A DNA stretch of 64,000 nt from Aggregatilinea lenta (lineage in GTDB: Bacteria; Chloroflexota; Anaerolineae; Aggregatilineales; Aggregatilineaceae), in the NCBI RefSeq assembly GCF_003569045.1, contig NZ_BFCB01000003.1:2728001-2792000 (forward strand). The letters run 5' to 3'. The notes beneath the pieces were generated by a model. It was not told where the DNA came from. It searched no databases and saw only the letters and a program-made list of their open reading frames with translations. Below, piece after piece: positions 1 through 64,000 of the stretch. A program made the position numbers and the translations under genes. How positions within the stretch are numbered: position 1 is the first letter of the stretch; the number at the start of each line of letters is the position of its first letter.

Positions 1-19
1 GGCCCACCCAACGCGGTAA

Positions 20-56
20 ACAAAAAACCACCCCTGGCGTGATGCCGGGGGTGGTG
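20..56 (-). terminator. Rho-independent terminator of the first minus-strand gene
   Basis: A GC-rich inverted repeat (CCACCCC and GGGGTGG arms, about 29-54) lies 25 bases past the stop of the minus-strand gene at 81-767. Read on the minus strand it is followed by a T-rich tail (TTTTTTGTTT), the usual intrinsic terminator form. Bases 1-19 show nothing else. Confidence 0.75.
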
Positions 57-80
57 TGTTTCAGTGAATTGTGGGCAAGA

Positions 81-767
81 TTACGTGAGGTCGGGCGGAA
101 TGTGCGGGACGGTGTCGCCACCCACGTCCGATAGATCCACGAGGCGCATCGAGGGCTGCGTCATATCCGCTGCGCCCGTCGATTCGGTCCAGGTGGCGAG
201 CAGCCGCCAGCAGGGCGGCCCCTCCGTGTGCGAGCGCGGCACGAACGCGCGCGGCTGATCGCGCAAGCCGGACAGGTCTGCGGGCCAGCCATGCGCCGTC
301 TGCCGGAAGTAGTACAGCCGGAAGATACGTGTGCCATCGGTGACGGCATAGGCGGCCTCGTGATCCTGGCTGCGCACATAAGCACCTGTGCTTTGCAGCA
401 TCGCGGTGTCCAGGTAGGCCGCGTCGAGTGCGAGCGTCTCGGTGGGGAAGACGAAACACGCGGGGCGGTCGCCGTCGCAAAGCGCGGTCCGCGAGCGATA
501 GACGGGCAGCACGTGCCCGTGCTGCACGACCGGCAGGTACTTTGAAGGCAGGGAGCCGGGGATCAGCGCAACATCGGTGCTTTCGCTTTGCCGCCACTCG
601 CGCGCCTTGTGGAATCCCCCGGCACTGGCCTCGATCACCTGATAGATGCGGTCCTGCGCCAGGAACAGCGCATTTTTCGGCAGGCGCGCGGTGTCAACTT
701 CTGGTAGACTGGCGATATATGCTCTCGCAACCGGGTCAAACACAATGCCCACCCTTTTCTTGATCAA
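81..767 (-). CDS. Hypothetical protein, about 228 aa
   Basis: I do not recognise this family. The protein is soluble-looking, with no signal peptide or membrane segment, and is mixed in composition with several aromatic and Cys residues. It reads as genuine coding sequence and ends just before a good terminator. The start is uncertain: the longest frame uses a TTG at 767, but a GTG at 743 has an AGGGTGGG-like ribosome site five bases upstream and would remove eight residues. It is divergent from the lipoprotein gene that begins at 877, so the roughly 110 bases between them should hold both promoters; I could not pick out clear -35/-10 boxes there. Confidence 0.6.
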   Translation of the reverse strand: MIKKRVGIVFDPVARAYIASLPEVDTARLPKNALFLAQDRIYQVIEASAGGFHKAREWRQSESTDVALIPGSLPSKYLPVVQHGHVLPVYRSRTALCDGDRPACFVFPTETLALDAAYLDTAMLQSTGAYVRSQDHEAAYAVTDGTRIFRLYYFRQTAHGWPADLSGLRDQPRAFVPRSHTEGPPCWRLLATWTESTGAADMTQPSMRLVDLSDVGGDTVPHIPPDLT

Positions 768-876
768 ACCAGCGCGTGTTGATTAATATGGTACAACAGC
801 TTGGGGCGTGCTGCGTTACGCGCGATCCTGCGGGTGACCTGTGTTCTCCCGCTCATTCGGTGATGAACAACTGACG

Positions 877-2502
877 ATGAAACGAAAAACCGTTTTACTC
901 CTGCTGATCCTCGCATTGGCAGCGGGACTGCTGGCCGCGTGTGACGACAAGGGCGGTTCGGGGTCCGGCGAGTACAGCGTGACCGTCAATGTGGACGGCA
1001 CGAACCGCGTGTACACCTACAGCCGCCAGATGTCGGTCGGGCAGTTCTTGCAGTCGATTGGCGTAACCGTCAACGACCTCGATCAGATCAATCCGCCGCT
1101 GTACACGCAGTTGGCGAACGGGATGCGTATCACCATCTCGCGCGTGGTGGAGCGCACCGAGTGTGAAGATCAGCCGGTGGCTCCTAACGTGATCGAGCAG
1201 AAGACGCACCAGCTCGCGCCTGGCGAGCGGCAGGTTATCCAGACCGGCGTCGAGGGCGTGGAGACGGTGTGTTACCGCATCGTCGAGCAGGACGGCCAGC
1301 AGATCGGGGAGCGGTCCGAATCCAGCCGCACACCGAAGGTGGCCACACGCGACGAGGTGATCGCGGTGGGTGTTGCGCCGCCGAACACGTCTGTACCGGT
1401 TGATGGGCGGTTGGCGTTCATCTCCGGCGGGCAGGCGATGATCATCGACAACAACACCAACCTGCTGCGCCCCATGACCAGCGGCGAACGGCTCGACAAG
1501 CGCGTGTTCGATTTGTCACCCGACGGCCTGCGTCTGGTGTACACCGTAAGCACCACCGACCCGAACGATCCCGAATTTTCCAACGAATTGTGGGCGGTGA
1601 TGAACACGGGGACCAGCGCGCCGGACCCGGTACAGCTCGTGCCGACGGACGTCATATACGCGCAGTGGGTGCCGGGGCGCGAAAACCCGGCGGTCAGCTA
1701 TTCGACCGCGTCTCCGGTGAATGATGTGCCGAACTGGCAGGCGTATAACGACTTGTACGTGATGGAGCTGGACCCCTCGACGGGTGAGACGGCGGCGGTG
1801 GACGACATCGTGTCGCAGAACAGCATCGGCGCGTATGCCTACTGGGGGCGGCGCTACCGCTGGTCGGAGGATGGCACGCAGGTCGCATGGGCGCTGGCGG
1901 ACAGCGTGGGGCTGGTCGACCTGGAGACGGGCGACTTTTTGACGCTGCTGACCTTCCCCGAATACGCGACGGCGCTGGTGAGCTACTGGGTGTGGGAGCC
2001 GACGCTCTCGTGGTCGGCGGATGGACACCTGATCACAACCATTCACGGCGCGCCCTATGGCTCCGAATCGCCGGAAGACAGCATCATCTTCGACACCGCT
2101 GTGACCGACCCGGCGGCGGGCCTACTGATCGCCCCGTTTCTCGAAGAGACGGGCATCTGGACCACGCCGACCTATTCACCGCCCACTACCGACGCGGTGG
2201 GCGACACGCACTATTCGATTGCGTACTTCAAGGCGCGCGATCCGCTCAACAGCCCCGGCGCGCAGTACGACCTGTGGATCGCGGACGCGGACGGCAGCAA
2301 CGCGCGATTGCTGTTCCCCGGTCCCAGTCGTGCCGGGCTGCGTCCTGATCCGGAGGACGGCATCGCATGGAGTCCTACGGGCCGCCAGATTGCGGTCATT
2401 TACCAGAACAACCTGTGGATCGTGGACGTGCAGACCGGCGAAGGCACGCAGATCACGAGTGATGGACAGTCTTCCCGCCCCCGTTGGTCACGTGAGCCAT
2501 GA
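877..2502 (+). CDS. Lipoprotein with G5/DUF348-like N-terminus and beta-propeller
   Basis: The start is set at the ATG at 877 because it opens a lipoprotein signal: positive MKRK, a hydrophobic run, then the lipobox LLAAC, placing the lipidated Cys near residue 22. After a Gly/Ser linker come a ubiquitin-like DUF348-type stretch (about 35-90) and a G5-like stretch (about 95-150), a pair also seen in YabE/resuscitation-factor proteins. The remainder (about 180-540) has repeated motifs such as SPDGLRLVY and SPTGRQIAV typical of TolB/WD40-like propeller blades. Predicted role: an outer-face binding lipoprotein, ligand unknown. It overlaps the next gene by four bases (ATGA), so the two are probably co-translated. 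Confidence 0.7.
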   Translation: MKRKTVLLLLILALAAGLLAACDDKGGSGSGEYSVTVNVDGTNRVYTYSRQMSVGQFLQSIGVTVNDLDQINPPLYTQLANGMRITISRVVERTECEDQPVAPNVIEQKTHQLAPGERQVIQTGVEGVETVCYRIVEQDGQQIGERSESSRTPKVATRDEVIAVGVAPPNTSVPVDGRLAFISGGQAMIIDNNTNLLRPMTSGERLDKRVFDLSPDGLRLVYTVSTTDPNDPEFSNELWAVMNTGTSAPDPVQLVPTDVIYAQWVPGRENPAVSYSTASPVNDVPNWQAYNDLYVMELDPSTGETAAVDDIVSQNSIGAYAYWGRRYRWSEDGTQVAWALADSVGLVDLETGDFLTLLTFPEYATALVSYWVWEPTLSWSADGHLITTIHGAPYGSESPEDSIIFDTAVTDPAAGLLIAPFLEETGIWTTPTYSPPTTDAVGDTHYSIAYFKARDPLNSPGAQYDLWIADADGSNARLLFPGPSRAGLRPDPEDGIAWSPTGRQIAVIYQNNLWIVDVQTGEGTQITSDGQSSRPRWSREP

Positions 2503-5500
2503 AATTCAAAGCCTTCATTTTGATCGCCTGCGCCGTGCTGGTGCTGGGCAGCCTCGTTGCGGCTGCCTCCGCTCAGCAGCAGCACGCCATCGAGACGCGC
2601 GGCTGGGTCAATGCCGCCGAGACATCCGATCTTCCGGTCCGGCTGCCACTGGCGGGCGTGAACGTCGAGCTGCGGCAGTACGGCGCGGACGAACTCAACG
2701 ACCAGCTTGACAAAATCGAGCAGGCCGGGTTTACGTGGGTTCGGCAACCGTTCCTGTGGCAGGATATCGAGCCGGAGCAGGGGCAGTTCGAGTGGGAAGC
2801 GTACGATGCGCTGGTGGAAGCGGTCGCGGCGCATCCCCGTTTACAGATCGTCACGGTGCTCGACGGCACGCCTGCCTGGGCGCGGCACGAGCTGGCCCCC
2901 GATCACCCTTATGCGCCGCCCGCCAGCGTGAGCCAGTACGCAGACTTTGCGCGGGCCGTCGCGGAGCGGTACGGCGGCACGATCACACAGTACCAGATCT
3001 GGGACGAGCCGAACATCACCTCGCATTGGGGCAACCTGGACGTGCGCCCGGCGCTGTACGTCGCCATGCTGCGCGAAGCGTACGGCGCGATTCACGGCGC
3101 GGACGAAGACGCGCAGGTGATCGCCGCCGCGCTCGCCCCGACGGTCGAGACGGGGCCGCGTAACCTGAGCGATGTGCTGTATCTGCGCGCGATGTACGAA
3201 CTCGACGCGGGGCCGTACTTCGACGCGGCAGCGGGCAAACCGTACGGCTTCGACAGCGGGCCGGACGACCGGCGCGTGGACGAGGACGTGCTCAACTTCT
3301 CGCGGTTGATCTTGCTGCGTGAGCAGATGGTCAGCCACGGCGACGGCACGAAGCCGCTGTGGGGCAGTAATTTCGGCTGGAACGCGCTGCCGGAGGGATG
3401 GAGCGGCCCGCCGTCGATCTGGGGCAGCGCGACAGCGGATCAGCAGTTGCAGTACACGCGCGATGCTTACGCCCGCGCGTTGCGCGAATGGCCGTGGGCG
3501 AGGGGGCTGATCTTGCAGCACTGGGACCCAGCCGCGCCGGACGACGATCCGGTGCAGGGCTTCGCCGTCGCGCCGCAGATCGACCGCTGGACGGAGGCGG
3601 GTGTGCCCCCCGATCCGCAGGCGCTGATCCCGGGCCTACACGCGGTGCAGAACCCGTACACGACCTATTCCGAGAACTGGCAGTTCAGCGACCTGGGCGC
3701 GGACGCGACGATCCCCGATCCCGACGCGGTGACGCCGGAAACCGAAAACACGATCACCCTGACGTTCGAGGGCGACAGTCTGGCGATCCCGGTGCACCGG
3801 GACGATTACATGGCGTACCTGTTCGTGACGGTGGATGGTGAGCCGGCCAACGCACTGCCGCACGACCGGGACGGAAACGCCTTTCTGCTGCTGACTTCGC
3901 CGGAGCGCGCGCCGGAAACGGATCTCGTGACCGTGGCGGATGGGCTGCCCTTCGGCGTGCACACGGCCACGATCATCCAGCGGCCCTATAACGGGGACGA
4001 CCGCTGGCCGATTGCCGGATACGCGGTGGGATCGTCGCCTGATACGCACACGTACAACGTGTGGCTGATCGTGGCAGGAATCGTCGGCGGGCTGGCGCTG
4101 CTGGTCGGGCTTGTGACGGCGGCGCGGCTGCCGTGGCGGCGGGTGCGTCCGCCTGCGCCGGAAACGTTGCGGCGCAGCCTGGAATGGCTGCTGGGCCTGT
4201 TCGTCTCGTTCGTGGCGCTGGTGGGCCTGCTGCTGACGCTCAACGACGCCGTGCCTTCGCTGCTGCGGCGCGATCCGCCCGCGCTGATCTTGACGCTGAT
4301 CACGGCAGGCATTGCGTCGCTGTCGCCCTGGTTCGTGGTGACGCTGGCGGCGCTGGTCATCCTGTTCGTGCTGATTTTCAACCGCCCGGTGCTGGGCGCG
4401 ATGCTGGTAATCTTCTGGTCGGCGTTTTTCCTGTCCAAGCTGGACCTGCTGTTCCGCGCGTTCGCCACGGTCGAAGTGTATCTTGTGATCACGGCGCTGG
4501 CGGTTGTCGCACGGCTGGTTGTCGAGTGGGCGAAAGCGCGGCAGGCCGGGCGCGTAGCACGCATTTTGCCCCGGCTGACGGCGCTGGATTGGCTCGCACT
4601 AGCGTGGTTGGTACTGGGCGCGATCTCGCTGGCCTGGGCGGCACAGCGCAGCCCGGCGGTGCACTACTTCCGCGTGATCATGCTGGAGCCGGTCGTGTTT
4701 TACGCTGTTCTGCGCCTGATGCGGCTGGAGCACCGTGACCTGTTCTGGCTGTCCGACGCGATGGTGTTCACCGGGCTGGCGGTGGCGGTGGTGGGGCTGT
4801 ACCTCTATGTCACCGGGCAGTCGGTGGTCGAGGCGGAGCAAGGCACGCGCCGCCTGATCGGGGTCTACGGCTCGCCCAACGGGGTCGGGCTGTACCTGGG
4901 GCGCTGCCTGCCGTTCGCGGCAGCCTATGCCGTGCTGCCGACGACCCTCTGGCGGCGCGCGTTCGGGGCGGGGAGCACGACGATCATGCTGCTGGCGGTG
5001 CTGCTCAGTCAGAGCCGGGGCGCGATCCTGCTGGGGCTGCCTGCCGCTGCTGCGGCGATGATCCTACTGTGGCAGGGACGTCGTGCGCTGCTGCCGCTGG
5101 CCGGGTTGGCCGTTGCCGCCGTCATCGCGCTGGTGCTGCTGTCGCTGGCGCTGCCGCGGCTGGGTGACCTGACCGGGGACACGGCCTTTTTCCGCACGCG
5201 GTTGTGGTTCAGCTCACTGAATCTGGTCCGCGAGAATCCCATCACCGGGGCCGGGCTGGACCAGTTCCTATACCAGTACCGCAGCCGCTACCTGCTGGCG
5301 GAGGCGTGGCAGGAGCCGAATTTGTCCGTGCCGCATAATATTTTGCTGAACTACTGGGTGAATCTGGGCGTCGTGGGCGTGCTGGCCGGAATCGCGTTCC
5401 AGGCGGCGTTTTGGCGCGGGATCGTGCGTCTGCGGCGGTACGTGACCGATCCGGCGCTGCTGGCGCTGGTGTTGGGGCTGGCGGGCAGCATGGCGGATAT

Positions 5501-5627
5501 GCTGGGGCACGGCTTGGTGGATGTGGGTTACTTCTCGATCAACTTGGCGTTCGTGTTTTTCCTGCTGCTGGCGCTGCTCCCGCACGCCCGGCAGTACGCA
5601 CGTCCGGTTGACCCCGCCGATGAGTGA
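2499..5627 (+). CDS. Glycoside hydrolase-like domain fused to O-antigen ligase-like membrane domain
   Basis: This 1042-residue protein begins with a Sec signal (1-26). Residues about 45-375 resemble the (beta/alpha)8 fold of clan A glycosidases such as GH39/GH5: TWVRQPFLWQDIEP near 79-92, TPAW near 124, and IWDEPN at 167-172, where Glu170 fits the acid/base. At the strand where the nucleophile Glu normally sits (WxxEFGW) the sequence is WGSNFGW, with Asn at 291. A beta-rich linker follows (about 400-520). Then come about a dozen membrane segments (from about 535) with O-antigen ligase/Wzy_C features: SQSRGA near 830, and PHNILLNYW near 945 with the conserved His. Likely an envelope polysaccharide polymerase or ligase with an extracytoplasmic sugar-binding domain. 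Domain families are inferred from motifs only. Confidence 0.7.
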   Translation: MKFKAFILIACAVLVLGSLVAAASAQQQHAIETRGWVNAAETSDLPVRLPLAGVNVELRQYGADELNDQLDKIEQAGFTWVRQPFLWQDIEPEQGQFEWEAYDALVEAVAAHPRLQIVTVLDGTPAWARHELAPDHPYAPPASVSQYADFARAVAERYGGTITQYQIWDEPNITSHWGNLDVRPALYVAMLREAYGAIHGADEDAQVIAAALAPTVETGPRNLSDVLYLRAMYELDAGPYFDAAAGKPYGFDSGPDDRRVDEDVLNFSRLILLREQMVSHGDGTKPLWGSNFGWNALPEGWSGPPSIWGSATADQQLQYTRDAYARALREWPWARGLILQHWDPAAPDDDPVQGFAVAPQIDRWTEAGVPPDPQALIPGLHAVQNPYTTYSENWQFSDLGADATIPDPDAVTPETENTITLTFEGDSLAIPVHRDDYMAYLFVTVDGEPANALPHDRDGNAFLLLTSPERAPETDLVTVADGLPFGVHTATIIQRPYNGDDRWPIAGYAVGSSPDTHTYNVWLIVAGIVGGLALLVGLVTAARLPWRRVRPPAPETLRRSLEWLLGLFVSFVALVGLLLTLNDAVPSLLRRDPPALILTLITAGIASLSPWFVVTLAALVILFVLIFNRPVLGAMLVIFWSAFFLSKLDLLFRAFATVEVYLVITALAVVARLVVEWAKARQAGRVARILPRLTALDWLALAWLVLGAISLAWAAQRSPAVHYFRVIMLEPVVFYAVLRLMRLEHRDLFWLSDAMVFTGLAVAVVGLYLYVTGQSVVEAEQGTRRLIGVYGSPNGVGLYLGRCLPFAAAYAVLPTTLWRRAFGAGSTTIMLLAVLLSQSRGAILLGLPAAAAAMILLWQGRRALLPLAGLAVAAVIALVLLSLALPRLGDLTGDTAFFRTRLWFSSLNLVRENPITGAGLDQFLYQYRSRYLLAEAWQEPNLSVPHNILLNYWVNLGVVGVLAGIAFQAAFWRGIVRLRRYVTDPALLALVLGLAGSMADMLGHGLVDVGYFSINLAFVFFLLLALLPHARQYARPVDPADE

Positions 5628-5669
5628 TGGTGTAATGCAGTCACGTGTAATCAGCCAGGGGAGGACACC

Positions 5670-6215
5670 ATGCAGGCAACCGTAAACGATGTCGTGGTGG
5701 TGCTGGCACAGGGGGACATCACCGATCTGGAGGTGGACGCCATCGTCAACGCGGCCAACTCCGAGCTGATCCTGGGCGCGGGCGTCGCGGGCGCGATCCG
5801 CCGCAAGGGTGGGCCAAGCATCCAGGCGGAGTGCCTCGCCATTGGTTATTGTGAAGTGGGCAGTGCCGTGATCACGGGTGGCGGCAACCTGAAGGCGCGC
5901 CACGTGATCCACGCGGTCGGGCCGCGCATGGGCGAGGGCAGTGAGCCAGGCAAGCTCGCCAGCGCCGTGCGTACCAGCCTCGACTTGGCCGAAGAGAACA
6001 GCCTGCACAGCATCGCGTTCCCCGCCATCTCGACCGGCATCTTCGGTTACCCTCTCGAAGCTTGCGCGGAAGTCATGCTGCGCGTCATCCTCGACTACAC
6101 CTACGAAGACCTGGAAAGTCTGGAGCAGGTGATCGTGTGCCTCTACGACGATCGCGCGTTCGGCATTTTTGAAGCCACATTCCAGCAGAAGTTGGAAGAA
6201 ATCGAATCGGAGTAA
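5670..6215 (+). CDS. Macrodomain protein (ADP-ribose-binding, putative deacylase or hydrolase)
   Basis: The 181-residue protein is a stand-alone macrodomain. The opening GDIT(D) at about 15-18, AIVNAANS (about 25-32), the glycine-rich GAGVAGAI and the later AISTGIFGYP (about 118-127) are the ADP-ribose-binding loops. Family members bind ADP-ribose and many hydrolyse O-acetyl-ADP-ribose or remove ADP-ribose from proteins. An AGGGGAGG-type ribosome site precedes the ATG. It sits between two polysaccharide genes but has no obvious link to them, and no ADP-ribosyltransferase or sirtuin is visible nearby. Confidence 0.88.
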   Translation: MQATVNDVVVVLAQGDITDLEVDAIVNAANSELILGAGVAGAIRRKGGPSIQAECLAIGYCEVGSAVITGGGNLKARHVIHAVGPRMGEGSEPGKLASAVRTSLDLAEENSLHSIAFPAISTGIFGYPLEACAEVMLRVILDYTYEDLESLEQVIVCLYDDRAFGIFEATFQQKLEEIESE

Positions 6216-6242
6216 TCGCCTGCTTTCCGCCTGTTTCAGGCG

Positions 6243-6271
6243 TTGGCGTGCGCTGCAAGTACTGTTACACT
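6243..6271 (+). promoter_or_regulatory. Candidate sigma-70 promoter for the SDR gene
   Basis: TTGGCG (6243-6248), a 17-base spacer and TACACT (6266-6271) lie 47 bases upstream of the ATG at 6318. The geometry matches other candidate promoters in this window (27048, 31736, 16959). Confidence 0.45.
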
Positions 6272-6317
6272 CCTTCTGAACTCATTCGCTACTCACCAAT
6301 CACGGACGAGAGATGCT

Positions 6318-7252
<935 letters not shown>

Positions 7253-7253
<1 letters not shown>

Positions 7254-8764
7254 TGGTCCGCGCCGCCCGCCACGGCTTCGACGCCCGTAAGGCGGCGTGG
7301 CTCGCGCTGGCGCTGCTAGTCGGGCTGGCAGCCGGCACGCTGCCGCTGCCGCTCGTCGTGGCCGTGCTGGGCGCGGCGGCGGTCGGTGTGGCGCTGGCGG
7401 TCGAGCCGGTGCTGGCGCTAGCGCTGATGCTCGGCATCGCGCCGCTGAAAACGCTGATCCAGACCGAGTCGCCGCTGTCGCTGCCGGTGGATGCCGGGCA
7501 GATCCTGTTTGCCGTGGCATTCGGCTTGTGGCTCGTCACACGCGTGCTCTACGATCACCGGCGGACGCTGCCCCGCACGCGCCTGTTCGTGCCGCTGGCG
7601 ATCATCATGCTCGGCTTCGCGCCGTCGCTGTTCGTGGCGCGCTCCGCCGGGGCGTGGGCCTCGGAGATGGTCAAGTGGGCCGAGATGGGACTGCTGGTGG
7701 CGATGGTGCTGGAGATGGGCGAGCAGGGCCGCTGGCGCTGGATCGCGTTCGCCGCCGTGCTGTCCGCCGCGCTGCAGGCGATCATCGGCATCTACGAGTA
7801 CGAGGGTGGCTCCGGCGCGCCGCACCTGTGGATTTCCAACTACATGCACTTCCGCGCGTTCGGCACGTTTGGCCAACCGAACCCGTTCAGCGCGTTTATG
7901 GGGCTGACCGCGCCGCTGGCGTTCGGGCTGGCGTGGGGTCACCTGACGCAGGCGTGGGCGCAGTCGCAGACGCGATCCCGCGAGCATGACGCGTGGCTGC
8001 GGCCCGGTTTGTTGGCGGGGATGTATGCCGCACTGGGGCTGCTCATCCTGGGTGGGCTGATCGTCGCCTGGGGGCGTGGGGCGTGGCTGGGATTTGGCGC
8101 GGCTGCGGGGGTAATGGTATTCTTTGCTCCGCGTCGCCGCCTGTATGCGGTCGTATTGCTGGCTGCCGCTGTGGTGCTGGGTGCCGGACTGTGGTTAATG
8201 CACCTTGTGCCGCCGTCGATTCAAGCGCGCGCTGACAACGCGGTGGACGAATTTGTCGGCTTTCGCGATGTGCGCGCGATGCCGGTCAGCGACGAGAATT
8301 TTGCCATTGTCGAGCGGCTGGCGCACTGGCAGGCCGCGCTGAACATGGCGCGGGCGCATCCCTGGCTCGGCGTCGGGCTGGGTAACTACGAAGCGGCCTA
8401 TAACGACTACCGGGTGCCAAGCTGGCCGCGTCCGCTGGGACACGCGCACAACGACTATCTCAACCTGCTGGCCGAAACGGGCATCGTCGGTTTGACGGCG
8501 TACCTGGCTGGCTGGGTTTTGATCGTGGTCTGGACCATTCGCGCGCTGCGCCAGCAGGACCCGGTACTGCGCGGTCTGGTGTTGGGATTGTTGGGCGTCT
8601 GGGCGCATCTGGCCGTCCACAGCGTGGTCGATAAGCTGTACGTGAATAACCTGTTTCTGCATATCGGTGTGATATTAGGACTGCTGGCGGTGGCCTGGAC
8701 GTACCGGGCGCCGTCGCCAGAGGGAGCACGCATTGCAATCGAAGATGGGACAGGGGAGTATTGA
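7253..8764 (+). CDS. O-antigen ligase/polymerase family membrane protein
   Basis: A 503-residue integral membrane protein with about 12 hydrophobic segments. The long periplasmic loop before the last segments carries HPWLGVGLGNY (about 367-377) and LGHAHNDYLNLLAETG (about 390-405), the Wzy_C signature with the conserved His. The family polymerises or ligates lipid-linked glycans on the outer face of the membrane. It overlaps the SDR gene by one base and is followed by the GtrA gene four bases after its stop. It is the second Wzy-type protein in this cluster, the other being fused to a hydrolase-like domain. Confidence 0.85.
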
Positions 8765-8768
8765 GCGG

Positions 8769-9332
8769 ATGAGCACACCGGCTCTACTGCCTATTCAACT
8801 GCTTAACCGGACCATTCTCAGCATCAGCCTGCGTTTTGGCCCAAAAGCGAAAGAAGTTGAGCGCTTCATTAAGTTTGCCATTGTTGGTGTTATCGGCGCG
8901 GTGGTAGACTTCGGGACACTGAACCTGCTGCAAGCGACGATTCTCCACCCCGATGCGCCGCACATTGACCTGAAGATCGGCCTTGCAACCGGGATCGCGT
9001 TTACGTCGGCAGTGGTCAGTAATTTCATCTGGAATCGCTACTGGACGTATCCAGACTCGCGACCGCAGCGGCTGCGCAACCAGATCGTGCAGTTCTTTAT
9101 CGTGAATGCGATTGGGCTGGCGTTCCGGTTGTGGTTTGTGCAGGCGGGTGTGGACCCGTTGGGCCACGCCGGGGTCGATGTGCTGCGGTCGCTGGGCGCA
9201 CTCTCCGGGACGGTCGAAGCGCCGCTGATGCGCCGCATCGGGACCAACTTCGCCCAGTTCATCGCGGTGTGGATCGTGATGTTCTGGAACTTCTTTGTGA
9301 ACCGCTACTGGACCTACAGCGACGTGGAGTGA
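8769..9332 (+). CDS. GtrA-like membrane protein (polyprenyl-phosphate sugar flippase family)
   Basis: The 187-residue product has four hydrophobic segments. It contains IKFAIVGVIGAVVDFG (about 34-49), FIWNRYWTY (about 83-91) and, near the C-terminus, FFVNRYWTYSD; the paired NRYWT(Y/F) motifs are typical of GtrA proteins, which are thought to flip undecaprenyl-phosphate-linked sugars. The ATG at 8769 is preferred, with GGGGAG 9-14 bases upstream, to an in-frame ATG at 8733 that would overlap the previous gene by 32 bases. The region between the two motifs is longer than in compact GtrA proteins. Confidence 0.8.
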   Translation: MSTPALLPIQLLNRTILSISLRFGPKAKEVERFIKFAIVGVIGAVVDFGTLNLLQATILHPDAPHIDLKIGLATGIAFTSAVVSNFIWNRYWTYPDSRPQRLRNQIVQFFIVNAIGLAFRLWFVQAGVDPLGHAGVDVLRSLGALSGTVEAPLMRRIGTNFAQFIAVWIVMFWNFFVNRYWTYSDVE

Positions 9333-9338
9333 GGGGCA

Positions 9339-9713
9339 ATGCCGGGACATATCTTGGTCGTGGACGACGATCCGCTGCTGTGCAGCCTGCTGGAGATGGC
9401 GTTGGGCCGCGAAGGCTACCAGACGCACGTCGTCTATTCGGGCCGGGCCGCGCTTGAGGCGCTGGATCACGAGCCGTTCGACCTGATCCTGCTGGATATC
9501 ATGATGTCCGATCTCAACGGATTCGACGTGATTCGCCAGCTTCGCTCATCGCCCACCCTTGCCACGATCCCCGTCATCTTCCTCACTGCCCGCGTGGATG
9601 CGATCAGCCAGCGGATTGGCATGGACGCGGGAGCGATCGAATACCTCACCAAGCCCATCACGCCGGACGATCTCATCGCCCGCGTGAAGGCGGCCCTCGC
9701 CGACCGCTCGTAA
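9339..9713 (+). CDS. Single-domain response regulator (CheY-like receiver)
   Basis: The 124 residues form one complete receiver domain: acidic pair Asp10/Asp11, phospho-acceptor Asp53 in LILLDIMM, Thr in FLTAR (about 83) and Lys105 in YLTKP. There is no output domain, so it must act through protein contacts. A GTGAGGGGCA ribosome site precedes the ATG. It sits inside the polysaccharide cluster between GtrA and a glycosyltransferase, which suggests control of exopolysaccharide synthesis. No cognate histidine kinase is next to it. Confidence 0.92.
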   Translation: MPGHILVVDDDPLLCSLLEMALGREGYQTHVVYSGRAALEALDHEPFDLILLDIMMSDLNGFDVIRQLRSSPTLATIPVIFLTARVDAISQRIGMDAGAIEYLTKPITPDDLIARVKAALADRS

Positions 9714-9724
9714 CCGGGCGGGCT

Positions 9725-10861
9725 ATGTCAACTATCGGGATCGACTATACCGCCGCCTACGAGCAGGGCGCGGGCATTGGCCGCTACGTGCGTGAGTTGG
9801 TGCGCGCGCTCGCGGCGCAAGATGCGGTCAGCGCCTACCGGCTGTTCGTCGCCGGGGCGGGGCGGGGCGACCTGCCACCTGCGCCGGGATCGAACTTCGA
9901 CTGGCGGCCCACACGCATCACGCCGCTGTGGTTCGCTCGCTTGTGGCACCGCGCGCAGATCCCGCTGCCGGTGGAGGCGTTCACCGGGAGGCTGGACCTC
10001 TATCACGCGACCGACTTCACACTGCCGCCGACGCTGCCCGGCATGCGCACCCTGCTGACCGTGCACGACCTCTCGTTCGTGCGCGCGCCAGAAACGTCCA
10101 CCCCCGTGCTGAAAGCGTATCTGGACAAGGTCGTGCCGCGCTCCGTGCGCCGCGCCGACCACGTCCTGGCCGATTCGCAGGCGACGAAGGATGATCTCGT
10201 CGCACTGTACGGCACGCCGCCGGAAAAAATCACGGTGCTGCTGAGCGGCGTGGACGTGCGCTTCGGGCCGGTCGAGGATGCAGACGCGCGGCGAGCGGCG
10301 CGGGCACGTTATAATATCCCTGACGGACCGTATATTTTTTCGGTCGGCACGGTCCAGCCGCGCAAGAACTATGCCCGGCTGGCGGAAGCGCTGGCCACGC
10401 TCGGTCCGCGCTACGCGGACGTGCGATTGGTGATCGCGGGCGGGCGCGGGTGGCTCGACAGCCCGATCTATCATACGATTGAGTCGTTGGGGTTGGGCGA
10501 GCGGGTGCTGTTTACCGGCTTTGCCCGCGACGAGGACCTGCCCACACTCTATTCGGACGCGGCGTGTGTGGCCTATCCGTCGCTCTACGAGGGCTTTGGC
10601 TTCCCGGTGCTGGAAGCGATGGCGTGCGGCACACCCGTGCTCACCTCGACCGTGTCGTCGATCCCGGAGGTGGCAGGTGATGCTGCGCTCCTGGTCGATC
10701 CGTACGACGTGGACGCGATCCGCACCGGTCTGGAGCGGCTGCTCGACGACGAGACGCTGCGCGCGGACCTGATCGCGCGCGGGCTGGCGCAGGCGCGGCG
10801 CTTCACCTGGGAGCGCTCGGCACAGCATCTGATCCAGATTTATCGCAGGTTGCTAGACTGA
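9725..10861 (+). CDS. Family 4 (GT-B) glycosyltransferase
   Basis: The 378-residue protein has the GT4 layout. The N-terminal domain begins IGIDYTA and includes a glycine-rich GAGIGRYVREL. The C-terminal donor domain has FSVGTVQPRKNY (about 200-211) and the EX7E signature in EGFGFPVLEAMACGTPV (about 294-310), which binds nucleotide sugar. It probably adds a hexose or mannose-like sugar to a glycan at the cytoplasmic face of the membrane. It follows the receiver gene by 11 bases and ends the polysaccharide group. Donor and acceptor cannot be read from the sequence. Confidence 0.88.
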   Translation: MSTIGIDYTAAYEQGAGIGRYVRELVRALAAQDAVSAYRLFVAGAGRGDLPPAPGSNFDWRPTRITPLWFARLWHRAQIPLPVEAFTGRLDLYHATDFTLPPTLPGMRTLLTVHDLSFVRAPETSTPVLKAYLDKVVPRSVRRADHVLADSQATKDDLVALYGTPPEKITVLLSGVDVRFGPVEDADARRAARARYNIPDGPYIFSVGTVQPRKNYARLAEALATLGPRYADVRLVIAGGRGWLDSPIYHTIESLGLGERVLFTGFARDEDLPTLYSDAACVAYPSLYEGFGFPVLEAMACGTPVLTSTVSSIPEVAGDAALLVDPYDVDAIRTGLERLLDDETLRADLIARGLAQARRFTWERSAQHLIQIYRRLLD

Positions 10862-10879
10862 ATCCGCAGGAGGTGAACC

Positions 10880-11257
10880 ATGTCGAAGACGCCGGGCGAG
10901 AAACCCTATTTCATTTTCGATACGCATGGCGACTGGTACGCAACGCTGCTGGGCGGGTTCATCTACGGCTCGCGCGGTGACTATCTTGGCTTCGTGGAAG
11001 GCGACGAGGTCTATAAGCGGGATGGTGAATGGATCGGGAAGCTGAGCAAGGACGGGCGCATTTTGCGCAAGCGCAGTGAGCGCCGCCGCGACCTGCACCC
11101 GAATCCGCCGCGCAGCGCGCCTAAGCCGGAACGCCTGCCGCCGCGTGCGCCGCTGCCGCCGATGATGGCCGAGCTGAATTACAGCGTCATCGACGTGCTG
11201 GATGAAGACCCCGAAATCTTCAAGCGCATTTCCGATCTGCGCCCGGATATGGACTGA
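10880..11257 (+). CDS. Small protein with repeated Gly-rich beta motifs (resembles 4-fold beta-flower family)
   Basis: 125 residues with a strong AGGAGGTGAACC ribosome site. The first 60 residues contain short repeats of the form (Y/F)-hydrophobic-x-Gly-x-(Y/F), for example FDTHGDWYATL, YGSRGDYLGFV and YKRDGEWIGKL. This is the pattern of small beta proteins annotated as 4-fold beta flower; the assignment is from memory of the family pattern. A Pro/Arg-rich segment (about 68-98) and an acidic tail follow. No enzyme motif is seen. It is closely spaced with the thioesterase gene (two bases). Confidence 0.55.
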   Translation: MSKTPGEKPYFIFDTHGDWYATLLGGFIYGSRGDYLGFVEGDEVYKRDGEWIGKLSKDGRILRKRSERRRDLHPNPPRSAPKPERLPPRAPLPPMMAELNYSVIDVLDEDPEIFKRISDLRPDMD

Positions 11258-11259
11258 TC

Positions 11260-11781
11260 ATGGCTGAAAACGTGGCTGCTGCGAAGCCCGTTGCCGAGTC
11301 GCGCGTAGTGCTCTGCATGATGATGAACCCGGAGCACGCCAACGCGCTGGGCAACGTGCACGGCGGCGTGATCACCAAGCTGGCAGATGAGGCGGGCGGG
11401 CTGGCTGCGATGCGTCACGCGCGCACGCCGGTGGTGACGGTCGCCATCGACTCGATGACCTTCGAGGAGCCGATCTACGTTGGCAACATGGTCACGCTGA
11501 CCGCCGAACTGACCTACACCGGGCGCACGTCGATGGAGGTGCGCGTGTCGGTCATGGCCGAGGATCCGCTGACGGGCTATACGGTGCACACGAATCTGGC
11601 CTATCTCGTGTACGTCGCCATCGACAGCCAGGGCCGTCCGCATCCGGTCCCGCCGCTGCGGGTCGAGACGCCCGAAGAGCAGATGCGCTATGCGCGTGCC
11701 AAAGAGCGCCAGGATCAGCGCAAGCAACGCCACCAGTACGAGCAGGCTGCCCGGCAGCGCACATCGCGGGACGAGACGTAA
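11260..11781 (+). CDS. Acyl-CoA thioesterase, YciA/BFIT-type hot-dog protein
   Basis: The 173 residues form a single hot-dog domain. NPEHANALGNVHGGVITKLADEAG contains the N-x-HGG motif with the Asp two turns later that activates water in YciA/ACOT-type enzymes. DSMTFEEPIYVGN and EVRVSVMAED are also typical. These enzymes hydrolyse acyl-CoA to free acid and CoA. The last 30 residues are highly charged (KERQDQRKQRHQ) and extend past the usual domain end. Confidence 0.88.
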   Translation: MAENVAAAKPVAESRVVLCMMMNPEHANALGNVHGGVITKLADEAGGLAAMRHARTPVVTVAIDSMTFEEPIYVGNMVTLTAELTYTGRTSMEVRVSVMAEDPLTGYTVHTNLAYLVYVAIDSQGRPHPVPPLRVETPEEQMRYARAKERQDQRKQRHQYEQAARQRTSRDET

Positions 11782-11790
11782 AGGGACGCT

Positions 11791-12972
11791 ATGGCCGATC
11801 AACGCCCGGAACCGCACGACGAACTCGAACGCTCGCGCCTGCTGGACATGCTGAGCGAGACAGTTGCGGGGCGTATTCTGCGCACCTCTGCGCCCGACCT
11901 GGGGCTGGCGGAGCATATGCCGTATCCTTTCCTGGCTATGGTGGGGCAGACCGAGATGCGCACGGCGCTGTTGCTCTCCGTGATCAACCCGGCGGTGGGC
12001 GGCGTGTTGCTGATCGGCCCGCGCGGTACAGGTAAGACCACGTGCGTGCGCAGCCTGACCGATCTGCTGCCGTATGTCGAGGTCAGCTTATGCCCGGAAG
12101 GCTGCCTGCCGTTCGACGTGGATGCGGAAGGCAGCCCAGCGGTGTGCCCCGACTGCCAGCGCAAGCTGGACGCGGGCGAGCCGATCTCCACCTACGAGCC
12201 GGTGCGTCTGATCGAGTTGCCGCTGAACGCGCGCCTGGAAGACGTGGTGGGCGGCATCAACGAGCGCATCGCCGTGCAGCAGAGTCGGGTCCGGCTGGAG
12301 CGCGGCATCCTGGCACGCGCCGACCAGAATCTGCTCTACATCGACGAAGTGAATTTGCTCGACGACCCGATCGTGGACGCGATCCTCGACGCGGCGGCGC
12401 AGGGCAGCTACACGGTGCGTCGCGGCGCGATGGTTGGCACGTACCGCTCGAGCTTCGTGCTGATCGGCTCGATGAATCCCGAAGAGGGCCGTCTTCGCCC
12501 GCAGATCATGGACCGCTTTGGGCTGCGTGTGCCAGTGCAGGGCCTGTCCGACCTGGCACAGCGCTACGAGGTCTACCAGCGCGTGCGGCGCTACCAGACT
12601 AACCGGCGTAAGTTTGTCGCAGAGTGGGCGTCATTGACTTCTGCCGCACATGAGGAGATCCTCTTCGCGCGCGAGCTGCTCAAGGACACGACGCTGAGCG
12701 AAGACGCGGTCGAGGTCGGGCTGGCGCTGATCCAGAACCTGGGCATCGACTCGCACCGCGCCGAGTACGTGATGTTCGAGGCGGCGCGGGCGCATGCCGC
12801 CGCCGATGGGCGCGACGTCGCGGACGTCGCGGACATTCGTCGCGTGGCGCCGATGGCGCTGCGGCAGCGACGATCGCAGTTCATGACCGATTATTTCAAC
12901 CGCCAGATGGAAGAGGACGAGAGCATCCAGACCCAGATCGACGCGCTGGCGGGCGACTCCGCAACAGATTGA
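11791..12972 (+). CDS. AAA+ ATPase of the magnesium-chelatase subunit I (BchI/ChlI) type
   Basis: The 393-residue protein has Walker A GPRGTGKT (76-83), Walker B LLYIDEVN (181-188), a sensor region GSMNPEEG and the C-terminal helical lid, all in BchI/ChlI order. A Cys-bearing insert follows Walker A (Cys101, Cys105, Cys119, Cys122), as in BchI proteins with a CPxxC...CxxC loop. In phototrophs this subunit drives Mg insertion into protoporphyrin, but no H or D subunit or pigment gene is visible here. It may serve another chelatase or a MoxR-like remodelling role. The gene ends overlapping the region of the next start. Confidence 0.85.
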   Translation: MADQRPEPHDELERSRLLDMLSETVAGRILRTSAPDLGLAEHMPYPFLAMVGQTEMRTALLLSVINPAVGGVLLIGPRGTGKTTCVRSLTDLLPYVEVSLCPEGCLPFDVDAEGSPAVCPDCQRKLDAGEPISTYEPVRLIELPLNARLEDVVGGINERIAVQQSRVRLERGILARADQNLLYIDEVNLLDDPIVDAILDAAAQGSYTVRRGAMVGTYRSSFVLIGSMNPEEGRLRPQIMDRFGLRVPVQGLSDLAQRYEVYQRVRRYQTNRRKFVAEWASLTSAAHEEILFARELLKDTTLSEDAVEVGLALIQNLGIDSHRAEYVMFEAARAHAAADGRDVADVADIRRVAPMALRQRRSQFMTDYFNRQMEEDESIQTQIDALAGDSATD

Positions 12973-12980
12973 GGGTGAGC

Positions 12981-13637
12981 ATGGCTTTTGGGCGACGCAG
13001 TGGGTGGATTCTGGCCGCAATGGCGCTGGCGCTGCTGTGTTATTACCTACCGTGGTTTGTGCACCAGTCTGCCGGGTTCACCACCAATGCCTATGATCTG
13101 GCCGAGTGGAGCAGCCTGCACCCCGCGACGCGCAGCAGCAATCCGCCGCTGCTGACCAGCTTCCTGCTGCGCCTGCCGCACGTGCTGCTGCTGTTCGCGG
13201 CAGGGATCGCGGCCAACGGCCTGCGCGACGAGCGACTGCGTTGGATCGTGCGCGCGGTGGCGCTGCTGCTGGTGCTGCGTCTGGTCCCGCCAGTCGAGTT
13301 CTTCCGCGACGAATCCGCCGATCCCAATTACCGCCAGATGCTGCTGCTCACGGTGATGGGTGGCGGGCTGGTGCTGGTCTCGCTGGTGGTGCGGCCAGGG
13401 CGCGCGGCGCAGGGACTGATTGCGGCATCACTAATGGGCGGAGTGGGTGCGGGGTTATGGGGTCTGTCGCGCGCGGGCGAGCTGCTGTACAACTTCGAGA
13501 TCGACGTACAGATCGGGGCAGGGGCGTATGGGCTGGCGATGTTTGCGGCGCTGGCGGCGGGCGTGGCGCTGTGGCCCGATCGCAGCGCGCGCCGCACGAG
13601 TATTTCTCCCATACGTGCGCTGCCGGATCGGGCCTGA
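12981..13637 (+). CDS. Hypothetical multi-pass membrane protein
   Basis: I do not recognise the family. The 218 residues contain about six hydrophobic segments (roughly 8-24, 62-80, 88-105, 120-138, 143-160, 180-196). The first loop (YLPWFVHQSAGFTTNAYDLAEW) looks extracytoplasmic. The ATG at 12981 with GAGGG just upstream is preferred to a TTG at 12969 that overlaps the preceding stop. The close spacing to the BchI-like ATPase suggests co-transcription, though nothing shows a shared function. Confidence 0.65.
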   Translation: MAFGRRSGWILAAMALALLCYYLPWFVHQSAGFTTNAYDLAEWSSLHPATRSSNPPLLTSFLLRLPHVLLLFAAGIAANGLRDERLRWIVRAVALLLVLRLVPPVEFFRDESADPNYRQMLLLTVMGGGLVLVSLVVRPGRAAQGLIAASLMGGVGAGLWGLSRAGELLYNFEIDVQIGAGAYGLAMFAALAAGVALWPDRSARRTSISPIRALPDRA

Positions 13638-13650
13638 CCATAACAGCCTG

Positions 13651-13681
13651 ACAAAAAAGGCGATTGAGGAGTCAATCGCCG
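13651..13681 (-). terminator. Terminator of acpP
   Basis: A perfect nine-base inverted repeat (GGCGATTGA at 13659-13667 and TCAATCGCC at 13672-13680) with a four-base loop is followed on the minus strand by TTTTTTG. It sits 41 bases past the acpP stop. It could also serve the convergent membrane-protein gene on the plus strand, but no T-run follows on that side. Confidence 0.85.
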
Positions 13682-13721
13682 GACTTTCGTACTTGATGCT
13701 AGACCCTGGCAGAGCGGTCGT

Positions 13722-13964
13722 TTAGCTCTTCAGCATTTGGGTGTCGATGTAGGTGATGGCGTCGCCTACGGTCTTGATCTTCTGGGCTTCCTCATCGGAA
13801 ATTTCGCCACCGAACTCGTCTTCAAAGGCCATGATCAGCTCGACCAGGTCGAGCGAATCGGCCTCAAGTTCTTCACGGAAACGAGCTTCCGGCGCTACTT
13901 TCTCCGCGTCGACACCCAGCAGCTCAACGATGATATCCGTTACCCGCTCCTGAGTTGATGCCAT
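13722..13964 (-). CDS. acpP: Acyl carrier protein
   Basis: The 80-residue protein is acidic and helical, with the phosphopantetheine attachment motif [10 protein letters not shown] (Ser at about 37), the standard DSL signature. It carries growing acyl chains in fatty-acid synthesis in the cytoplasm. AGGAAAC precedes the ATG on the minus strand. The gene is monocistronic here, between its own terminator and a divergent isomerase gene; other fatty-acid genes are not in the window. Confidence 0.96.
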
Positions 13965-14018
13965 GGTTGTTTCCTCCAGTTTTGATTTGGCTCAGAGTTG
14001 GCGCTTACGAGCAGTGTT

Positions 14019-14047
14019 TTATTAGCATTTACCGGCTCATTGTACAA
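14019..14047 (-). promoter_or_regulatory. Candidate acpP promoter
   Basis: On the minus strand TTGTAC (14047-14042) and TAATAA (14024-14019) are separated by 17 bases, about 55 bases before the acpP start. The -10 match is only partial. Confidence 0.35.
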
Positions 14048-14160
14048 CGAGGCCGATAGGCTGAACAGGGATATTTTGCTATAGTCTGTTCGCTAAGCTG
14101 AGTTTACACATTCAGCCGCTTGCTGTCCACAATGCTCTACATCACAAGGAACACCACCCT

Positions 14161-15204
14161 ATGTCGAAAGTTACGGATGCCGCGCTGACCGAACGGCGCA
14201 AAGATGATCATATCCGCATTAACCTGGAAGAACAGGTCCAGTTCCCGCGCCTGACCACGGGTTTGGAGCATTATCGCTTCCTGCATCAGGCCGTGCCGGA
14301 GCTGGATCTGGCGACGGTGGATACGAGCCTGACGTTGTTCGGCAAACGGCTGAACGCGCCGATCTTGATCTCGTCCATGACCGGCGGCACGGAGCGCGCG
14401 CAAAACATCAACCGTACGCTGGCCGCTGCTGCGCAGGAGGCGGGCGTCGCGATGGGGCTGGGATCGATGCGCGCCGCAATCGAGGACGACTCGCTGGCAG
14501 TGACCTACCGCGTGCGTGAAGTTGCGCCGGATATTCTGCTGTTCGCCAACCTGGGCGCGGTCCAGTTGAACTACGGCTACGGGATCGAGCAGTGCCGCCA
14601 TGCGGTGGATCTGGTCCAGGCGGATGCGCTGATTCTGCACTTCAACGCGCTGCAGGAAGCCGTACAGCCGGAGGGTGACGGCAACTTCGCCGGGCTGCTG
14701 GAGCAGATCGAGGCGATCTGCCGCCAGCTCGACGTGCCTGTCATCGCCAAAGAAGTGGGCTGGGGCTTCTCCGCACAGGCGGTGCGCCAGCTTGCCGAGG
14801 CGGGCGTTGCGGCGATTGACGTCGCCGGGGCGGGCGGCACTTCGTGGAGCGAAGTCGAGTACTTCCGCGCGCCGGATGCGCGCCACGCCAACGTCGCGCG
14901 CGCGTTTGCCGACTGGGGCATCCCGACCGCTCACGGCATCCGCCACGCGCGATCCGCTGCACCCGATCTGCCGGTGTTTGCCAGCGGCGGCCTGCGCGAC
15001 GGGGTTGATATCGCTAAGTGCATCGCATTGGGCGCAGACCTGGGCGGCATCGCGGGGCCATTCCTTAAAGCGGCGGCGGAGTCACAGGACGTGGTAGCGC
15101 ATTTGATTTGGGAATTGGCGACGGAGATCCGCATTGCGATGTTTGCCAGCGGCGCGGGCACGCTCGGCGAACTGAAGCAGACGCCTCTGCTGCACGAGGA
15201 TTAG
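14161..15204 (+). CDS. fni: Type 2 isopentenyl-diphosphate delta-isomerase
   Basis: The 347-residue protein is a TIM-barrel flavoenzyme that interconverts IPP and DMAPP using FMN and reduced pyridine nucleotide. Signature stretches are the N-terminal RRKDDHIRI (about 12-20), ISSMTGG (about 75-81), GLGSMRAA (about 106-113), KEVGWGFS (about 197-204) and the phosphate-binding SGGLRDG plus [11 protein letters not shown] (about 278-301). It would supply DMAPP for the carotenoid pathway encoded at 53-56.7 kb. Its TAG stop overlaps the TAA stop of the convergent lipoprotein gene by two bases (TTAG). Confidence 0.93.
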
Positions 15205-15707
15205 GGCGCGGGGCCGGTTCCGGGATCGTCGAGCTGGACCGCCTCACTGAGCGCGTCCCCGGCTGAACTGGCCGCCAGCCGTGCCTCACGGATCGTTTCA
15301 GGAGCCGGGGCACTGCGTGCGCTGCTGCATTCGGCCTGCCACAGGCTGACCGCCTGCCCGGTGTCGATCGCCGCACGGCGCAGAAGGGCGGCCTGGGCTT
15401 CGTAATGTGTCTCGCCCGCCGCACTGATGCTGGCCGGGTCGGGCACGGCGGGGTAGTCGCCGCATTGGACCGTTTCGCCGTTCGCGAGGCTTTCCCACAC
15501 CGCCAGAATGGACTCCTGCGCGGCGCTCAGCGTCTCGTACTGTGCTTGCAGGCGCAGCCCAATGGGGGAGGCCGTCGGGGGTGCGGTGGGCGTCGGAGTG
15601 ATCGCGGGCGTGTTGGTCGCCCGCAGGCCATCGCCTTCCGACGACGATCCGCATGCCGCCAGCAGCCCGACCAGCCCAATTACGATCATGACGCGCCAGC
15701 GCTGCAT
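15201..15707 (-). CDS. Hypothetical lipoprotein
   Basis: The ATG at 15707 opens a lipoprotein signal: MQRWR, a hydrophobic stretch and the lipobox LLAAC (Cys at about 19). A GGGGAGAG ribosome site precedes it. A Ser/Thr/Pro-rich linker (about 28-50) follows, then a helical region with three Cys residues. I recognise no family. It starts 13 bases after the hemW stop, so the two are likely co-transcribed. Confidence 0.65.
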
Positions 15708-15720
15708 CTCATTCTCTCCC

Positions 15721-16932
15721 CTAGACGAACGCCTCAAACACTAAATTGCCCAGCAGCCGCCCGCGCGGCGTCAGGCGGACGTGACTGCCGGACTGTTCCA
15801 GCAGGCCGTCGCGGATCAACTGGCGGATCTGCTCGCCGTACACGGCCCACAGACCCTGTCCGGTGCGCGCCTGGAACGTCTCCGCTTCGACGCCGGTCCG
15901 GGTGAGACGCAGGCCGGTGACCATGATCTCGGCCATTTCGTCTTGCGCGTCGATGGCTTCGCTGTCCAGCCAAGCGGCGGTGCGCGGGAACGGTAGTGGC
16001 GGCGGCTGGACCATCATGCGCGCGATGTAGTCCGCTGGGCGCAGCACGGTCGAGTAGCGCAGGCCGCCAGCGTAGCCGTGTGCGCCCGCGCCCAGGCCCA
16101 GGTAGGGCAGATCGCGCCAGTATTGCAGGTTATGCTCGCACTCGTAGCCGGGTTTGGCCCAGTTGCTGATCTCATACTGCTCGAATCCGGCTCTCGCCAG
16201 TCGTTCGATAGCCCATTCGTACATATCCGCCGCCAGATCCGCGTCCGGTGGCTCGACCTGTCCGCGTGCGACCCAGCGCTGCATCGGCGTGCCGTCCTCG
16301 ATGCCGAGGCTGTACATTGACAGGTGCTCCGGCTGCATGCTGAGCGCGGCGTCGAGGCTGGTTTGCCACATGGCGAATGTCTGGCCCGGGTTGCCGTAGA
16401 TCAGGTCCAGCGAGAGGTTGTCGAACCCGGCGCGACGCGCGAGACGCACGGTGTCACGCACGTCGTCAGCGGTGTGCCCGCGTGCGAAGAGTTTCAGCTC
16501 GCTGGCGTGCGCCGACTGCATGCCGATGCTGATCCGGTTGATTCCGATCTGGCGGAGGGCTTTCAGCGCGTCGAGGTCGACCGTCGCGGGATTCGTTTCC
16601 AGCGTAACCTCGGTCGGTTCGGCCAGTGTGAACGCATCTGCGCACGCGGCGAGGACCTCCACCAGTAAGTCCGGCGGGACAAGGCTCGGCGTGCCGCCGC
16701 CGAAGTAGATCGTGTGCGCCGCGCGGCGTTCCGTGCCGCCCACGACGCGGATCTCGTGGGCCAGCGCGCGCGTATAGGGTTCGATCAGCCTGTCCAGGCC
16801 GGTGTAGGTGTTGAACGCGCAGTAGGTGCAGCGCGTCCGGCAGAACGGGATGTGCAGGTACAGCGCCAGGCTTGGCGCTGCCGGAACGGGAGCCAATTCT
16901 GGCGTGATTGTCACGTGTGCTGCATGCTCCAT
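15721..16932 (-). CDS. hemW: HemW-like radical SAM protein (coproporphyrinogen oxidase-like)
   Basis: The 403-residue protein has the radical SAM cluster motif CRTRCTYCAF about 25 residues from the chosen ATG (16932); the residue after the last Cys-x is Phe, as in HemW, not Cys as in true HemN. It also has YFGGGTPSLV, the SAM-binding ETNPATVD and the C-terminal winged-helix domain ending in LLGNLVFEAFV. HemW proteins bind heme and act as heme chaperones for respiratory enzymes; many are misannotated as oxygen-independent CPO. A longer frame up to 16956 exists but would cross part of the divergent promoter region. Confidence 0.9.
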   Translation of the reverse strand: MEHAAHVTITPELAPVPAAPSLALYLHIPFCRTRCTYCAFNTYTGLDRLIEPYTRALAHEIRVVGGTERRAAHTIYFGGGTPSLVPPDLLVEVLAACADAFTLAEPTEVTLETNPATVDLDALKALRQIGINRISIGMQSAHASELKLFARGHTADDVRDTVRLARRAGFDNLSLDLIYGNPGQTFAMWQTSLDAALSMQPEHLSMYSLGIEDGTPMQRWVARGQVEPPDADLAADMYEWAIERLARAGFEQYEISNWAKPGYECEHNLQYWRDLPYLGLGAGAHGYAGGLRYSTVLRPADYIARMMVQPPPLPFPRTAAWLDSEAIDAQDEMAEIMVTGLRLTRTGVEAETFQARTGQGLWAVYGEQIRQLIRDGLLEQSGSHVRLTPRGRLLGNLVFEAFV

Positions 16933-16958
16933 TGGGGCGCCCTTGTACTGCGACACAA

Positions 16959-16987
16959 TTGCGTTAACTATACCGGATCACTATAAT
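16959..16987 (+). promoter_or_regulatory. Promoter of the kinase/phosphatase operon
   Basis: TTGCGT (16959-16964), a 17-base spacer and a perfect TATAAT (16982-16987) lie about 85 bases upstream of the kinase ATG. This is the best sigma-70 match seen in the window. The leader is about 75 bases long. Confidence 0.7.
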
Positions 16988-17071
16988 AGCCAGAAACCTT
17001 CTCGAAGGCTGTACGGAGAGTCTACGATTTGCCCCTATTCGCTCACAACACCGTGATCAAAGGTCGTCTGA

Positions 17072-18982
17072 ATGGTTGATACGCAGAAATTTGCTAAGAA
17101 CTTGCCGGAAAATCCGGGGGACAGCGCGCTTCAGCCGGGCGCGGTGTTGCAAGGCCGTTACCGGATCACCGGCGTGATCGGTGTTGGGGGAATGGGGTCG
17201 GTTTATCAGGCGCGCGACTTACGCTTCCCGAACGTGACGCGCCACGTCGCTGTGAAGGAAATGCTCAACCTCACCAGCGACCAGAGTATGCGCGAGATGA
17301 CACTGCGCACGTTCGAGCGCGAGTCGGACATGCTCGCGTCGCTGAACCATCCTGCCGTGCCCGAAATCTACGACTACTTCTCCAACCGCGACCGGGCCTA
17401 TCTGGTCATGGAGTATATCAACGGGCGCGACCTGGAAGCGATCATCAACTCGGTGGCCGATTACGTGCCGACCGATACCGTGCTGCAGTGGACGATTGAG
17501 CTGTGCGACGTGCTGGGCTACCTGCACCAGCACCAGCCGGAGCCGATCATCTTCCGTGACGTGAAGCCTTCGAACATCATGATCGACCAACACGGGCGCA
17601 TGCGGCTGGTGGACTTCGGCATTGCCAAGACGTTCCAGGTGGGGCAGAAGGGCACCATGATCGGAACGGAAGGTTACTGCGCGCCGGAGCAGTATCGCGG
17701 CGAGGCTAGCCCGGCCAGCGATGTGTACGGGATCGGCGCGACGATTCACCACATCCTCACGCGCCGCGATCCGCGCCTGGAGCCGCCGTTTTCGTTTGCG
17801 GAACGGCCCATCCGCGAAGTCAATCCCGGCGTGTCGCCCGAATTCGATGCGGCCGTTATGAAGGCGCTCGCGTTCGAGTCCGGCGAGCGGTACGCCAACG
17901 CGGCGGAGATGAAGGACGCGCTGGACGAGCTGAACAAGCCGCAGTACCCCGGCCTGAATATCCAACGCCCGCCCGCTAGCCCCGAAGCTGACACGGGCGA
18001 GTGGGGCCAGGTGGAGGAGAACTCACGCGAACTGTGGCGCTTCCAGTGCGAAGACGAGGTGCGCTCGTCGCCGCTCGTCTACCAGGGCGTGCTGTACGTC
18101 GGCGCATATGACAATAATCTGTATGCCGTCAATATTAAGGACGGAACGTTCCGCTGGAAGTATCCGTCAGAAGCGGCGATTGGCTCGTCTCCAGCCATCG
18201 CGCAGAGCGAAAGCCTGGTGCTGTTTGGCTCGACCGACCAACTGCTCTACGCCGTGGACATTCGCGTCGGGCAGTTGAGCTGGACGGTACCCACCCAGGG
18301 GCCGGTGCAGTCATCGCCGGCGGTGGCGCACGGACACGCGTTTTTCGGCAGCGACGATGGCACGCTTTACGCGGTGCGGCTGGCGACAGGGCGCATTCAA
18401 TGGCGTTGGGCGGGCGGCGTGCCGATCCGCTCGCGTCCGTTGGTGACGGAAGAAATTATCGTCACCGGATCAGACTCCGGTGACGTGGTGGGCATCGACC
18501 TGTCGGGTCAGATGTCGTGGCGCTTCAAGGCCAAGCGCGCGGTCGTGTCGTCGCCCGTGGAGCACGACGGCATTGTGCTGTTTGGCTCGATGGACTGGCA
18601 CATTTACGCCCTCGACATTATGCGCGGCTGGAAGGTGTGGGCCTACCGGACCGGAAAACCGATCGTGTCGTCACCGGCAGTCGGGGACGGCAAAGTGTTC
18701 ATCGGGTCTACGGACGGCAAGCTCTACGCCATCGATATTGCCAGCGGTAAAGAACGCTGGCATTACGAAACCGAGGGGCAGATCACCTCGTCGCCGGTTT
18801 TTGCTGAGGATGCCGTGTATTTTGGTGGTATTGACGGCAAAGTGTACAGTCTCGACGCGAAGAATGGACGCTTGCGCTGGACTCATGAAACCGGAGGGCC
18901 GGTTCCTTCGTCACCTGCGATCCATGATGGCATCGTGTATATCGGCTCTATGGATCACTATGTTTATGCGCTCAGAGCGTAA
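17072..18982 (+). CDS. Hanks-type Ser/Thr protein kinase with C-terminal eight-bladed PQQ-like propeller
   Basis: 636 residues. The kinase domain (about 28-290) has the glycine loop GVGGMGSV (37-44), Lys62 in VAVKE, the catalytic FRDVKPSN (Asp163), DFG at 181-183 and APEQYRG. It looks fully active. After a short linker, residues about 318-636 contain eight repeats of the form SSP(x)8-10-GSxDxxLYA(V/I/L), which would make one eight-bladed propeller. There is no membrane segment between the two, unlike many PASTA or propeller kinases, so the propeller should be cytoplasmic and bind a soluble ligand or partner. It is first in a six-gene run ending at a terminator at 23137; the next gene encodes the opposing phosphatase. 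Confidence 0.93.
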   Translation: MVDTQKFAKNLPENPGDSALQPGAVLQGRYRITGVIGVGGMGSVYQARDLRFPNVTRHVAVKEMLNLTSDQSMREMTLRTFERESDMLASLNHPAVPEIYDYFSNRDRAYLVMEYINGRDLEAIINSVADYVPTDTVLQWTIELCDVLGYLHQHQPEPIIFRDVKPSNIMIDQHGRMRLVDFGIAKTFQVGQKGTMIGTEGYCAPEQYRGEASPASDVYGIGATIHHILTRRDPRLEPPFSFAERPIREVNPGVSPEFDAAVMKALAFESGERYANAAEMKDALDELNKPQYPGLNIQRPPASPEADTGEWGQVEENSRELWRFQCEDEVRSSPLVYQGVLYVGAYDNNLYAVNIKDGTFRWKYPSEAAIGSSPAIAQSESLVLFGSTDQLLYAVDIRVGQLSWTVPTQGPVQSSPAVAHGHAFFGSDDGTLYAVRLATGRIQWRWAGGVPIRSRPLVTEEIIVTGSDSGDVVGIDLSGQMSWRFKAKRAVVSSPVEHDGIVLFGSMDWHIYALDIMRGWKVWAYRTGKPIVSSPAVGDGKVFIGSTDGKLYAIDIASGKERWHYETEGQITSSPVFAEDAVYFGGIDGKVYSLDAKNGRLRWTHETGGPVPSSPAIHDGIVYIGSMDHYVYALRA

Positions 18983-19002
18983 TTCACACCGGAGAACTGG
19001 TT

Positions 19003-20055
19003 ATGAATTTCATCCGCCGTTTGTTTGGGGAGTCAAATCACACGAAAGACGACACGTCGCGTGGTGACGTGATTTCGATTACGCAAGACGCGGGTGACGA
19101 CAGTACGCCGCCGCCTGAACCGGTCATCCAGGCGCCGGAAGCGCACGAGAAACCGAAGCACGACCGCGAGACGCCAGAAGATCAAGGCGCCAAGGCACCC
19201 GACCTCGAAGATACGTCTGATGCTCCCGTAGTCATGGGCACGCGCCCGCTGCCGCCGCTGGAAACATTCGAGGCGAAGCCCGGCGACCGCATCGTCTTCG
19301 GGCAGTTGAGCGACGTGGGTATGGTGCGCGGCAACAATCAGGATGCCGTGCTCAGCCTCACTTGCGTGTCGTCTAGCAGTGACAATTTGCCGGAATGTGC
19401 GTTGTTCCTGATCGCGGACGGCATGGGCGGGCACCACGATGGCGAGAAGGCGTCGGCCATGACGGCGCGCATCGTGTCGCAGTACGTCATGCAGCAGATC
19501 TTCGACCCGCTGCTCGCGCAGGAGATGGACGATCCTGACCGCACGCCGATCACCGAGATTCTACGCACGGCGGTCCAGAAGGCGAACGAAGCGGTCGGCA
19601 AGCACATCCCGGAGGGCGGCACCACGGTGACGTGTGCCGTCATCCTCGACGAGCTGGCGTACATCGCCCACGTGGGCGACAGTCGCGCATACCTGCTCAC
19701 GCGTGACAGCATTGAGCAGATCACGCGCGATCACTCGCTTGTCCAGCGCCTGATCGAACTGGATCAGCTGACGCCCGCCGAAGCCGCCGAGCATCCGCAG
19801 CGCAACGTGCTCTACCGCGCCATCGGCCAGAACGAGAACCTGGACGTGGATGCCGTGACGCGGCGTCTGCCGCCCGGTTCGTGTCTGCTGCTGTGCAGCG
19901 ATGGCCTGTGGAACATGGTTTCCGAAGAAACGATTCGCAGCGTGGTGCTGGATCACGAGCATCCTCAGGACGCGTGCCATCAGTTGGTGCATCTGGCCAA
20001 TGAGCGCGGCGGGCCTGATAACATCACTGTCGTTTTAATTCAAATGCCCGGCTAA
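19003..20055 (+). CDS. PP2C-type Ser/Thr protein phosphatase
   Basis: 350 residues. The first ~90 are charged and low-complexity (Pro/Glu/Asp-rich). The PP2C domain (about 95-350) carries the metal-binding motifs in order: SDVGMVRGNNQDAV, IADGMGGHHDGE, HVGDSRAYLL, CSDGLWNM and GGPDNITVVL. It should dephosphorylate Ser/Thr in a Mn/Mg-dependent way and counter the adjacent kinase. It is separated from the kinase by 20 bases and from the J/vWA gene by 29. The disordered N-terminus is a plausible target of the neighbouring kinase and FHA protein (inference). Confidence 0.94.
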   Translation: MNFIRRLFGESNHTKDDTSRGDVISITQDAGDDSTPPPEPVIQAPEAHEKPKHDRETPEDQGAKAPDLEDTSDAPVVMGTRPLPPLETFEAKPGDRIVFGQLSDVGMVRGNNQDAVLSLTCVSSSSDNLPECALFLIADGMGGHHDGEKASAMTARIVSQYVMQQIFDPLLAQEMDDPDRTPITEILRTAVQKANEAVGKHIPEGGTTVTCAVILDELAYIAHVGDSRAYLLTRDSIEQITRDHSLVQRLIELDQLTPAEAAEHPQRNVLYRAIGQNENLDVDAVTRRLPPGSCLLLCSDGLWNMVSEETIRSVVLDHEHPQDACHQLVHLANERGGPDNITVVLIQMPG

Positions 20056-20084
20056 CTGGCCTTAAACGGATTGGCCTCACGTCT

Positions 20085-21572
20085 ATGGACGCATCCCAAA
20101 ACCTATACGCCATTCTCGGTATTCCGCCCGAAGCAACCCAAGATGACATTCGGGAGGCTTATCGTGTCGCCGCACGTCGCTTTCACCCGGACGCCAACCA
20201 CAATGAAGGCGCCGAGCATGTGTTCCGCGACATTGCGACGGCCTACGAGGTTTTGGGAAATCCGATCGAGCGCACCGGGTATGATACGGCGCGGCGCAAG
20301 TACCAGGACGAACCGAGCTACTTCACGCTGCGCGTGACGCCGAGCAAGCGTGTGCTGTCCCTGCTCGACGAGCCACAGGTGCTGTATCTGCTGCTGGAAA
20401 TCGTATCGATGCGGGGGGCGGCGCAGCAGAAACGCCAGACGGCTCGCCTGAACCTGACGCTCGTGCTCGACCGCAGCACGTCGATGAAGGGCGCGCGCCT
20501 GGAGCGGGTGAAATTCGCCGCGCAGCAGATCATTGAGCAGCTTACAGCCGACGACGTGCTGTCAGTCGTAACCTTCAGCGACCGGGCCGACGTGCTGATC
20601 CCGGCCAGTATGGTGACCGACAAGCTGAGCCTGCGTGCGATGATCAACATGATGCAGGCCGACGGCGGCACGGAGATCTTCCACGGCCTGTCCGCCGGGG
20701 TAGAGCAGTGCAAGCGCTACCTGGGCCCACGGATGGTGAACCACGTCATCTTGCTGACGGATGGGCGCACCTTTGGCGACGAGCAGCGTTGCCTGGATCT
20801 GGCCGAGGGCGCGGCATCGGACGGCATCAGCATCAGCGCGATGGGCATCGGTGACGAATGGAATGACGCCTTTCTGGACAGTCTGGCGTCGCGGACCGGC
20901 GGCTCGACGACCTACATCAACGCGCCGTCTGCCGTGGTGAAGTTCCTGAACGAGCGCGTGCGCACGCTGGGCGATGCGTACGCGGAGCGGATACACGTGT
21001 CGATCGCGCCCGACGCCGACGTGAAGCTGGAGTCGGTCTTCCGCTTGTCGCCCAATCCGCAGGCGCTGGACTTGACGCGGCAGCCGATCCCGTTGGGCAC
21101 GCTGGAAGCGAACAAGACGGCCACGGTGCTGATCCAGCTGCAAATGCCAGCGGGGCACAAGGCCGGGTTCCGCACCGTCGCGCGGGTGGATGTGACGGGC
21201 GACATTCTGTCCTTCGGACGACTGGGCTACAAGGTCCTCAGCGACCTGTCGGTGGAAGTCAGTGAATCGCCGCCGCCGGAAGAGCCGCCACTGGCTGTGC
21301 TCGACGCATTGGGCAAACTGACGCTCTACCGCATGCAGCAAAAGGCGGAGAATTCCATCGCTAAGGGGAATCTGGTGGAAGGCACGCGCCAGCTCGAAAA
21401 CCTGGCAACCCGCCTGCTGGCATCGGGACACGAGGATTTGGCGCAGATGGCTATGGTCGAGGCGCGGCGTGTGAGCAACACGCAGTCGCTGTCTGAAGAA
21501 GGTCGGAAGTCGCTGAAATACGGCACGCGGATGCTTCTGGCGCTGCCGGTTCCAGGTGGGGAAGAAACATGA
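20085..21572 (+). CDS. J-domain protein with von Willebrand factor A domain
   Basis: 495 residues. Residues 1-72 form a J domain with the HPD tripeptide at 34-36, which stimulates DnaK ATPase. Residues about 120-300 form a vWA domain with an intact MIDAS (DRSTS, Asp129/Ser131/Ser133; later TDGRTFGD and a GIGDEWND stretch). A beta-sandwich region (about 310-405) and a helical C-terminus follow. A J domain on a vWA protein is unusual; it may recruit DnaK to the signalling complex. The gene overlaps the FHA gene by four bases (ATGA). Confidence 0.88.
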   Translation: MDASQNLYAILGIPPEATQDDIREAYRVAARRFHPDANHNEGAEHVFRDIATAYEVLGNPIERTGYDTARRKYQDEPSYFTLRVTPSKRVLSLLDEPQVLYLLLEIVSMRGAAQQKRQTARLNLTLVLDRSTSMKGARLERVKFAAQQIIEQLTADDVLSVVTFSDRADVLIPASMVTDKLSLRAMINMMQADGGTEIFHGLSAGVEQCKRYLGPRMVNHVILLTDGRTFGDEQRCLDLAEGAASDGISISAMGIGDEWNDAFLDSLASRTGGSTTYINAPSAVVKFLNERVRTLGDAYAERIHVSIAPDADVKLESVFRLSPNPQALDLTRQPIPLGTLEANKTATVLIQLQMPAGHKAGFRTVARVDVTGDILSFGRLGYKVLSDLSVEVSESPPPEEPPLAVLDALGKLTLYRMQQKAENSIAKGNLVEGTRQLENLATRLLASGHEDLAQMAMVEARRVSNTQSLSEEGRKSLKYGTRMLLALPVPGGEET

Positions 21573-22072
21573 AAAGCTGTCCGTACTGTGCTCATGTAAA
21601 TCGTGAAGGTGTCCTCTTTTGCGAAGAGTGCGGGCATCCGTTTGCGGGCAAGGCGGTGCTCATTACCAGCCAACTGATGGAGGATGAGTTCGACAACGTG
21701 CAGGGTCGCCTGACGTGGGGAACTGCCCGGTTCGATCCCTCTTCCAAGCTGGTGATCCACATCCGCGACATTGCCGAGCCGGTGACACTGGAACCGGACG
21801 AGGACACGGTGCTGGGCCGCTCGGACGAGGTGGAGCAGCAGCCGGTGTCCGATGGCCTGGATCTTGGCCCGTATGGCGCGGCGGAATTCGGCGTGTCGCG
21901 CCGACACGCGGCGATCCGGCGCGGCGAGGATACCCTGACCCTGGTCGATCTGGGTAGCACCAACGGCACGCACCTGAACGGCCAGCGTCTCATTCCCAAC
22001 CAGCCGCGCGTGCTGCGTGATGGCGACGAGGTCCGGTTGGGCAAGCTTGTTTTCCACATCTTTTTCAAATGA
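21569..22072 (+). CDS. Zinc-ribbon plus FHA domain protein
   Basis: 167 residues. The N-terminus has two CxxC pairs (Cys4/Cys7, Cys18/Cys21), a zinc ribbon. The FHA domain (about 75-165) has VLGRSDE, SRRHAAIRR and DLGSTNGTHLNG, i.e. the Gly-Arg, Ser...His and Asn residues that bind phosphothreonine peptides. It probably reads phosphorylation made by the kinase in the same operon. It is translationally coupled to the J/vWA gene. Confidence 0.93.
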   Translation: MKSCPYCAHVNREGVLFCEECGHPFAGKAVLITSQLMEDEFDNVQGRLTWGTARFDPSSKLVIHIRDIAEPVTLEPDEDTVLGRSDEVEQQPVSDGLDLGPYGAAEFGVSRRHAAIRRGEDTLTLVDLGSTNGTHLNGQRLIPNQPRVLRDGDEVRLGKLVFHIFFK

Positions 22073-22109
22073 CCTGTCGTATACCTCCACGTACCGAGGA
22101 TAAGTCACC

Positions 22110-22349
22110 ATGCGAACTTTGATTGTGCATCTCGCTAATGAGGAGCCGTTTGTGGCCGAGGTCGAAGATCTGCCGGCCCCTCAGGATACGATTATGTACT
22201 GCATGAATCCGCGCCGCCGTGACGGAAAGGATCTGCACTACCTCGCAGCCGAAGTGACTACCATGATCATTCCGTGGTGGCGCGTGAACTTTATCGAAGT
22301 GATGCCGTCTGGCGAAGAAGAAGAGATTGTCGCCTTCTACCGCGACTGA
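22110..22349 (+). CDS. Hypothetical 79-aa protein
   Basis: I recognise no family. It is a compact soluble protein beginning MRTLIVHLANEEPF, with a WWRVNFIEVMP stretch and an acidic tail (GEEEEIV). A GAGGAT ribosome site lies 9-14 bases upstream. It lies in the signalling operon between the FHA and response-regulator genes, with 37- and 17-base gaps, so it may be a small partner of one of them. Confidence 0.65.
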   Translation: MRTLIVHLANEEPFVAEVEDLPAPQDTIMYCMNPRRRDGKDLHYLAAEVTTMIIPWWRVNFIEVMPSGEEEEIVAFYRD

Positions 22350-22366
22350 CATGGAGGTAGGCGAAT

Positions 22367-23113
22367 ATGGCCGCAGGTAAACCGCCGCGTGCAGCTCCGC
22401 GTGACGCAAAGCGAATACTCGTCGTGGACGACGAGCCGCGCATGATCGGGTTCATCCGCATGAACCTGGAACTGGAAGGCTATCAGGTGATCGAGGCGCA
22501 TACCGGCCTGGAAGCGCTCGAGATGGTACGCACGCAGCTCCCTGACCTGATCCTGCTCGACGTGATGATGCCCCAGCTCGATGGGTTCGAGACGCTGCGC
22601 ATGCTGCGTGAGTTTTCCAGCATCCCCGTGATCATGTTGACGGCGAAGGGCGAAGAGGACGACAAGGTCTTCGGGCTGGAACTCGGCGCGGACGACTATG
22701 TGACCAAGCCATTTGGCTCACGCGAGCTGTCGAGCCGGGTGCACGCCGTGCTGCGTCGCGCCGAAATGCCGAGCGCGTCGCCAGAGCAGGCCGTGCTCAA
22801 GGTCGATGACCGGCTGAGCGTGGACTTCAATCGGCGCGAGGTGATCGTCAATGGCGAGCACATCAAGCTGCGCCCGACCGAATACCGGCTGCTGTACCAT
22901 CTGATCGAAAACGCGGGGTGGACCGTGCCGCACGAGCAATTGCTGGCCAAGGTGTGGGGCTACGAGTACCGCGACGAGACGCACTATGTGCGACTCTACG
23001 TGAACTACCTGCGCGAGAAGATCGAAGAAGATCCCTCGAACCCCAAGTATATCCTGACCGAGCGCGGCGTGGGTTACCGCTTCATGGACTTCAAGAAGGA
23101 CCAGTCCGCGTAG
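22367..23113 (+). CDS. OmpR/PhoB-family response regulator
   Basis: 248 residues. The receiver domain (about 15-130) has Asp21/Asp22, phospho-acceptor Asp65 in LILLDVMMP and the Lys in YVTKPFGS. The winged-helix effector (about 145-245) has [17 protein letters not shown] and the recognition region [14 protein letters not shown], ending in GVGYRF. No histidine kinase is adjacent. As the last gene of the kinase/phosphatase operon it may be a transcriptional output also touched by Ser/Thr phosphorylation (inference). Confidence 0.94.
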
Positions 23114-23135
23114 CGCGCCGTTCTGCGGGAACGTT

Positions 23136-23166
23136 GACGAGCCAGGGAGTTCCCCGGCTCGTTTTG
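23136..23166 (+). terminator. Terminator of the signalling operon
   Basis: ACGAGCC (about 23137-23143) pairs with GGCTCGT (about 23156-23162), with an inner GGGA/TCCC pairing, followed by TTTTG. It is 23 bases past the response-regulator stop. Confidence 0.85.
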
Positions 23167-23179
23167 TGTCGGGAAATGC

Positions 23180-25155
<1,976 letters not shown>

Positions 25156-25173
25156 CTACGTCCGACTGTGTGC

Positions 25174-25191
25174 GTCCGGCAGGCCGGACGC
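25174..25191 (-). other. Perfect inverted repeat upstream of the pyrG terminator
   Basis: CGTCCGGC and GCCGGACG are separated by two bases. The hairpin lies 17 bases past the Roadblock stop and has no T-run. It may protect the mRNA 3' end or take part in alternative folding with the terminator downstream. Confidence 0.5.
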
Positions 25192-25207
25192 GTGATGGAT
25201 GATGAGC

Positions 25208-25579
25208 TTATACAAGCTTCTCGAGATCATCAGCGGCGCGTTTCATGTCCAGAAAAACCAAGCCAAGTTTGGCGCTCTGGCGGACCAGAGCGGTCAGAAC
25301 TGCCTCTTCACCGATCGACATCAGGATCACGAAGCCCGAATTACCGCGAATGAAGACTTGCTCCAGTGTGCCGCGAGCCAGCTCGTTGGCAATACGATCG
25401 CCCAGCGAGAGCATGGCTGCGGACATTGCAGAAACGCGGTCTTCTTCGGTGTCGGAGGGCAGCGCGGAGGCGATAATCAGGCCGTCTACACTGACGACTG
25501 CGGAGGCGTCAATATCCGGTGTGCCTGCTTGCAGCTCACGCAGACGATCGACCAATAATTCGGTACGCGATCTTGCCAT
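25208..25579 (-). CDS. Roadblock/LC7-domain protein (MglB-like)
   Basis: 123 residues from the ATG at 25579; a longer frame to 25672 lacks a convincing start. The whole protein is one Roadblock/LC7 domain: ASAVVSVDGLIIASALP, then VSAMSAAMLSLGDRIANEL, then VFIRGNSGFVILMSIGEEAVLTAL. Such proteins dimerise and often regulate small Ras-like GTPases. No GTPase gene is adjacent. A second protein with a Roadblock-like region is encoded divergently from it (25793-26956). Confidence 0.9.
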   Translation of the reverse strand: MARSRTELLVDRLRELQAGTPDIDASAVVSVDGLIIASALPSDTEEDRVSAMSAAMLSLGDRIANELARGTLEQVFIRGNSGFVILMSIGEEAVLTALVRQSAKLGLVFLDMKRAADDLEKLV

Positions 25580-25792
25580 GTCCCGGCAGCCTTTCCGTGC
25601 AGCCTGACCCGTATCCGACGGTCGCGCCGGATCAAACCTCTGCATGATAGCACAAGCCTCGGTGCGCGTCAATCGGCGTCCCGGCTCATTTTCTCGCGTT
25701 GAAAGGGCCTTACCTTTGGGCGATGGTCTTTTTTTTCATTGGACGGTACAATTAATTCAATCTCAATCATTGGCGTACAGCGGGTGAAGGAT

Positions 25793-26956
25793 ATGACCTC
25801 GGTTCCACGTATTGTCATTGTCGATCCGGCGCGCGACATCATGCCGATTGTGCGCGGCGCGCTGGCCCTGTTAAATCGCCAGCATATCCTGGTGGACGTG
25901 CCATCTGCCGCCGACGTGCTGGACGAAGTTCGGCGCTGGCCGCTGGACCTCGTGGTAACGGCATACCGCGTGCCCGGCGGGCGTGATGGCGTCGAACTGG
26001 CGCGGCGGATCGCGGAGATCTCGCCGGAGACGCCCGTGATCGTGCTGGCTGACGAGGGCGACCGGGTGCTTGAGCCGGAAGCACTGAATGGGGAGCATTT
26101 CCAGTATTACTGCCGCCCGGTGGCCGAAGCGTTTCTGGGCGGGCTGCGTGCCGCGCTGGACGGCGAGCCGGTTCCACTTGCTGAGCCGCTGCCGGTCGTG
26201 GCCGACGACGAACGCGGTCCCGTGCCGCCCATCGACCTGGACGAGATTCGCGGCATCGTGCGCAGCGTAATGCGTGACACCGGCGCGATTGGCGTTTTGC
26301 TGGCGGACCGCACCGGGCGCGTGCTGGTTCAGGAAGGCGCGGTAGGACAGATAAATCCGCCCGTGATGGCCGCGCTGCTCGGTCCATCGTTTGCGCGAGT
26401 CGCGGAGATCGGTCCGCTGCTGGGCCGCCGCACCTGGACGATGCACTATTACGACGGCGAGCGCGTGGACGTGTACGCGCTGGCCCTGGGGCTGCACCAC
26501 TTCATGTGCCTGATCGTGGACAACAGCAATCGCGGCGCGATGGGATCGGTGACGATCTTCGGGCGGCGCGCTGCCGACCGTATCGTGAGCCTGATCGGGG
26601 ACGCGGCCTACGAAAGCACCGTTTTGGCCGCGCCGCAGCAGCAGGCCGAGGACGTGCTGCCTCTGGCTTTCGCCGAAACCGCGCCGGTCAACGACCGCGT
26701 GGACGAGCTAAGGGACCCGTTCCCGGTGCCGGACGAAATCGCGCCGCCGGAGGTGCCGGGGGTGGACCTCGCGGACGATTCGTTCCCGACGGACTTTGAC
26801 GCTGACGCGCTGTTCGGACAGTCGGTGGACGAGACGCTGGCGAACTCGCTGTTTTCGTGGGAGCGCATGGGCGATATCGCGGACACCCTGGAATCCGACG
26901 ACGAGCGGCGCGTGGATTATAACCAGGCGCGCGATCTCGGTCTGCTAGACGACTAA
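25793..26956 (+). CDS. Degenerate receiver domain plus Roadblock-like domain protein
   Basis: 387 residues from the ATG at 25793 (GAAGG ribosome site). Residues 5-125 have a receiver-like pattern, but the phospho-acceptor position is Thr56 (DLVVTAYRVPGGRDG), the acidic pair is reduced to Asp11 and the conserved Lys is Arg (YYCRPV). It is therefore a pseudo-receiver. Residues about 160-290 resemble a Roadblock/LC7 domain (IGVLLADRTGRVLVQEG, HHFMCLIVDNSNRGAMGSVTIFGRRA). The C-terminal ~100 residues are acidic and probably disordered. It is divergent from the single-domain Roadblock gene, and a shared complex is plausible. Confidence 0.75.
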   Translation: MTSVPRIVIVDPARDIMPIVRGALALLNRQHILVDVPSAADVLDEVRRWPLDLVVTAYRVPGGRDGVELARRIAEISPETPVIVLADEGDRVLEPEALNGEHFQYYCRPVAEAFLGGLRAALDGEPVPLAEPLPVVADDERGPVPPIDLDEIRGIVRSVMRDTGAIGVLLADRTGRVLVQEGAVGQINPPVMAALLGPSFARVAEIGPLLGRRTWTMHYYDGERVDVYALALGLHHFMCLIVDNSNRGAMGSVTIFGRRAADRIVSLIGDAAYESTVLAAPQQQAEDVLPLAFAETAPVNDRVDELRDPFPVPDEIAPPEVPGVDLADDSFPTDFDADALFGQSVDETLANSLFSWERMGDIADTLESDDERRVDYNQARDLGLLDD

Positions 26957-26979
26957 CACGTCGCGCTGTGGCTGTTTGC

Positions 26980-27021
26980 CATCACGCCCGCACGGTACCG
27001 CCGCAGTGGGCGTGATGTTTT
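26980..27021 (+). terminator. Terminator of the pseudo-receiver/Roadblock gene
   Basis: A ten-base stem (CATCACGCCC at 26980-26989, GGGCGTGATG at 27008-27017) with an 18-base loop is followed by TTTTG. It sits 23 bases past the stop. Confidence 0.7.
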
Positions 27022-27047
27022 GCGTGCTGAATGAGTGTGAAGCGCAC

Positions 27048-27076
27048 TTGCGACCCGGCGGGCGGCGATCTACAGT
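27048..27076 (+). promoter_or_regulatory. Candidate promoter of fhs
   Basis: TTGCGA (27048-27053), a 17-base spacer and TACAGT (27071-27076). Both hexamers are identical to those before the gene at 31836. The predicted leader to the ATG at 27173 is about 90 bases. Confidence 0.55.
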
Positions 27077-27172
27077 GGAGCGTACGAAAAGTTCTTTCGT
27101 CAAGGGCATGACAGGGGAATGCCATCGTGCCTATCGCAAAATTAAGCTGGCGTTTCATGGAGAAAATTGCGT

Positions 27173-28912
<1,740 letters not shown>

Positions 28913-28960
28913 GCAAAACGAGCGCGCTGTCGCGCGCGAATGACGACCGTATGGTATGAT

Positions 28961-28997
28961 ACGTACGCCGGTGCAGTCATCCGGCGTACGTATGTTT
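28961..28997 (+). terminator. Inverted repeat after fhs (probable terminator)
   Basis: A perfect 11-base inverted repeat (ACGTACGCCGG, nine-base loop, CCGGCGTACGT) is followed by ATGTTTTGG. It lies 48 bases past the fhs stop and 30 bases before the TPR gene start. A TATGAT sits immediately upstream (28955-28960), so an operator role for the TPR gene is possible. Confidence 0.55.
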
Positions 28998-29020
28998 TGG
29001 GCCGTGTCGGGGGAAACAGA

Positions 29021-30211
29021 ATGGCCGAAGTGAACTTGCTGCTCAAGCAGGCGACTGCCGCCTTTCAGGCCGGGCGCGTTGACCAGGCGCGGACGCTGCT
29101 GTTGAGCGTCATCGAAAAGGATGAGCAGAACGAGCAAGCGTGGTGGTGGCTCAGCGCCGTCGTGGAGACGCTGGAGGACCAGCAGATCTGCCTGGAAAAT
29201 GTGACGGCGCTCAATCCGCTCAACAGCGGCGCGCGCCAGGGGCTTGAGATGGTCGGTCGCATGATTGCGTCGCAGGGGCGGCAGGCCCGTCCTGCGCCGG
29301 GCGCGCCGCCGTGGTTCGCGGGCGAAGCGGACTCGGCCCCCATCGGCGCGGAGTTCGACGCGACATCCGGCGATAGCCTGATCGACAGCCTGAGCGATAT
29401 CCGCGTCAAGCCGGGCGTGAGTTCCGGCTCTGCGGCTGCGTCCGACGACCCGTTCGGCAGTTGGCTGTCGGATTCGACACCTGAGTCGCCACCCGCACCA
29501 GAGCCAGACTCCTTCGCGCCTGCCACGAGCGTGGATTGGGGGCGCGCGGATCGTCCAGCGGCCTACGGCAGCGGCAAACAGGTTGACTTGCCCTCCGAGG
29601 AAGAATACGACAACTGGTTGCAAGGGCTGAATCTGGGTTCTGGACCCGCACCGTCACGCGCGCAGGACTCGGTGTCGCCCTTTGTCGGCGCGGACATGCC
29701 GGTCGATTTCCCCTCGGCGCCGCCCGTACCCAGACCGCCTGCCGCGCCGCTACCGGCACCGCGCCGCGATCAGTTGCCGGTTATCGAGGACGATCCGTTT
29801 GCCGAGTACACGGAGGCGGGCACGCCGCCGACGGATGTGCCGACCCAGGCCGACCCGATCGAGCTGGCCGAGGACGACGAGGCGTTCTGGAACCAGAACG
29901 CGGCGGCCCTGACTGCCGCACAGACCGCCGAGGAACAGGCGTTTTCGTTCGAGGACGAGGGCAACCTTCCTCGCCCGGCAGCGATGCCTGCGCCGCGACC
30001 CGCCCAGGTATCGCAGGAGCGGCCTTCCGCGCCGTCACCCGCAGCGGCGGGGTTGAGCGCGGAGATTTATTACCGCGCGATTCCGAAGGACATCGCCCCG
30101 GCAGCGGGCAGTTCTGCCGGTGCGGTTCTGCTGCGGCTGGTGGGTATCGTGCTGCTGGTGGCGCTTAACATTGCCTCGTTTGGGTTTCTGATCAGCCAAC
30201 TGGCGGGCTAA
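29021..30211 (+). CDS. TPR-containing protein with long acidic linker and C-terminal membrane anchor
   Basis: 396 residues from the ATG at 29021 (GGGGGAAA upstream). Residues 1-75 look like one to two tetratricopeptide units (LLKQATAAFQAGRVDQARTLL, then NEQAWWWLSAVVE and an ALNPLNSGARQGLEMV stretch). Residues about 90-360 are Pro/Ala/Ser/Asp-rich and likely disordered. A single hydrophobic segment near the C-terminus (about 370-393) should anchor it in the membrane with the bulk in the cytoplasm. Function unknown; TPRs imply protein binding. Confidence 0.7.
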   Translation: MAEVNLLLKQATAAFQAGRVDQARTLLLSVIEKDEQNEQAWWWLSAVVETLEDQQICLENVTALNPLNSGARQGLEMVGRMIASQGRQARPAPGAPPWFAGEADSAPIGAEFDATSGDSLIDSLSDIRVKPGVSSGSAAASDDPFGSWLSDSTPESPPAPEPDSFAPATSVDWGRADRPAAYGSGKQVDLPSEEEYDNWLQGLNLGSGPAPSRAQDSVSPFVGADMPVDFPSAPPVPRPPAAPLPAPRRDQLPVIEDDPFAEYTEAGTPPTDVPTQADPIELAEDDEAFWNQNAAALTAAQTAEEQAFSFEDEGNLPRPAAMPAPRPAQVSQERPSAPSPAAAGLSAEIYYRAIPKDIAPAAGSSAGAVLLRLVGIVLLVALNIASFGFLISQLAG

Positions 30212-30218
30212 GGCTCGG

Positions 30219-30653
30219 TTATTTCTCGCTGCCGGGCAGGCCGGACTTCATCGCGGCGGCCCATTCCGCAGGGACGTGGCTCACGTGCCCGCTGTGGTCG
30301 ATGCAGACGTGCTTGGAATAGCCGCTGACGCAGACCTGGCCCGTTTCGGCGTCCGCGATTTCGTAACCGAAGGTCACGGTCCGGCTGCGCAGATCCTCTA
30401 GCCAGCAGCGCGCTGCGATGAGTTGCGCATAGCGCGTCGGCACCATGTAGCGGGCGTGCACCTCGCCCACGGTCAGCCAGTAGCCGCTGCGCTCGAAGTC
30501 GGCGTAGCTGGCACCCAATACGCGCGAATAGTGGCTGCGCGCTTCCTCAAAGTAGATAATGTAAGTGGAATGGTGGGTGATCCCCATCGCATCGGTTTCG
30601 GCGTAGCGCACGTAAAACGTGTTTTCGGAGACGAAGCGGTCCGTCGGAGCCAC
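30219..30653 (-). CDS. YbgC/4HBT-family acyl-CoA thioesterase
   Basis: 144 residues forming one hot-dog domain. VRYAETDAMGITHHSTYIIYFEEAR carries the conserved Asp and the aromatic/His stretch of the 4-hydroxybenzoyl-CoA thioesterase/YbgC family (two pieces, about 15-40). It probably hydrolyses short acyl-CoA or acyl-ACP thioesters. It is convergent with the TPR gene (seven bases apart) and divergent from the pseudouridine synthase gene. Confidence 0.88.
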   Translation of the reverse strand: MAPTDRFVSENTFYVRYAETDAMGITHHSTYIIYFEEARSHYSRVLGASYADFERSGYWLTVGEVHARYMVPTRYAQLIAARCWLEDLRSRTVTFGYEIADAETGQVCVSGYSKHVCIDHSGHVSHVPAEWAAAMKSGLPGSEK

Positions 30654-30703
30654 AGATATTCTCTCCCTGTTAACGAGATCCCGGCTGCATTCTAGCGAGT
30701 GAG

Positions 30704-30723
30704 CGCGCGTTAGGCAACGCGCG
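30704..30723. repeat. Inverted repeat between the divergent thioesterase and pseudouridine synthase genes
   Basis: CGCGCGTT (30704-30711) and AACGCGCG (30716-30723) with loop AGGC. It lies centrally in the 110-base divergent gap and could be an operator or a chance GC-rich palindrome. Confidence 0.35.
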
Positions 30724-30763
30724 TCGGTCGGTGGGGTAGTCCGGGTAATGGAGCAGCATCACA

Positions 30764-31681
30764 ATGAGCGATCCCTTTGAGCCGGTAGAATTCGTCGCTG
30801 AGACGGGTGGCGAGCGACTGGACAAGATGTTAGCGGCGCGGTTTGCGGACCTGTCGCGCTCGCAGATTCAGACTTTGATCCGTGACGGGCAGGTAATGGT
30901 CAACGGTAGGCCGGGCAAAGCTTCGTACCGCGTCGAGGGCGGCGAGCAGGTGCTCGTCAACGTGCCTGTAGTCGAGGTGGCCCCCGCGCCCAGGCCGGAG
31001 GCGATCCCGCTGGACGTGCTGTATGAGGATGAGAGCGTGGCGGTGATCAACAAACCGGCGGGCATGGTGGTGCATCCCGCGGTAGGCCACGCGGGCGGCA
31101 CGTTGGTGAATGGCGTGTTGGCGCGCTGGCCGGAGATCGCCGCCTTCGGCGAGGTGGACCGGGCGGGCATCGTGCACCGTCTGGACAAGGAGACGTCCGG
31201 CGTGATCGTGATCGCCAAGACGCTGACAGCGCTGGAAAACCTGCGGCAGCAGTTCAAGGATCGCGCCATCTCCAAGCGCTATATCGCGCTCGTGGACGGC
31301 GTGCCGGAGACGAGCGAGGGCGTGATCGACGCGCCGATTGGCCGCGACACGGCGCAGCGCAAACGGATGTCGGTGGTCCGCGATGGCCGCGAATCGATGA
31401 CCGAATTCCGCGTGTTGGAGACGTTCAACGACTACGCGTTGATCGAAGCATTCCCCAAGACGGGCCGTACGCACCAGATCCGCGTGCACATGGCGTTCGT
31501 TGATCATCCCGTGGTGGGCGACACGGTCTACGGGCGGCGCAAGCAGGGTCTCAAGATGAAGCGGCACTTCCTGCACGCGGCCTCGATCACCTTTGCGCAA
31601 CCGGACACGGGCGAGCCGATCACGGTCGAAGCGCCGTTGCCCACCAGCTTGCAGGCCGTGTTGGACAGGCTGCCGCGCTGA
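30764..31681 (+). CDS. RluA/RluD-family pseudouridine synthase
   Basis: 305 residues. An N-terminal S4 RNA-binding domain (about 15-70: RLDKMLAARFADLSRSQIQ) precedes the synthase domain with the catalytic HRLDKETSG (Asp at about 142) and TGRTHQIRVHM (about 237-247). This order matches RluD/RluC, which modify uridines of 23S rRNA. The exact target cannot be read from sequence. Confidence 0.93.
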   Translation: MSDPFEPVEFVAETGGERLDKMLAARFADLSRSQIQTLIRDGQVMVNGRPGKASYRVEGGEQVLVNVPVVEVAPAPRPEAIPLDVLYEDESVAVINKPAGMVVHPAVGHAGGTLVNGVLARWPEIAAFGEVDRAGIVHRLDKETSGVIVIAKTLTALENLRQQFKDRAISKRYIALVDGVPETSEGVIDAPIGRDTAQRKRMSVVRDGRESMTEFRVLETFNDYALIEAFPKTGRTHQIRVHMAFVDHPVVGDTVYGRRKQGLKMKRHFLHAASITFAQPDTGEPITVEAPLPTSLQAVLDRLPR

Positions 31682-31735
31682 TAGGAATGGGCCCGGAAAA
31701 CACGGCGCGCGAGCGACGTGCACGGCCCGGCATTG

Positions 31736-31764
31736 TTGCGAGAACGGGGGTTTGGCGCTACAGT
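31736..31764 (+). promoter_or_regulatory. Candidate promoter of the nitrilase-fold gene
   Basis: TTGCGA (31736-31741), a 17-base spacer and TACAGT (31759-31764), identical hexamers to the fhs promoter candidate, about 72 bases before the ATG. Confidence 0.55.
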
Positions 31765-31835
31765 ACCCCACCAGGGACTCGATGCATATTCCCCGTTGAA
31801 AAAAAGCCACTCATCCCCACAAATGAGGAGAATCC

Positions 31836-32768
31836 ATGCGTGAGATCACGGTTGCCACGGTTCAAATGAAACCGGCCCTGGGCGAGATTGAAGACAATCT
31901 GGTGAAGATGTCCGAGTTTGTGTCCAAAATCGCCTCGCAGCAAAAAGTTGACCTCATAGTTTTTCCAGAACTGATCACCAGCGGCTACGAACTGGGTGTG
32001 CGCTTCACCGAGCTGGCGCAGCGCATCCCCGGTCCCAGTGTGAACGTGCTGGCACAGCGTGCCGCCGAATTTGGTGTGTATATCGCCTTCGGCATGGCGG
32101 CCAAAGAGCGCGTCGAGAGCGTGCTGTATAACTCGGCGGTGCTGGTCGGCCCGGATGGCGAGCTGGTTGGCAACTACAACAAGATCCACCTGCGCGGCGA
32201 AGAGCGCATGGCCTTTCGCGAAGGCTTTCGCCTGCCCGTGTTCGAGACGGAGTTTGGCGTGCTGGGCCTGATGCTGGGCTGGGATTTGGCGTTCCCCGAA
32301 GTCGCCCGTTCCCTGACGCTTGAGGGCGCGGAGCTGCTGGCCGTCATGGCGAACTGGGAAGCCGACCAGATGGAAGAATGGCGGACCTTCGTGCGCGCCC
32401 GCTCCTATGAGAACGGCCTGTTTGTGGCGGCGGCCAACCGCGCCGGTGAAGACGTCACGCTGAGCTTCGGCGGTGAAAGTATGGTCGTCGGGCCGGGCGG
32501 CAAGACGTACGCCTACCTCGAAACGCCGACGCCGGAGCCGGAAAAGCCCGCCGAGCCGGAGAAGAAGGACGAGGCTGCTGGCGACGAGAAGACGCCCGAA
32601 AAGAAAGCTGAGAAGAAGTCCGCCGCTGAGGCCAAACCGGGCGAGCCGCCGGAGGGCTTCGTCGTGGCGCGTATCGACCTGGAAGACGTGCGCCGCCACC
32701 GTGAGGAACGGCAGACCATCCAGGCGCGCCAGCCATCCGTCTACCGCGCCCTGGTGAGGCGCTACTAG
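31836..32768 (+). CDS. Nitrilase-superfamily protein lacking the catalytic cysteine
   Basis: 310 residues with the carbon-nitrogen hydrolase fold throughout: VATVQMKPALG, LIVFPEL with Glu45, and YNKIHL with Lys116. These are two of the three catalytic residues. At the third, where the family has (I/V)C(Y/W)D, the sequence is LGWDLAFPE with Gly148 (codon GGC at 32277-32279). The protein therefore cannot use the usual thioester mechanism and is probably a pseudoenzyme or binding protein. Residues about 228-272 are a Lys/Glu/Pro/Ala-rich low-complexity insert before the last conserved strand (VVARIDLEDVRRHR). The GAGGAG ribosome site is good and the frame is intact, so it is not a decaying gene. 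Confidence 0.85.
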   Translation: MREITVATVQMKPALGEIEDNLVKMSEFVSKIASQQKVDLIVFPELITSGYELGVRFTELAQRIPGPSVNVLAQRAAEFGVYIAFGMAAKERVESVLYNSAVLVGPDGELVGNYNKIHLRGEERMAFREGFRLPVFETEFGVLGLMLGWDLAFPEVARSLTLEGAELLAVMANWEADQMEEWRTFVRARSYENGLFVAAANRAGEDVTLSFGGESMVVGPGGKTYAYLETPTPEPEKPAEPEKKDEAAGDEKTPEKKAEKKSAAEAKPGEPPEGFVVARIDLEDVRRHREERQTIQARQPSVYRALVRRY

Positions 32769-32803
32769 CGTCTTGAGCGCCCGCGCAGGGCAGGTGAGGG
32801 ACC

Positions 32804-33034
32804 ATGATCGACGGCGAGCAGAATCACGACCAGCCCGAAGATGAAACGGCCTATGTCGGTGCGCCGACTGAATACGCAGACTCGCAGGAAATGCCGGACT
32901 GGGTGCAGAGTGGCGTCAAGGTGCTTGTCGCCATCCCGGCCCTGATCGCAACCCTCAGCGTCATCGAGCTGGTCTTGTTCTGTGGGGTCGCCGTCGTCGT
33001 CGTGCTGGTGGCGCTGTTTTTCATAGTCCTGTAA
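32804..33034 (+). CDS. Small membrane protein, 76 aa
   Basis: A hydrophilic acidic N-terminus (about 1-35) is followed by a hydrophobic stretch from about 38 to 76, enough for one long or two short membrane segments ending at the C-terminus. GTGAGGGACC precedes the ATG. No family recognised. Confidence 0.6.
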
Positions 33035-33111
33035 ACGGAATATGACCTTTGTGCCCGCCCCGCGTGATCAACGCTGGACGGGTTTTTGTGGACTCCAACG
33101 GAGACTGAGCA

Positions 33112-34149
33112 GTGGATCGAATTGATTTGCGGAGCGATACGGTAACGTGGCCCACGGTGGAGATGCGCAAGGCGATGGCCGAGGCCGCGGTGGGCGACGA
33201 CGTGTACGGCGAAGATCCGACCGTCAACCAGTTGGAGGCTGATGCTGCGCGTCGCCTGGGCAAAGAGGCTGCCCTGTTCGTCTCCAGCGGTACGATGGGT
33301 AACCTCGCGGCGATCCTGGCGCACTGCGGGCGCGGCGACGAAGCGATTATTGGCGATAAGTCGCACACCTTTGAGCATGAAGTGGGCGGTATGGCGGCGC
33401 TAGGCGGCGTTCAGCCGAGTCTGATCCCTGTCCAGGCGGACGGCACGCTGCCGCTCGAGGCGATCCGGCACGCGATTCGCTCGGAGGACGTGCACTACCC
33501 GACGACACGCCTGATCGCGCTGGAAAACACGCAGGGATCCGTGGGCGGCATCCCGATCCCGAAGCCGTACATCGACGTGGTCGGCGCGCTGGCCCACGAA
33601 AATGGGCTGCTGCTGCACATCGATGGCGCGCGGCTGTTCAACGCGGCGACCGCGCTCGACTGCGACGTGGCGGAGCTGGTGGCCGCGGCAGACAGCGTGA
33701 CGTTCTGCCTGTCGAAAGGGCTGTGCGCACCGGTCGGCTCAGTCCTGGTCGGCTCGCACGAGTTCATTCACCGCGCGCGGCGCGTGCGCAAGATGCTGGG
33801 CGGCGGGACGCGGCAGGCGGGCATGCTGGCGGCGGCGGGCTTGATCGCGCTGCACGAGATGACGGGACGCCTCGGTGACGATCACGCCAACGCGCGCCTG
33901 CTGGCCGAAGGACTGTCCGAACTGCCGCAGATCGACATCGACCTGGACCGCGTGCAGACGAATATGGTGTTCTTCAGCCTACGGGACGATGCCGAAATCA
34001 GCGCGCCGGAACTGGCGGAACGGCTGAAAGCGCATAATATCTGGATCATGGCTATGGACGAGCGACAGTTCCGTGCCGTGACGCACTACTGGATTCGCCC
34101 GGAGCACGTCATCGAGGTGCTGGTGGCGCTGCAAGAGGAGTTGTCGTGA
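33112..34149 (+). CDS. ltaE: Low-specificity L-threonine aldolase (beta-eliminating lyase family)
   Basis: 345 residues, a fold-type I PLP enzyme. [12 protein letters not shown] and [16 protein letters not shown] are the family N-terminus. SGTMGNL binds the cofactor phosphate, [11 protein letters not shown] holds the Asp over the pyridine ring, and [13 protein letters not shown] carries the PLP lysine. It splits L-threonine or allo-threonine to glycine and acetaldehyde. It overlaps the next gene by four bases. Confidence 0.93.
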
Positions 34150-34976
34150 ACCGATTATTTGGCGGGCCGGAGCGGCCAGATGAGGATGATCAGCCCGCGC
34201 CGCGCCCGATGCAACCGCTCGACCGCAGCCGTCCGCGCACGAGCTACCCACCGCAGGCGATCCCGCTGCGACAGGATGACGACGTGCCGGACGAAGACGA
34301 GGAGGACGAGGATCTCTGGGAGGACGAGCCGGGGCCGGACGAAGACAAGCCGCGCGCCAGCCGCCAGGATCTCGACCCGGTCTTCGGCTACGTGTTGGCG
34401 ATGGCGCTCAGCGTCGGCCTGACGCCGATCGACACCGACACGCGCTACATCCTGCTGTGGACGTTCCTGGCCTTGATGGGCGGTATGGCGTTCGTGCTGG
34501 GCGGCGGCAAGCCGCAAAAAGCCACCGATCCGGGCGACCTCGTATGGGGCCTGTTCCTGGGCGGACTGAGCGGCGGCGCGCTGATGCTGGTGGGCGGCGA
34601 CACGCTGGCGGTAACCTCGGAGCGGCTGTTCGGCGCGACCCGCAGCGAAAACTCGCTGCTGATCACGTGGGCGATGCAGGCGACCCTGTTTGTCATGCCG
34701 CTGGCGGAGACGCTGTTCTTTAGGGGCGCGATGCAGCGCGTGCATACATTCCTGACGGTGGCGCTGTTGGCGAGCTTGTGGTCGGTGCTGCTGTTCTTCC
34801 CGGCACTGGACCTGGGCGGATCGCCTGCTGTCGCGGTCGTGTACGGCGCCGCGCTGGTGCTGCTCAACTTCCTCTACGGCTACGTGAACTTCCGGCACGG
34901 GCTGGCGGCGAGCCTCGTCTGCCAGATCACGGCGGGATCGCTGCTGCTGCTGGCCCCGATGGTCGTTATGGGCTAG
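34146..34976 (+). CDS. Membrane protein, CPBP/Abi-protease-like but degenerate
   Basis: 276 residues. The first ~80 are Pro/Asp/Glu/Arg-rich and cytoplasmic. About six membrane segments follow. The segment [14 protein letters not shown]-like ([12 protein letters not shown], about 192-203) resembles the EExxxR motif of CPBP intramembrane proteases, but the second Glu is Thr. It may be an inactive relative. It is translationally coupled to the aldolase (ATGA overlap) but has no evident functional link. Confidence 0.6.
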
Positions 34977-36345
34977 GGGCGGTGGCGCTGCTCTGTGCCT
35001 GCCAGATGCGAATCCGCTCCAACTGGCAAGTCGTAGGCACGCTCTCCGCGTAGCAGAAAAACGCGACCGACCCGCCGGTGAACGCCTCGTCGTGATAGGT
35101 GCCGAGCAACGTGCCGTTGACATAGACCGTCAGGTCGCCGTTGGCGGACGTTTCGGCGGTCAGGATGTTGGTCGCCGCACCGGGTTGGATGGCGTCGGAC
35201 GGCGTCCAGGGCTGGAGGTCGCGCGTGGGCTGGTTCTGCTGGACTACGGCGACGCGGTAGGCGCTGTCGTTCGAGATCCCGAAGTACACGAAGTTGAAGT
35301 CATCCTGGTAATGCAGCCACAGGCCATATTCGGCGGACTGCGCGTCCTGGTCCAACAGGCGCACCTGGGCCTCGACAGTGTAATTCGTAAACTGGCGTCC
35401 CTCGATCGATCCCCACGAGCGCGCGAAGCCACGATCCTGAATGTCCCGCAGCTTGATCTCGTACGCGCCATCGACGATGCGATTGGTGTAGGTATCGTCA
35501 CTGCCCTCGTACCATGCGGCGGCGCTGACACCTCCGGCAAACGTCTCATCCACCGCCAGCGCGTAGCCTGTGCGCGGCCCAGTGGGGAAAGTCGGCGTCG
35601 GGCCGGATGGGACGGCGACGGTGTGGTCGGATGGGACGAGCTGCACGGTGTAGGTCGCCGCGATGCCGCCATCGGGCGTGGTCAGGTCGTTGTCGCCGAG
35701 CGGCCAGCCCTCGTTGGGATCGAAGCCGATCATGCCCTGACCCAATACAGTGATCCCCGCAAACCACTCGTACAGTGCTCCATCCGACGCACCGACGACC
35801 GCCGCCAGCGGATCGTTCAGGGTGTCGCCGCCCCGCTGCCAGTTGCGGAAGCCGACCGCCAGACTTGATGCCAACGCATCCACACCAAATGACTCCGCGC
35901 TGGCGTAATGGCGATTGTGGAGCGCCAACAGCCAGAGGGTGACGCGGTGCGTCTCGTCGTTGATGCCCAGCTCCAGCGGATAGCCGTCCAGCGCATAATC
36001 GTCGCTGGCCGCGCCCGCGCGGTTAGCGGGGTAGAGCAGGTAGCTGTACGCGCCCTGGTCGTCGGTCAGCAGGAAATACAGCTGGACGTCCTGATCCGCG
36101 TCGCGGTTGGGTAGTTGGATCGAGGGGAAGGTGATGCGCAGCCGTGTGCCGGTGATCGGCTCGCTGCTGATGCGCAGCGCGTCGCTGTCGGGTGTGTGGG
36201 CCGTGGTCCCGGGGGGTTCCGTGACGCTCGGTTCATCCGAGCCGGAAAGCCTGCCGCAGCCCGCCGCGATCAGACTGAGGCCGAGTAGCAGCGCCGCTGC
36301 CAGTAGCCGGGAACGGACCGTGTGCGACCATCTCATCCTAGCCAC
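34966..36345 (-). CDS. Lipoprotein with C-terminal laminin-G/DUF1080-like beta-sandwich
   Basis: 459 residues if the GTG at 36345 is the start (453 from the ATG at 36336). The N-terminus is a lipoprotein signal with lipobox IAAGC (Cys at about 30). Residues about 55-250 are a beta-rich domain of unknown family. Residues about 270-445 (SWGSIEGRQFTNYTVEAQV, then YGLWLHYQDDFNFVYFGIS, then NGTLLGTYHDEAF) resemble a concanavalin-like carbohydrate-binding or DUF1080-type fold. It begins directly after the stop of the large GAP1-like gene, so the two form an operon. Its 3' end overlaps the convergent membrane-protein gene by 11 bases. Confidence 0.7.
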   Translation of the reverse strand: MARMRWSHTVRSRLLAAALLLGLSLIAAGCGRLSGSDEPSVTEPPGTTAHTPDSDALRISSEPITGTRLRITFPSIQLPNRDADQDVQLYFLLTDDQGAYSYLLYPANRAGAASDDYALDGYPLELGINDETHRVTLWLLALHNRHYASAESFGVDALASSLAVGFRNWQRGGDTLNDPLAAVVGASDGALYEWFAGITVLGQGMIGFDPNEGWPLGDNDLTTPDGGIAATYTVQLVPSDHTVAVPSGPTPTFPTGPRTGYALAVDETFAGGVSAAAWYEGSDDTYTNRIVDGAYEIKLRDIQDRGFARSWGSIEGRQFTNYTVEAQVRLLDQDAQSAEYGLWLHYQDDFNFVYFGISNDSAYRVAVVQQNQPTRDLQPWTPSDAIQPGAATNILTAETSANGDLTVYVNGTLLGTYHDEAFTGGSVAFFCYAESVPTTCQLERIRIWQAQSSATAPSP

Positions 36346-39300
36346 TCACGTTCGTGTGCGATGCTTGCGCGCAAAATAGCCGTGAATCCAGCGCAGCGCT
36401 TCCAGGGCGTTGCGCGGCTGGCGCTGGCCGGTTTCGAGCTGCTGGGGGAGGCCGCTGCTGCCGAGAACGCGCTCCGTGGCCGAGTCCGCAATGAGGTCGA
36501 TCACGGCGGCCAGGTTCTGGCAGTCCGCCGCGAACTGTTCCTGAACGCGCCGCTGGTTGTACAGCGACAGCGTGCCCCACAGACTGTCCAGCTCGCTGGC
36601 GAGCGCCACCGGGGGTACGCCCGCGAAGCGCTTGCCCTTGTAGGCAGTGTTCAGCCCTTCGAGCAGATGCACCATCGTGTCCGTTTCGCGCAGGAACATG
36701 GCGGCGGAGCGCGTGCCGAACAAGTGCGCCATCGACTCCCGCTCGAGCTTCAGAGGGATCGTGCGGTGATCCGCAAACTGCCCGCCGACGAAGCGCAGCA
36801 GGTCCAGCCCCGACTGTGGTGACGCCTCGCCGCGCACCAGCCGTTCGTGCGGGGTGGTTTTGCGCTGTTTCTCCGCCTCGCTGTGGAGGTCGTAGACCTG
36901 TTCCATGATCTGGAACAGGTTGTCGGCCACGCGTGCGCGCTCCGCTTCGGACAGCCCGCCCGTCATCTGGTCCAGGTCGCGCCGGATGCGGTGGTTGGGC
37001 GGCAGCTCTTTGTCGGCATGGTAGGTGCTGGCAAGGTCGAGCAGGAGCCGCGCCGTCGTGTGGACCGATTCGGAAAAACGCATCAGGCTGGCGTTGTTGG
37101 TGGCCAGCCGCATCAGCCACGAAGCCTGCAGCGCGCGGCCCACGTCCGCCCGCAGCGACTGGGTGAACGAGGCGAGCAGCACGGGAACCTGCTCGTTGCG
37201 CACGCCGCGAATGTAGCGCCGCAGCAGTTCCAGCGCCGCGTCAGACACCTCAGGGTCCCAGGTGATATGCGGCCACATGCGCGTGATCATCACCGCGCCA
37301 TCCGCGCCGGTCGCCAGAATGTGATCGACGAGCGACGCGCCCACACGCAGCGCGTCGAGTGCGTTGCGCTGCTGGCTGTGCAGCGCGAGCAACTTGAGGG
37401 TGTAATCGTAGCCGATGACCTCGATCAGGTGATTGTCGTTGAACACCATTGTCGTCAGCCGCCGCGCCGCGTAGTCGTGCTCGGCGGACCATTTGCCGCT
37501 GAGCAGCGCGCCGCAGAAGATCGCGGTGCGCGGCTCAGGCCGGATCTGGCTGCCTTCCAGGTGGGCCAGCGCGGCCTGCATCTGCCCCGCCGGGAGCGGC
37601 AGCGTGGCGAAAATCTCCCCGGCCAGTTCTGTGAACGCCGGGAAGCGGTCTCCGTGGAACACCACGCTTTGATACGTTTCGAGCAGGGTCATGGCCTGAC
37701 CATAGCTGCCGGTTTGCAGCAGAAGCTGCACCAGCACTCGCGGGCCGGGCGGCTCCAGTGCGGCGATCAGGTCGGGCTGGCTGAAGTCGCTTACGACGTG
37801 CTGGATGAGGGTCGCGTACTTCGCTCGATCGCTCGACTGCGCGATGGTGAGCAGGGCTTGCATGGCCTGGGTGTCGATGAGCGCAATTTTGCGGGTCAGG
37901 ACGGCCCACTCGATGAAGCGTGCCATAATGGTGGCGTGCTGGGCTTCGCCGTACACACGCGCACCATAGTCCAGCACGTGGGGCAGGATAGGCTGCGGTA
38001 CGCTGGCGCTCAAATAGTCGACGGCGGTGCGGGTTGAGTCGGGAAGCTGCTTGGTGAACGCAGCATCGGCCAACAGGCGCTGGAAATCACCCGCGGGCTG
38101 TGACTGCGCGGACAGCAAGAACACGGCATTCGCCAGCTCGGCATAGGTGTGCGTGGCGGGCTGCGCGATGGCGATCATCTCCGGGATGATCGCTTCCAGG
38201 CCCAGGCTGGGGTGAACTTCCTTCAGGCTGCCCAAAAACGCCCGCACGCCGGGTACATCGCCCCGCGCGAGCATCTCTTGCAGGCGGGCTTTGGCGGCTG
38301 CTTGCAGGCTGGGCTGCCACTGTGCCGCGAGTGTATCCGGCACGCCTAGAATCCAGCGCTGGAGCAGCGCGTAGACGGACTCCGCCTGGCCGTTCTGAAT
38401 GGCTGATTGCAGGTGCATTGCGATGTTCGACGCCAGATCGTCGCTGCTGACGGCGATGGCAGGGATCACATCGGCGCAGGCGAGATCGCCCACGGCCAGC
38501 GCCATGCCGATCAGGTGGCGCGCGTAGATCTGGCGCAGATCGGGCGGCAGGGTGGGATCTTCGCGCAGGACAGAAGCCGCCAGCTTGCGATCGACGGGCA
38601 TGCCATCGCGCACAGTCTGGTCGATTGCGGCGCGGCGCGACACCCAGTTCAGCGCCGTGCTCAGATTCTCGCGGTGCATCGTGCGCCAGACCGCCGTGCG
38701 TGCCATGTCATGTGTCTGCCTGACGACAATCGATGCGTCCAGTCGCAGCTGTCGGACGATGTAGGTGCTGTAGGGATGCTGCGGGACCGCCGTCAGCAGC
38801 TTGGCGTTGTCCCAGTCGAAGACGACGTGGTTGTCGGGTACGGCATAGCTGCTCAGGAACTTGATCTGCGCGGGCGACGCCTGTGGTGCGTTGACGTAGG
38901 TCGCGAAGGTCGCCGTGACGCGCGCGGGGACGGGCAGCAAGCCGAGCAGGGCCTGGACGAACTGCAGCCGCTTGGCCGCCGACACCGGGCTGTTTACGAT
39001 GGCGAGTGATTGACCTTCGATCAGGGCGGAAAGCAGCCCTTCAAGCGTTTTGTACGAGTCCTGGCAGATCATCAACAGGTCAAGCAACAGATCGGCCTGA
39101 TCCTGGGGCTTGCTCGGCGTGGGACGGTGAAGCTCAAATGGCACGAGGTTGCGCCGGATGCTGGCAAACGAGGGCATGTCCATCAGTGCCAGCGACTGGA
39201 ACGCGCTCGCGTTGCCTTCGAGGGCGCGCAGCGCCGCGACGGGCGTAAGGATGAACAGCAGCTGCGGATAGCCCGCGTCGTTGCGCTGGGCCTTGGCCAA

Positions 39301-39534
39301 CACGAAGTCGATGCTCTCACCCCGGAACACGCCAAACGCGCCGGGCATCTCCGGGCCGGTGTCGCCGGGAAGCGGCGGGGCCAGCCGAGCGACGCGCAGG
39401 CATTCCGCAACGTGCGCGGGCGTGATCTCGCCCGTCCGCGCGATGACGCCCGGCGTGGGCGAGACGCGTCCGTCTTCGGCGACAAGAGTGCCGAAATAGA
39501 GGCGCTGTAGTTGGAATGTCTCTGGTCCTGGCAC
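36346..39534 (-). CDS. Large (1062 aa) protein, GAP1-N2/GAP1-M-like (GTPase-associated) candidate
   Basis: No signal peptide or membrane segment. The N-terminal ~230 residues (FQLQRLYFGTLV at the start, PGAFGVFRGESIDFVLAKAQ, and LEGLLSALIEGQSLAIV with LLPVPARVTATFATYVN) follow the pattern I recall for the GAP1-N2 and GAP1-M domains, found in bacterial conflict-type GTPase systems. The remaining ~800 residues are mostly helical, with no motif I can name. The assignment is tentative. No GTPase or TIR/effector gene lies next to it; its only operon partner is the lipoprotein downstream. Confidence 0.55.
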   Translation of the reverse strand: MPGPETFQLQRLYFGTLVAEDGRVSPTPGVIARTGEITPAHVAECLRVARLAPPLPGDTGPEMPGAFGVFRGESIDFVLAKAQRNDAGYPQLLFILTPVAALRALEGNASAFQSLALMDMPSFASIRRNLVPFELHRPTPSKPQDQADLLLDLLMICQDSYKTLEGLLSALIEGQSLAIVNSPVSAAKRLQFVQALLGLLPVPARVTATFATYVNAPQASPAQIKFLSSYAVPDNHVVFDWDNAKLLTAVPQHPYSTYIVRQLRLDASIVVRQTHDMARTAVWRTMHRENLSTALNWVSRRAAIDQTVRDGMPVDRKLAASVLREDPTLPPDLRQIYARHLIGMALAVGDLACADVIPAIAVSSDDLASNIAMHLQSAIQNGQAESVYALLQRWILGVPDTLAAQWQPSLQAAAKARLQEMLARGDVPGVRAFLGSLKEVHPSLGLEAIIPEMIAIAQPATHTYAELANAVFLLSAQSQPAGDFQRLLADAAFTKQLPDSTRTAVDYLSASVPQPILPHVLDYGARVYGEAQHATIMARFIEWAVLTRKIALIDTQAMQALLTIAQSSDRAKYATLIQHVVSDFSQPDLIAALEPPGPRVLVQLLLQTGSYGQAMTLLETYQSVVFHGDRFPAFTELAGEIFATLPLPAGQMQAALAHLEGSQIRPEPRTAIFCGALLSGKWSAEHDYAARRLTTMVFNDNHLIEVIGYDYTLKLLALHSQQRNALDALRVGASLVDHILATGADGAVMITRMWPHITWDPEVSDAALELLRRYIRGVRNEQVPVLLASFTQSLRADVGRALQASWLMRLATNNASLMRFSESVHTTARLLLDLASTYHADKELPPNHRIRRDLDQMTGGLSEAERARVADNLFQIMEQVYDLHSEAEKQRKTTPHERLVRGEASPQSGLDLLRFVGGQFADHRTIPLKLERESMAHLFGTRSAAMFLRETDTMVHLLEGLNTAYKGKRFAGVPPVALASELDSLWGTLSLYNQRRVQEQFAADCQNLAAVIDLIADSATERVLGSSGLPQQLETGQRQPRNALEALRWIHGYFARKHRTRT

Positions 39535-39629
39535 GAAGAACCCTGCTCGATGAGTCGTGGTTTACGAGACAGCCGCACGATGAGCCGGGCTTTATTGTAC
39601 TCAATGCTGGCGTGTAGAGCCATGTGGCC

Positions 39630-40193
39630 TCATGTGCCGCGCAGATAGGCAGCCAAAGCTGCCGCGGCCTGTGCGCGCATAGAGATTTTCATCTTGTCCT
39701 CGCGTGCCATCTCGCCATAGGTGAGGGTCGATCCGGAGGGCTGGAAGACGCTGTCCCATCCGAAGCCATATGTGCCACGCGGGCTGGCCGTGATCGTCCC
39801 TTCGGTGTGGCCGGTAAATCGGTGCAGATGGGCCCCGTCAAACAGGCACAGCGCAACCGTGGCGACCGCACTGCGGTCGGTCCACGCGTCGAGCTGGCGG
39901 CACACTCCCTCTTCGCCGACGGCCTTGAGTAACCACTTGATCAGCGCGCCGGGGTAGCTGTTCCACGCGGTCAGCGCCAACCCGGTGTCCTCGACAAGAA
40001 CGGAGCCGGCGCCGAGGATCTGGAACGCTTTGCGCGCCTTGAAGCCCGCGACTTCGGCGGGATCGATGGACTGAATCTCCGGCACGTCCAGCTCTGCCCG
40101 CACAAGCGTCACGCCGCTGGCGGCGATCACCTCGTGGATTTCGCGATATTTCTCATCGTTCGAGGAGACAAACGTCAGCATGCGCGATGCCAT
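39630..40193 (-). CDS. rdgB: RdgB/HAM1-type non-canonical purine NTP pyrophosphatase
   Basis: 187 residues from the ATG at 40193 (GGGAGGGATC upstream), preferred to one four codons earlier. SSNDEKYREI (about 10-19) matches the S/TxNxxKxxE substrate loop, VEDTGLAL the catalytic Asp strand, and GFGWDSVFQPSG plus TYGEM the base-recognition region. The family hydrolyses ITP/dITP/XTP to monophosphates. It lies 62 bases outside the tRNA-Phe-derived repeat at 40255, so it is the first chromosomal gene left of the island. Confidence 0.88.
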   Translation of the reverse strand: MASRMLTFVSSNDEKYREIHEVIAASGVTLVRAELDVPEIQSIDPAEVAGFKARKAFQILGAGSVLVEDTGLALTAWNSYPGALIKWLLKAVGEEGVCRQLDAWTDRSAVATVALCLFDGAHLHRFTGHTEGTITASPRGTYGFGWDSVFQPSGSTLTYGEMAREDKMKISMRAQAAAALAAYLRGT

Positions 40194-40217
40194 GATCCCT
40201 CCCACGCCAGGAACTCA

Positions 40218-40247
40218 GACGGCCCACCTGAGCAGGTGGGTCGTTTT
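40218..40247 (+). terminator. Hairpin at the left island edge
   Basis: CCCACCTG (40223-40230) and CAGGTGGG (40233-40240) with loop AG, followed on the plus strand by TCGTTTTGG. It has the form of a terminator for transcription running leftward-to-rightward out of the rdgB leader, or for tRNA-Phe in the pre-insertion state read on the other strand. Confidence 0.5.
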
Positions 40248-40254
40248 GGTACTA

Positions 40255-40288
40255 TGCCGAGGCCCAGACTTCAACTGGGGACCCTATG
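40255..40288. repeat. attL-like direct repeat: copy of the 3' end of tRNA-Phe
   Basis: Thirty-three of 34 bases are identical to 52945-52978, the 3' end (discriminator base, acceptor, T arm, variable loop) of the intact tRNA-Phe gene, in the same orientation; the only change is C for G at 40272. Identity resumes six bases later for CAGTCA at the same offset. The 5' half of a tRNA is absent, so this is a fragment, as expected for an integration site. Confidence 0.85.
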
Positions 40289-40350
40289 TCCGCCAGTCAG
40301 TGCTTGGCCGGATCTCAGCTTACAGTCTGGCCAACCTGAACGGGATGATT

Positions 40351-41091
40351 TTACCGTTCTTCGGAGGGCTTTGCAGCCGTCCGGTCTGGTGGCTTGTCAG
40401 CACCTTCGGGCTGGGCGTCCTGGTTGTAGTAGTGGTCGGCGGTTGTGCTCGAATCTTCGTGACCCAGGATTGCCTGGGTAACAGTGATCGGTACACCATC
40501 GTCGGCCAGTGACTGTCCCCGCTAGTGGCGGATCGAGTGCGGCCTGTAGGTGATACCCGACACGCCCTTGCTCAATCGTGCGACCATCGTTTGGATCCCC
40601 GCTGAAGTCAGTGGCCCATATCGCTTGCCAGGTGTTGTCCGATTGTTGACGAATACGTACCGGTGAGACGGATCGGGATCGAGTCGGCGGCGGATCATCG
40701 TCCACGGTTGGAGATAAACCACGACGTCGGGAACAGGCGGCAGCCGATTCTCTTTTCCCCCTTTGACCTTCAACACAATCCAGCCCTCGTCCAGATTGAT
40801 GTGGTCGAAGGTGATGTGTGCTATGCCGCCAGCTCGTGCACCGAAATTGCTGAGCAGCGCCATGATGGCGGTGTCACGAGCTGCCGCAAAGGGCTGATGT
40901 TTCGCCGGAGCGGCGCGGATCATATCGACCAGCACCTCTTCGGGAATCGCTTTGCTGATCAGCTCCCGATGCGGGGTCTTCGTATCCAGAAATCGAGGTG
41001 GATTTTCCTGGATGTAGCCCCGCTGGACGCACCAGTTGAAGCAGGCGCGTACGTGTATCCGCGAGATCTCGCAGTCGATGCACCTGGGTTA
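40351..41091 (-). pseudogene. Tyrosine recombinase (integrase) remnant, 5' truncated and with an in-frame TAG
   Basis: Reading from 41088 the frame gives part of the core-binding domain (VRACFNWCVQRGYIQENPP), then the catalytic domain with ARAGGIAHITFDHI (Arg), KVKGGKEN (Lys) and PHSIRH. A TAG at 40522-40524 interrupts the frame right after HSIRH. The same frame continues with SLADDGVPITVTQAILGHED and then STTADHYYNQD, which holds the second His motif and the Tyr nucleophile, to a TAA at 40351. A TAA at 41089-41091 blocks the 5' side and the N-terminal arm domain is missing. The gene is therefore non-functional unless the amber codon is read through. Confidence 0.85.
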
Positions 41092-41203
41092 CTCGACGAC
41101 GTATCATCACATCCTGAAGCTCATCATCGAGGGGTGGCTGGAGCAGCGTGATGGCAAGTTGCTGGTGGTGGGCAGCGAGTGGTACGGGCCAGAAAGAGTC
41201 TAA
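41078..41203 (+). pseudogene. Possible winged-helix gene fragment abutting the integrase remnant
   Basis: A 41-codon frame starting at an ATG inside the integrase end encodes STTYHHILKLIIEGWLEQ followed by a RDGKLLVVGSEWYG wing-like strand, the look of a winged-helix DNA-binding C-terminus. It lacks an upstream half and a convincing ribosome site. It may be the tail of a regulator joined to the integrase by deletion. Confidence 0.35.
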
Positions 41204-41251
41204 TCAGCTGTAATGCATCCGCTTCTCCAGTCCGCATAACTGCATGGTTAT

Positions 41252-41280
41252 CCCTTCCTTCACACGCTGTGAAGGAAGGG
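41252..41280. repeat. Perfect 13-base inverted repeat
   Basis: CCCTTCCTTCACA and TGTGAAGGAAGGG with loop CGC. The CTTCCTTCAC core also occurs in the nested repeat at 44854. The rest of 41204-41472 holds nothing I can identify apart from a small CCCGT/ACGGG hairpin near 41400. Confidence 0.6.
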
Positions 41281-41472
41281 CCAGGGTGTGGAAAGGGCGC
41301 TGCGAGTGGAAGCGCTGGTTCACGCGGCGGTAGACGTGATCGCCTCACGGTCTGGACTTCTACACATCAATTCCTCGCAAAAGACTAGGTGTTCCCCGTC
41401 AAAACGGGCATTTGGTGTATTCTCACGCGAATCAATTTCACTACGTCAACCCGGTTTGTGGGTAATGCATGG

Positions 41473-42018
41473 CTAACCCCGATTTCCCATAACGGCCACA
41501 AGATCCGCCGGGAACGTCGCCGCATCCAGCGGCCCGAACGACCGCCACACCACCACGCCCGCCGGGTCGATCACCAGCGTTTGCGGCAGCGCGATCACCT
41601 GATAGGCTTTCAGTGTGGCATCGTCGGGATCGATCAGTACGGCGTAGCGCATATCGTGCCCGGCGGCGTATGCGGCCACGTCGTCGCGCAGCTCGCGCAG
41701 GTTGATCCCCAGCACGGTCACGTCGCCCGGGTCTGCGAGCGCTTGCAGCACAGGGATCTCCGCTTCACACGGAGCGCACCATGTCGCCCAGAAGTTCACG
41801 ATCACCCATCCGCCGCGCAGCGCGCTCAGCGTGACAGGGTCGCCGTTCAGCGTGTCGAGCGTGAAGTCCGGCGCGATCCACGCCGCGTCGAGCGAATCCG
41901 CGTCATCCGTTGCTGGCGGCGCTGGCGCGACAGACTCCTGCGCCACAGTGTCGCAAGCGGCCAGAACGATCCATACGAAACTGATACTGAGAACACCATA
42001 GATCCACCTCATCCTCAT
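41473..42018 (-). CDS. TlpA/ResA-like thiol-disulfide oxidoreductase, lipoprotein
   Basis: 181 residues from the ATG at 42018, which overlaps the permease stop (ATGA). The signal ends in lipobox VLAAC (Cys at about 22). A thioredoxin fold follows with the active site WATWCAPCE (about 77-85), cis-Pro in ALPQTLVID (about 143-151) and a Redoxin/AhpC-type N-terminus (APDFTLDTLNGDPVTLSAL). It should reduce disulfides or deliver thiols on the outer face of the membrane. As last gene of the ABC set it may keep metal-binding Cys residues reduced, including the CPFC motif of the co-encoded lipoprotein (inference). Confidence 0.88.
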   Translation of the reverse strand: MRMRWIYGVLSISFVWIVLAACDTVAQESVAPAPPATDDADSLDAAWIAPDFTLDTLNGDPVTLSALRGGWVIVNFWATWCAPCEAEIPVLQALADPGDVTVLGINLRELRDDVAAYAAGHDMRYAVLIDPDDATLKAYQVIALPQTLVIDPAGVVVWRSFGPLDAATFPADLVAVMGNRG

Positions 42019-43373
42019 GACGGAAACAGTTTTTCGACCACGTTCACCCGGTAAGCCAGCGCCGCCGGGACCAATCCCGCCAGCGCGCCGACGCCAAGCG
42101 GCAGCGCCCACAGCAGCAGCTCCCACTCCGGCAGCAGGCGCAGCGGGATCGGGATCGCGGACTGCGCCGAATACACGTCCGCGATGATGCGCGCCGCGGC
42201 GTAGCCGATCACGCGCCCCAGGACGGCCCCAAGCAGCGTGACGAACAGCGTCTCGAACAGCACGATACGTACGACATGCGCCGGGCTGCTGCCCAGGCCG
42301 CGCATGACCGCGATCGCGTGCTCCCGCGCCACGGTCGCGTTGTACATCGACAGGAACACCGTCAGCGCGGCGATGCCCAGCACCATGTACCCAATCAGGC
42401 TCAGGATCTCCTGCGCCTGGTCGATCATGTCGAACAGGCCGGTCAGCTCTGCGCCGGGGAAGGCGGCCTGCGCGTCCGTACCGGTATAAAACTCCTGGTA
42501 GATCTGGTTCTGCCCCGCGAAGCTGGCCGGTAGCACCAGCACCGCCGTCACCTGATCCGACGCGCCCAACTGCTCGCCCACGTACGGCGCGAGCGTATCG
42601 TTGGGATCGACCTCGTGCACGTGCCACACGCTCTCGATCTGCGTGAACGCCGCGCCATCGTAGGCCGTGCCGGACGGCTTGAGGATGCCCACCACGGTAT
42701 ACGGCTCGTGATGGTGATCGCTGGCGATGCCTTCCCCGAAGCCGTGCGTCGTCTCGAACTGATCCCCAATATTCAGCCCCAGGTCCTTTGCGGCGGTTGC
42801 ACCCAGCACCGCCTCGAACAAGCCTGCGTCGTGATCGTGACCCTCGTGCCCGGCGTGTTCTTCAGCTTCCTCAAGTTCGCCTTCTTCGGCGTCGTGATCG
42901 GCGTCTTCGGCGTGGTCCTCGTCGGCGTGCTCATCTTCGACCACGGCAAACAGCCGCCCCTCCGCCAGTTGGAACGCGGGCGGCGCGCTGCGCGACGTGC
43001 GCAGCTCGAAGAAATCGTGATACGTGCCAATCAGCCGCGCGCCCGCCACGTTGTCGCCAAACGCCAGCGGCACGGCGAGCTGCACGCGCTCGTCGTGCTC
43101 CAGGTCTTCGTAAATGGTATAGGGGATGTTCCCGATCGGGTCGTCTTGGAGCAAGATGCTGCTCAAGACAAGCTGCTGGCCGCTGCCCTTCGCCCCGATC
43201 ACCATCACGCCGAACGGATCGCTGGCCTGGATGATGCCTTCTTTCGCTCCGTCGGAGAGCATCGCCACCGCCAGCGACAGTGCCAGCGCCAGCCCGATCA
43301 CCAGGGCCGGGATCGCCGTTTGAATCGGGCGCGCGCGCAGGTTGCGCCACGCCACCGCCATGTCGCAAATCAT
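42015..43373 (-). CDS. FtsX/MacB-type ABC transporter permease with His/Asp/Glu-rich loop
   Basis: 452 residues from the ATG at 43373 (ATGA overlap with the ATPase stop); the frame is open much further upstream but only as antisense of the ATPase gene. One membrane segment at about 20-40, a large extracytoplasmic domain, then three segments (about 330-440) give the MacB/LolC topology. Residues 145-184 are almost entirely acidic plus histidine (for example EHADEDHAEDADHDAEEGE, EEHAGHEGHDHD). Such loops bind Zn, Ni, Co or Cu. More His residues occur in SDHHHEPY. Together with the ATPase and the neighbouring lipoprotein this suggests a metal-related transporter, reminiscent of zinc-uptake loci such as Vibrio zrg (recalled, not checked). 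Confidence 0.85.
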   Translation of the reverse strand: MICDMAVAWRNLRARPIQTAIPALVIGLALALSLAVAMLSDGAKEGIIQASDPFGVMVIGAKGSGQQLVLSSILLQDDPIGNIPYTIYEDLEHDERVQLAVPLAFGDNVAGARLIGTYHDFFELRTSRSAPPAFQLAEGRLFAVVEDEHADEDHAEDADHDAEEGELEEAEEHAGHEGHDHDAGLFEAVLGATAAKDLGLNIGDQFETTHGFGEGIASDHHHEPYTVVGILKPSGTAYDGAAFTQIESVWHVHEVDPNDTLAPYVGEQLGASDQVTAVLVLPASFAGQNQIYQEFYTGTDAQAAFPGAELTGLFDMIDQAQEILSLIGYMVLGIAALTVFLSMYNATVAREHAIAVMRGLGSSPAHVVRIVLFETLFVTLLGAVLGRVIGYAAARIIADVYSAQSAIPIPLRLLPEWELLLWALPLGVGALAGLVPAALAYRVNVVEKLFPS

Positions 43374-44086
43374 GCCATCACCTCGGATGCGGCGTACAGC
43401 GGCTCGGCAGCCTGCGCGATCAGCCGTCCGTGCTCCAGATCGACCGCCAGCGGGAAGCGCGCCGCCAGCGCGGGATCGTGGCTGGCGACGATCAGCGACG
43501 CGCCGTTTTCCCGGCAGATCGCCTGCACCAGATCCATCACGGTCTGCGCGGCCCCGGCGTCCAGCGCAGCAGTCGGCTCGTCGGCCAGCAGCACGTCCGG
43601 CCTGTTCGCCAGCGCGCGCGCCACGGCGACCCGTAGCCGCTGCCCCGTGCTCATTTGCGCCGGGCGGTAATGGGCGTACTCGGCCAGCCCGACGCGCCCC
43701 AGCAGGTCGCGCGCGTCGCGTTTCCACTGGCCCGCCGGATATTTGCGCGCGAACGCCATCGGCATCACCACGTTTTCCAGCGCGGTCAGCGGCGCGAGTA
43801 GATAATGTGTCTGGAAGATGTAGCCGGTGTGCCGCGCGCGGAACCGGTCGCGCTCGCCGGGGGCCAGCGCGTACAGCTTCTGCCCGTCATAGGTCACCGT
43901 GCCCTCGGTCGGCGCGAGCAGCCCGGCGGCGATGTTGAACAGCGTCGTTTTGCCGCTGCCGCTCACGCCGCGCAGCAGGATCTGCTGCCCGCCGTCTACC
44001 TCCCACCGCGCGATGTCGAGCACGGTGCGCGAGTCGCCTGCGGGGCTTTTATAGACGTGCCGCAGGTCCGCAAACGTCACGTTCAT
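43370..44086 (-). CDS. ABC transporter ATP-binding protein (LolD/MacB type)
   Basis: 238 residues: Walker A GVSGSGKT (about 40-47), Q-loop FQTHYLL (about 91-97), signature MSTGQRLRVAVARAL (STGQR in place of SGGQ), Walker B VLLADEPTAALD and switch His in VASHD. It powers the FtsX-type permease encoded next, from which it differs by a four-base overlap; it also overlaps the upstream lipoprotein gene by four bases. Confidence 0.94.
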   Translation of the reverse strand: MNVTFADLRHVYKSPAGDSRTVLDIARWEVDGGQQILLRGVSGSGKTTLFNIAAGLLAPTEGTVTYDGQKLYALAPGERDRFRARHTGYIFQTHYLLAPLTALENVVMPMAFARKYPAGQWKRDARDLLGRVGLAEYAHYRPAQMSTGQRLRVAVARALANRPDVLLADEPTAALDAGAAQTVMDLVQAICRENGASLIVASHDPALAARFPLAVDLEHGRLIAQAAEPLYAASEVMA

Positions 44087-44820
44087 CCGTCCAGCACCTC
44101 GATTTCATCTGCATACAGGCGCACCAGGCTGACCATGCCCGACGACGCATCGACCGACGACCCGACCTCCATCCGCCCCGTGATCCGCACCGGGTAGCGG
44201 TTGTTGAACAGGGTCGCTTCCGGCAGATACACCAGCGCGATCCTGTCCGGCCAGTCGGCGTCGGTGCTGCAAAACGGGCACATCGCCAGCGGGATCTGCG
44301 TCAGCACGAAAAAGTCGAGCTTGGGCTTCAGCGGCGGCGCGATGTAGCCCTCCATCACCACGTCCTGCCCGTCCAGCGACACCAGCTTGTCCGACAGAAT
44401 CCAGCCGCGCCGCATGTCGAAGCGCTCGTAGAACTCGTCGAACGTCATCGCCACAGGGAACGCATCGAACTGCACCGGTGCCTGGGCGGTGGGCTGGTAG
44501 GCGGCGTCCGTTGCGGCGGCGATCCGTCGCGCCTCGCCTTCGTCCAGCTCCACGCTCAGCGGCGTGGACGTCGGACCGGATGCGGCCTCGGTCACGTCGG
44601 GCGGCAGCATAGGCGTGGCGGACGGTGTGGCCGTCAGCGTGGGGGTAGCGGTACCCTGTGCCGGAGCGTCTGTTGCCGGCGCGGGCGTGGCAGATGCATT
44701 TTGCGCGACTGCCGAGGGCAGGGGCGTCACACGCCGGATGCCGCCCCCGTCGCTGCCGCACCCCGCCAGAGACATTCCGGCAGCGACCAGGGCCGCAATC
44801 CATATCAGTCGGGTCTTCAC
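44083..44820 (-). CDS. Lipoprotein with Cys-containing domain, DUF3299-like
   Basis: 245 residues from a GTG at 44820 with TGAGGAG upstream; this start opens a lipoprotein signal with lipobox SLAGC. A Thr/Pro/Ala-rich linker (about 30-85) precedes a compact domain: DGQDVVMEGYIAPP, DFFVLTQIPLAMCPFCSTDA and PVRITGRMEV. The pattern of strand, GYxxPP, then Cys-rich loop resembles DUF3299 proteins, which often accompany MacB-like ABC genes. The CPFC pair could bind metal. Overlap with the ATPase gene indicates one operon. Confidence 0.7.
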   Translation of the reverse strand: MKTRLIWIAALVAAGMSLAGCGSDGGGIRRVTPLPSAVAQNASATPAPATDAPAQGTATPTLTATPSATPMLPPDVTEAASGPTSTPLSVELDEGEARRIAAATDAAYQPTAQAPVQFDAFPVAMTFDEFYERFDMRRGWILSDKLVSLDGQDVVMEGYIAPPLKPKLDFFVLTQIPLAMCPFCSTDADWPDRIALVYLPEATLFNNRYPVRITGRMEVGSSVDASSGMVSLVRLYADEIEVLDG

Positions 44821-44853
44821 ACCATCACTCCTCAATGCACTCGCGCGCTGCGC

Positions 44854-44919
44854 GCTTCCTTCACGTGACGGCGCGCACCGGCGGTTTGGTGGCGGGTGCG
44901 CGCCCATAGTCAAGGAAGC
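44854..44919. repeat. Nested inverted repeat between phoA-like and lipoprotein genes
   Basis: Inner arms GGCGCGCACC (44870-44879) and GGTGCGCGCC (44895-44904) are a perfect ten-base pair with a 15-base loop. Outer arms GCTTCCTT (44854-44861) and AAGGAAGC (44912-44919) enclose them. There is no T-run on either strand, so it is not a classic terminator; it may be a REP-like element or an mRNA-stabilising hairpin. Confidence 0.6.
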
Positions 44920-44924
44920 TCGGA

Positions 44925-46754
44925 CTATTCGGCGGCGGTCATCGGGTCCAGGCCCAGCGCCGCAGCCATGCCGAAGAACACGTCGGTGTTATCGAGCACG
45001 TGGCCGAAGTACGCCGCGCCGGGGCCGGTCGCGTAGACGGGCACGTCCTGCAGCGTGTGCACGCTCGTGCTCTCGCCCGCGGGCAGATTGCCGCTCATGG
45101 TGATGCCGTTTTCGTCATCAGTGGGGTTGTCCACGCACACGCCCTGGTCGTCGCAGATCGCGGGCGCGCGGTACACCGGGCTTACCTGGAAGTCTTCGGT
45201 GAAATCGGGATGATCGACCTTGCCCTGCGCCAGCGTCACGGAGACGTCCCAGCTATCCGGGAAGAAATCGCCGTTTTCGTCCACGTAGGTCGGGAACCCG
45301 GCGTTCTGGTACACGCCGATCGCCTCGCGGCGGCCTGCGTCGTCACTCGCGGCGTTGAACGCTTCCACGTCCACCGTGCCGTACACGTCATAGCCGTGGC
45401 CGTGGTCGGAGGTGACGATGATCAGCGTGTCGGGCGCGTTGGCCTGGACCCATTCCACCGTCGCGGCGATGGCGCGGTCGAACTCGATCGCGTCCGCGAT
45501 GGCGCGGTCCCAGTCCATGGGGTGCTCGGCCTTGTCCACGCTGGCCGCTTCCACTTCCAGGTAGAACCCGTTGGGGTTCTGGTTCAGCACGTCCAGCGCC
45601 GCCATCGTCATATCGACCAGCCCCGGCTGATCGGTGAACTGGCCCAGGTTGTCGGTGTAGACGTTGCGGTCCAGCCACACGCTCATGTCGCTCGGCGTGA
45701 AGAACCCGGCCAGGTGATCGGGCGTGCCGTCGGCCAGCGCCGCGTCCAGTTCGGTTGCCGTCGTCACGATGGTGTACCCGGCGTCTTCGTATTCGGTGAA
45801 CAGGTCGCGGTCGTCCTGGCGGCGCGAGCCTTCCGCCGACTGCGGCAGCAAATAGCTTGCCCCGCCGCCCAGCAGCACTTCGGGCACCAGCCCGTCGTCG
45901 AGGATCTGCGCGGCATACGCGGCGCGGCTTGCGCCGCTGCGGTCACGGCCATAGCCCCACACGCCGTTGGGCGTCGCGTCGGTGAAGTCGGAGGTGGTCA
46001 CGATGCCGATGGACATCCCGCGCACGCGCTTCGCCACGTAAGCGAACTTTTCCACGCGCGGATCGTCCAGCTTGTCGGGCGAGGAGTCAGCATACACGCC
46101 ATTGGCGTTCACGGATGACTTGTGGCCGGTGTTGTAGGCGCTGATACTGTTGGCGCTGTCGGTGATGATCGAGTCCACGCCGGAGGTGTGCAGCAGGCCG
46201 ATTTCCTCGAAGCTCTCGAAGCTCAGGTTGTCGTTATACGTGCCCTGTTCCATTCCGCGCGAAACCAGCCGCGTGGCCGTATACAGGCCAACGTTGCCGC
46301 CGTCCGCGATGAACAGGATCACGTTCTTCGCCGTGCCGTCGGTGATCGGCTCGCGGACCGTGTACGCGACGCTGGTGGTCTCGCCCCCGGCGACCACATC
46401 CACTGTCACGGTGCCCGGCTCGGTGAACATCACGTCGCGCCAGATCTGCGACACGACAGGCATCGGGCTTTCCTCGGAACCGGCGTCCCAGACCTCTTCG
46501 ACCAGGTCCGTGCCGAAGAACGTGGCTGCGTCCTCGCCGTTAACCGTCACGGCGAAGTCTTCCGGCAGCGCATCGGCGTGCACTTCTACGCGCAGATCAA
46601 AGTAGACCCCCGGCAGGAATTGGGCCTGATTAACGGGCAGAATCACGACGTCGGGCGCGTCCTGCGCCGCGACTTTGTGCGCGCCGGACGGCGCAATGAG
46701 AGGTAAGACCAATGTGAGGACGAGCAGGAGCGTTAAAAATCGAAACGAACGCAT
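44925..46754 (-). CDS. Alkaline phosphatase (PhoA superfamily), exported
   Basis: 609 residues. A Sec signal (about 1-31) is followed by a ~100-residue beta domain and the phosphatase domain: ILFIADGGNVG (metal Asp), TDSANSISAYNTGHKSSVNA (nucleophile Ser in DSA, then TGxK), VEAASVDKAEHPMD (metal Glu/Asp/His) and TSDHGHG (metal Asp/His). Some positions differ from E. coli PhoA, for example ADGG for GDGM and SVDKAEH for the usual RIDHAxH. It should cleave phosphomonoesters outside the cell using Zn/Mg. It is upstream of, and codirectional with, the metal-type ABC set; zinc supply to this enzyme is a possible link (inference). Confidence 0.9.
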   Translation of the reverse strand: MRSFRFLTLLLVLTLVLPLIAPSGAHKVAAQDAPDVVILPVNQAQFLPGVYFDLRVEVHADALPEDFAVTVNGEDAATFFGTDLVEEVWDAGSEESPMPVVSQIWRDVMFTEPGTVTVDVVAGGETTSVAYTVREPITDGTAKNVILFIADGGNVGLYTATRLVSRGMEQGTYNDNLSFESFEEIGLLHTSGVDSIITDSANSISAYNTGHKSSVNANGVYADSSPDKLDDPRVEKFAYVAKRVRGMSIGIVTTSDFTDATPNGVWGYGRDRSGASRAAYAAQILDDGLVPEVLLGGGASYLLPQSAEGSRRQDDRDLFTEYEDAGYTIVTTATELDAALADGTPDHLAGFFTPSDMSVWLDRNVYTDNLGQFTDQPGLVDMTMAALDVLNQNPNGFYLEVEAASVDKAEHPMDWDRAIADAIEFDRAIAATVEWVQANAPDTLIIVTSDHGHGYDVYGTVDVEAFNAASDDAGRREAIGVYQNAGFPTYVDENGDFFPDSWDVSVTLAQGKVDHPDFTEDFQVSPVYRAPAICDDQGVCVDNPTDDENGITMSGNLPAGESTSVHTLQDVPVYATGPGAAYFGHVLDNTDVFFGMAAALGLDPMTAAE

Positions 46755-46883
46755 GGCTGTATCTCCTTGGTGGGCATGGGATAGGGCATGCCAAAGGCCA
46801 TTTACTGCATAGATTAGAAGGGCTGCGAGCGAAAGACTGGTAAAGGACAGTGTAAAAACTGCGCAAATCAGGATGAATCGTTT

Positions 46884-46909
46884 TTAACGTCCATTAAAAG
46901 TATTTATCG
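46884..46909. promoter_or_regulatory. Pho-box-like direct repeats upstream of the alkaline phosphatase
   Basis: TTAACG (46884), TTAAAA (46894) and TTATCG (46904) start at exact ten-base intervals, recalling the TT(A/C/T)A(A/C/T)A repeats bound by PhoP-type regulators. They read on the plus strand, 130-155 bases upstream of the phosphatase start. A TATAAT occurs on the plus strand at 46923-46928. The remaining part of 46755-47057 shows nothing else. Confidence 0.3.
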
Positions 46910-47057
46910 AGGACCTCTGTTTTATAATCGACTAGAACTCCGGAGCAGGTGACATTCCGATGAGCAATGACCGGCGCATCAACCTCCGGTCGGGGCGGCC
47001 TTCCAGCGTAACATGTGGTCGTTGGATTGGACCGCAGCAACCGAGAGGAGCAGTACC

Positions 47058-47422
47058 ATGAGCATCACGCTACGCGATTACCCCGAAGACTTTCACCTGG
47101 CGCCGAGCGCCACGTCGAACGAAGAACGCCTGACCATCGACCGCCCGGACTGCCCGAATTACCACAACACCACGTACAACTTGTCCAAGGCGTCGCCTGC
47201 GTCGCGCGCCCGGACTCAACGCATCCTGACGGCGTAGCCTGGCACTACTTCGGGCTGACGCCTAACGGCTGGCGGGGCTACGCTTTCACGGCGCCGGAGC
47301 CGGGATTGACGCGCGATGAGCGTCTGGAGATGCTCGACGAGGTGCGCGCGCATATCCAGGCGGAAGTGATCCGGCTGTACGCGGAGCGAGGGTACAAGGT
47401 GATCTGTCAAGTACCCAATTAG
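47058..47422 (+). pseudogene. Frameshifted hypothetical gene
   Basis: The ATG at 47058 has a GAGGAG ribosome site. Its frame encodes MSITLRDYPEDFHLAPSATS and continues to about 47215 before meeting a stop at 47237. A different frame then carries coding-like sequence (DGVAWHYFGLTPNGWRGYAF, then LTRDERLEMLDEVRAHIQAE) to 47422. Joined, the two give a plausible ~120-residue soluble protein of unknown family. A sequencing error is the main alternative to a real frameshift near 47190-47220. Confidence 0.55.
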
Positions 47423-47952
47423 TGAAGACAAGTGTCTGAAACATTTGCGCAGCGTAAATGGCTGGCGGCATTTTGAGTGCAGCGGAGATACGGCTGTGAT
47501 AAGACACACTATTTTGCGAAATGAGGTGGGATGTGAAACAATGCATCCTGGCAAAGACTTAGCTTGTGGACGGTGAACGGTCACAGTTGATGTAACATAA
47601 TCACCTAAGGGCTAGAATAGGCGAGGACACACACCCATAGAGGGCGATTGATCGATGGTATGATTTGCACTGAACCAGGGCTAGGTGATCGGGCGGAACG
47701 GATGGAACGGGTGGATCTCGGTGAGTGGCTTCTGAGAGATCATTCAACGGTTAGGCCTGCAAGTTAGTTTCTTTTTTCCGGTAGGCTGCTCGATTAGAGC
47801 GTGTTTGCATAGTGGATCAAAGCCGTATCCTTGTCTCTCAAGACGCCGGGCTACAGCGGGACGGCTCCCCTTTCCCTCCGGGGGAGACGGGGCCAGGGGA
47901 TGAGGGATTACGTACACACTTTTAGAGACATAGGGGAACCACACGACCGACA
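47423..47952. other. 530-base stretch without a gene
   Basis: No convincing coding region. Around 47866-47906 there is a C/G-rich palindromic segment (CCCCTTTCCCTCCGGGGGAG followed by GGGGCCAGGGGATGAGGG), a type of sequence that recurs as dispersed repeats in some large bacterial genomes; copy number cannot be judged here. The promoter of the CheB-CheR gene should lie in this stretch, but no clear boxes were found. Confidence 0.4.
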
Positions 47953-50928
47953 ATGATCAAGGAACAGAATAACCACCCCGACGAAGTACAACCACCAACG
48001 CCCTCATCTCCTGAAAATCAGGGAGCAGATGATGGCAGGGACAGCTTTCCCATTATTGGGATAGGGGCCTCGGCAGGTGGGTTATATGCACTGCAAGTGT
48101 TTCTTGACAATATGCCAGCCGACACTGGGATGGCCTTTGTGATCGTGCAGCATCTGGATCCCAATCACGAGAGCATCCTGGCCGAGCTTCTGCAACACCA
48201 TACCCCCATGCGCGTTTTACAGGTCAAGGATGGTATGCGAGTTGAACCCAACAACGTGTATGTGGTGCCGCCCAACCGGGACATGGCCCTCTTCAACGGC
48301 ACGTTGATCTTGACCGCGATCGATGCGCATGATGGATTGCGACTGCCGATTGATTTCCTGTTTCGTTCGCTGGCCGAAGATCAGGGCCAACATGCCATTG
48401 GCATTGTTCTTTCCGGGACCGGCACCGATGGCACGCTTGGCCTCGAGACTATTCGCGGTGAGGGCGGGATGGCAATCGCCCAGGATCCTGCATCAGCAAA
48501 ATTCGATGGTATGCCGCGCAGCGCGATTACCAAAGGACTGGCAGACTATATTTTGCCACCTGAAAAGATGCCTGCGCAATTGATCGAGTACGTCCACCAA
48601 CTGTTCACCCTTCAGACTATTCGTCAATCTCCGCCCTCAATGGAAGATCCTGAAGCACTGCAGCGTGTCTTTATGCTGCTGCGCCGGCATTCCAAACACG
48701 ATTTTTCGCTCTACAAACAAAACACGATCCATCGTCAACTCGAACGCCGTATGGCCGTTAATCGGATTGAGAACATGGCGAATTACGCCCAGTTTGTCCA
48801 ACAATCCCCCCATGAGTTGGATACGCTGTTCCAGGAACTGCTCATTGGGGTCACTCGTTTCTTCCGTGATCGAGAGGTGTTCGAGAGCCTGAACCAGCAC
48901 GCTGTTGCCTCCCTCTTCAAGGCCCGGCAGCCTGACCAACCCATCCGGGTATGGGTGCCCGGCTGTGCCACCGGCGAAGAAGCTTACTCGATTGCCATCC
49001 TGATTCGAGAACAAATGAGCGCACTGGGACAGGAATGGGAAACCCAAATATTCGCCACCGACATCAACGAGGAGTCCATTGCAACAGCTCGACGGGGGCG
49101 CTTTCCCGATACCATTGCTGCCGACATTACGCCGGAACGACTGCAGAAATTTTTCGTCACAGACGGCAAGACCTATCAGATATCAAAATCTATCCGCGAA
49201 ATGGTGGTCTTTGCGGTCCACAGCATCATCAAGGATCCACCATTTTCCAATATGGATTTGATCAGTTGCCGCAACCTGTTGATCTATCTAGGACCTGCGT
49301 TGCAGAAAAAAATCATCCCGATGTTTCATTATGCTTTGAAGCCGGGCGGCTTTCTGCTGCTGGGCAACTCGGAAACCCTGGGAGAGTTCGGCAGCTTCTT
49401 CGACGCGGTGGATCACAAGGCCCGGCTGTTCCAGCGGCAACGGGATGAGACGATCCCACACCGAGCGCTGGAGTTCGCTATGCCGCAGTCAGCGACCCAA
49501 GAAACCCGGAGGTTTCCCCACCGGCACGAGAAGGAACCTGACCTCGGTCGATTAGTCGACAAAGTGCTGTTAGAGCGCTTCGTGCCGGCCTGTGTCGTAA
49601 TCGATGAACACAGTAACATTCTCTATTTCCACGGCAAAACAGGTCAGTACCTGGAACCGAGCAGCGGTGCCGCGAGTTTGAACCTGCTGCGAATGGCGCG
49701 CGCCAGTCTGCGAATCCCCTTGGGCGTTGCCGTGCGTCAAGCCATCGCGCAGCAGCGGCACATCACCCATGAAAACATTCATATGGAAACCGAAGATGGC
49801 GCTCAGATTATCAAAGTGTCGGTCCAACCGGTGGCAGACGCGCTCCTGAAAACCGCTCTTTTTCTGGTTACTTTTGAGGTTGTAGCTCCCGATTTAGAAC
49901 CGGAAGAAGCCATCAATGGAGCTGTTGACATGACCGACTCGAGCGCTCAACGAGTGAAGCAGTTGGAACAGGAATTACAATCGACCAGGCAGTACTTACA
50001 AACGACCATTGAAGAACTGGAAACCACGAACGAGGAACTCAGATCGACGAACGAAGAATTACAGTCGGCCAATGAGGAGTTGCAGAGTACCAACGAAGAA
50101 GTCGAAACGTCCCAAGAAGAATTACAGTCGGTCAACGAAGAACTGGTGACCGTCAATACCGAGCTTCAGAGCAAAATTGAAGAATTGACGGTCGCCAATA
50201 ACGATCTGAACAATTTGCTCGCTAATATCGATGTCGGGATAGTGTTCATGGATTTGAACCTGCATGTGCAGCGGTTCAATCCGTCCATGCGTCAAATTGT
50301 TAACTTGATTGAAACAGATATTGGACGACCGATTAGCGATATTGTAATCAATCTGGTATACAATGATCTGGTCAGCGATGCGCGCCGTGTGTTGGATACT
50401 CTGATCCCAAAAGAGATCGAAGTTCAGACCACGGACGATCGCTGGTACGTGATGCGCATCAGCCCTTATCGCACCTTAGAAAACGCGATTGACGGTCTGG
50501 TAGTGGTATTCATCGACGTCACGGAACAAAAAAGGGCCGGACAGGCGGCCCGCGAGGCGCGCGAATTCGCTGAGAGTATCGTGGACACCATCCGGGAATC
50601 CCTGATCGTGTTGGGTGCGGATCAGCGGGTGCTCTCGGCTAACCGGTCATTTTACGAAACCTTCCACATGACGCCTGAGGAAACCGAAGGGCAGTCGCTC
50701 TTCGACATCGGCCAAGGGGCGTGGGATATTCCGCGCTTGCACGAATTGTTGGAGCAAGTCCTTCCAGATGACGCGAGTTTCACCGATATCGTTGTGGAAC
50801 ACGATTTCCAAAACATTGGACGGCGAGCTTTGATTTTCAATGCCAAACAGATTCATGAACAAATTACCGAACGACGGTTGATACTGTTGGCCATCGAGGA
50901 TATCACGGGGAGAGAATACCAGCCCTGA
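47953..50928 (+). CDS. CheB-CheR-PAS multidomain chemotaxis-type protein
   Basis: 991 residues, in order: CheB methylesterase domain (about 32-220; [10 protein letters not shown] with Ser40, [14 protein letters not shown]); CheR N-terminal and SAM-dependent methyltransferase domains (about 240-495; [32 protein letters not shown]); a region of about 150 residues; a strongly heptad-repeated coiled coil (about 665-745, many repeats of ELxSTNEEL); and two PAS domains (about 745-865, 870-985). It would methylate and demethylate glutamates of a sensor and sense a small ligand. It ends without a kinase domain; the next gene supplies one. GC content is visibly lower than in the chromosomal genes. Confidence 0.93.
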
Positions 50929-50977
50929 TTTAGCCTCGGCGCAGACAGCACATCCAACCATTGTGGACAGGTAACAC

Positions 50978-52258
50978 ATGGGCAGCCAGCGCAAAGATAA
51001 GTTTGCCGATCTGCGAGAACGGGCTGAGCGCATGCTGGCGGATCAATCCGAGGTTCTCGATGAAGCTCAGGCAGATAAGCTTGCGCACTTGCTGCATGAA
51101 CTGCACGTTCACCAGCTTGAATTGGAGATGCAGAATGACGAGCTGCACCGCGCGCAGATCGAGCTAGAAGCGTCCCATCGCAATTACCTTGAATTGTATG
51201 ATCTTGCGCCGGTGGGCTACTTCACCTTAGACAAGACTGGACTGATAACACAGGCCAATCTCACATGTGCGGCTCTGCTTGGTGTGACGCGAACCCAGCT
51301 CATTAACCAGTCTTTTTCGCAGTATGTGTTCGCCGATGATCAAGATGCCTATTATTTCTTCAAAAAGGGACTCCTTGAAGCTGTTTCGACGCAATCCTGC
51401 GAACTCAGATTGGCGACCGAGACCGATCTGCCGGTCTACGTAAAATTAGACGGTGTCACGGGAATAGACAGCGCCCAAGAAATCACCCATATGCGGATTG
51501 TCATGAGCGATATTTCCGCTCACAAACGGGCCGAGGAACAGGTTCTCGCCCTGGCTGTCGAAAGAGAAAAGATCGACATTCTCAAGACTTTTCTGGAGAA
51601 TGCGGCTCACAACCTCAGAACACCGCTTGCCGTCCTAAAAACATACTTATACTTACTTGAACAACCTCAATCGCATGATCACCAGCAATCCCGTCTCAGC
51701 ATCATGAAAAAGCAGGTCGACCGGCTGACGAATTTGCTGGAAAACATGTTGGCCCTGCAGCGAATGAATGAATTGGCAGGCTTCGAGTTTGATTATCTCG
51801 ACCTCAATGCGTTGGTAGGAAGTATTATTGAGGATAAAGAGGATCTGGCCGAACAGAAGGGATTAACCTGTACATTTCATCGTGATGCAAACTTGCCCCA
51901 GGTATGGGCCGATCGCGCTTATCTTAGTTCCGCGATATCGAATTTAGTTATGAACGCGCTGCAATACACCCCGGCTGGTGGAGAGGTTCTGGTCTGGACA
52001 GCCCAAAAAGGCGCGAACGCAGAAATCTCCTTGAAAGATACTGGCATTGGGATCAGCGACACTGATCGTCCACATATATTCGAGCGTTTCTTCCGCGCGA
52101 ACTTGGCTATCAATACGCACGAATATGGCACCGGGTTAGGGTTATCGATCGCCGAGAAAATTGTTAAATTCCATCGAGGCACCATTGAAGTCGAAAGCGA
52201 GCTTGGCAAAGGCAGTACCTTCCGAGTCTGTTTGCCCATCGAGCCTGGCAAAACATAG
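50978..52258 (+). CDS. PAS-domain sensor histidine kinase
   Basis: 426 residues, no membrane segment. A helical N-terminus (about 1-65), one PAS domain (about 70-185; LYDLAPVGYFTLDKTGLI), then the HisKA domain with phospho-acceptor His in NAAHNLRTPLAVL (about 210) and the HATPase domain with the N box (LVMNALQYT), G1 (DTGIGIS) and G2 (GTGLGLSIA). It follows the CheB-CheR-PAS gene by 49 bases and shares its lower GC, so the pair probably arrived together. No response regulator is within the island. Confidence 0.93.
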   Translation: MGSQRKDKFADLRERAERMLADQSEVLDEAQADKLAHLLHELHVHQLELEMQNDELHRAQIELEASHRNYLELYDLAPVGYFTLDKTGLITQANLTCAALLGVTRTQLINQSFSQYVFADDQDAYYFFKKGLLEAVSTQSCELRLATETDLPVYVKLDGVTGIDSAQEITHMRIVMSDISAHKRAEEQVLALAVEREKIDILKTFLENAAHNLRTPLAVLKTYLYLLEQPQSHDHQQSRLSIMKKQVDRLTNLLENMLALQRMNELAGFEFDYLDLNALVGSIIEDKEDLAEQKGLTCTFHRDANLPQVWADRAYLSSAISNLVMNALQYTPAGGEVLVWTAQKGANAEISLKDTGIGISDTDRPHIFERFFRANLAINTHEYGTGLGLSIAEKIVKFHRGTIEVESELGKGSTFRVCLPIEPGKT

Positions 52259-52319
52259 GATATTCCCCTGAGATTACCCTTGCAAAGACCTATGAAGCAG
52301 CAAGTTGCCAATCTGCATT

Positions 52320-52670
52320 TTAGTTTTGCTTCAAATCATGCGGTCGCCCACTGCGCCGCGAGCGCCCCGGCCTGCTCCAGCACGGTCTTCGTCGCGGCGT
52401 CCTGCAGATCGGGCGGATACCGTACTTGCGCAGGAAGCGCTTCACCAGCACGCGCATCTTCGCCCGCGCCGTTTGCTTAACCGTCCAATCGATAGTCGCG
52501 TTGCGGCGCACGTGCTTGACCAGCTCGGTCGCAACGACGGCCAGCTCCTTCTGCCCCATGACGTCCAGCGCGCTCTGATTCTGCGCCAGGGCGTCGTAGT
52601 AGGCCAACTCTTCGTCAGAAAGGCCCATCTCCTCCCCGCGACGCGCCGCCTGGTGGCGTTACGCAGAACG
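52320..52670 (-). pseudogene. HsdR C-terminal fragment (type I restriction endonuclease)
   Basis: From about 52665 the minus strand encodes RRGEEMGLSDEELAYYDAL, then VMGQKELAVVATELVKHV and TIDWTVKQTARAKMRVLVKR with FLRKYGI. This is the conserved C-terminal helical region of HsdR proteins (DUF3387-like). A TAA precedes it, the first ~900 residues are absent and the last codons lose homology after ICRTPRR. It is a relic near the right end of the island; no hsdM or hsdS is present. The rest of 52259-52319 shows nothing. Confidence 0.8.
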
Positions 52671-52763
52671 CCTTTGCTGCGGCTGAACACCCAAGCTGAT
52701 TTTCCACTTCTGATTGGTACTAACTTTGGGGACTTTACAATGCGATTGCCCTGGGGTAAGGAA

Positions 52764-52850
52764 CAAACCAACCGCAGTTTTATGGCTTGCACTTTGCAGG
52801 CCATACAAACAAATCGGCTTATCTGCGGTTACAGATAAGCCGTTGGTTTG
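52764..52850. repeat. Set of interlocking inverted repeats
   Basis: A perfect 11-base hairpin (CGGCTTATCTG at 52815-52825, CAGATAAGCCG at 52832-52842) sits beside two further pairings: AACCGCAG (52770-52777) with CTGCGGTT (52823-52830), and CAAACCAAC (52764-52772) with GTTGGTTTG (52842-52850). The alternatives exclude each other in part. It may be a small transposon remnant or a terminator-like structure close to the tRNA. Confidence 0.55.
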
Positions 52851-52944
52851 CGCACATTAACAACTTCAGACTCTCAAGAAATTGGTCCGTGCGCTGCTTA
52901 CTTTCACGTCCCCAACCGGTCTAGTTAAGGGACATCCTAGAGAG

Positions 52945-53017
52945 TGCCGAGGCCCAGACTTGAACTGGGGACCCTATGATTTTCAGTCATATGCTCTACC
53001 AGCTGAGCTACCTCGGC
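52945..53017 (-). tRNA. tRNA-Phe (anticodon GAA)
   Basis: A complete 73-base cloverleaf on the minus strand: acceptor stem GCCGAGG with CCTCGGC, D arm GCTC/GAGC, anticodon stem-loop TATGA-CTGAAAA-TCATA with GAA at the anticodon, T arm CCCAG-TTCAAGT-CTGGG, and discriminator A. No CCA is encoded. It lies 50 bases past the crtB stop. Its 3' 34 bases are duplicated at 40255. Confidence 0.96.
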
Positions 53018-53067
53018 GCATGCTTCCCTCGAAGCACGCGCTTATTGTAGCGTATTTCCCCTCGGTG

Positions 53068-54027
53068 TCAACGGTGGGTTCCGGCAGTTTTTGAATTCCA
53101 ATCACCGCGCCGGACTTGTCGCCAGGCGCGCGCGATCAGGCCGATCTTGCGCAGTTTGCTGGTCCCTGCGCGGCGGTTGAATACGTCGTAGTTGTTGCGC
53201 TGGATACCGGGCAGAATCGCGTTGTAGAACTCCAGGGCGCTCATGACGGCCCAACGACCCGATTTGAGCAGCATGACGCCGCCGCGGGCCTGGTCGTAAT
53301 ACGTCTCGGTGCGGTTTATTTCAAACTCGATTAAGTCAATGAAGCCCTGATCGATCCGGCGCGCGGCAAGATCGTCCTCGGTGACACCAAAGCGCTGCAA
53401 GTCTTCCTGGGGCAGATAGACGCGGCCACGGTCCCAGTCCTCGCCGATGTCGCGCCAGAAATTGCTGAGCTGCATGGCAATGGCGAGCGCGTCGGCGGCG
53501 GGATAGGCGTCGGTGATATGTGGCGTGCGCGCCCCCAGGATGTGCGTCATGACGCGTCCGACTGGGATCGCGCTGCCATCCATATAATGCAGCAGGTCAT
53601 GGAAGGTGGGGAAACGTGTGATGGTCAGATCTTCGATCATGGCGCGGAAGTATGGCTGGAGCAGCTGCGGCGCGATGGCGAAGACGTGCGCGGTGTGCAG
53701 ATAGGCGCGTAGCACCGGATGCTCGCTGCGGCCCGTCTCGAAGGCGCTCCAGTAGCTGTCGCGCCAATCCTGAATGGCTGCCAGCGGCGACGTGAAGCCG
53801 CCGTGATCCATGTCGACGCGGTCGTCGCCGACGCGCATGAGGGCATACAGCGCGGTGACGTGCGGCAGCTTGTCGGCTGGCAGCATGCGGCTGGCAGCGG
53901 AATAGTTCTTGCTGGCGGCCTGCATGATGCGGTAGCACGTGGCGTAGTCGGATAACAAGTGGTGCGGCAGCTCGAGTCCCTGTAAAGTCGGGACCGACGC
54001 CGCGTAGGGATACTCCTTTAACACCAT
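53068..54027 (-). CDS. crtB: Phytoene synthase
   Basis: 319 residues of the squalene/phytoene synthase fold. Asp-rich motifs are DDRVD (68-72) and RDIGEDWDRG (about 192-201), which bind the Mg-diphosphate of two GGPP molecules; KNYSAASRMLP and YLPQEDL are also typical. It condenses GGPP to phytoene, the first carotenoid step. It overlaps crtI by ten bases on the same strand. Confidence 0.92.
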   Translation of the reverse strand: MVLKEYPYAASVPTLQGLELPHHLLSDYATCYRIMQAASKNYSAASRMLPADKLPHVTALYALMRVGDDRVDMDHGGFTSPLAAIQDWRDSYWSAFETGRSEHPVLRAYLHTAHVFAIAPQLLQPYFRAMIEDLTITRFPTFHDLLHYMDGSAIPVGRVMTHILGARTPHITDAYPAADALAIAMQLSNFWRDIGEDWDRGRVYLPQEDLQRFGVTEDDLAARRIDQGFIDLIEFEINRTETYYDQARGGVMLLKSGRWAVMSALEFYNAILPGIQRNNYDVFNRRAGTSKLRKIGLIARAWRQVRRGDWNSKTAGTHR

Positions 54028-55499
54028 TCTTGCACGATCCTTTCTGTCACGAGCCGGGCTGACAGGAGGACCATCGGCATACCAATGCCCGGATAGGTCC
54101 CCTGACCGACGAAATAAAGACCAGGAATATCGCGTGCTTTATTGTGCGGACGGAAGTAGGACGACTGGAAGAACCCGTGCGACAGCGAGCCGAACGCGGT
54201 GCCGTGGACGGCGTTGTAATCGCGCGCGAAATCGACCGGCGTGTATTCGCGAGACCAGACGATGTTCTCGCGCAGGTGCGGATCAACGAGTTTTTCCAAC
54301 TGGTTCAGAAGCGTCTCGCGCACCTGCGGCGCGGCCTGGGGCCACTCGACGTCACCCTGCAGGTTCGGCATCGGCGCGAGCACGTAGAGCAGGCTGTGGC
54401 CCGGCGGTGCGAGGGTGGGGTCGGAGATGGTGGGGTTGTTCAGGTGAAACGACGGATCGGCAGGAATCGTCCGTGCGTGGAAGATCGCGTCCAGGTTGGC
54501 GCGGTAATCCTCCGAAAAGTACAGCGCCTGGTGGCGCATGCCGGGGAACGTGCCCTTGACGCCCAGGTACAGCAGGTAACCAGAACAGGCGTAGTCCATA
54601 TTTTGCAGACGATCGAGCGTCGAGGGGCGGCGCTCTTGCGCGGGCAGCAGGTGGCGGTAGGTGTAGGGGAGATCGGCATTGGAGACGACCAGATCCGCCC
54701 GAACGATTTCGCCCGATTCCAGCCGCACCCCGGTCGCGCGGCCCGCTTCGACCAGGATTTCCGCGACGGGCGCATTGGTGCGCACGTCCACCCCAAGCTC
54801 GTCAGCCAGCGCCAGCATATCCTCGATGATGGCGTAGATGCCGCCTTGCGGATACCACATCCCGTGCGCGATGTCGGCGTAGGTGATCAGGCTGTACATC
54901 GCCAGCGCGTCGAACGGCGAGAGGCCCAGAAACATCGAGTGGAACGAGAAGGCTTTGCGCAGCTTGTCGGACTGAAAATAGCCCGCGACCTGATCGTACA
55001 GCTTCTGGTACGAGCGCGTGCGCAGCAGTTGCAGCCCGGCGCGCGGATTGGCAAGGTCGGTCAGGTGATCGTAGTTGCGCTCGACGAAGCCCATGCCCAG
55101 CGCATACTTCTTCGCGCCCGCGCCGATGAACTCAAACAGTCGCTCAGCCGATCCCGGCTCGATGCGTTCGACTTCATCTGCCAGCGAAGGCATGTCGCCA
55201 TACAGATCGATGTGGTCGCCGTCGTGGAAGTACACGCGATAGTTGGGGTCGAGCCGGGCCATGTTCAATCGCTCGTCGAACGTGTAGCCCAGGGCGCGGT
55301 ACGTCTCGTCAAAGACGGACTTCATCACCAGGATTGTTGGGCCAATGTCCACGCGGTATCCGCACTCCTCTATGACGTTACTACGCCCGCCTGCGCGCGG
55401 CTGCTTTTCCAGTACGGTCACCTGGAAGCCTGCTTTTTGCAGGCGGAGGGCTGCCGCCAGCCCGCCCATGCCCGCGCCGATAACCACAATTGAGCGCAT
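54018..55499 (-). CDS. crtI: Phytoene desaturase
   Basis: 493 residues. The N-terminal FAD site is VVIGAGMGGLAAALRLQKAG with VLEKQPRAGGRS. The middle contains PTILVMKSVFDE and the C-terminus ends YPGIGMPMVLLSARLVTERI, the second flavin-binding motif of CrtI enzymes. It desaturates phytoene towards lycopene at the membrane. The number of desaturation steps cannot be read from sequence; related 4,4'-diapo or CrtD-type enzymes are less likely given crtB and the cyclase. Confidence 0.92.
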   Translation of the reverse strand: MRSIVVIGAGMGGLAAALRLQKAGFQVTVLEKQPRAGGRSNVIEECGYRVDIGPTILVMKSVFDETYRALGYTFDERLNMARLDPNYRVYFHDGDHIDLYGDMPSLADEVERIEPGSAERLFEFIGAGAKKYALGMGFVERNYDHLTDLANPRAGLQLLRTRSYQKLYDQVAGYFQSDKLRKAFSFHSMFLGLSPFDALAMYSLITYADIAHGMWYPQGGIYAIIEDMLALADELGVDVRTNAPVAEILVEAGRATGVRLESGEIVRADLVVSNADLPYTYRHLLPAQERRPSTLDRLQNMDYACSGYLLYLGVKGTFPGMRHQALYFSEDYRANLDAIFHARTIPADPSFHLNNPTISDPTLAPPGHSLLYVLAPMPNLQGDVEWPQAAPQVRETLLNQLEKLVDPHLRENIVWSREYTPVDFARDYNAVHGTAFGSLSHGFFQSSYFRPHNKARDIPGLYFVGQGTYPGIGMPMVLLSARLVTERIVQEWC

Positions 55500-55852
55500 A
55501 ATCCCTCGTTTACTGAAATCCGATTCCCGATGCGTCAGGTGCCCAACGGCGACCTATAAAGATTGTTCACAAAGTACATGAGTACAGGATGAGGTGCACA
55601 CTAAGAACTACAAAATAGTGAATAGACGCCTCAAGGCGAAACGGGCGGGTGCCAGCGAACAATAATTAAGCATTTCCTTAAAAAACTAAATAGGCTGAGC
55701 GTGTTTGAGGCTGTTGCGAGCACAATTCGAATGGTCGCCGGATGAGAAATTGCCTAGTACAGCGAAAATTAGAGTTGCGCCATGTTAAGATCAGTCTACG
55801 TGATTTTTTCGGGCGAGTCACGGCGACCCCACTGCAAAGGTGAAAGGCATCA
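55500..55852. promoter_or_regulatory. Divergent regulatory region between crtIB and the lycopene cyclase gene
   Basis: This 353-base AT-rich gap must contain promoters for both directions. On the minus strand TGTAC-N3-TGTAC occurs at about 55573-55587, a direct repeat of a palindromic half. A weak plus-strand promoter candidate is TTGCGC (55775-55780), 16 bases, TACGTG (55797-55802). Repeated TGTAC motifs are reported at CarH/LitR-type light-regulated operators in other bacteria, but no such regulator is in the window. Confidence 0.35.
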
Positions 55853-56686
55853 ATGTCCTACTTTGAGGTTCTCGCACTGTTTATCGGTCCGCCGCTAATC
55901 GTATTGGCGCTGCTGGCGTGGCGGGACGGCAGGCGCAAACCGGTTGCTGCCTGGGGTGTGCTGGCCGAGCGGGCGTACCTGGCTGTGCTGCTGCACGTCG
56001 CCATCGCGATGGCCTATACAACGCCGTGGGACAACTATCTCGTGGCGACCGGCGTATGGTGGTATGACCCGGCGCTGGTGATCGGCCTCACGGTGGGGTG
56101 GGTGCCCATTGAGGAATACACCTTCTTCGTGGTGCAGACGCTGATGAGCGGCCTCCTGCTGCTGGCGCTGATGCGATATGCCTTCACACGCCATGCACCG
56201 CTGAAGCCGTCCGCGCGGCTGCGCTGGATCGGCGCGGCATCGGCCGGGGCGATCTGGCTGGCGGGCGTCGTGCTGCTGCTGTCCGGCTGGGCGCATGGTG
56301 TTTATATGGGCCTGATTCTAGGCTGGGCAATGATCCCAATCGTGACGCAACTCGCGTTTGGCGCGGATATTCTGTGGTCCCGGCGCGGACTGGTCGCGGC
56401 GGGCGTGACGCTGCCGTCGGTCTATTTGTGGATCGCGGATGCGGTCGCGATTCAGTCCGGCACGTGGACGATCGATCCGGCACAGTCGACCGGAATCCTG
56501 CTAGCGGGTGTGCTGCCGGTCGAAGAGGCGCTGTTCTTCACCGTTACCAACGTGCTGATCGTATTCGGCATGGTGCTTATGCTAGCGCCCGAAAGCCGGT
56601 CGCGTACGCGCGATCTGCTGACGAGACTGCGCGGTCGCGCTACACAACAAGTTCCTGTTTGGGCAAATCGGAGCGAGGAAGCCTAA
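55853..56686 (+). CDS. Lycopene cyclase, fused CrtYc-CrtYd type
   Basis: 277 residues with seven to eight membrane segments and two copies of the cyclase domain. The first has TPWDNYLVATGVWWY and VPIEEYTFF (about 80-88). The second has IDPAQSTGILLAGVLPVEEALFF (in two parts, about 205-225). The paired (V/L)P(I/V)EE motifs are those of heterodimeric or fused lycopene beta-cyclases of Actinobacteria, Archaea and fungi. It would form the beta rings of carotene from the lycopene made by CrtB and CrtI encoded divergently. Start at 55853 follows GGTGAAAGG. Confidence 0.9.
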   Translation: MSYFEVLALFIGPPLIVLALLAWRDGRRKPVAAWGVLAERAYLAVLLHVAIAMAYTTPWDNYLVATGVWWYDPALVIGLTVGWVPIEEYTFFVVQTLMSGLLLLALMRYAFTRHAPLKPSARLRWIGAASAGAIWLAGVVLLLSGWAHGVYMGLILGWAMIPIVTQLAFGADILWSRRGLVAAGVTLPSVYLWIADAVAIQSGTWTIDPAQSTGILLAGVLPVEEALFFTVTNVLIVFGMVLMLAPESRSRTRDLLTRLRGRATQQVPVWANRSEEA

Positions 56687-56775
56687 TCCTCCATTGTCTT
56701 CGCGTAGTCATTGACCTTCGACACCACAGCGCTCAAATTAGCCGCAAAACAGGCTGTGATGACCCGCGCCCGTCT

Positions 56776-56783
56776 GTTATAAT
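56776..56783 (+). promoter_or_regulatory. Extended -10 promoter of the radical SAM gene
   Basis: TGTTATAAT has a perfect TATAAT at 56778-56783 preceded by the TG of an extended -10 element. The -35 region (TGTGAT at 56755-56760, 17-base spacer) is weak, as is usual for this class. The start codon follows 43 bases later. Confidence 0.55.
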
Positions 56784-56826
56784 GCAAATCAATATCGCAT
56801 TATTTACCGAGAGGCATCGCAGCATC

Positions 56827-58755
56827 ATGCACGCAACACCTGAGACCATCGAGCGCACGCTGGACCGGGTTTTGCTGGAAATCCAGAAGCCGGGCCGCTA
56901 CATCGGCGGTGAATACAACAGCGTCGACAAGGACTGGAACGATGTTGCTTTCCACACCGCGTTTGCATTCCCGGATTTGTACGATCTCGGCATGTCGAAC
57001 CTGGGTTGGATGATTCTGTACGACATCATCAACCGCCAACCGGATATGTTCGCGGACCGCGTGTTCAGCCCGTGGACCGACATGGAAGCGGTCATGCGGC
57101 GCGAGGGGCTGCCGCTCTACGGCCTGAACAGCAAGCGGCCACTTGCGGAATTCGATTTGGTGGGCATCAGCCTGCCATATGAACAATTGTACACGAATAC
57201 ACTGAACATGCTCGATCTGGCAGGCATGCCGGTGCGCGCCGCCGACCGTGACGGACGCTATCCGGTCATCGTCGCTGGTGGGCACGCGTGCTATAACCCG
57301 GAGCCGATGGCGGACTTTATCGACGCGTTCGTGATCGGGGAAGGGGAAGATGCTATCCTCGACATCGCGCAGACGCTCAAGGCAATGCGCGGCGCGACGC
57401 GTAACGAGCAAATGCACGCGCTCGCGCAGATCGAGGGTGTCTACGTGCCGCGTTTCTATAACGCGGCCTACCATGATGACGGGACTATCGACGCCGTCAC
57501 GCCCAATGTGCCGGACGCGCCGCGCATCGTGCGCAAGCGCATCGTGCCAGTGCTGCCGCCTCCGTTCACCAAGTTCCTGGTGCCGCACGTGGACACGGTG
57601 CACAACCGCGCCCCGATTGAGATCATGCGTGGCTGTACGCGCGGCTGCCGCTTCTGCCACGCGGGTATGGTCACCCGCCCAGTGCGCGAGCGCAGCGTGG
57701 ACGAGATCATTGCCGCGGCGGACGAGATCGTGCGTAACACGGGTTTCGAGGAACTGAGCTTGCTCAGCCTGTCGTCCAGTGATTACACGCACGTCATGGA
57801 TCTGGTCCGGCGCATCGGGACGGAATTTCCGGAGCGCGGCCTGAGCGTCAGCCTGCCGAGCCTGCGCATCGAGTCGGTCAGCGTGGATCTGATGGACGCG
57901 CTCAAAGATTCGCGCCGGGGCGGGTTCACCTTCGCGCCGGAAGCAGCTACCGAGCACATGCGCGACATCATCAACAAGTCTGTGCCCGATTCACAGTTGC
58001 TCTCAACTGCGTACGAGGTTTACTCACGCGGGTGGTTGACGATCAAGCTGTACTTCATGATCGGCCATCCCAGCGAGACGCTGGAGGACGTGCAAGCGAT
58101 CGTCAATCTGGCGAAGGCCGTGCTGGCTGAGGGGCGTAAGATTCACGGCAAGAAGGCGACGGTCAACGTGGGTGTGAGCACCTTCGTGCCCAAGCCGCAC
58201 ACGCCGTTCGAATGGGTGCCGCTGGACACACTGGACCAGATTCGCGCCAAGCAGGATCTGCTCAAGCGCGGGCTGCGCGGACACGGCCTGAATCTGCGCT
58301 GGAACAAGCCCGAAGAGACTATGCTCGAAGCATACCTGAGCCGGGGCGACCGGCGGCTTGGCCCGGTAATCGAGCGCGCATGGCAGCTCGGCACCAAGTT
58401 CGACGCATGGCAGGAGCATCACAACCAGGCGGCGTGGGCGCAGGCGTTCGAGGACAATGGCCTGGAAATGGACTTCTACACGCACCGTCCGCGCAGCACA
58501 GACGAGGTTTTCCCGTGGGATCACATTGACGTGGCGGTGAAGAAGTCATTCCTGGTGCAGGACTACGAGATGTCGCAGGTCGGGGAGACGCGCGTGGACT
58601 GTCGCAACCAGTGCTTCGCGTGTGGCATCCTGCCCAAGTTCCGCGACACGCGGATGGAGACGCCCGCCGACGCATGGAAGTGCCCCCCGGTCACGCCGCG
58701 CCACCTACGCGGCAAGAAGGCGGAAGACGTGATTCCGCTGACCGTGCTCAACTGA
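56827..58755 (+). CDS. B12-binding-fold radical SAM protein (TIGR03960-like)
   Basis: 642 residues from the ATG at 56827; the frame is open far upstream but only as shadow of the cyclase gene. The N-terminal region (about 1-190) has a B12-binding-like fold (AFAFPDLYDLGMSNLGWMIL, VVAGGH). The radical SAM core has RGCTRGCRFCHAG (about 278-290; three cluster Cys) and continues with LSLSSSDYTHV. The C-terminal stretch has four further Cys (DCRNQCFACGIL, KCPP) that may bind a metal. This architecture matches TIGR03960 proteins, whose reaction is unknown and which often sit next to ribosomal-protein or RNase genes; the TIGR03936 partner is not seen here. Confidence 0.85.
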   Translation: MHATPETIERTLDRVLLEIQKPGRYIGGEYNSVDKDWNDVAFHTAFAFPDLYDLGMSNLGWMILYDIINRQPDMFADRVFSPWTDMEAVMRREGLPLYGLNSKRPLAEFDLVGISLPYEQLYTNTLNMLDLAGMPVRAADRDGRYPVIVAGGHACYNPEPMADFIDAFVIGEGEDAILDIAQTLKAMRGATRNEQMHALAQIEGVYVPRFYNAAYHDDGTIDAVTPNVPDAPRIVRKRIVPVLPPPFTKFLVPHVDTVHNRAPIEIMRGCTRGCRFCHAGMVTRPVRERSVDEIIAAADEIVRNTGFEELSLLSLSSSDYTHVMDLVRRIGTEFPERGLSVSLPSLRIESVSVDLMDALKDSRRGGFTFAPEAATEHMRDIINKSVPDSQLLSTAYEVYSRGWLTIKLYFMIGHPSETLEDVQAIVNLAKAVLAEGRKIHGKKATVNVGVSTFVPKPHTPFEWVPLDTLDQIRAKQDLLKRGLRGHGLNLRWNKPEETMLEAYLSRGDRRLGPVIERAWQLGTKFDAWQEHHNQAAWAQAFEDNGLEMDFYTHRPRSTDEVFPWDHIDVAVKKSFLVQDYEMSQVGETRVDCRNQCFACGILPKFRDTRMETPADAWKCPPVTPRHLRGKKAEDVIPLTVLN

Positions 58756-58778
58756 GGCGGTGAGTGACAACAAACAAG

Positions 58779-58810
58779 ACGCTCCGGCTAACCACCGGGG
58801 CGTTCTTTTC
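58779..58810 (+). terminator. Terminator of the radical SAM gene
   Basis: ACGCTCCGG (58779-58787) pairs with CCGGGGCGT (58795-58803) around a seven-base loop, followed by TTCTTTT. It sits 24 bases past the stop. Confidence 0.75.
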
Positions 58811-58843
58811 AGGGTCTCCGCGCAACACGGCTGCGTGGGGAGG

Positions 58844-59641
58844 TTATGCCAGGTAGATAGAGCCGAACGTGGTGCTGGCCGTGATGTGCAGGTCGGCGGC
58901 CTTCGGGATGGTGTGGGGCGCATCGAGCCGGACGGACGCATAGATGCCCGGTTCCACTTCCTCGAAGCGCGCCGTATCCACCCGCACGCGGGCAAACGGC
59001 CCCGCCTGGACGTGGATCACCGCGCGGCTGTCTTCGGGGATCGAGATGCGCACGTCGCCCAGGGATGAGCGGGCGTACAGCATGTCGTCGGCATATTCGG
59101 GGCACGCGAGGTGAATGTTGCCCAGCCCGGAGGCGATGTACGCCTTGCGCACGGGCAGGTCGCGCAGATCGAGTTCCAGACGACCCAGGTAGCTGCTGAT
59201 CAGCAGGTCCCAGGGCAGGTCGTCGGCCAGCCCGAGGTCCCAGTCGGCCAGGGAGATCGGCCACGTGTCGCCGCGCCGCAGCACAAGATGCGCCTGATTG
59301 TTGCGTACGGTGAGAGCGGGGCGGGAGCGAGCGGTGTACTGCCCGGCGACGAGGCGGCCTGACTTGCTGCGCAGGGCGCGCAGTTGGACGTCAACCTCGC
59401 CGCTTTCTACCTCGATTGAGCCGGTGCGCACGCTGCCGCGCGTGATGCCAAACGTATGTGCGGCCCAACTCAGGCCAATGTCGCCGCGCAGCAGGAGCTG
59501 AACGGCCAGCACAACCAGGATAAACGGCCAGTAATCGGCGGCGTCGAGGTCGACCAGCAGGAAGTTGTCGAGCAGCAGGACGACGCCCACCGCGATCAGG
59601 ATCAAAGCCCAGAGCCAGGGTGCGCGTGCCTGTGACCGCAT
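58844..59641 (-). CDS. LiaF-like/toast-rack membrane protein
   Basis: 265 residues. Two N-terminal membrane segments (about 8-25 and 35-52; WALILIAVGVVLLLDN, FILVVLAVQLLLRGD) match the DUF5668/LiaF transmembrane region. The rest is beta-rich with short repeats such as VRKAYIASGLGNIHLACP and LYARSSLGDVRISIP, as in the toast-rack/DUF4097 beta-helix folds of cell-envelope stress proteins. Probably senses or buffers envelope stress. It starts seven bases after the sigma-factor stop, so both may share a transcript. Confidence 0.75.
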   Translation of the reverse strand: MRSQARAPWLWALILIAVGVVLLLDNFLLVDLDAADYWPFILVVLAVQLLLRGDIGLSWAAHTFGITRGSVRTGSIEVESGEVDVQLRALRSKSGRLVAGQYTARSRPALTVRNNQAHLVLRRGDTWPISLADWDLGLADDLPWDLLISSYLGRLELDLRDLPVRKAYIASGLGNIHLACPEYADDMLYARSSLGDVRISIPEDSRAVIHVQAGPFARVRVDTARFEEVEPGIYASVRLDAPHTIPKAADLHITASTTFGSIYLA

Positions 59642-59647
59642 CGACCT

Positions 59648-60868
59648 CTATCCCTCCAGCACGTAGTCCTGCAATAACGAGTAGGCTGACGAGTGGCGGA
59701 GTCGGTTGAGCGCCTGCGCTTCCAACTGGCGCACACGCTCGCGCGTGACGCCAATCTCGCGGCCTACTTCTTCGAGCGTGTGCGTTTCGCCATCGGCCAG
59801 CCCGTAGCGCAGCTGCAAGATGTGCGCCTCGCGGTCCGGCAGCCGCTCCAACGCCTGAGCCAGATGCTCGCGCAGCAGATTGGCCGTCACGACCTCGGTC
59901 GGTTGCGGCGTGGTCTGGTCCTCGATAAAGTCGCCAAACTCGGAGTCGGCGTCTTCCTCGATGGGCGATTCCAGACTCACTGGGCGGCGCGAGATCTCGA
60001 TCAGGTCTTCGACCTTGTCCGGTGTGGTCTCCATTGCCGCGGCGATTTCTTCCATCGTCGGGTCGCGCCCCAGGTCTTGCATCAGGCGGTTCGACGTGCG
60101 CCGCAGACGGTTGATCTGGTCGCCCATGTGGACCGGCACGCGGATGGTGCGGCCCTGGTCCGCGACGGCGCGGCTGACTGCCTGCCGGATCCACCACGTC
60201 GCGTACGTACTGAACTTATGCCCGCGCTGGTACTCGAACTTGCGCGCAGCGCGAATCAGGCCAATGTTGCCTTCCTGGATCAGATCCAGAAAGTGCACGC
60301 CGCGCCCGATATATTTCTTGGCGACGCTGATCACCAGCCGGGCGTTAGCGCGCACCAGATATTCCTGGGCGGCGTCGCCATCATTGACCAGCCGGTACAG
60401 CTCGTCGCGCGTGTCCCAATCGAGCGCATCGCCGAACTCTTCGAGCTGTTCGCCCGCGATGCGGCCCGCTTCCATGCGCTTGGCCAGCGCGATCTCTTCT
60501 TCGCCTGTTAGCAGGGGGACGCGGCCAGCTTCCTTCAAGTATAGGCCAACAACGTCGTCCGTGTCCATCGCCTGCTGGTATCCGGCGTCCTGGCTGAGAT
60601 CCTCATAGAGGGCGCTGGGATCCAGCGTTGCTTCTTCACCCTCATCCGCATCCTCGTCCGTGTCATCACGGGCGGGGGGAGCGGCGACGACCTCGATGCC
60701 AGCATTGCCGAGCGCTTCCAGCAGTTCTTCCAACTCGTCGATGTTCTGCTCGACGGTTGGCATCAACGACAGGATATCGTCGTATGTGACAAAACCCTGG
60801 TCGTTGCCCTTGGCCAAGAGCTGATTCCAGGCGGTGTTATCCGATGTAATTGATGTCGTTTCGTGCAT
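59648..60868 (-). CDS. rpoD: Principal sigma-70 factor
   Basis: About 406 residues if the ATG at 60868 is used (AGGA just before), 411 from the ATG at 60883; the frame stays open to 60946 but that part overlaps a terminator. Order of regions: 1.1 (QGFVTYDDILSLMP), acidic linker, 1.2 (DDVVGLYLKEAGRVPLLTGEEE), 2 (IGLIRAARKFEYQRGHKFSTYATWW in two parts), 3 (VPVHMGDQINRLRR) and 4 (LEEVGREIGVTRERVRQLEAQALNRLR). Regions 2.4 and 4.2 match housekeeping sigma factors recognising TTGACA/TATAAT, in line with the promoters seen in this window. Confidence 0.93.
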   Translation of the reverse strand: MHETTSITSDNTAWNQLLAKGNDQGFVTYDDILSLMPTVEQNIDELEELLEALGNAGIEVVAAPPARDDTDEDADEGEEATLDPSALYEDLSQDAGYQQAMDTDDVVGLYLKEAGRVPLLTGEEEIALAKRMEAGRIAGEQLEEFGDALDWDTRDELYRLVNDGDAAQEYLVRANARLVISVAKKYIGRGVHFLDLIQEGNIGLIRAARKFEYQRGHKFSTYATWWIRQAVSRAVADQGRTIRVPVHMGDQINRLRRTSNRLMQDLGRDPTMEEIAAAMETTPDKVEDLIEISRRPVSLESPIEEDADSEFGDFIEDQTTPQPTEVVTANLLREHLAQALERLPDREAHILQLRYGLADGETHTLEEVGREIGVTRERVRQLEAQALNRLRHSSAYSLLQDYVLEG

Positions 60869-60903
60869 TCCTGTTGCAGTCATGGTGCGCAGTATCGTCG
60901 TGA

Positions 60904-60931
60904 CATAAAAACACCCTACCACGAGGTAGGG
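60904..60931 (-). terminator. Terminator after the DUF4340 gene
   Basis: CCCTACC (60914-60920) and GGTAGGG (60925-60931) with loop ACGA, followed on the minus strand by TGTTTTTAT. It ends the GldF/GldG/DUF4340 transcript 34 bases after its last stop and lies just upstream of the sigma-factor start. Confidence 0.8.
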
Positions 60932-60964
60932 CGCTGTACTCAACACCCTCCACTGTGCCGGTGG

Positions 60965-61645
60965 TCAGGGCACAGTATCCAATGGGTCGCTTGTCGACGC
61001 ACCGTCGGGCAGGATTGTCAACTGCTCGGCGTTCGTGACCAAGCTGAGCACAGGTTCCAATATCTCGTCCGGGATGAGATAGATCCGGCTGTCGCCTTGA
61101 GGCCAGATGTAGTGCGCCGTCAAATCTGGATTGCTATCGCCGACCTCAAGAATGACAGGTAGAAATGTTACTCCGGCAGTGTCCCGCGCGGCAAGTCCAA
61201 TCCGGTAACTGGGCTGCGGCGCCAGCCCGTAGATAGTCAGCGCGTCCGGTGTGGCGTCGTACCACTCGGTGGCAGTCATCAGGCCAACCGCATAGGCGGC
61301 CAACTCGACCGGCTGCTGGCTGATGGCGCTTTCGGCTGCCAATCCGTCCAGGCCCGCCGCCTGCGACACCGTCCATTCAGTCGTGTCGTCACGCAGAAGA
61401 AAAAGCCGCCGGGATTGGGTGACGTCTTGCACGTCCAGCCCGTAGATTTGCGCCGGATTCTTGATTTCCTGAAACAAAACGACCGGAGCTTGATCAAGCC
61501 CCGTCTCGTTCGCCTGCAAAAAGAGCGCGAGCTTGGTCGTCGGGTCGTCGAGCATCAGCAAAAGGACCATCACTGCCGCGAGGCAGGCCAATAGGATATA
61601 GCCTAGTTGGCGTTGAGACAAATTTCTGTGACGAATGACAGTCAT
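60965..61645 (-). CDS. DUF4340 domain protein
   Basis: 226 residues: an N-terminal membrane anchor (about 15-33) and an extracytoplasmic beta-rich domain with TIYGLAPQPSYRIGL, close to the YGLxxPxxxV motif of DUF4340 repeats. Proteins of this family are encoded next to GldG-like and ABC-2 permease genes, as here, and probably form part of that complex. The gene starts 15 bases after the GldG-like stop. Confidence 0.8.
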   Translation of the reverse strand: MTVIRHRNLSQRQLGYILLACLAAVMVLLLMLDDPTTKLALFLQANETGLDQAPVVLFQEIKNPAQIYGLDVQDVTQSRRLFLLRDDTTEWTVSQAAGLDGLAAESAISQQPVELAAYAVGLMTATEWYDATPDALTIYGLAPQPSYRIGLAARDTAGVTFLPVILEVGDSNPDLTAHYIWPQGDSRIYLIPDEILEPVLSLVTNAEQLTILPDGASTSDPLDTVP

Positions 61646-61660
61646 CGCAAAGAGTTTAGC

Positions 61661-63328
61661 CTAACGCCGCCGAACCCACCACACCAAACCGCCGCTGATA
61701 AGCACCAATCCGGGCAGCCAAAGCATGGTGATGTAAGCGATGTTCCGGCGCTGCTGGTCGGACACGATCAGCGCAAGCCGGGTCGGATCGGTAATCGGTG
61801 AGAAACTAACCGTTTGCGAGAACCCGGTTAGCCAGTCGATCGTATCGGACCACAGCAGTACGTCCCCCATGAAGTCGGTGGTCTGGAATTCGTTGGAGAA
61901 CGCGTCCGAGTCGCCGATGATGACCAGCCGGGGCTGTACGGTGGACTGCTGCTCGACCGAACGCTGGACTGCGACGCCCATCATCAGCGGGCCGGGCGTA
62001 TCTTCGCCGACCGAATACTCCGGCTGCATCTCTGTACGCAGCCCTTCCAGGTCCGATTCGCCAAACGACGCCTCGGACGAGTACAGCAGCGGCGTGCGCA
62101 CCCAGGACGTCACCGTGCCCTGCTCGATCTCCATTGGGCGGGCGAAGTAGAGCACGATTTGTACGTTCTGCACCCCGCTCAGGATCTCGTGCGTGCCCAC
62201 CTGATCCACGATCGGCGCATACTCGCTGCCGAGCGTGCTGCGTGTTTCGATCACCACTTCGTCTTTGACCGCAATACCGAACTCGGATAGCAGGTATTCG
62301 GCGAAGGGGCTGCCCTCTTCCAAAAACGTGTTCGTGGGCGTTGAAACTGTGTCGATGATGGGCGGATCGGTGAAAATACCCACGCGTCCCCCGCGCTCGA
62401 TGTAGTCCGCGAGGAGTTGGACTTCCGCCTCGTTGAAGCGCGTGCGCGCGCCGACGATCAGCACGGCGCTGGCATCGTCCGGGATGCCCGTATCGGCCAC
62501 TTCCATCAGGCTGAGCGGCTCGACGATGATGCCCTGGTCGGTAAGGCTGACGCGCAGACGCGAGATCCCGACTTCATCGGTACGGCTCACGTCTAGCTCG
62601 GCGTGCCCGGTGGTGAAGTAAACCTTGAACGTCCCGGCGGAAGCAACGGTCAGCAGGCCGGTGGTGATGTTGCGCTCGTCCGGTTCGCCCAGGTACAGCG
62701 GCAGCGCGTCGGGGTTGGTCTCGCCGCTAGCCTCCAGAATTTCGAGGAACAGATCGCCGTCGTAGCCCGACTGGTAGCCGAACCGCAGCGCCACGTCCGG
62801 CTGCTCGTTCGGATCGACGTATTTGACTTCGATCGCGCCGTTTCCCTCCGCCGCATACTGGCGCAGCAGAATGTCCGCCGATTCCTGCTCGCGCAGCGCG
62901 TCGTTGCTGAAGAAGCCGACGATGCGTACGCGGTAGTCCTGCGCCGACAGGCGGTCAATGGCGTCCAGGGTGGGGCGGTTAAGAGAGTACTTCTGCGGCG
63001 CAGTCAGATCGACGGTGATGTTCCGCTGATCGACCAGCAGGTACACGAACACGACAAAGCCGACGAAAAGGATGGTGACCAGGATGCTCGTCGTGCCGTA
63101 GCGCGTCTGCCGTCCAGCCATCCACGCCTGGAATTCGCCGGGCGCGCCCCAGATCCAGAAGCCGACACCCGCCACGCCGATTACGACGCTGGCGAAGACC
63201 CAGATCGACAGCTCGCCACCCAGCAGGTAGATCAGCCCGGCGAGCACCAGGGATACCGCGCCGATGACACTGGCCCAACTCGCCGCGCGGGCGCGCAGAG
63301 TCTCGTGCGGAGCCTGCATCAGCGCCAC
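61661..63328 (-). CDS. GldG-like ABC transporter auxiliary protein
   Basis: 555 residues. Two membrane segments at the N-terminus (about 20-60) and one near 85-105, a large extracytoplasmic domain (about 115-520; TLDAIDRLSAQDYRVRIVGFF, then VYFTTGHAELD, VLIVGARTRFNEAE and GGRVGIFTDPP), and a C-terminal membrane segment with a KRRR-like basic tail (WWVRRR). The domain is the IFT52/GldG-type DUF4350-like fold. It works with an ABC-2 permease; in Bacteroidetes the pair is linked to gliding, elsewhere the substrate is unknown. It overlaps the permease gene by ten bases. Confidence 0.85.
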   Translation of the reverse strand: MALMQAPHETLRARAASWASVIGAVSLVLAGLIYLLGGELSIWVFASVVIGVAGVGFWIWGAPGEFQAWMAGRQTRYGTTSILVTILFVGFVVFVYLLVDQRNITVDLTAPQKYSLNRPTLDAIDRLSAQDYRVRIVGFFSNDALREQESADILLRQYAAEGNGAIEVKYVDPNEQPDVALRFGYQSGYDGDLFLEILEASGETNPDALPLYLGEPDERNITTGLLTVASAGTFKVYFTTGHAELDVSRTDEVGISRLRVSLTDQGIIVEPLSLMEVADTGIPDDASAVLIVGARTRFNEAEVQLLADYIERGGRVGIFTDPPIIDTVSTPTNTFLEEGSPFAEYLLSEFGIAVKDEVVIETRSTLGSEYAPIVDQVGTHEILSGVQNVQIVLYFARPMEIEQGTVTSWVRTPLLYSSEASFGESDLEGLRTEMQPEYSVGEDTPGPLMMGVAVQRSVEQQSTVQPRLVIIGDSDAFSNEFQTTDFMGDVLLWSDTIDWLTGFSQTVSFSPITDPTRLALIVSDQQRRNIAYITMLWLPGLVLISGGLVWWVRRR

Positions 63329-64000
63329 CTCCGGGATTCGAGCACGCGCGTGGTGACGAAGATCATGATTGCGATCAGTCCCAGGAAGAAGACCACGTCC
63401 TCGAAGCGGATCACGCCGATGAGGAAGGACGTCGAATAGTGGGCTTGCAGGCTCAGCGCGCGGATTACCTCAGCCACCGGGCGGTTTTGCATGACCAGCC
63501 CGGCGTAATCCCCCAGCCACAGCAGGAACAGCGCCGCCATGCCCAGGAAGCCCGCCACCACTTGATTTTCGGTCATGGCGGAAAACAGCATGCCGACCGC
63601 CAGCGCGCCGCCGCCGAACAGCCAGATGCCCATGTAGCCGCTGATAACCGGGCCGAGATCCAGTTCCGGGCTGTACTGCACGCCGCTGAAGGTTGTGATC
63701 GCCATCAGGATGACTTCGTAAACCAGCGTCAGCGCCAGAATCAGCGAAAAGTAGAGCCACGCTCCGGCGAACTTGCCGAGCACGATGTCGCCGTCGCGTA
63801 CGGGCAGGGTCAACATCAATTCCAGCGTGCCCTCGCGCGATTCTTCCGCGAAGAGGCGCATGGTCAACAGCGGCGCGAAAAACACGGTGAAGAAGCCAAA
63901 CGCGCTCAGCACGGCGGTTCCGTCCGGCGGCGAGGCGTTAGCGCGCTGCGCCAGGTCGGAGTTGAACAGGAAGCCGGTCAGGATCAGGATCGAGAACGCG
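63319..64000 (-). CDS. ABC-2 type permease, GldF-like (5' end beyond the window)
   Basis: The minus-strand frame runs to the edge of the window, so the N-terminus is missing; at least 226 codons are present. About five membrane segments are visible, with the ABC-2 motif APLLTMRLFAEESREGTLELML followed by PVRDGDIVLGKF (near 63830-63760), typical of GldF/NosY-type permeases. The ATPase partner is expected just to the right of the window. It heads or continues the operon GldF-GldG-DUF4340. Confidence 0.85.
   Translation of the reverse strand, partial: AFSILILTGFLFNSDLAQRANASPPDGTAVLSAFGFFTVFFAPLLTMRLFAEESREGTLELMLTLPVRDGDIVLGKFAGAWLYFSLILALTLVYEVILMAITTFSGVQYSPELDLGPVISGYMGIWLFGGGALAVGMLFSAMTENQVVAGFLGMAALFLLWLGDYAGLVMQNRPVAEVIRALSLQAHYSTSFLIGVIRFEDVVFFLGLIAIMIFVTTRVLESRRWR

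Follow-up and report, generated by a model that had tools for sequence, protein, structure and literature searches.

Enzymes of the nitrilase superfamily carry a Glu-Lys-Cys catalytic triad and assemble via dimers (PMC6971011 and PMC4700190, respectively). The amidase-nitrilase of Pyrococcus horikoshii/abyssi has deposited structures that include the C146A variant (1j31, 3ivz; C146A in 6ypa and 7ovg). A second relative is N-carbamoylputrescine amidase (AguB/CPA, TIGR03381, structures 5h8i-5h8l). In the enzyme MtCPA (PMC4812014), the catalytic group consists of Glu48, Lys121, Cys158 and Glu132, the oxyanion hole is formed by Lys121 and the backbone nitrogen of Trp159, and the C158S variant holds putrescine unmodified, the authors mentioning a high affinity for ligands. 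Natural replacement of the Cys is known from the symplectin/vanin-like nitrilases of cephalopods, which keep the Glu and mostly the Lys and have a Ser that the authors regard as a possible nucleophile (PMC5541922). Natural pseudo-nitrilases that keep the rest of the pocket seem scarcely described: the fold and a natural Cys-to-Ser exchange are in print, and a literature search that covered few subscription papers found neither a Gly nitrilase nor a class-wide Gly clade.

The window, the whole 64,000-nucleotide stretch of Aggregatilinea lenta DNA analysed here, encodes a protein of this superfamily that is preceded by a ribosome-binding site:

31836..32768, + strand: nucleophile-less nitrilase-fold protein, 310 amino acids (PF00795 E 2.5e-50; AF2 pLDDT 93.1; PDB match Z 40.2)
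31826..31830, + strand: Shine-Dalgarno sequence AGGAG, 5 bases 5' of the ATG, read from the sequence

The reading frame starts with ATG and has no internal stops. The Pfam CN_hydrolase domain spans residues 5-226 and scores 171.6 bits against a curated cut-off of 23.2, which places the protein in the nitrilase superfamily by homology. It scores below the equivalog cut-offs of the archaeal-type nitrilases (NF040852, 135.1 vs 500) and of CPA (102.5 vs 410.25), the latter being its second-best NCBIfam match; the proteins of L026 and L175 reach 121.5 and 134.5 with the CPA model. The best sequence matches in the PDB are 7ovg, 6ypa and 3ivz (E about 3e-33). An AlphaFold2 model was built from 106 sequences (105 of 121 picked references plus P0001; the 16 left out were mostly long-insert or very distant rows) and reaches a pLDDT of 93.1 and a pTM of 0.89; it was used instead of the model from a smaller alignment of 19 rows, which gave a pLDDT of 54.5. 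Foldseek ranks chains of 6ypa, the C146A amidase with glutaramide, first, and VIA-align superposes the model on 6ypa with a Z of 40.2, an rmsd of 1.2 over 257 residues and 33% identity, in agreement with the nitrilase alpha-beta-beta-alpha fold. Original predictions of a nitrilase fold, an intact frame and a ribosome site are thus borne out. The gene was also proposed to have its own promoter, which we do not support: a sigma-70 scan of positions 31600-33300 returned 0 sites (mean of 0.2 in shuffles), and in many relatives the gene lies 40-160 bases 3' of rluD.

The comparison with the Pyrococcus enzymes (Z 39-40, 33-36% identity in structural alignment) shows the same fold, and the Glu, the Lys and the second Glu align with those of the window protein. 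The active Pyrococcus enzymes, in contrast, carry Cys146, and their Cys-less deposited form is engineered whereas that of the window family is natural. The CPA structures are slightly more distant (Z about 36). Here a Trp follows the nucleophile position, as does Trp159 in MtCPA, but Cys158 has no counterpart Cys in the window protein. The codons concerned are the following:

31968..31970, + strand: Glu45, general-base position of the triad (E in 128/128 family proteins and 48/48 other nitrilases)
32181..32183, + strand: Lys116, oxyanion-hole Lys position (K in 126/128 and 48/48)
32199..32204, + strand: Glu122-Glu123 (E122 in 130/130 family proteins vs 3/66 others; E123 in 126/128 vs 45/48)
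32277..32279, + strand: Gly148, nucleophile position (G in 127 and S in 1 of 128 family proteins; C in 48/48 others)

Glu45 lies in VFPEL, Lys116 in YNKIHL and Gly148 in LGWDLAFPE; all three can be read in the translation, just as first reported. That report gave only Glu45 and Lys116 as retained, and a fourth conserved residue of the superfamily, Glu123, is present as well. The second Glu was set at residue 123 by its spacing to a Phe at +4 and a Gly at +7 in solved relatives, MtCPA among them. We take Glu48, Lys121, Cys158, Glu132 and Trp159 of MtCPA to correspond to Glu45, Lys116, Gly148, Glu123 and Trp149, a pairing made by motif rather than by superposition.

For the counts above, the collected Chloroflexota nitrilase ORFs were split at 225 bits by profile score alone, giving 128 distinct family proteins and 48 others. 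A larger set with extra loci, split by residue and score, holds 130 distinct family sequences from 130 source records (Gly in 129, Ser in one) and 66 others, all with Cys. ORF pieces with fewer than 200 profile positions were left out of the site counts; those that cover site 148 (L203, L204, L206 and L231, the last from the same place as L204) have Gly. The catalytic triad is therefore incomplete family-wide, with the Glu and Lys kept and the Cys replaced by Gly. Glu45 is invariant in all 130 proteins. Lys116 is replaced in L176 (Ala) and L202 (Glu), and Glu123 is a Gln in L040 and L202. With two members lacking the Lys, and one of these (L202) the second Glu as well, retention of the pocket is not without exceptions. 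The single Ser at the nucleophile site belongs to L172.

Overall, 49 columns are conserved at 97% in the family, and the pocket residues rank among the most conserved. While 37 of these columns are common to the Cys enzymes, eight are family-specific (E52, G54, G86, E94, E122, G148, E290 and Y310). Glu122 adjoins Glu123, the second conserved Glu of the superfamily. Position 175 is also acidic (Glu in 117 and Asp in 8 of the 130 proteins), while Pro is its commonest residue in the others (34/66). No highly conserved column in the 130 family proteins offers a replacement Cys; the best, position 169 (98/130), falls within a modelled beta strand. Ser95 was considered as a substitute nucleophile and is probably not one: it is nearly family-specific (127/130 vs 1/66) but is located in a turn between strands 82-90 and 97-104.

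In a sample at the level of the order, 53 of 61 genomes have an orthologue, the window genome included; it is absent from G007, G010, G015, G038, G046, G048, G050 and G058. The 64 loci taken from these 53 genomes include 11 longer duplicates of a place already represented; all 64 carry Gly148, Glu45 and Lys116, so none of these close relatives has a Cys at this site. In the class sample, profile matches at E <=1e-40 are detected in 234 of 396 genomes and at <=1e-60 in 216 of these; these are counts of matches, the residue having been read in a subset. For ten genomes with weaker matches (1e-41 to 1e-50) the best one has a Cys and is thus an ordinary nitrilase, whereas a further weak match, a fragment in G292, carries Gly. 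Only 12 of 301 genomes of the phylum sample match at 1e-50, two of them outside the class: G447, listed with 8% contamination, has a member of the Gly family, and the match of G454 has Cys. Beyond Chloroflexota only contigs were scanned, and the best 80 of 222 confirmed relatives comprise, by record title, 79 from Chloroflexota and one from Bacteroidota. The contig titled Bacteroidetes (L095) carries a family member and is perhaps mislabelled or misbinned. The gene is absent in 10 of 10 listed genomes of genus g35, though most others of its order keep it; this and its absence from some fairly complete genomes indicate that it is dispensable.

With 37 family rows and 31 others, picked by identity from 130 and 66, maximum likelihood yields a tree in which a single branch (100/100 support, stem of 0.79 changes per column) separates the family from the rest, and the support remains 100/100 when the catalytic column is masked. 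Only two state changes are needed at this column, one between Cys and Gly and one between Gly and Ser. On this unrooted tree the change is taken to run from Cys to Gly because Cys is universal in the other nitrilases. Ten of 30 listed sequence pairs, which share members, have dS <0.5, and all ten have dN/dS of 0-0.039; across all 30 pairs dN/dS peaks at 0.314. The loss of the Cys is therefore old, of single origin on the tree, fixed family-wide across a class and under strong purifying selection. This agrees with the initial suspicion that the loss is selected, and makes "conserved pseudoenzyme" a fair description. The G454 protein (L205) was tried as a Cys-bearing direct sister, as no other Cys-bearing protein scores as high or has Glu at 175. 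The tree places it with L262 among the Cys enzymes and its neighbour genes differ, so it is not the direct sister and does not mark the ancestral state precisely. Its gene has those of a dihydropyrimidinase-like amidohydrolase and an M20 hydrolase as neighbours, a setting that recalls the breakdown of hydantoins or pyrimidines (L291:3531-7113, - strand).

The neighbourhood of the gene is the sole functional hint. In the window it comprises:

30764..31681, + strand: RluD-type pseudouridine synthase, upstream (PF00849 and S4)
33112..34149, + strand: GntG/low-specificity L-threonine aldolase-like PLP enzyme, downstream (PF01212; NF041359 505.6 bits vs cut-off 230)
34146..34976, + strand: multi-pass membrane protein, CPBP-protease-like by eye only

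Across 109 loci, some with short flanks so that the counts are lower bounds, the RluD cluster is found in at least 44 (43 of 44 members co-directional), the PLP aldolase cluster (GntG or low-specificity L-threonine aldolase by NCBIfam) in at least 57 and the membrane-protein cluster in at least 50. A Pfam search of the membrane protein and one relative gave no match. The aldolase gene may follow very closely in distant families, with gaps of 0 (L180), 34 (L177) and 51 (L175) bases, and several of them have lspA adjoining rluD (cluster c47, by Pfam of one member). Such linkage speaks for vertical inheritance and might also reflect a tie to amino-acid metabolism, although it does not prove a shared pathway. 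Two further ORFs of the window have no Pfam match. One, of 76 amino acids with a hydrophobic segment (32804-33034, + strand), lies between the nitrilase-like and aldolase genes, and a similar small-ORF cluster occupies the same place in at least 11 of the 109 loci. The other encodes 1062 amino acids (36346-39534, - strand) and has relatives at the same place in several loci of the same family.

The most likely reading, to which we give about an even chance, is a protein whose pocket takes up a small ligand with an amide, carbamoyl or amine group and does not hydrolyse it. Its ancestor would have been an amidase of the nitrilase superfamily in which the nucleophile was lost once, from Cys to Gly, while the rest of the pocket was kept. 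A nucleophile elbow without a side chain cannot form the nitrilase acyl-enzyme, given the established chemistry of the superfamily (e.g. PMC6971011), and the Gly cannot act as the cephalopod Ser might (PMC5541922). The pocket may instead hold its ligand through the Glu pair and the oxyanion hole of Lys and backbone, so that the protein would serve as a ligand-binding subunit, either sensor or regulatory. Laboratory Cys mutants of these amidases, which hold ligands without turnover, offer a parallel, and the additional acidic residues at 122 and 175 would suit a ligand that is polar or carries a positive charge. The binding or regulatory role originally proposed is plausible. Inherited vertically, kept by selection and going back to one loss, the family provides a clean system for the role of a nitrilase pocket once cutting is impossible, and it calls for caution in labelling such genes active amidases in environmental Chloroflexota genomes.

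Among the alternatives, the least improbable, still doubtful, is a structural or allosteric role in which the protein co-assembles into mixed oligomers, either with an active nitrilase paralogue or with the threonine aldolase encoded next door, and its pocket matters little. The superfamily's assembly via dimers (PMC4700190), the four further matched nitrilases of the same genome, all with Cys, and the adjacency to the aldolase gene would fit this arrangement. A purely structural role would, however, not need pocket columns that are among the most conserved, and the aldolase cluster occurs in only part of the loci (57/109, some with short flanks).

Nucleophile loss alone does not prove the loss of all catalysis, and the retention of Glu-Lys-Glu fits catalysis without cysteine about equally well as binding. 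The protein might still be an enzyme that does without a covalent Cys intermediate, with Glu45, Lys116, Glu123 and the newly acquired Glu122 directly activating water or a group of the substrate. We consider this unlikely, and slightly behind the partner role. In its favour, the catalytic residues other than the Cys hardly vary, Glu122 occurs in every family member and sets the family apart, position 175 is acidic in 125 of 130 proteins and the gene often adjoins that of a PLP aldolase. Against it, the literature search found no precedent for turnover without Cys, engineered Cys mutants are seen as ligand complexes in solved structures, and two members lack the Lys. Less probable again is that this class-wide branch of the superfamily gave up covalent Cys catalysis for a new Cys-free reaction, perhaps tied to the PLP aldolase, in an acidic cluster (Glu45, Glu122, Glu123 and Glu175) with Lys116 around the Gly148 cavity. 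A recent mutation, a base error or a decaying pseudogene, which Gly at a catalytic position might suggest if one genome were viewed alone, has next to no probability and is ruled out by the Gly of all 64 order-level loci, of 127/128 and 129/130 distinct family sequences, by the low dN/dS and by the intact frames.

A matter separate from the loss of the Cys is the loop insert of the window protein:

32520..32654, + strand: Lys/Glu/Pro/Ala-rich loop insert, residues 229-273, 45 amino acids (37/45 are E, P, K or A)

This insert has the length and composition first described. In the model it links the last two beta strands (224-227 and 274-281) and stays outside the core elements, and the pLDDT of the block falls to 55. 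The corresponding loop has 7-15 residues in most Gly-bearing relatives (7 in most distant families, 14-15 in most near ones), compared with 33-45 in f3, 12-51 in f8, 47 in the window genome and 54-145 in f7. Clearly long forms are confined to f3, f7, most of f8, L006, the window genome, one f55 member (24) and one named record (87). Insert and Gly were also considered as one clade-defining pair, a co-occurrence that the original prediction proposed to check; this pairing is rejected, as the loop is short in most Gly-bearing relatives and varies within genus g3 (long in L006, short in L027). The insert is a disordered, labile loop whose length has changed repeatedly and independently of the Gly, and it may act as a lineage-specific tether unneeded for the core role. 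In the f7 loci (L043, L050 and others) the loop reaches 118-145 residues in most members and appears coiled-coil-like by eye.

Follow-up and report, generated by a model that had tools for sequence, protein, structure and literature searches.

A decayed island at the tRNA-Phe gene of Aggregatilinea lenta, very probably left by integrase-mediated insertion

The genes lying between two copies of the 3' end of a tRNA-Phe gene in Aggregatilinea lenta very probably constitute a decayed, tRNA-Phe-targeted island left by integrase-mediated insertion. We found them in a stretch of 64,000 nucleotides (contig NZ_BFCB01000003.1, positions 2,728,001 to 2,792,000), which we call the window and whose own numbering is used below unless a contig is named. 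Islands associated with tRNA genes use the 3' end of the tRNA as target and duplicate its tail at their far end; they have an integrase at one end, mosaic accessory cargo, and mobility genes that have decayed. A preliminary description of the window had proposed such an island, 12.7 kb long, at this place, and that reading is supported by the repeat of the tRNA tail, by the flanks of the two copies, by a homologous integrase at the same tRNA gene in another genus, and by a sister element elsewhere in the same genome. The features are listed in Table 1.

Table 1. Features of the island and its ends, in window coordinates
Feature	Position	Strand	Evidence or remark
Native terminator hairpin (in relatives directly 3' of tRNA-Phe, at the end of the AOR gene)	40217-40249	+	Folding
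Displaced tRNA-Phe 3' end, read as the far attachment site	40255-40288	-	33/34 identical to 52945-52978
Tyrosine integrase relic, ~85 N-terminal residues missing	40411-41064	-	PF00589, E 6e-12
LexA-like helix-turn-helix gene, last 46 codons, fused to the integrase relic	41057-41203	+	DNA identity to contigs C5 and C2
TlpA/ResA-like thioredoxin-fold lipoprotein	41473-42018	-	PF00578/PF08534
FtsX/MacB-like permease with His/Asp/Glu-rich insert	42015-43373	-	PF02687, PF12704
LolD-like ABC ATPase	43370-44086	-	PF00005; TIGR02211 below its cut-off
Predicted lipoprotein, orf276	44083-44913	-	Beside ABC ATPase and phosphatase also in G025
Alkaline phosphatase (PhoA family)	44925-46754	-	PF00245, E 1e-65
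Decayed gene; homologue elsewhere in the genome, on contig C2	46947-47422	+	68% DNA identity
CheB-CheR-PAS fusion protein	47953-50928	+	PF01339, PF01739, PF13596
PAS histidine kinase, forming a pair with CheB-CheR	50978-52258	+	PF02518, PF00512, PF00989
HsdR C-terminal relic	52320-52628	-	PF11867, E 4e-28; PADLOC REase_I, E 6e-19
Intact tRNA-Phe(GAA), read as the integration target	52944-53017	-	ARAGORN

The duplication of the 34-base tail, claimed earlier from the letters of the window, was confirmed: the two copies lie in direct orientation and differ at a single base, 40272. When positions 40200-40400 were searched against the entire 6.2-Mb genome, the matches were the query itself and 2780945-2780978, which is window 52945-52978 (E 4e-9). 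A search with the tRNA as query returned the same two places. Thus there is no third copy of the tail in the genome, and the concern that it might recur many times elsewhere did not materialize. ARAGORN predicts a single tRNA-Phe(GAA) gene in the window. The mismatch at 40272 falls in the T-loop, and because the tRNAs of the relatives read carry the base of the intact gene there, the change lies in the left copy.

An independent check on the insertion comes from the sequence flanking the tRNA gene in relatives. The closest genomes compared come from the same family but from different genera, and several are incomplete. Where their contigs span the site, the gene order is rdgB (-), AOR (aldehyde:ferredoxin oxidoreductase, +), tRNA-Phe (-). 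These genes are directly consecutive in G005, G009, G013, G015 and G017, while in G002 and G012 one extra gene, Na+/H+-antiporter-like and named from sequence only, stands ahead of tRNA-Phe after rdgB-AOR. In these relatives a terminator hairpin directly follows the 3' end of tRNA-Phe. The window has its hairpin beside the left tail copy instead, where positions 40206-40254 fold at -25.3 kcal/mol (z -4.3), and there is none in the flank of the intact tRNA-Phe (-7.8, z +0.6). Equivalent hairpins occupy the same place in G002, G005, G009, G013 and G017, and also beside the left copy in G006, a genome of another genus (JACRBK01). G006 shows the same exchange of flanks: the tail copy there has a hairpin (z -3.9), and the intact tRNA-Phe has none (z -0.1). 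A displaced native 3' flank is what integration at the 3' half of a tRNA gene predicts, and integration is supported accordingly in both genomes.

None of the relatives examined, all from other genera of the family, carries the island genes at the tRNA-Phe site. At the level of the family, the phosphatase, ABC and CheB genes are thus not the conserved core block there that, by the preliminary description, would have spoken against an island. Its further expectation, that crtB, tRNA-Phe and rdgB would be neighbors without the insert, held in part. The crtB gene does adjoin tRNA-Phe in G002 and G003, but in relatives AOR intervenes between rdgB and tRNA-Phe, so these two were not ancestral neighbors. 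In the family AOR is a conserved neighbor of rdgB. Here it is missing between 40205 and 40255, although its terminator seems to remain; a search of the whole genome gave no match to the gene, while the same query matches relatives at 76-83%. With the island removed, the neighborhood would read rdgB, (AOR lost), tRNA-Phe, crtB. Because AOR was lost nearby, other rearrangements must have touched this locus, and its history is more complicated than an island placed between rdgB and tRNA-Phe.

In G001, G002, G003 and G012 the interval from AOR to tRNA-Phe holds other, unrelated genes, and no tail copy accompanies them; two examples are locus L047 (3680-10217) in G001 and locus L081 (2204-9090) in G003, where the genes lie between the AOR terminator and tRNA-Phe. 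The interval has thus taken insertions repeatedly and accepts them in general. A 30-base tRNA-like match in G004 was set aside, as no integrase of this kind was found nearby.

The tyrosine-integrase relic reported just inside the left copy is genuine (Table 1). It lies about 120 bases inside the tail copy. G006 has an intact homologue of 343 residues, whose residues 86-304 the relic matches at 55% identity. The reading frame of the relic is incomplete: the N-terminus is gone, and an in-frame TAG stands at 40522-40524. In G006 the integrase gene sits about 70 bases inside that genome's own tail copy of tRNA-Phe; next come an O-like/DnaD-like rep gene, parA and parB. The tail copy and the intact tRNA-Phe of G006 are on different contigs. 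A tree built from 18 integrases joins the enzyme of the window to that of G006 (support 99/98). Integrases adjoining tRNA-Pro form a separate clade: three in G001 (JAHDLB01), one in G008, and one on contig C5 of the A. lenta genome. No tRNA-Pro tail copies were found beside the G001 and G008 elements within their contigs. The identity blocks of the tail repeats in the window and in G006 have a common end point at the 3' side of the anticodon stem, which fits one common crossover site. At the other end of the island, positions 52259-52943 have no clear match to the right end of the element in G006, so that the tRNA alone marks the right terminus.

The 20-kb contig C5 holds a sister element (locus L219, G000:C5:1-20000, where G000 is this genome) at 1783-8641, beside a tRNA-Pro(TGG) gene. 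Its genes are int, rep, an orf, parA, parB and HNH, with a LexA-like gene at the far end; the integrase is split over two frames, and the full LexA-like gene matches PF01726 below the cut-off of that family. In the window, the integrase relic is joined at ~41060 to the end of such a LexA-like gene: positions 41057-41194 (138 bp) are 92% identical to G000:C5:1789-1926 and 95% identical to G000:C2:1860538-1860675, and the relative orientation of int and the LexA-like gene is the same in C5 and in the window. If the C5 element is taken as the model, the two ends of the backbone would have been joined by a deletion of ~6 kb, and the island probably once carried rep and par genes. The element would also have been related to partition-carrying prophages. 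As judged from its integrase, the island should be unable to excise by its own enzyme and is predicted to be immobile.

The cargo is a mosaic of two gene clusters that look intact. Against a background of 20 stretches of 20 kb from the genome, taken in steps of 500 bases (GC 0.632, sd 0.052 per 500 bases), the CheB-CheR-PAS and histidine-kinase genes (47953-52258) have a GC content of 0.517 and a tetranucleotide distance of 0.434, beyond the background 95th percentile of 0.316. The phosphatase/ABC/TlpA cluster (41473-46754) is host-like, with a GC content of 0.664 and a distance of 0.172. In other words, the earlier remark that two of the genes are clearly lower in GC is correct, but composition does not mark the other cargo as atypical.

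Judging from family names, the phosphatase/ABC/TlpA cluster is likely to serve phosphate scavenging together with metal- or lipoprotein-related transport, and the CheB-CheR/kinase pair is likely to serve signaling. A search of 17 further genomes from the family, some of them incomplete, gave no match to the alkaline phosphatase gene; it is present in G025 and G021, which belong to other families. In G025 the permease, ATPase, orf276 and phosphatase genes are collinear with those of the window at 48-59% identity, and the CheB-CheR/kinase pair is found there and in G011. Within the cluster that contains the phosphatase gene, the His/Asp/Glu-rich stretch of the FtsX-like permease suggests metal binding. 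The layout of the ABC cargo resembles zrgBCE (PMC9817125), which, with the His-rich insert, gave a lead toward zinc transport and only a lead. Zrg-type zinc ABC systems have a DUF3299 protein beside the ABC genes; orf276 has no DUF3299 match, or any other family match, in Pfam, and we rejected the zinc reading on the missing marker. The HsdR relic noted near the right end is real, as both Pfam and PADLOC recognize it. The decayed gene between the two cargo parts aligns with C2:1907579-1907996 over 423 bp, and its frame is broken in the window. Positions 46969-47036 (68 bp) are in addition 88% identical to C2:1854901-1854968, the start of an otherwise unrelated ORF; this is perhaps a segment shared between mobile elements.

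These results can be assembled into the following course of events. An element with a tyrosine integrase of the Anaerolineae clade that uses tRNA-Phe would have recombined its attP with the tRNA-Phe gene in its 3' half, bringing along a new, identical 3' half that left the tRNA-Phe at 52944-53017 intact. The host's original 3' half would have been pushed to the far end together with its native terminator (40217-40288). Later, a backbone deletion would have removed the N-terminus of int, rep, parA, parB and the start of the LexA-like gene, and the integrase would have gained its stop codon; with these losses the island would no longer move by itself. What remains between the ends, the phosphatase/ABC/TlpA cluster and the CheB-CheR/kinase pair, may have been gathered in more than one step. 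The repeat, the exchange of flanks, the homology and decay of the integrase and the LexA-like fusion are shown directly; we infer the order of events and that the cargo came with the element or after it.

The timing of the insertion can be read in part from the anticodon stem, in which the pairing TATGA/TCATA occurs, among the tRNA-Phe genes read, in this genome alone. Of this stem the duplicated block includes the 3' strand but not the 5' strand, and in the left copy the 3' strand is the one that pairs with this genome's 5' strand (the TATG allele). Because that allele is unique to this genome, integration would postdate it and be separate from the event in G006, although gene conversion between the two tRNA copies could imitate the match.

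Four points count against insertion as the origin of the island: the closest genomes are from other genera, the phosphatase/ABC half is host-like, the right ends in the window and G006 lack clear homology, and the loss of AOR nearby shows that the locus was rearranged in other ways too. Host-like composition in half of the enclosed genes is also what would be expected if there had been no integration at all and part of the tRNA had been duplicated, by chance or locally, within an ordinary block of core genes. We find that account very hard to credit: the flanks are exchanged, an integrase relic is present, G006 has a homologous element, and relatives lack the block at this site. It is also improbable, if less extremely so, that this genome and G006 share one old insertion, made in their common ancestor and passed down vertically, which then decayed here. 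The same integrase clade does occupy the same tRNA in both genomes, and the integrase identity of 55% is not far below the 63% of rdgB. Against this, the tail copy matches the TATG allele of this genome, which no other tRNA-Phe read here has, and so would be younger than that allele, barring gene conversion; neither the radSAM nor the rdgB tree, weak as they are, joins the two genomes; and the site is unoccupied in other genera.

A closer contender concerns the cargo and is a variant of integrase-mediated insertion rather than its opposite. The insertion may have brought a short element, or one now mostly deleted and represented by the 0.9 kb at the left end, with the cargo clusters added later by recombination at the permissive place between AOR and tRNA-Phe. 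Its chances are, in our view, only slightly short of even. The two halves of the cargo differ sharply in composition, the ABC-phosphatase genes and the CheB-CheR/kinase pair exist elsewhere as separate units, and the unrelated genes of G001, G002, G003 and G012 reached the same place without a tail copy. All of the cargo nevertheless lies between the two tRNA copies, as the cargo of one insertion would.

Integrase-mediated insertion leaves this region resembling known tRNA islands with tyrosine integrases, such as the pheV island of E. coli (PMC11537424), in its 3' target, tail duplication, integrase, mosaic cargo and decay. It differs from them in its host, a member of the Chloroflexota (Anaerolineae), and in that the integrase sits at the end with the displaced tail. 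No conjugation genes were found: Pfam and NCBIfam detected no relaxase, coupling protein or secretion gene among the ten island ORFs. The integrase clade is distant from those in plasmid and phage collections, with less than 30% identity among the matches listed. The int-rep-parA-parB elements of the Anaerolineae metagenome-assembled genomes G006 and G001 and of contig C5 share with the island their integrase homology and a tRNA gene as target; they have a divergent integrase beside a rep/par block, with a LexA-like gene at the far end in C5. Unlike them, the window copy lacks rep, parA and parB and keeps gene fragments only, and the G001, G008 and C5 integrases adjoin tRNA-Pro. With partition-carrying temperate phages (phage-plasmids) these elements share an O-like replication initiator, ParA and ParB. 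Pfam found no structural or packaging genes in the window island, and no structural phage genes were found among the G006 and C5 proteins tested; a terminase (large subunit) occurs only in a related IMG/VR contig, L176, together with an integrase and parA. A search of a literature library listed no paper on the int-rep-par arrangement in Chloroflexota.

The kind of event seen here, an immobile tRNA-targeted island, is ordinary and known; the integrase family is little known. The boundaries and history of an island are thereby fixed in an under-studied phylum, in which the same integrase clade struck tRNA-Phe independently in two genera. For annotation, the phosphatase/ABC and CheB-CheR/kinase genes are best read as accessory. 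The more interesting lead is the integrase lineage itself, with its Phe and Pro targets and a terminase-bearing viral contig. Tentatively, and with somewhat less than even confidence, we suggest an undescribed Anaerolineae lineage (int, O-like rep, parA, parB, LexA-like), possibly of temperate phages, whose integrase clades are split between tRNA-Phe and tRNA-Pro and for which the tRNA-Phe site by rdgB-AOR is a recurrent hotspot across genera. G006 and G001 offer intact relatives for the study of integration at tRNA-Phe and tRNA-Pro, respectively.

Some further loci touch on these subjects. In G021 (locus L134, 6231-8214) a 43%-identical alkaline phosphatase gene adjoins a tRNA-Pro gene. G006 contains a second element (locus L222, contig G006:C447), whose rep shares 87% identity with the rep of the tRNA-Phe element and whose integrase is different: only its first 30 residues closely resemble the G006 tRNA-Phe integrase (63%), a pattern for which an integrase exchange is a possible explanation.
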